17,211 nt of DNA from Pseudonocardiales bacterium. Lineage in GTDB: Bacteria > Actinomycetota > Actinomycetes > Mycobacteriales > Jatrophihabitantaceae. The notes beneath the pieces are model-generated. The model had not been told where the DNA came from. It was given only the letters and a program-made list of their open reading frames with translations, and searched no databases. Of the stretch, positions 1-17,211 are shown piece after piece. A program made the translations under genes and the position numbers. How positions within the stretch are numbered: the first letter of the stretch is position 1; every line of letters starts with the position of its first letter. The stretch is taken from contig JAVEEO010000217.1 in the NCBI GenBank assembly GCA_030840415.1, positions 1 to 17,211 of the forward strand, written 5' to 3'.

Positions 1-1575
1 CAGCCGGCCGGCGATCCGAACCAGGCCGGATACCACCCGTACCAGCAGGGCTACCCGCCACCGTCGGGGCCCTACGCTCCGGACGTCTACCTCGCCAACC
101 CGTACCTGCCGCCGCCACCCCGCAAGGCCGGACCGGGCAAGAAGATCATCGCGGGGGTGGCCGTGGCCGCGGTGCTGGCCGGTGGCGCGGTCGCCGCCTA
201 TGCCTACTCGATGCTGGCCAGCAGCGGCGTCCAGCCGGAGCGGGTGCTGCCCGCCACCACCGTCGCCTTCGCCAAGCTCGACCTTGACCCGGCGGCGGGC
301 CAGAAGATCGCGGCCTACCGGCTGTCGAGCAAGTTTCCCGCGATCTCGCACGGCGCGGGCAATCTCGACCAGGAGAAGCACGCCCTGCTGACGCAATTCC
401 TCGACGAGCAGACGGATCTGAACTACGACACCGATGTCAAGCCGTGGCTCGGGGACCGGGCGGCGATCGCCGCGGTGCCCGATGCCGGCGGCGACAAGGG
501 CTTCGATCCGGTGCTCGCGCTGGCCTACACCGACGAGTCGAAGATGAAGGCGGCGCTGAGCAAGGCAGCTCGTACCGCGACGGATTTCGGCTACGTGACC
601 CTCGACGGCTACGCCCTGATCAGCGACAGCCAGCAGCACGCAGAGGCGGTGCTGGCCGGTACCAAGCGGGCGACGCTGGCCGGCAACGACCATTACAAGT
701 CCGACCTGAAGTCGCTGCACGGCGACCAGCTCGCGGTGGGATGGGCTGACCTGGCCGCTTCGGTGGCAGCGATGCGCAGTGGAATCTCCGCCCGCACCCA
801 GCTCAAGCCGGATGAGCTGGCCCAGCTGGACAAGCTGGCCGCGAAGGGCCGGATCGTGCTCGGAGCCCACGCGAGCTCGGACTACCTCGAGGTCACCGCC
901 CTGTCGCACCAAGCCGCTACCGCCGGGTCTGCCCGGTCGGGCGGCAAGCCGGTGACCGGCACGCTGGCCGGGCTCGGCGCCGACACCAGCGCCGCCCTGG
1001 AGATCAGCGGCCTGGGCGATTCGCTCAGCCAGACCTGGGACCAGGCGGCGGCAGCCCTGGGGTTGAACCAGGACTTCCAGGAGATAATCGATGAGACCGG
1101 CCTGAAGCTTCCCGACGACCTCAAGGCGCTGTTCGGCACCGACATCACCGTCTCGGTCAAGTTTCCGCACGGCATGACGGCCGATCCGGCCATCGCTGCC
1201 CAGGTCAGCACCAGCGGAGCCGACCGCGCGCTGCAACTGCTGGGCTCCCTCGGCGAACCCTTCGGCTTCTCCTCGGAGACCCTGCATCCGCGCCGGACCG
1301 CCGACGGCTACCTGATCAGTACCAGCCCCGACTACGACCCGCGGCCGACGGCCGGCACCCCGACGCTCGGGGACGACCCGGCCTTCCAGAAGGCGGTCCC
1401 CGACCGGGCCCAGGCCAGCCTGATCGGCTACGTAAACCTCGGCGCCCTCCTCGATTCCGATCCGGAAACCTCCGCCAAGGACAAGGCGGACTGGAAGCAC
1501 GTCGGTTCGCTCGGGCTGAGCGCGGTAACCACCTCGGACGGCGGCCGGATGACCCTGCGATTCACCACCCGGTAG
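1..1575 (+). CDS. DUF3352-type membrane-anchored protein (5' partial)
   Basis: The reading frame is open from base 1, so the true start lies upstream and 524 codons are visible. The first ~45 codons are rich in Pro, Gly, Tyr and Gln (a flexible cytoplasmic tail). Two Lys residues and a single hydrophobic, Ala/Val-rich segment at about codons 49-69 (bases ~145-207) follow, and then a long soluble domain that would lie outside the membrane. The soluble part, with phrases such as LPATTVAFAKLDLDPA near its start and repeated beta-alpha units, resembles the DUF3352 family of actinobacterial surface proteins. Its function is unknown. A GTG at 157 inside the membrane segment should not be taken as the start, because that would cut off the basic residues and part of the anchor. 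I am confident of the gene and fairly confident of the family. Confidence 0.85.
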   Translation, partial: QPAGDPNQAGYHPYQQGYPPPSGPYAPDVYLANPYLPPPPRKAGPGKKIIAGVAVAAVLAGGAVAAYAYSMLASSGVQPERVLPATTVAFAKLDLDPAAGQKIAAYRLSSKFPAISHGAGNLDQEKHALLTQFLDEQTDLNYDTDVKPWLGDRAAIAAVPDAGGDKGFDPVLALAYTDESKMKAALSKAARTATDFGYVTLDGYALISDSQQHAEAVLAGTKRATLAGNDHYKSDLKSLHGDQLAVGWADLAASVAAMRSGISARTQLKPDELAQLDKLAAKGRIVLGAHASSDYLEVTALSHQAATAGSARSGGKPVTGTLAGLGADTSAALEISGLGDSLSQTWDQAAAALGLNQDFQEIIDETGLKLPDDLKALFGTDITVSVKFPHGMTADPAIAAQVSTSGADRALQLLGSLGEPFGFSSETLHPRRTADGYLISTSPDYDPRPTAGTPTLGDDPAFQKAVPDRAQASLIGYVNLGALLDSDPETSAKDKADWKHVGSLGLSAVTTSDGGRMTLRFTTR

Positions 1576-1704
1576 CGACACTCGACGTTGCCTGCGTTTT
1601 CCGGCCCGAAACCCGTTGCTCACCAAGACGAAACCAGCTGGGGTTAGGCTGGCCGCCGGTGGCATCCAGTACCGGGCCCCACCAGTGGCTACCTCCCCTC
1701 GCCG

Positions 1705-1977
1705 GTGACCGATCGCCGAGGCGGGTACCCGATATTCGTCCCTGACACGGGCAGATCGGCGCTGACGATGACTTCCGACAGAATGCCCCCTTCTCGCGGA
1801 CCGGTCCGCGAGGAGATCCACAACGCCCAGATCAACACCGCTGCGGCCCAGTCGCACCGATGCGGCATGACCCACTTGGCCAGCGGCCGGATCTGCCTGC
1901 TACCCGAACGTCATTCCGGATCGTGCGACTTCCGCGAGCGGCAGGGCGAGCTGCGCTCGGACAGCCTCGAGGCCTGA
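1705..1977 (+). CDS. Small Cys/His-rich protein of unknown function
   Basis: This is a frame of up to 90 codons. The C-terminal half carries a Cys/His pattern: HRCGMTH, then RICLLPERHSGSCDF. The spacing (C, H, C, then R-H, C-F) looks like a small zinc-binding module, and similar short proteins with LPxRHxGxCxF are, as I recall them, common in actinobacteria. The start is uncertain. A GTG at 1705, an ATG at 1768 and an ATG at 1783 are in frame, and none has a good ribosome-binding site. The first ~45 codons look less protein-like than the rest, so a shorter form is likely. The 20-bp palindrome at 1793-1812 lies inside the frame. This 1576-2014 stretch holds nothing else I can call. Confidence 0.45.
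   Translation: MTDRRGGYPIFVPDTGRSALTMTSDRMPPSRGPVREEIHNAQINTAAAQSHRCGMTHLASGRICLLPERHSGSCDFRERQGELRSDSLEA
1793..1812. repeat. Perfect 20-bp palindrome
   Basis: The half-site CTCGCGGACC is followed directly by its exact reverse complement, with no spacer. It lies within the 5' half of the small Cys/His protein frame, or in its leader if that gene starts later. It could be an operator for a dimeric regulator, a methylation or restriction site context, or an RNA hairpin. The sequence does not show which. Confidence 0.75.
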
Positions 1978-2002
1978 GTCGAAAGTGCCCCCTGACCGGC
2001 GC

Positions 2003-2008
2003 TAAGTT
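2003..2008 (+). promoter_or_regulatory. Probable -10 box of a leaderless promoter
   Basis: TAAGTT fits the actinobacterial TANNNT -10 pattern and ends 6 bases before the GTG at 2015. A transcript would therefore begin at or next to the start codon, which agrees with the absence of a Shine-Dalgarno sequence. No clear -35 box is seen. Confidence 0.45.
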
Positions 2009-2014
2009 GGGTCG

Positions 2015-2878
2015 GTGCGCTCGGCGGTGTCGGTCCCCTGCTTCGGCAACGGCATCGACGCTGCGTTGGTGGCCGACTGGGCGGTGGCGGCCGAAGCCGC
2101 TGGTTGGGAGGCTTTCTTCCTGTGGGACCACCTGTTCGCCTTCGCCCCGGGGCCGGTCGAGGTGGTCGACCCATGGATCGCGCTGACGGCAGCTGCAGTG
2201 GCGACGAGTCGTATCCGGCTGGGCACCATGGTGACGCCACTGCCCCGCCGTCGCCCGCTGGTGGTGGCCCGACAGAGCGTCACGCTCGACCGGCTCAGCC
2301 AGGGCCGGCTGGTACTGGGGGTCGGGATCGGCGCCGGCCCGTTCGAATGGGACTACTGCGGCGAGGAACCCGACCCGACGGTCCGCGGGGACATGCTCGA
2401 CGAGCACCTGGAGTTGCTGGCCCGGCTGTGGACCGGGCAGCCGGTACGCCACGACGGCCGGCACTACCGGATCGGTGGCCCCGACTGGTCGGCGGTCTGC
2501 TTCCCGCCGCCGGTGCAGCAACCCCGCATCCCGGTCTGGGTCGGCGGAACCTGGCCCGGCGGCCGGCCGTTGCGCCGGGCCGCCCGCTGGGACGGCATGG
2601 CGCCGATGCGGCTGGACGGGCGATGGGAGGTGGCTGACACCGCGGCCGTGGCGTCCCGGATCGCCGGGCTGCGCGGCCCGGACGCGGCGCCGTTCGACCT
2701 GGCGGTGCCGGGCGAGACCGACGGCGGCGATCCCACCCGCCTGCAGCGCTACGCCGCGCATCGCGACGCGGGTGCGACCTGGTGGGTGGAGGCGGTGCAC
2801 CCGTGGCGCTATGGCTGGGTCGAGGGCGGTCGGTGGCCGTTGGCAGCCATGCGCGAGCGTATCGAAGCCGGCCCATGA
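2015..2878 (+). CDS. Luciferase-like (LLM class) flavin-dependent oxidoreductase
   Basis: A 287-residue protein of the bacterial luciferase-like fold, typical in length for the LLM-class F420-dependent oxidoreductases of actinobacteria. Visible family signatures are the first strand-helix unit ending EAAGWEAFFLWDHL, the block SRIRLGTMVTPLPRRRP, LDRLSQGRLVLGVGIG, and IPVWVGGTWPGGRP. The N-terminal region would bind the deazaflavin F420 (or FMN); the reduced substrate cannot be predicted. The GTG start at 2015 is chosen because the conserved first strand (VSVPCFG) begins just after it and a -10-like box lies immediately upstream, which suggests a leaderless mRNA. The next gene is 114 bp away with its own apparent promoter, so this looks monocistronic. 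Confidence 0.85.
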   Translation: MRSAVSVPCFGNGIDAALVADWAVAAEAAGWEAFFLWDHLFAFAPGPVEVVDPWIALTAAAVATSRIRLGTMVTPLPRRRPLVVARQSVTLDRLSQGRLVLGVGIGAGPFEWDYCGEEPDPTVRGDMLDEHLELLARLWTGQPVRHDGRHYRIGGPDWSAVCFPPPVQQPRIPVWVGGTWPGGRPLRRAARWDGMAPMRLDGRWEVADTAAVASRIAGLRGPDAAPFDLAVPGETDGGDPTRLQRYAAHRDAGATWWVEAVHPWRYGWVEGGRWPLAAMRERIEAGP

Positions 2879-2956
2879 CGCCGCTGGTCCTTCTCAGGGG
2901 GCTGCTCGGACGTCGCGCGAATGGGCTGTTCCCGACCGCAGCAGCAGCCCTTCGAT

Positions 2957-2962
2957 TAGGTT
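2957..2962 (+). promoter_or_regulatory. Probable -10 box for the GAF-ANTAR gene
   Basis: TAGGTT matches the TANNNT pattern. It lies 30 bases before the ATG at 2993 and would give a leader of roughly 24 nt that includes a strong ribosome-binding site (GAGGAAGGAA, 2981-2990). No convincing -35 box is visible. Confidence 0.4.
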
Positions 2963-2992
2963 GGAGCGGATCAACGATCTGAGGAAGGAACC

Positions 2993-3757
2993 ATGTCTGA
3001 ATTGCTCCAGCGGGCAGACGCCGCAGTTCCCAGCGCCGAGTCCCGGTCTGATTCCGGCCACCCGGCAGCCCAACCCGGCGATCCCAATGCCTTCGCGGCG
3101 GCGTTGACCGAGTTGTCGCTGACGGTGTCGGCCGGCGACGCCGATCCGCTGACGGTGATCACCGCGGGCGCGGTGGACCTCATTCCGGGTACCGAGTTCT
3201 CGGCCGTGGTGTTGCCGGCCGGTCCCGGACGGCTGGAGACCCGCGCGACCTGCGGACCCGAGACCGTCGAGGTGATCGGACTGCAGAACCAGGTCGGCGA
3301 AGGGCCCTGCCTGGACGCGGTCCGCCAGCTCGAGCCGGTCTGGGCCGCCGACCTGGCGACCGAGACCCGCTGGCCGCTGTTCACCCCGCAGGCCCATCGC
3401 CTGGGCGTGGGCAGCATGTACTGCACCCCGCTGGCCGCCGGGGACCGCGTCTACGGCTCGTTGAGCCTGGCTTCCGGCCGACCGGATGCCTTCGACGAGG
3501 AGTCCCGGACGCTGGCGGCCATCTTCGCGGCCAACGCCACCCTTGCGCTGGCAGGCCAGGAATGGCGGCACAACCTGACCGTCGCGCTGTCCAGCCGGGA
3601 CGTGATCGGCCAGGCCAAGGGAATCCTGATGGAGCGCTTCCGGCTGACGCCGGATGCTGCCTTCGCGCTGCTGGTCAAAGCGTCCCAGGCCACGCACACC
3701 AAGCTGCGCACGGTCAGCGAGGAGCTGTGCCGCACCGGGGTGCTGCCGATCGGCTGA
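2993..3757 (+). CDS. GAF and ANTAR domain-containing transcription antitermination regulator
   Basis: 254 residues. After a ~30-residue flexible N-terminus comes a GAF sensor domain (about residues 33-188; note the block VGEGPCLDAV and SMYCTPLAAGDRVYGSLSLAS). An ANTAR RNA-binding domain follows (about 192-247; SSRDVIGQAKGILMERF, then DAAFALLVKASQATHTKL and VSEEL). ANTAR proteins bind paired hairpins in nascent mRNA and prevent termination; in actinobacteria GAF-ANTAR proteins are often stress or redox regulators. The ligand is unknown. The ATG start is fixed by the GAGGAAGGAA ribosome-binding site at 2981-2990. It sits ~570 bp from the end of the biosynthetic cluster on the opposite strand, and nothing in the sequence shows it controls the cluster. 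Confidence 0.92.
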   Translation: MSELLQRADAAVPSAESRSDSGHPAAQPGDPNAFAAALTELSLTVSAGDADPLTVITAGAVDLIPGTEFSAVVLPAGPGRLETRATCGPETVEVIGLQNQVGEGPCLDAVRQLEPVWAADLATETRWPLFTPQAHRLGVGSMYCTPLAAGDRVYGSLSLASGRPDAFDEESRTLAAIFAANATLALAGQEWRHNLTVALSSRDVIGQAKGILMERFRLTPDAAFALLVKASQATHTKLRTVSEELCRTGVLPIG

Positions 3758-3768
3758 CGGCCTGTCGA

Positions 3769-3784
3769 CCACCCCCCTTGGTGG
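3769..3784 (+). terminator. Weak hairpin downstream of the GAF-ANTAR gene
   Basis: A 5-bp stem (CCACC/GGTGG) closes a 6-base loop, 11 bases after the stop codon. There is no T-tract, and the stem is short, so termination here is only a possibility. Confidence 0.25.
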
Positions 3785-3835
3785 CGTCTGACGGCGGTGC
3801 ACGTTAGCGTCTGGCCCAACAGAAGGGACGAAGCC

Positions 3836-4270
3836 ATGAAAACTCTCGTCGTCATCATCGTCATCCTGGTGGTACTGGCCGTGCTCGCGCTGGTGCTAGT
3901 GCCCCGGATGCGCGGCCAGGCCACCGAGCGCAAGCGAATCCAGGCCCAGCAGCACCTCGAAGAGGCCAACCAGCGCTCCGCCCGGGCCGAATCGGCGCAG
4001 GCCGCGGCCGAGGAGCAGGCCGCCCGGGCCCGCCGGGAGCGGGCCGAGGCCGAACTGCGGGCCACCGACAGCGAGCGCGACGCCCAGGAGCGGCTGGCCG
4101 AGGCCGAGCGGGAGCGGGCCGAGGCGCAGCGGCTCCAGGAGCGCGCCAGCTCGCTGGACCCGCACGTGCACGAGCGCTCGGACACCCTCGAGCCGGGCCT
4201 GCAGGGCCGCCCGGTCACCGACGACCCGCGCCTGCGGGACACCGACGGCGACGGCAACCCGATCCGCTGA
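3836..4270 (+). CDS. Small membrane-anchored coiled-coil protein
   Basis: 144 residues, no recognised family name. Residues ~3-22 form one very hydrophobic Val/Ile/Leu segment, followed by basic residues (RMRGQATERKR), so a cytoplasmic C-terminal part anchored by its N-terminus is likely. Residues ~30-105 are an Ala/Glu/Arg/Gln-rich heptad-like helix (AEEQAARARRERAEAELRA), almost certainly a coiled coil. The tail is acidic and ends DTDGDGNPIR. The ATG at 3836 is preferred over an in-frame GTG at 3797 because AGAAGGGACG (3821-3830) is a good ribosome-binding site and the membrane segment then starts at once. A TAGCGT -10-like box at 3805-3810 could drive it. Similar short proteins occur widely in actinobacteria; a role in envelope stress or membrane organisation would be a guess. 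Confidence 0.8.
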   Translation: MKTLVVIIVILVVLAVLALVLVPRMRGQATERKRIQAQQHLEEANQRSARAESAQAAAEEQAARARRERAEAELRATDSERDAQERLAEAERERAEAQRLQERASSLDPHVHERSDTLEPGLQGRPVTDDPRLRDTDGDGNPIR

Positions 4271-4277
4271 TCGACCG

Positions 4278-4311
4278 CATGGCCCGGCCCGCTGCCGGCG
4301 GGCCGGGCATG
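4278..4311. terminator. Strong bidirectional hairpin between convergent genes
   Basis: A perfect 11-bp GC stem (GCCCGGCCCGC, 4282-4292, with its complement at 4298-4308) closes a 5-base loop. It is extended by a CAT/ATG outer stem with one bulged G. It lies exactly between the stop of the + strand coiled-coil gene and the stop of the - strand aminotransferase gene. There is no long T-tract, as is common in GC-rich actinobacteria. It probably terminates both transcripts. Confidence 0.7.
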
Positions 4312-4329
4312 TGCCGCTGACGGCCGGGG

Positions 4330-5664
4330 CTAGCCGTGCCGGCCGTCGGCCAACTGGTCCTTGATCAGGCTGGCCACCCGGTCCAGGCCGCGCTCGATCT
4401 CCTCGGGCGTCACGGTGCTGCAGCTGAGCCGCAGCGCGTGCACCGGCACACCGGGCTCGTAGAAGTGGTGCATCGACGTCCACAGCACGCCGTAGTCGGC
4501 CGCCGAGCGTTCCAGCAGGGCGTCGTCGACAACGAACGGAACGGTAACCACGACGAAGAACCCGCCGATCGGTACGTTCCAGCGCACGCCGAGGTCCGGA
4601 TCGGGGAACCGGGCGGCCAGGCCGGCCACCATCTGCCGCATGTTGGCGGTGTAGACCGCGCGCTCGCGCTCGTTGGCCCGCAGCAGGCTGCAGTCGTTGT
4701 CCAGCAACTTTCCGCCCACGATCGCCTGGGCGATCGGCGAGGTGTTGACCGTCAGCATGCTCTTGAGCTTGGACAGCTGGTCGGCGAGCAGGCTCCGGCC
4801 GCCGGTGGGGTCAACCACCGATTGGTCGGCCACCAGGTAGCCCACCCGGACGCCGGGCATCGCCGTCTTGGCGAACGATCCGAGGTAGACCACCGTCCGC
4901 TGCTCGTCCAGCGCCTTGAGGGTCGGCTGGCGCTGGGAGTCGGCATGCGGGAACAGCCCGTACGGGTTGTCCTCCAGCAGCAGGATGCCCTCGTCCGCCG
5001 CGATCGCGAGCAGCCGCTTGCGGTCCTCGATGTCCATGCTGACCCCGGACGGGTTGGCGAAGTCGGGCATCACGTAGCAGGCACGCGGCCGCAGCCCGGC
5101 GGCCCGCGCCCGGTCGAGCTGGTCGCGCAGGTCGTCGAGGTCGACCCCGCCGGCCCCGGCCGCGACCGGCAGCACCGGCAGCTCGACCAGCCGGGCCGCG
5201 CCGGTCAGGCCGACGTAGGTCGGGGTCACCGCCAGCAGCACGTCCGACGGTGAGGTGCGCAGCGCTCGCAGGATGAGGAACATCGCCTCCTGGCAGCCGA
5301 CGGTGACCACGATCGACTCGGGGTCGACGGTGATGCCCTCGTCCCGGGCCAGGTTGGCGGCGATCAGGCCGTGCACTATGCCCTTGGTCCGGCCGTACTG
5401 GAACAGCGTGCGGCGCACCTGCTCCTCGGAGTAACCCAGATCGTCTTGCAAATGCTGGCAGAACCGGTCCAGGTAGCGCTGCAGGGAATCGATCTCGAAG
5501 AACTGCTCGGCGGGCCGGCCGGCCGCCAGCGACACCGCGTCCGGGTACCGGGAGGAGATCTCGTTGAGGAAGTTCATCGAGTTCAGTGCCGGATCCTCCA
5601 GCGCCCCGAACAGTTGTGCGGTGTGCAGCTCGCCGGGCTGCACGCGGTCGGCGGTGGTGCTCAT
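4330..5664 (-). CDS. hpgT: 4-hydroxyphenylglycine aminotransferase
   Basis: A 444-residue PLP-dependent class I/II aminotransferase. The N-terminal block ALEDPALNSMNFLNEI, followed by SSRYPDAVSLAAGRP, is the hallmark I know from HpgT of glycopeptide clusters. Other fold features are VVTVGCQEAMFL, CYVMPDFANPSG and LLEDNPYGLFP. The PLP Schiff-base lysine is K266 in GSFAKTAMPG. HpgT converts 4-hydroxybenzoylformate to L-4-hydroxyphenylglycine, classically with tyrosine as amino donor, which regenerates 4-hydroxyphenylpyruvate for HmaS. It overlaps hmo by 4 bases (ATGA), with AGGGGAG as ribosome-binding site, so the two are co-translated. The family call rests on sequence resemblance plus adjacent hmo and nearby hmaS; specificity for Hpg is inferred but strongly supported by context. 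Confidence 0.88.
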   Translation of the reverse strand: MSTTADRVQPGELHTAQLFGALEDPALNSMNFLNEISSRYPDAVSLAAGRPAEQFFEIDSLQRYLDRFCQHLQDDLGYSEEQVRRTLFQYGRTKGIVHGLIAANLARDEGITVDPESIVVTVGCQEAMFLILRALRTSPSDVLLAVTPTYVGLTGAARLVELPVLPVAAGAGGVDLDDLRDQLDRARAAGLRPRACYVMPDFANPSGVSMDIEDRKRLLAIAADEGILLLEDNPYGLFPHADSQRQPTLKALDEQRTVVYLGSFAKTAMPGVRVGYLVADQSVVDPTGGRSLLADQLSKLKSMLTVNTSPIAQAIVGGKLLDNDCSLLRANERERAVYTANMRQMVAGLAARFPDPDLGVRWNVPIGGFFVVVTVPFVVDDALLERSAADYGVLWTSMHHFYEPGVPVHALRLSCSTVTPEEIERGLDRVASLIKDQLADGRHG

Positions 5665-6752
5665 CGGCCACTCCCCTGGTCGGTGCGCAGCTCGCGAACG
5701 GCGGCCAGGTCCGGGCACCCGGCCAGCGTCAGCGACTGGCAGAACTCGGTACGCAGCAGTTCCAGTGCCCGGGCCGCTCCGGCGGCACCGTCGAGGGCCA
5801 GCGCCCACAGCAGCGGCCGGCCGAGCAGCACTCCGCGGGCTCCGAGCGCCAGGGCACGCAGCACGTCCATGCCCCCGCGGATCCCGCTGTCCAGCAGCAC
5901 CTCGCACTGCTGGCCCACCTCGGTCACCACGCCGGCCAGCGCGGTGACGCTGGCCGGTGCCCCGTCGAGCTGACGGCCGCCGTGGTTGGACACCACCACC
6001 GCGTCGGCGCCGAGATCGACCGCCCGCCGGGCATCGCGTGGATCGAGAATCCCCTTGAGCGCAAGGGGCAAGCTGGTGCGCCCGCGCAACCATTCCAGGT
6101 CCGCCCAGCTCAGCGCCGGGCCGAACAGCTCGCTGGTGTGAGCGGCGATCGCGGATTCGCCGGCCCGCGCCCGGTGCGCGCTGCTCGCCGCGCCGTCGGT
6201 GAGGTTGGCGGCCAGCACGTCGACGGGTAGCGCGAAGGAGTTGCGGACGTCGCGCAGCCGCCGCCCCATGATCGGCACGTCGAGGGTGACCACCAGTGCC
6301 GCACTGCCGGCATCCTCGGCGCGCGCGATCAGCTGCTCCAGCCGGCGCCGTTCGGCCAGCCAGTACAGCTGGAACCAGATGGTGGCCCCGGCCCGCGCCA
6401 CCTCCTCGACACCGCAACTGCTCAGCGCGCTGAGCATCAGCGGAACCCCGGCCTGAGCGGCCGCCTCGGCCATCGCGACCTCGCCGGCCGGGTGGACCAG
6501 GCGCTGGTAGGCCATCGGCGCCACCGCGACCGGCATCGACATCGGCGTGCCGAGCAGGGTGGTCTGAGTCCCTTGCAGGACGCCACCCAGCACCCGCGGG
6601 TAGACCGCCACCGCGTCCAGCGCCTGCCGGTTGGCTCGCAGCGTGATCTCGGATCCGCTGCCGCCCTCGATGAAATCCCAGACCTCCGGCGCCAGCACCG
6701 ACCGGGCACCGGCTGCCAGCTCGTCCAGCGACAGCGTGACATCAGGAGTCAC
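5661..6752 (-). CDS. hmo: 4-hydroxymandelate oxidase (FMN-dependent 2-hydroxyacid oxidase)
   Basis: 363 residues, close to the ~357 of known Hmo. It belongs to the glycolate oxidase/lactate dehydrogenase FMN family. The N-terminus (SLDELAAGARSVL, then DFIEGGSGSE) matches Hmo. Active-site features visible are AVAPMAYQRL, Y130 in WFQLYW, the FMN-contacting lysine in LALKGIL, and catalytic H257 with R260 in SNHGGRQLDG. The C-terminal FMN-phosphate region is DSGIRGGMDVLRALALGA and VLLGRP. It oxidises 4-hydroxymandelate to 4-hydroxybenzoylformate using O2. The GTG at 6752 is chosen because it is preceded by AGAGG at the right spacing and matches the family N-terminus; a GTG at 6767 overlapping the upstream stop is the alternative. 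It starts 11 bp after the hydrolase gene and overlaps hpgT by 4 bases. Confidence 0.9.
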   Translation of the reverse strand: MTPDVTLSLDELAAGARSVLAPEVWDFIEGGSGSEITLRANRQALDAVAVYPRVLGGVLQGTQTTLLGTPMSMPVAVAPMAYQRLVHPAGEVAMAEAAAQAGVPLMLSALSSCGVEEVARAGATIWFQLYWLAERRRLEQLIARAEDAGSAALVVTLDVPIMGRRLRDVRNSFALPVDVLAANLTDGAASSAHRARAGESAIAAHTSELFGPALSWADLEWLRGRTSLPLALKGILDPRDARRAVDLGADAVVVSNHGGRQLDGAPASVTALAGVVTEVGQQCEVLLDSGIRGGMDVLRALALGARGVLLGRPLLWALALDGAAGAARALELLRTEFCQSLTLAGCPDLAAVRELRTDQGSGR

Positions 6753-6763
6753 CGGGCTGCCTC

Positions 6764-7717
6764 TCACGACGCCGTCCCCAGTCGCGTGCGCAGGAAGGCC
6801 ACGGCCTGGTCCACGGCCCGCCGGCCGCCGTCGAGCGTCGCCGACATCAGGAAGAAGCCGTGCATCATGCCGTCGTAGCGGGTCAACTCGGTGGGCACCC
6901 CGGCGGCCTGCAACCGGCGCGCGTACCGCTCGCCCTCGTCGCGCAGCGGGTCGTACTCGGCGGTGATCACCAGTGCGGGAGGCAGGCCGCTGTGGTCGGG
7001 GGCCAGCAGCGGCGAGGCCAGCGGGTCGCGGCCGTCCTCGGGCGAGTTCAGGTAGTGACCCCAGTACCAGGCCACCGACCGGCGGTTGAACATGGCCGGG
7101 TCGTCGCTGCCGGCCAGCGACGGCGTGCCGGCGGCGTAGCAGGTGTTGGGATACACCAGCAGTTGGGCGGCCAGCGCCGGGCCACCGTGTTGCCTGGCCA
7201 GCAGCGTGACGGCCGCGGCAAGGTTGCCGCCGGCGCTGTCGCCGCCGACCGCCAGCCGGCCGGCGTCGATCCCCCACTCCCCGGCGTGCCCGGCGATCCA
7301 GCGAACGGCGTCGTAGCAGTCGTACACCGCGACCGGGAACTTGTGCTCCGGCGCCAGCCGGTAACCGGCCGCGATCACGACGCAGCCGGCGGCGTTGGCC
7401 AGGGTGCGGCAGATGCCGTCACAGGTCTCGATCTGCCCCAGGGTCCAGCCGCCGCCGAAGAAGTACACCAGCGCCGGCCGCGGCTCCGATCCCCCGGCGG
7501 GCGCTGCCGGCCGGTACAGCCGCAGCGGCAGTTCGCCGTCGTCCACCGGCATCGTCAGGTCCAGGACCTCGGCGACCGACTCGGGGACGCCGGCCCCGGC
7601 CTGGATCTCGGCCAGGTCGGCGGCCCGGGCCTCGGCAAGCGTCTGTTCGTAGAGCGGGGTCACCCGCTCGGCCAGCCGGCGGGCACGCCAGGCCGCCACC
7701 TGCGGGTCCAGCGGCAT
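6764..7717 (-). CDS. Alpha/beta hydrolase, HSL-type esterase
   Basis: 317 residues of the hormone-sensitive-lipase (bHSL) alpha/beta hydrolase family. The catalytic triad is S161 in GGDSAGG, D256 in EYDPLRDEGE and H286 in MMHGFF; GYRLAPEHKFP is a typical family block. The oxyanion-hole motif is FGGGW (87-91) where most members have HGGG. The ATG at 7717 has GAGGG at good spacing; a GTG two codons earlier (7723) is the alternative. It sits between the oxygenase gene (31-bp gap) and hmo (11-bp gap) in the same transcript. It may cleave an ester or thioester, or release a product from the carrier protein; this is inference from position. The physical substrate cannot be read from the sequence. 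Confidence 0.85.
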   Translation of the reverse strand: MPLDPQVAAWRARRLAERVTPLYEQTLAEARAADLAEIQAGAGVPESVAEVLDLTMPVDDGELPLRLYRPAAPAGGSEPRPALVYFFGGGWTLGQIETCDGICRTLANAAGCVVIAAGYRLAPEHKFPVAVYDCYDAVRWIAGHAGEWGIDAGRLAVGGDSAGGNLAAAVTLLARQHGGPALAAQLLVYPNTCYAAGTPSLAGSDDPAMFNRRSVAWYWGHYLNSPEDGRDPLASPLLAPDHSGLPPALVITAEYDPLRDEGERYARRLQAAGVPTELTRYDGMMHGFFLMSATLDGGRRAVDQAVAFLRTRLGTAS

Positions 7718-7748
7718 CGTCACGCCCTCGGGGGCCGAGCGGTCCGCC

Positions 7749-8657
7749 TCACGCGCGCCACAGGGTCGGGCAGTACGCCGGGTCGGAGTAGTCGGGAAAG
7801 CCCTCGGCGGTGCGCCGGACCAGGCTGTCGTGGTTGTAGCCGGCCAGCGTGCCGTCCGACAGCGGGAATTCCTGGAAGGCGTTCGCGCCGTCCTGCAGGT
7901 GCAGCGAGATCGCCCGGCGCGGCCGCGCGCTCAGGTTCGGCCCGCTGCCGTGGTAGGTCCGGCAGTGGTGGAAGCTCATGTGTCCCCTGGGGATCACGAT
8001 CGGAACCTTGACGACCTCGGCGCCGTTGAAGGCGGCGTTCTCGGCCAGCATGACGTCCAGTTGGGCCTTGTCCCGCTCGGCGAAGTGCCGCACCGCGCTG
8101 TCATCGGTACCGGTCTCGCGCCACCGGTGGCTGCCGTCGACCATCGTGATGGTGCCCATCTCCACGTCGCAGTCGTGGAACGGGATGAAGGCGGTCAGCA
8201 TCCGGTTGGACGTGCAGCAGGACCAGTAGTGCTTGTCGAAGTGCCAGGGCACCACGTTGGTCGGCTCGCCGGCGATCGGCGGCTTGTAGATCATGGTGGA
8301 CTGGAAGATCCGGATCTCCTCGGCCTGGGCCAGCCGGGCCGCAACCGCGCCGAGCAGCGGCTTGCGCAGGATCCGGGCGATCGCGTCGCTCTCGTAGTGC
8401 ACGTAGTCGTTGTGCCGCTGGACCTGGCCGTGCTCGGGCTGCCAGTAGGCCAGCTTCGCCGGCTGGCTGGGCAACCGGCGGTCGCGGGCGCCGTCGTAGT
8501 AGTCATCGCTGGCCGCCACCAGTGCGTCGACCTCGTCGTCGCTGAACAGCTTGCCCGACAGGTACCAGCCGTGTTCGGCGTAGAACCGCACGTCGTCGTC
8601 GGAGGGCAGTAACGCCTCTTCGTCGGCGGTGAGGCTGAACTCCGTGCTGAGCGTCAT
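7749..8657 (-). CDS. Phytanoyl-CoA dioxygenase (PhyH)-family Fe(II)/2-oxoglutarate oxygenase
   Basis: 302 residues with the PhyH-type double-stranded beta-helix. The iron ligands are visible: H139 and D141 in WHFD, and distal H236 in RTYHGSG. The arginine for 2-oxoglutarate is R247 or R248 in SARPRRAISLH. A cupin-like MGTITMVDGSHRW block is also typical. Members hydroxylate carboxylic acids, amino acids or carrier-bound intermediates. The start ATG overlaps the hmaS stop (ATGA, 8654-8657), so it is translationally coupled to the committed step of the Hpg pathway, which suggests it acts on an Hpg-pathway intermediate or the final product. This is not a component of the classical Hpg pathway, so its presence marks a departure from glycopeptide clusters. 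The reaction is unknown. Confidence 0.85.
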   Translation of the reverse strand: MTLSTEFSLTADEEALLPSDDDVRFYAEHGWYLSGKLFSDDEVDALVAASDDYYDGARDRRLPSQPAKLAYWQPEHGQVQRHNDYVHYESDAIARILRKPLLGAVAARLAQAEEIRIFQSTMIYKPPIAGEPTNVVPWHFDKHYWSCCTSNRMLTAFIPFHDCDVEMGTITMVDGSHRWRETGTDDSAVRHFAERDKAQLDVMLAENAAFNGAEVVKVPIVIPRGHMSFHHCRTYHGSGPNLSARPRRAISLHLQDGANAFQEFPLSDGTLAGYNHDSLVRRTAEGFPDYSDPAYCPTLWRA

Positions 8658-9760
8658 CGTTCCACTTCCATCGGTTCGGGGTCCGGATCGGCGGCCATCG
8701 GGGTCGGTGCGTGCACCATCTCACGTTCCTTGGCCTCGTACAGGGCTTTGATGTTGCCGCTGCCGAAGGTTCGGGCACCGCGCCGTTCGATGACCTCGAC
8801 GAACAGCGTGCGGCGGACGTGGGTGGACTCGGTGAAGATCTGCAGCAGTTGGCCCCAGTGGTCGCGGTCGACCAGGATGCCGTGCCGGGCCAGGTCGGCG
8901 ACGGGCGCGTCCACCGGGCCGACCCGCGCCTCGAGGCTGCGGTAGTAGGCGTCCGGCGTGGTGAGGAAGCGGACCCCGCGGCCGCTGAGCCGGTCCACGG
9001 TGGAGACGATGTCGTCGGTGATCAGCGCGATGTGCTGCACCCCGGCCCCGGCGTGCCACTGCAGGAAGTCGTCGATCTGCCCGGGGCGCCGGGCCGTGTC
9101 CGGCTCGATCAGGGTGAAGGTGACCCCGCCGGACGGGCTCTGCACCACCACCGAGTTCATGCCCTGGCCGGCCACGTCGATGTACTCGGTGAAGATCTGG
9201 GCGAAGCCGTACACCTCCTGGTAGAAGTCCGCGGTGGCCTGCAGCTTGCCGGCCGGCACACAGATCGCCAGGTGGTCGATCCTCTCGAACATGGCGTGCT
9301 CGATCGGCTCGCGCTCGATCATCTCGATCGGGCCCGGCAGGAAGCTGGGACCCTCGCGCTGCACCAGCCGGTGCACCACGTCGCCGAAGCCGCCGACGTC
9401 GGCGAAGCTGACGGTCGAAGTGCCGTCGGTGAAGGACCTCGGCGGCGACATCGGCTCCGCGCCGCGACTGACCAGCTCGGCGAAGCAGTCGGCCACGTCG
9501 TCGACCCGCATCGCCACCACCGCCACGCCGTCGCCGTGCTGCTGGACGTAGTGACAGGCCGAGTGATCGGCGTACAGGCCGGAGGTCAGCACCAGTTGCA
9601 CCTCGCCGTGTTCCATCAGCAGCGACCGCTGGCCGAACAGCCCGGTCTCCGGGCCGCCCCGGCCGCCGACCTCCAGGCCGAAGGCCGCGCCGAAGTAGTA
9701 GGCCGCCTGCTGGGCGTCGCCGACGAACAGCTCCAGGTGGTCGATTCCGAAGATGTTCAT
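8654..9760 (-). CDS. hmaS: 4-hydroxymandelate synthase
   Basis: 368 residues, two vicinal-oxygen-chelate domains, of the 4-hydroxyphenylpyruvate dioxygenase (HPPD) family. Iron ligands are H163 (IDHLAI), H243 (VQHIAL) and E322 (FVEVIER). The C-terminal helix block FGSGNIKALYEAKE is present. Features separating it from HPPD and matching the Amycolatopsis HmaS as I recall it are GMNSVVVQSPSG (S203) and TFTLIEPD, where HPPDs have an Asn in an NEP motif. The enzyme decarboxylates and hydroxylates 4-hydroxyphenylpyruvate at the benzylic carbon, giving 4-hydroxymandelate. The neighbouring hmo and hpgT decide the call. The start ATG has GAGGGGA 7 bases upstream. A 145-bp gap separates it from the preceding ketosynthase-like gene, so it may have its own promoter. 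Confidence 0.92.
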   Translation of the reverse strand: MNIFGIDHLELFVGDAQQAAYYFGAAFGLEVGGRGGPETGLFGQRSLLMEHGEVQLVLTSGLYADHSACHYVQQHGDGVAVVAMRVDDVADCFAELVSRGAEPMSPPRSFTDGTSTVSFADVGGFGDVVHRLVQREGPSFLPGPIEMIEREPIEHAMFERIDHLAICVPAGKLQATADFYQEVYGFAQIFTEYIDVAGQGMNSVVVQSPSGGVTFTLIEPDTARRPGQIDDFLQWHAGAGVQHIALITDDIVSTVDRLSGRGVRFLTTPDAYYRSLEARVGPVDAPVADLARHGILVDRDHWGQLLQIFTESTHVRRTLFVEVIERRGARTFGSGNIKALYEAKEREMVHAPTPMAADPDPEPMEVER

Positions 9761-9827
9761 TGGGAGATCCCCTCGGGTCGGTGGTGCGGCTGGACACCGG
9801 AGACGGCGACGGCTGCCGGCAGGTCGG

Positions 9828-9854
9828 TGTCCGGCCCTCTGCGGCGGCCGGACA
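9828..9854. repeat. Inverted repeat in the gap upstream of hmaS
   Basis: Perfect 9-bp arms (TGTCCGGCC and GGCCGGACA) flank a 9-base spacer. It lies in the 145-bp gap between the ketosynthase-like gene and hmaS. It could be an attenuating hairpin in the - strand transcript or an operator for the hmaS sub-operon; no T-tract follows. Confidence 0.5.
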
Positions 9855-9905
9855 GCTGGCCTACATTCTGCCCGCCGGTCCCGGCGCTGCAGACACAGGT
9901 TCCGA

Positions 9906-10514
9906 TCATGGCATCGCCCCGCTGGCCAGCAGCAGCGCGTGGGCCCGGTCCCGTGACACTGCCGGGGCTGCCGGGTCCGAGGAGACGGCGCCGGAATCGG
10001 CCTGCCGGACATCCGCCTGCTCGGGATTGGTCTGCTCGGGATCGGTCTGCTCGGGATCGGCCTGCTCGACCAGGATCAGCAGCACCTCGTCGGCATCGCC
10101 GTCGGCCAGCAGCAGTTCCGCTTCGGCCATCCCGTCGGCGAGCGGGTCGAGAACCGGGCTGATGCAGACCACCGGGCCGCCGAGGCCCCAGTGGGCGCTC
10201 ACCTGCCCGGCCACGCTGTTGGGCGCGGCCTGGAAGAACAGCAGCGGTCCCACCCGCCGCCCGGCCGCCACCCGGTCGCGGACGTGCCCGGCGCTGACCA
10301 CGTCATTGCCTGCGCTGACCAGCAGGACGGCGGTGCGCTCCCGGCCGGTCGCCGAGGTGGCCGCCGGAGCACCGGCCAGGCAGCCGTCGGCGGCAGCGGC
10401 CACCAGCGGGCTGAACGAGGACAGCACGTAGCCCGGCAGGGCCGGTGGCTCCGCCGGCTGCCCGGGCGGCCAGCGGTACTCGCTCAGCACGGTCAGTGCG
10501 GGCAGGGTTGTCAT
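9906..10514 (-). CDS. Short ketosynthase-like protein (chain-length-factor-like, no catalytic Cys)
   Basis: 202 residues. It resembles the N-terminal ketosynthase-like half found in Ketoacyl-synt_2 (PF13723) proteins of aryl-polyene-type clusters: FSPLVAAAADGCL, RTAVLLVSAGND, GPLLFFQAAPNSVAGQVSAHWGLGG with following PVVCISPVLDPLADGMAEAELLL, and DEVLLILVEQ. The position of the ketosynthase cysteine carries Leu/Asp, so it should not be a condensing enzyme. A structural partner of the adjacent KS is the natural inference. The start overlaps the KS stop by 4 bases (ATGA, 10511-10514), which supports a KS/partner complex. Residues ~147-171 are a tandem pentapeptide tract (QADPE, QTDPE, QTNPE and two decayed units), followed by an Ala-rich tail; this region is probably disordered. 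Confidence 0.65.
   Translation of the reverse strand: MTTLPALTVLSEYRWPPGQPAEPPALPGYVLSSFSPLVAAAADGCLAGAPAATSATGRERTAVLLVSAGNDVVSAGHVRDRVAAGRRVGPLLFFQAAPNSVAGQVSAHWGLGGPVVCISPVLDPLADGMAEAELLLADGDADEVLLILVEQADPEQTDPEQTNPEQADVRQADSGAVSSDPAAPAVSRDRAHALLLASGAMP
10000..10074. repeat. 15-bp tandem repeat, five units
   Basis: Units start at 10000, 10015, 10030, 10045 and 10060. The middle ones read GCCTGCTCGGGATTG and twice GTCTGCTCGGGATCG; the outer ones are diverged. They lie in frame in the ketosynthase-like gene and encode a Q-A/T-D/N-P-E pentapeptide on the - strand. Whole-codon units mean copy-number change would not disrupt the frame. Confidence 0.85.
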
Positions 10515-11587
10515 CCGGCACGCACCAGCAGCGCGGTGTTCGCGCCACCGAAGGCGGAATTGAGGCTGAGCGCGTACGGGCTGGTCACCGGCCGCGGCGA
10601 GTCCACGATCACGTCGAGTGCGCAGCTGTCGTCCGGGCCGAGGTAACCGGCGTTCACCGGCAGCTTGCCGGCCCGAAGCGACAGCACCGTGATCAGCAGT
10701 TCCAGCAGGCCGGACGCCTCCAGCCCGTGGCCATGCACCGCCTTGGTCGAACTCACCGGCACCCGGTCGGCGAACTCGCCGAGGGCGCGGTGCAGCGCGC
10801 GGGCCTCGGCTGCGTCGGACAGCTGCGTTCCGGTGGCGTTGGCATTGACGTAGCCGATCTGGTGCGCCTGGACACCGGCGCGACCCAGCGCCGCGTCGAT
10901 CGCCCTGGCCAGACCACGGCCGTCGGGAGCGGGCTGGCACGGGTGGTGGGCATCGCCGGCCCGGCCCCAGCCGACCAGCTCGGCGACCGGTTCGCTCGCG
11001 GCGGCGGACTCGAACACCATGGCTGCCACGGCGTCGCCGAGCAGCAGGCCCTGCCGGCCCGCGCTGAACGGGCGGACCGCACCGTCGGTGGCAAGCGCCT
11101 GCCCCGCGTCGAACAGCGCGAACTGGTCCGGTTCCACCAGGTATCCGGCGGCCACCACCACCCGGTCGGCACCGCGCCGGATCAGCGCGGCGGCGTCGGC
11201 CACCGCAGTGCTGGCCGAAACGCAGGCACCGATGTAGACCCGGCCGGCGCCGGCCAACCCGGCCTGCCGGGCGAGTTCGCGGGCGCAGCTGGACGCGGCG
11301 GGAGAGCCGTGCAAGGCGAGCAGCAGCGGGGTGGCCGCCCGCTGGGCCGAGCTCAGCCGGGCCTCGGCGCAGGCCGTCTCGATCACCCCGGCCAGCTCGG
11401 CGGTCAGGGTGCCGGCCCCGGCGAGGGTGGCCGCGACACCGACCCGCCGGCCGCTGACATCGAAGCGGTCGACCGGCCCGAACGCCGCGGTCGCCGACAG
11501 TGCCGCCGCCAGTTGCGGCTCGGTCCCCCGGCCCAGCGCGCTGACCGCTGCCAGGCCGGTGATCGCGACGGGTGGCAGATCAGCCAC
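10511..11587 (-). CDS. Atypical beta-ketoacyl synthase (Cys-Asn-His)
   Basis: 358 residues with the FabF-like thiolase fold: first strand VAITGLAAVSALG; nucleophile C122 in IGACVSAS; DGAVRPFSAGRQGLLLGDA; and C-terminal LNSAFGGANTALLV. The second catalytic His is H287 in KAVHGHGLEASG with the conserved Lys (K282) 5 residues earlier. Where FabF-type enzymes have NAHGTGT, this protein reads NANATGT, so the first catalytic His is replaced by N250; the N250-H287 spacing of 37 equals H303-H340 in E. coli FabF. It is shorter than the usual ~410 residues. The GTG start overlaps the ACP stop by 8 bases, and the stop overlaps the next gene by 4. It may transfer or decarboxylate acyl groups rather than perform normal condensation (inference). 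Confidence 0.85.
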   Translation of the reverse strand: MADLPPVAITGLAAVSALGRGTEPQLAAALSATAAFGPVDRFDVSGRRVGVAATLAGAGTLTAELAGVIETACAEARLSSAQRAATPLLLALHGSPAASSCARELARQAGLAGAGRVYIGACVSASTAVADAAALIRRGADRVVVAAGYLVEPDQFALFDAGQALATDGAVRPFSAGRQGLLLGDAVAAMVFESAAASEPVAELVGWGRAGDAHHPCQPAPDGRGLARAIDAALGRAGVQAHQIGYVNANATGTQLSDAAEARALHRALGEFADRVPVSSTKAVHGHGLEASGLLELLITVLSLRAGKLPVNAGYLGPDDSCALDVIVDSPRPVTSPYALSLNSAFGGANTALLVRAG

Positions 11588-11822
11588 GGCTGGCCCGCAC
11601 CGACTCGCCCAGCAGCTGCACCGCGTCCGACACGGTCCGCAGCCGCGCCAACTCCTCGTCGTCGAGGTCGAGTTCGACGTCGTAGCGCTGCTCGACCTGG
11701 TGCACCAGCCAGGCCACCTCCATCGAACTCAGCCGCTCCAGCGTCGAGTCGGGGCCGCGGGTGCCGAGGCCGGCGAGCATGGCCAGCACGTCTTCCCTCT
11801 GCAGGGCCGGGGAATCGGGCAT
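11580..11822 (-). CDS. Acyl carrier protein
   Basis: 80 residues, the right length and predicted helical pattern for a discrete ACP. The phosphopantetheine attachment serine is S33 in RLSSMEVAWL; helix 3 continues with VHQVEQRYDVELDLDDEEL. In most carriers the Ser is preceded by Asp (DSL or DSM); here it is Ser (SSM). The ATG at 11822 lies 8 bases after GGAGG; a GTG one codon earlier (11825) is equally possible. It opens the ACP-KS-KS-like translational chain, and the divergently placed phosphopantetheinyl transferase is its likely activator. The ligase gene upstream is its likely loader. Confidence 0.85.
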   Translation of the reverse strand: MPDSPALQREDVLAMLAGLGTRGPDSTLERLSSMEVAWLVHQVEQRYDVELDLDDEELARLRTVSDAVQLLGESVRASRG

Positions 11823-11841
11823 CACAGAGTCCTCCCCTCGA

Positions 11842-11859
11842 GGTCGGCAGCGGCCGACC
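11842..11859. repeat. Short inverted repeat in the ACP leader / divergent promoter region
   Basis: 7-bp arms (GGTCGGC and GCCGACC) flank a 4-base loop in the 128-bp region between the divergent ACP and phosphopantetheinyl transferase genes. It could be a regulator site or a leader hairpin in the ACP transcript. No clear -10 for the ACP direction was found. Confidence 0.4.
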
Positions 11860-11937
11860 CCGCCGGCACGGCACCGGCTGTCGGCGGTCCGGCCGCGGCG
11901 AGGCGACGATCACCCGACGAGACTGCCCGGCACTGGG

Positions 11938-11943
11938 TAGGTT
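11938..11943 (+). promoter_or_regulatory. Probable -10 box of the phosphopantetheinyl transferase gene (leaderless)
   Basis: TAGGTT fits TANNNT and ends 7 bases before the GTG at 11951, so the transcript would start at the start codon. No Shine-Dalgarno is present, which agrees with leaderless translation. Confidence 0.45.
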
Positions 11944-11950
11944 CTGCTGC

Positions 11951-12631
11951 GTGGACACGGTGCACGTCTGGCTGGTGCCGTCCGGGCATCGCTCGCGCGG
12001 CCGTGCCCGGCAGCTGCTGGCCGAGGCCGGTGCTCGGGTGCTGGGCACCGAACCGGAGCGGCTGGCGGTCGGCCGCGCCGCCTCCGGCCAGCCCACCGTG
12101 CGGGCCGGAGCGGACCGGGCCTGGGTGAGCCTGAGCTACGGCCCCGGCGTGCTGGCGGTGGCCGCCAGCCCGGCCGGCCCGGTCGGCATCGACGTCGAGG
12201 GCCCGACCAGGCCCGAGGTGGTCCGGCTGGCCGACCGCTGGTTCGATCCGGCTGAGGCGGCCTGGCTGCGCGACCAGCCGGCGGACGCCCGGCCGGCGGC
12301 GTTCCTGCTGCTGTGGACGGCGAAGGAGGCACTCGGCAAGGCGCTGGGCACCGGGTTGCGAGGTGGCGGCCTGCGGCGCCGGGTGCCCCTGCCGCCGGTT
12401 ACCGACGGCAGCTTCGGGGCGCTGCCGGACGGCCTGTGGCTGGCCCATCCGGCGGTGACTGCGCCGCTGGTGCTGGCGGTCGCCGCCGGCACACCGGTGT
12501 CGGCGGTCCTGCTCCACCCGGCCGCCGCCCTGGTCGGCGCCGACGCTGCTCACGGCGCCGCTCCGGACCCGCTCGCCCGCAGCACGGCCCGGTCGCGCAC
12601 CAGCTTGCCGGTGGTGGTGCGAGGGAATTGA
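11951..12631 (+). CDS. 4'-phosphopantetheinyl transferase (Sfp/Gsp type)
   Basis: 226 residues. It carries the PPTase signatures: Mg-binding D81 and E83 in VGIDVEGP, and the WTAKEALGKALG motif (W122-G132, with E126 and K130). SLSYGPGVLAVA before it matches the S-x-S-H/Y-type substrate block. It transfers phosphopantetheine from CoA to a carrier protein, most likely the ACP encoded divergently 128 bp away. The GTG at 11951 is chosen because the conserved N-terminal region begins there and a -10 box lies 7 bases upstream. The last 82 bases overlap the 3' end of the ligase gene on the opposite strand; the ~27 residues coded there (Arg/Ser-rich) are outside the catalytic core. Confidence 0.85.
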   Translation: MDTVHVWLVPSGHRSRGRARQLLAEAGARVLGTEPERLAVGRAASGQPTVRAGADRAWVSLSYGPGVLAVAASPAGPVGIDVEGPTRPEVVRLADRWFDPAEAAWLRDQPADARPAAFLLLWTAKEALGKALGTGLRGGGLRRRVPLPPVTDGSFGALPDGLWLAHPAVTAPLVLAVAAGTPVSAVLLHPAAALVGADAAHGAAPDPLARSTARSRTSLPVVVRGN

Positions 12632-13956
12632 TCGAAGCTCCGGTAGACCTGCGGCAGCTTGAACCGGGCCAGCAGGGTGCCCAGCCGGGCCTCGACGTCG
12701 GCGAGCTGGGAACCCGGCTCCAGCTGCAGGTAGGCCACGATCGCCTCGTCGAACAGCACCACCGCCGCGACCACGCCGGGCAGCGCGTCCAGGGTGGCCT
12801 CCACCTCGGCGAGGTCGACCTGCAGGCCGCCGATGGTCACCTGCGAGTCCAGCCGCCCCAGGATCCGCACCAGCCCGGTGTCGGCGTCCACCGTGCCCGC
12901 GTCCCGGGTGCGCAGCCAGCCGTCGGACCACCGCTCGGGCACTGCCTGGCCCAGGTACGGTGACGCCGCCCGCGCGATCTGCAACTCCCCGTCCACGGCG
13001 CGGACCGCGATGCCCGGTGCCGGCCGGACCGCCGGCCGGTGGCTGCCGTCCAGGTCGGTGCCGATCACCCCGACCTCGGTCATGCCGTACATGTTGCCCA
13101 ACGGCACCCCGAACCGGTTCCCGAAGGCGGCCGCGGTCGCTGCCGGCACCAGCTCGCCGCCGGTGATCATCCGGCGCAGCTGGGCAGGCCGCCGGTCCGG
13201 GGCCGTGGAGCTGAGCAGGTTGATGTGGAACGGCACGCCCAGCACGGTGGCCGGGCTGGCGGTGGCCTCGATCGCGTCCAGGATGCTGTCACCGGTCAGC
13301 CGCTGCGGCGGCACCAACTCGACGCGGGCGTGCAGCCCGTACAGCAGGCCGCCGACCAGGCCCAGCACGTGCACCATCGAGGGCAGCAGGACGATGCGCT
13401 CACCCGGCAGCGCCACCCCGTCGATCTGGGTGTAGCGCCGGATCTCGGCGATCAGGTCCGCGGCGGTCCGGCCGATCACCTTCGACGGCCCGGTCGAGCC
13501 CGAACTCAGCTGCACGACCGCGTGCTCGCTGCCGGTCGGCTCGTCGCCGTGCCGGGTGATGGTGTCCTCGACGTCGAAGAAGACCCGCAGCCCGCCGGCC
13601 ACCCGGCGCGGAGCGACGATCACCTGCGGCAGCAGTCGCTGCCGGGCCTGCTCCACCTCGTGGTCGGTGAGCCGGTAGTCGAGCAGGATCGCCTGGGCGC
13701 CCAGTTGCCAGACCGCCAGCAGGTTGGCCACGTAGGCCAACGACGGCGGCAGCCGCAACGCCGCGGCCCCGCCCGAGCGCAGGCCCGCGGCGGTCAACCG
13801 CTCGCGCCGGTCGGCCACCATCCGGCGCAGCCCGGCGCGATCGACGACCTCGGGCACCCGGAAGCAGACTCCGGAGTCGGGACCGGCGAGCAGCACCTCG
13901 TCCACCCAGCCGGCGTCGGTCGCCCACGACGAATCCGCCCGCTGTTCCATGGTCAT
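12550..13956 (-). CDS. AMP-dependent acyl/aryl acid ligase (free-standing adenylation enzyme)
   Basis: 468 residues of the ANL superfamily. Motifs: P-loop SSGSTGPSK (151-159), A4-type LPSMVHVLGL (191-200), A5 NMYGMTEVG (288-296), RTRDAG with D352, hinge GRLDSQVTIGG (367-377) and catalytic K451 in TTTGKLVRD. It adenylates a carboxylic acid and would load it onto the ACP or CoA. The A4 region lacks the Asp that binds the alpha-amino group in NRPS amino-acid domains (FDxS), so a fatty or aromatic acid is more likely than Hpg itself (inference). The ATG at 13956 has GGAG 8 bases upstream. Frames upstream of it lack coding character. The gene is first in the cluster's reading direction; its end overlaps the PPTase end by 82 bp, tail to tail. 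Confidence 0.87.
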   Translation of the reverse strand: MTMEQRADSSWATDAGWVDEVLLAGPDSGVCFRVPEVVDRAGLRRMVADRRERLTAAGLRSGGAAALRLPPSLAYVANLLAVWQLGAQAILLDYRLTDHEVEQARQRLLPQVIVAPRRVAGGLRVFFDVEDTITRHGDEPTGSEHAVVQLSSGSTGPSKVIGRTAADLIAEIRRYTQIDGVALPGERIVLLPSMVHVLGLVGGLLYGLHARVELVPPQRLTGDSILDAIEATASPATVLGVPFHINLLSSTAPDRRPAQLRRMITGGELVPAATAAAFGNRFGVPLGNMYGMTEVGVIGTDLDGSHRPAVRPAPGIAVRAVDGELQIARAASPYLGQAVPERWSDGWLRTRDAGTVDADTGLVRILGRLDSQVTIGGLQVDLAEVEATLDALPGVVAAVVLFDEAIVAYLQLEPGSQLADVEARLGTLLARFKLPQVYRSFDQFPRTTTGKLVRDRAVLRASGSGAAP

Positions 13957-13975
13957 TGCGATGGCTCCAAAGACT

Positions 13976-14077
13976 TCAATCGGACGGCGGCGCGCACTGC
14001 TGATATTCGAGCAATTCCGGTGGCTCACCAGCCATGGAAGCTGCCCGAACCATACGCCCTTCGAACGTGGCTGTCAT
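13976..14077 (-). CDS. Possible 33-codon leader ORF upstream of the ligase
   Basis: A short frame starting MTATFEGRMVRAASM and ending QQCAPPSD stops 19 bases before the ligase start. Its third codon positions are much less G/C-rich than the neighbouring genes, and no ribosome-binding site is clear, so it could simply be non-coding leader. A promoter-like pair lies just before it. I report it only as a candidate uORF. Confidence 0.2.
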   Translation of the reverse strand: MTATFEGRMVRAASMAGEPPELLEYQQCAPPSD

Positions 14078-14080
14078 TCG

Positions 14081-14109
14081 TCTGTAGTCACCCGGCGGCC
14101 CGGGTTCAG
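14081..14109 (-). promoter_or_regulatory. Candidate promoter of the ligase gene
   Basis: Read on the - strand, CTGAAC (14109-14104) and TACAGA (14086-14081) are separated by 17 bp and resemble -35 and -10 boxes. Transcription would start around 14075 and give a ~120-nt leader covering the 33-codon frame. The matches are imperfect. Confidence 0.35.
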
Positions 14110-14201
14110 TCACTTTTTTCCAGCCGTGCCGGAGGCCGGGACCGCCGCTGCCCGGCGCGCTGGCCGGTGCCGCCTGCGAGCTCGGACGGGCGGCCTGCAA
14201 C

Positions 14202-14207
14202 TAGCCT
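14202..14207 (+). promoter_or_regulatory. Candidate -10 box for the HAD-GH65 operon
   Basis: TAGCCT matches TANNNT and would give a leader of ~57 nt that includes the inverted repeat at 14216-14250 and the GAGGGG ribosome-binding site. The rest of the 13957-14270 divergent intergenic region is lower in G/C than the genes; I see no other gene in it. Confidence 0.35.
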
Positions 14208-14215
14208 GGAGTCGC

Positions 14216-14250
14216 CCGGGCGCGGGTGAACCACCACCGATCGCGCCCGG
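14216..14250. repeat. Inverted repeat in the leader of the HAD-GH65 operon
   Basis: Perfect 9-bp arms (CCGGGCGCG and CGCGCCCGG) flank a 17-base loop that itself holds a small GGTG/CACC pairing. It sits between the candidate -10 box and the ribosome-binding site of the beta-phosphoglucomutase gene. It could be an operator or an mRNA leader hairpin. Confidence 0.5.
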
Positions 14251-14270
14251 CCGGACGATGAGGGGCTTCG

Positions 14271-15011
14271 ATGGTGCTGGGGCTGCCCGACGGCGTGCTG
14301 GCCTGCCTGTTCGACCTCGACGGCGTGCTGACCGACACCGCGGCGGTGCATGCCGCGGCCTGGAAGCACACCTTCGACGATTTCCTGCGAGAGCGCGACG
14401 GCGACGGCTTCGAGCCGTTCGACTCCGAAGCCGACTACGACCGCTACGTCGACGGCAAGCCGCGCGCCGACGGGGTCCGGGACTTCCTGGCCGCCCGCGG
14501 GATCGAGCTGCCCGAGGGCGCGCCGGACGATCCCGGCTCGGCGCCGACCGTGCACGGCCTGGGCAACCGCAAGAACGAGGAGTTGAACCGCCGGATCGCC
14601 TCCGACGGCGTCCGGGTCTTCGAGGGCTCGCGGCGCTACCTGCGGGCCGCCGAGCAGGCCGGGCTGCGCCGGATCGTGGTGTCCTCCAGCGCCAACACCG
14701 AGCTGGTCCTGCGCACCACCGGCCTGGACCGCTACGTCGAGGGCCGGATCGACGGCAACACCCTGGCCGAGCGGCACCTGCCGGGCAAGCCGGCACCCGA
14801 CTCGTTCCTGGCCGGAGCCGAGCTGGCCGGGGTCACGCCGGCACAGGCGGCCGTCTTCGAGGACGCCCTCGCGGGGGTGGCGGCCGGCCGGGCCGGCTCC
14901 TTCGGTTGCGTGGTCGGCGTGGACCGGGTCGGCCAGGCCGACGAGCTGCGCGCGCACGGAGCCGATCTTGTCGTGCGCGACCTGGCCGAGCTGCTGGACG
15001 GGCAGCGGTGA
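14271..15011 (+). CDS. Beta-phosphoglucomutase-like HAD phosphatase/mutase
   Basis: 246 residues of the HAD superfamily with a helical cap inserted after motif I. Motif I is [10 protein letters not shown] with nucleophile D15 and general acid/base D17. Motif II is VVSSS, motif [18 protein letters not shown], motif [17 protein letters not shown]. The cap carries [11 protein letters not shown] and [10 protein letters not shown], typical of beta-phosphoglucomutase. It would convert beta-glucose 1-phosphate, made by an inverting GH65 phosphorylase, to glucose 6-phosphate. The ATG has GAGGGG at good spacing. Its TGA overlaps the GTG start of the GH65 gene (GTGA), so the two are co-translated. The pair matches the Rv3400-Rv3401 order of M. 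tuberculosis (recalled, not searched). Confidence 0.9.
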
Positions 15012-17211
15012 TCACCGACGCCCGGTTCCCGATCGAGCCGTGGCAGGTGCGCGAGGTCGGCCTGGACTTCGGCATGCTGGCCCAGAGCGAATCGATCTTC
15101 GCCCTGTCCAACGGGCACATCGGCCTTCGCGGCAACCTGGACGAGGGCGATCCCAGCGGGCTGCCCGGCACGTACCTCAACTCCTTCTACGAGGCCAGGC
15201 CGCTGCCGTACGCCGAAGCGGGCTACGGCTATCCCGAGTCCGGCCAGACGATCGTCAACGTCACCAACGGCAAACTGATCCGGCTGTTGGTCGACGACGA
15301 GCCGTTCGACCTGCGCTACGGCACGCTGGCACGCCACGAACGGGTGCTCGACCTGCGCAGCGCCACCCTGCGCCGGACGGTCGAGTGGATCTCGCCGGCC
15401 GGCACCACGCTGCGGCTGCACTCCGAGCGGCTGGTCTCCTTCACCCAGCGGGCCATCGTGGCGATCCGGTACCGGGTCGAGGCGGTCGGCGCGCCGGTGC
15501 GGGTGGTGGTGCAGTCGGAGCTGGTGGCCAACGAGGAGTTGCCCGCCCAGTCCGGGGACCCCAGGGTGGCCGCGGCGCTGCGCAACCCGCTGGAGGCTCT
15601 CGAGCACAGCGCCAGCGGCAACCGCTCCTCGCTGCTGCACGCCACCCGGCGGTCACAGCTGCGGATGGCCTGCGCCGCCGACCACCTGCTGGCCAGCGAC
15701 GCCGAGCTCGATTCGCACACCTTCGTCCAGCCCGACTGGTCCCGGACGACCGTCGGCGCCCGGCTGCAGCCCGGGCAGGCGCTGACGGTGACCAAGTTCG
15801 TGGCCTACGGCTGGTCCAGCCAGCGGACCACCCCCGCGCTGCGCGACCAGGTCGACGCTGCCCTCTCGGCCGCACTGGACACCGGCTGGACCGAACTGCT
15901 GGCCGAGCAGCGGGGCTACCTGGACGATTTCTGGAACGGCGCCGACGTCGAGCTCGACGGTGACGACGCGGTGCAGCAGGCGGTCCGGTTCGGCCTGTTC
16001 CACGTGCTGCAGGCCGGCGCCCGGGCCGAGCAGCGGGCGATCCCGGCCAAGGGCCTGACCGGACCCGGCTACGACGGGCACGCGTTCTGGGACACCGAGA
16101 GTTTCGTGCTGCCGGTGCTGACGGCCACCGCGCCGAAGGCCGCCGCCGACGCGCTGCGCTGGCGGCACTCGACGCTGGACCTGGCCACCGAGCGGGCCCG
16201 CACCCTGCAGCTGGCCGGCGCCGCCTTCGCCTGGCGCACCATCCGGGGCCAGGAGACCGGCGGGTACTGGCCGGCCGGTACCGCGGCCTTCCACATCAAC
16301 GCCGACATCGCGCTGGCCGCGGTCCGGCACGTGCACTGGACCGGCGACGAGGACTTCGAACGCAGCTGCGCGCTGCCGTTGCTGGTGGCCACCGCCCGGC
16401 TGTGGCACTCACTGGGCTACGCCGGTGCCGACGGCTGCTTCCACATCGACGGCGTGACCGGTCCGGACGAGTACAGCGCCCTGGGCGACGACAACACCTA
16501 CACCAACCTGATGGCGGCCCGGAACCTGACCGCGGCCGCCGACACCGCCCGGCGCTGGCCGGTCGAGGCCGCCGCGCTGCGGGTGAGCCCGGCCGAGCTC
16601 GAGGCCTGGCAGGCAGCGGCGGCGACCATGGCGCTAGCCTACGACGAGCAGCGCCGGATCCCGGAGCAGGATCGGGGTTATCACCGCCACCAGGTGTGGG
16701 ACTTCGCCGCCACCGCCGCCTCGACCGGGTACCCGCTGCTGCTGCGGGCGCCGTACTTCCAGATCTACCGCAAGCAGGTGGTCAAGCAGGCCGACCTGGT
16801 ACTGGCGCTGCACTGGTGCGGGGATTCCTTCAGCCTCGCCGAGAAGACCCGCGCCTTCGACTACTACGAGCAGATCACCGTCCGGGACTCCTCGCTGTCG
16901 GCGTGCTCGCAGGCCGTGGTCGCGGCCGAGGTGGGCCACCTGGAACTGGCGCACGCCTACCTCCGCGAGGCGGCGCTGATGGACCTGCGCGATCTGGAGC
17001 ACAACACCCGCGACGGCGTGCACGTCGCCTCGTTGGCCGGCTCCTGGATAGCGCTGGTCTGCGGCTTCGGCGGCCTGCGCGACCACGGCGGCCGGCTCAG
17101 CTTCGCACCGCGGCTGCCCGAGGCCATCTCCCGGCTGTCCTTCGCGGTGCGCTGGCGGGAATTCACGCTGCGGGTGGAGGTCACAGCCGACCGGGTGCGC
17201 TACCGCATCGA
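15008..17211 (+). CDS. Glycoside hydrolase family 65 disaccharide phosphorylase (3' partial)
   Basis: The frame runs from the GTG at 15008 to the window edge without a stop (734 codons visible; the family is usually ~750-800). Family features: N-terminal [16 protein letters not shown] and [22 protein letters not shown] at the start of the barrel; general acid E488 in [19 protein letters not shown]; and phosphate-site [16 protein letters not shown]65 enzymes cleave maltose, trehalose, kojibiose or related disaccharides with phosphate, inverting to beta-glucose 1-phosphate, which the coupled beta-phosphoglucomutase then uses. The linkage specificity cannot be read by eye. Translation depends on the 4-base overlap with the preceding gene; no independent ribosome-binding site is clear. 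Confidence 0.92.

Follow-up and report, generated by a model that had tools for sequence, protein, structure and literature searches.

Gene content of the locus

The window is one entire contig of 17211 b, in which a block of ten genes (4330-13956) encodes HpgT, Hmo, an esterase, PhyH, HmaS, CYF, KS, ACP, a PPTase and an acyl ligase. Pfam matches and gene positions agree with a preliminary description of this DNA as to the coordinates of the ten genes and their tight order. HpgT (4330..5664, minus strand) is a class I/II aminotransferase homologue (PF00155 Aminotran_1_2, 1.3e-30) and a predicted transaminase for 4-hydroxyphenylglycine (Hpg). Its gene overlaps by 4 b that of Hmo (5661..6752, minus strand, GTG start), an FMN-dependent 4-hydroxymandelate oxidase homologue (PF01070 FMN_dh, 1.6e-123). 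These are followed by an alpha/beta hydrolase of the HSL/LipP1 esterase type (6764..7717, minus strand; PF07859 Abhydrolase_3, 2.3e-75; NCBIfam LipP1, 368 bits with a cut-off of 350) and by a PhyH-family oxygenase (7749..8657, minus strand; PF05721, 9.1e-23), of the Fe(II)/2-oxoglutarate type by family and with SnoK/SnoN as solved relatives. The PhyH gene overlaps by 4 b that of HmaS (8654..9760, minus strand), a 4-hydroxymandelate synthase homologue of the HPPD family (Pfam Glyoxalase) in which the Phe of the C-terminal motif is changed to Ile.

The second part of the block begins with CYF (9906..10514, minus strand; PF13723 Ketoacyl-synt_2, 4.7e-8), a half-size, Cys-less KS-like partner and remote AmcG homologue. 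It overlaps by 4 b the gene of the FabF/AmcF-like ketosynthase KS (10511..11587, minus strand, GTG start), which has N- and C-terminal ketoacyl-synt domains (PF02801, 7.5e-29) and a Cys-Asn-His site. KS in turn overlaps by 8 b the free-standing acyl carrier protein (ACP; 11580..11822, minus strand), which carries an LSSMEV motif and is matched by no Pfam model and only weakly by NCBIfam ACP models (best match 4.8e-6). The 4'-phosphopantetheinyl transferase (PPT; 11951..12631, plus strand, GTG start; ACPS PF01648, 9.5e-17) is convergent with Lig (12550..13956, minus strand; AMP-binding PF00501, 2.5e-27), a free-standing adenylate-forming acyl ligase lacking the amino-acid-binding Asp, and overlaps its 3' end by 82 b. 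Pfam searches of the ten genes revealed no ketoreductase, dehydratase, AmcE-like hotdog protein or class III aminotransferase.

A G+C-rich hairpin 3' of HpgT (4268..4332, minus strand) is a possible terminator without a T run. It had been described as a strong terminator, a reading that its stability does not sustain: at -37.1 kcal/mol it has a z-score of just -1.68, 11 of 200 shuffled sequences being as stable, and a search for T-tailed terminators found none at this position. That sugar-metabolism genes flank the block is a judgement made by eye.

The predicted Hpg enzymes

NRPS assembly lines use Hpg to build glycopeptides and related antibiotics, and the L-Hpg operons with HmaS, Hmo and HpgT belong to glycopeptide, CDA and nocardicin clusters. 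The window HmaS homologue is predicted to be HmaS rather than HPPD, by its Ile motif and its best solved match (2r5v, an HmaS, 290.9 bits; HPPD 1t47, 228.6 bits). The NIKAL motif has Ile in all 36 aligned members, a set that excludes L020 and L023, where HmaS is a tblastn match, and the genome's own HPPD-like protein on contig C369 has Phe (NFKAL) at this position; Ile here is the HMS-type mark and Phe the HPPD type. The homologue also passes the NCBIfam 4HPPD model (355.6 bits, cut-off 277), a match that by itself does not separate HmaS from HPPD.

Hmo is a 4-hydroxymandelate oxidase homologue with that predicted activity: the best solved match is 4-hydroxymandelate oxidase 5zzp (348.5 bits), and the top five solved matches are all Hmo (344-349 bits), followed by an L-lactate oxidase at 327. 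None of the solved matches to HpgT is named HpgT, and its predicted identity derives from the aminotransferase family and the neighbourhood. HpgT orthologues in KS-bearing genomes are 53-85% identical; they occur in 11 of the 12 other KS-bearing genomes and in none of four same-genus genomes without KS.

The KS-CYF pair and the ligase

The changed active site of KS noted in the preliminary description is confirmed. Cys and the second His are kept, Asn replaces the first catalytic His, and the motif reads NANATGT where FabF has NAHGTST. Forty KS (the window and 39 loci, many from one genus and not independent; the L037 KS was read by eye from a tblastn stretch) comprise 28 with Cys-Asn-His, 10 with Cys-His-Gln and two with Cys-His-His, so that 38 of them have another residue for one catalytic His; L019 keeps Cys-His-His alongside the same gene set. 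Among further genomes outside these 40, Cys-Asn-His was read in G397, G398, G424, G204, G441, G488 and G430, and Cys-His-His in G461. The Cys-less partner likewise holds up: CYF aligns with the N-terminal half of KS, and its predicted model (pLDDT 84; top Foldseek match 6qsp_B) has the KS/chain-length-factor fold.

Cispentacin biosynthesis uses AmcF-AmcG-AmcB-AmcH, a type II PKS-like system with a KS-CYF pair, in which AmcH, the nearest characterised analogue of Lig, loads 2-oxoglutarate (Hibi et al. 2023, PMC10698177). As judged from profiles and phylogeny, KS and CYF are remotely related to AmcF and AmcG, yet form their own clade. The window-type KS separate with a support of 100/100, and together with AmcF they make up one side of a branch supported at 90/86. 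The CYF and AmcG profiles align at 97.4% (hhalign, E 1.5e-11), and in the window, too, a half-size KS-fold partner homologous to AmcG is encoded adjacent to KS. KS falls below the AmcF model cut-off (138.7 bits, cut-off 325), as does CYF with AmcG (35.9 bits, cut-off 80). AmcF has Cys-His-His in 15 of 15 proteins read, drawn from 18 over-cut-off loci by an open-frame and active-site Cys motif filter that sets no condition on His residues (L161, L171 and L174 dropped); these 15 also represent AmcF in the tree. Plain orthology with AmcF/G/H was rejected on the model cut-offs, the active site and the ligase pocket.

Lig matches four of six AmcH, with 29-36% identity over 101-214 residues, and lacks the pocket Arg found in all six. 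Of 41 members, 36 share its pocket letters, which differ from those of AmcH; they are approximate, as the alignment of the short ligase to the ruler is gapped at one position. With no Asp among these approximate letters, the idea of Lig as an Hpg-activating A domain was dropped.

Recurrence in other actinobacteria

The recurrence of the block is not due to chance, as KS stands in its context at 39 named loci: ACP is present at 39, Lig at 38, CYF at 37, HmaS at 35 (none within the flanks of L021 and L048) and PhyH at 34, while PPT occurs at 18, at >38% identity and on the opposite strand. The association of the Hpg route with the ligase, the ACP, the KS of changed active site and its half-size partner, first seen in the window, is conserved across relatives. 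Further genes are conserved at these loci: a second ACP, ACP1 (37), a second ligase, LIG2 (34), E1alpha and E1beta (33 each) and DUF3050 (29). Within 10-kb flanks, Hmo was found at four of the 39 loci, the esterase at six and HpgT at seven, including L034, which is cut at the locus end. The reading that the Hpg genes are limited to few relatives came from these flanks and was dropped, since HpgT and KS are 19-23 kb apart in G204, G441, G456, G463, G488 and G493. In G204, G441 and G488, Est-Hmo-HpgT starts ~17-19 kb from KS and HmaS-PhyH lies near KS-CYF.

Wide flanks were read for seven of the 12 other KS-bearing genomes (G204, G441, G488, G430, G398, G397 and G461; G456, G463, G483 and G493 are outside this set, and the G424 contig measures only 8.2 kb). 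A single cluster contains all nine core genes in G204, G398, G430, G441 and G488, four of these five having been picked once the location of HpgT was known. The wide locus runs from C1 1168416 to 1191929 in G204 and from C1 154063 to 186491 in G398. G397 has a compact core operon that occupies the same place in the chromosome as the window block, with hypB, GAF-ANTAR and LLM neighbours common to both and the PPTase missing. In G461 the KS core is present, HpgT has no match, and neither HmaS nor PhyH was called on the 24.6-kb contig. For the relatives, the ends of genes and the short genes are approximate, and because codon-usage gene calls missed long frames, such as an NRPS frame on contig C535, Condensation domains were sought in six frames. 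None was found in the stretches of G204, G441, G488, G430, G461 and G397 (contig C16). G398 has one (about C1:144313-146361), ~8 kb outside its cluster (locus A), where another cluster has a long PKS-like frame and a free-standing A-type protein. Locus A of G398 and the G430 cluster encode stand-alone Condensation-like proteins, 27-33% identical to Cdom and too diverged for the six-frame query. In five of the six wide-flank clusters the nine core genes stay together and no Condensation domain was found within the cluster, which is what the preliminary description had named as support for a distinct pathway; in G461, the sixth, the Hpg genes are missing. The NRPS-free idea survives in these relatives.

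Partner genes elsewhere in the genome

Is the ten-gene block a full cluster? The preliminary description considered that it looks complete, a view that does not hold, as the further genes conserved in most relatives have their own relatives on other contigs here. LIG2 on C105 is 57% identical to that of L011; C274 encodes E1beta and a FabF-like KS2, 74% and 64% identical to their L011 counterparts, together with ACP1 (82% to that of L047) and E1alpha (72% to that of L032); and a DUF3050 relative is found on C25. Within the genus, LIG2 occurs in all three genomes with KS and in none of the four tested without it. In G397, which belongs to the same genus, one contiguous 32-kb locus (C26:229107-261490) contains three NRPS modules with MbtH, LIG2, ABC, TE, GT, KSIII, ACP3, P450, Cdom, E1alpha/beta, KS2 and ACP1; DUF3050 was not called in this second locus (locus B) of G397 or in that of G398.

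The statement that no NRPS is present is correct for the window, where a six-frame search found no Condensation domain, and incorrect for the genome, which has 21 Condensation matches and NRPS modules on C105 beside the LIG2 orthologue. An NRPS with Hpg-specific A domains had been named as the finding that would overturn the proposal of a cluster without NRPS. An NRPS does co-occur, but no code like that of Hpg was seen among the A domains covered: on the contigs read, six frames gave 24 adenylation-type rows (with one contig entered twice, and several rows incomplete or of a type other than NRPS) in a genome 85.6% complete.

A proposed split pathway and its alternatives

In the best explanation, to which we give close to an even chance, the window holds the Hpg/KS-CYF half of a split pathway that is encoded in one larger cluster in several relatives; here, relatives of the other cluster genes lie on separate contigs, one of which also carries NRPS genes. 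HmaS would convert HPP to 4-hydroxymandelate, Hmo would oxidise this to 4-hydroxybenzoylformate, and HpgT would yield L-Hpg. ACP would be activated by PPT and loaded by Lig which, without an amino-acid-type pocket, may transfer a non-amino acid; 4-hydroxymandelate or 4-hydroxybenzoylformate is a guess. KS-CYF might then perform one extension or cyclisation of the ACP-bound acyl unit, which PhyH could oxidise. The products would be joined with an acyl chain from E1alpha/beta, KSIII and KS2 and with the peptide of the second-locus NRPS, before glycosylation and export. Where a relative has no modular NRPS, the joining may fall to an ATP-grasp-like ligase or a stand-alone condensation-type protein. 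Several points speak against the split reading. In G398 a complete locus A exists apart from a locus B, and the two could be parallel pathways. No A domain was read with an Hpg-type code, which leaves the entry of Hpg into the NRPS product unexplained. The lack of a DUF3050 call in locus B of G397 and G398, the 4HPPD match of the HmaS homologue, the Hpg genes missing from G461 and the lack of HmaS in the flanks of L021 and L048 also count against it.

Alternatively, the block may suffice on its own for a small Hpg compound made without an NRPS, as the preliminary description proposed; an N-acylated or hydroxylated Hpg is one candidate. The compact operon at one site in two species of the genus, its unrelated flanking genes and the PPTase of the window (absent from G397) would fit. 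It is an unlikely reading, given that LIG2, ACP1 and E1alpha/beta share the cluster in most relatives, that both compact-block genomes hold these genes and KS2 elsewhere, and that the four genus members without the block also lack LIG2. It is also conceivable, if doubtful, that HmaS feeds only a 4-hydroxymandelate/4-hydroxybenzoyl branch on ACP and that Hmo and HpgT supply something else, for example the peptide of locus B. The distance between HmaS-PhyH and Est-Hmo-HpgT in G204, G441 and G488 suggests separate uses, and their union in one operon in the window and G397 speaks against them; this is the least probable reading.

Two further proposals concern the chemistry of KS-CYF. It may act as an acyltransferase without decarboxylative extension, passing the Lig-loaded acyl group to the amine of Hpg or to a hydroxyl group to give N- or O-acyl Hpg. 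Replacement of one of the two catalytic His in nearly all KS is consistent with this, but loss of a His does not exclude condensation, as FabH-type enzymes condense using Cys-His-Asn, and L019 keeps both His beside the same genes; we regard it as improbable. We would place equally little weight on a route in which Lig loads 2-oxoglutarate and KS-CYF forms an ACP-bound oxocyclopentene dicarboxylate that is later coupled to Hpg. The remote homology of CYF to AmcG and the shared branch of KS and AmcF point that way, as does a four-gene logic like that of the "minimal type" in PMC10698177. Against it stand the scores of KS and CYF below the AmcF and AmcG cut-offs, the Cys-Asn-His site where AmcF has Cys-His-His, and a ligase that matches just four of six AmcH and lacks their pocket Arg.

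The wider claim is a tentative one, which we would sooner doubt than accept: KS-CYF with Cys-Asn-His or Cys-His-Gln may be a further type II PKS-like branch, acting on a tyrosine-derived aryl acid from its own HmaS and coupling this acid to L-Hpg without an Hpg-coded NRPS module, giving an unknown class of aryl metabolites. If true, this class is spread through Micromonospora, Kribbella, Catellatospora, Actinophytocola and Jatrophihabitans. A widespread family ties predicted Hpg synthesis to a KS-CYF with a rearranged active site, and the several genomes with no Condensation domain inside the cluster point to a different use of Hpg or its precursors. The literature search, with most subscription papers beyond its reach, recognised no paper on this gene set, and the product class was not found described in the literature searched. 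Some of the named loci belong to culture-collection strains, such as Micromonospora halophytica DSM 43171 and Kribbella sandramycini ATCC 39419, which makes a direct search for the product feasible.

Comparison with known systems

Like the L-Hpg operons known from glycopeptide, CDA and nocardicin clusters, the window encodes homologues of the three Hpg enzymes, with the HMS-type Ile. The window enzymes differ in being tied to a type II PKS-like core, with no Hpg-coded NRPS module found. The aryl polyene ApeO-ApeC (6qsp) and ishigamide (6kxd) KS-CLF pairs also combine a KS with a smaller, Cys-less KS-fold partner; in the window CYF is shorter (202 aa) and the ten genes lack a ketoreductase and dehydratase. 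In AmcF-AmcG-AmcB-AmcH, an adenylating ligase, a free ACP, a KS with a short N terminus and a KS-like partner of half size adjoin as they do here. The window KS, in contrast, forms its own clade with one catalytic His replaced, Lig is similar at the superfamily level only, and neither an AmcE-like hotdog protein nor a class III aminotransferase is among the ten genes, whereas window-type loci have HmaS (35 of 39) and PhyH (34 of 39) nearby.

Genomic Context of the Block

The block at 4330–13956 comprises ten genes, nine of them on the minus strand and several overlapping (HpgT, Hmo, esterase, PhyH, HmaS, the Cys-less KS-like partner CYF, KS, ACP and the ligase Lig), with the PPTase as the sole plus-strand gene. 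All ten genes named in the preliminary description are present, their families assigned by Pfam and NCBIfam. Judged by eye, the flanks (1–4270 and 14271–17211) encode a luciferase-like monooxygenase, a HAD phosphatase, a GAF-ANTAR protein and, extending off the contig end, a long ORF resembling a sugar phosphorylase. The left-flank genes are common to two same-genus genomes, G397 and G398.

The window comprises all of contig C183 (17211 b), and the assembly is fragmented (569 contigs, 4.14 Mb, 85.6% completeness). The block had been thought to look complete, a view that fails on finding LIG2, KS2, E1alpha, E1beta, ACP1 and DUF3050 on three other contigs of this genome. C105 holds a LIG2 orthologue (57% identity) together with NRPS genes, MbtH, an ABC transporter, a thioesterase, a glycosyltransferase, a KSIII and an ACP; C274 holds KS2, E1alpha, E1beta and ACP1, and C25 holds DUF3050. 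In G397, three NRPS modules are contiguous with these locus B genes, DUF3050 excepted (C26:229107–261490), while the Hpg/KS-CYF block sits on C16 as a compact operon, at a chromosomal site matching that of the window. G398 has a full 32-kb cluster at this site and a second locus B copy on C7 and C30. In four genomes of the genus that lack the block (G396, G399, G400 and G402; G401 and G403 were outside the comparison), neither LIG2 nor, at E 1e-60, HpgT was found. On this pattern the best reading, short of proof, is that the block is part of a split pathway.

Relatives Carrying the KS Core

A single scan of genome contigs with KS as query gave 39 named loci, spread over Micromonospora, Kribbella, Catellatospora, Dactylosporangium, Actinophytocola, Kitasatospora and others. 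ACP is present in all 39, Lig in 38, CYF in 37, HmaS in 35 and PhyH in 34; contig ends truncate L014, L015, L023 and L043, and the flanks of L021 and L048 contain neither HmaS nor PhyH. Clustering adds ACP1, a second ACP (37/39), LIG2, a second ligase (34/39), E1alpha and E1beta (33/39 each), a DUF3050 protein (29/39) and a protein named by eye as ATP-grasp-like (22/39), which has no Pfam match. A FabF-like KS2 is usual.

Conservation of the gene set with no NRPS nearby had been proposed as support for a distinct pathway, and this is borne out in part. With wider flanks, the nine core genes (the block minus the PPTase) lie in one cluster in G204, G441, G488, G430 and G398, with no Condensation domain found inside it. 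Six-frame searches found none in the fetched stretches of the first four or of G461, and a single one in G398, about 8 kb outside the cluster. G461 has a partial set: of the cluster genes, its 24.6-kb contig carries no more than Lig, KS, CYF, KS2 and the two ACPs. The G204, G441 and G488 clusters contain a transporter and a stand-alone AMP-binding protein (Pfam scan on the G204 copies), the latter with no Asp in its pocket letters.

Several further features accompany these loci. Adjoining the core in Micromonospora loci, among them L011 (300-4371), are a KS/KS-like pair, a cupin and ACP-cyclase genes, likely an aromatic type II PKS and perhaps for spore pigment; the cupin gene occurs in 14 of the 39 loci, all Micromonospora. 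L091 (G204:C1:1892000-1911900) and L092 (G182:C4) show a weak match to the cispentacin CYF AmcG and several KS genes each, and neither locus gives a best match to KS, CYF or Lig of the window. LIG2 (L011:11703-13295) scores 507 bits against the model of AvaA6, a 3-aminoavenalumate diazotase (cut-off 975; next model 154), and by this similarity may be linked to nitrogen chemistry. L011:16639-17436 and L108:3125-3937 encode DUF3050, a haem-oxygenase-like family that also includes MgoB, according to PMC3298696.

Predicted Hpg Supply and Its Possible Use

The best solved match of HmaS is 2r5v (290.9 bits), itself a HmaS structure. The window protein has Ile at the Phe position of HPPD, as do all 36 aligned family members, and the HPPD-like protein of the same genome (C369) has Phe; this position distinguishes the two enzymes. 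HmaS also passes the NCBIfam 4HPPD model (355.6 bits, cut-off 277), so the family name alone is not decisive. The nearest solved protein to Hmo is 4-hydroxymandelate oxidase. HpgT is an aminotransferase of fitting family, with no protein named HpgT among its solved matches. L-Hpg is therefore a predicted product of the three enzymes.

How would Hpg be used? An NRPS elsewhere with Hpg-specific adenylation domains had been raised as counter-evidence to an NRPS-free pathway. An NRPS does stand beside LIG2 on C105, but the locus B codes are DALGLGGTF (C105), DIVGMALIY and DILTLGVVW (C161, taken to continue C105 because of the gene order in G397), and neither these nor any of 24 adenylation-type rows read from the genome in six frames resembles the Hpg code. 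If Hpg is part of the locus B product, it enters by another route or through an A domain on a contig outside those read. The C105 NRPS protein at L088:1989-7838 has the order C-A-T and then a Lant_dehydr_N-like domain (5.6e-20), an unusual terminus for an NRPS; G397 and G398 encode equivalents of about this length (71-72% identical).

The pocket letters of Lig, identical in 36 of 41 members, lack Asp, which argues against Hpg as its direct substrate; they do not single out which acid is taken. Some sources label close Lig relatives (e.g., P0122) 3-hydroxy-4-methylanthranilate adenylyltransferase, an automatic annotation compatible with an aryl acid but no proof of one. In the scheme favoured here, HmaS, Hmo and HpgT would make Hpg, Lig would load a non-amino acid onto ACP, KS-CYF and PhyH would act on this bound acid, and both Hpg and the ACP-bound unit would be passed to locus B.

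Comparison With Known Systems

In agreement with the preliminary description, which knew of no cluster with this set, no description of the gene combination was found in searches of an open-access library. The part of PMC10698177 covered here describes "minimal type" KS-CYF clusters and names no Hpg-linked one among them. The individual parts of the block are of known kinds.
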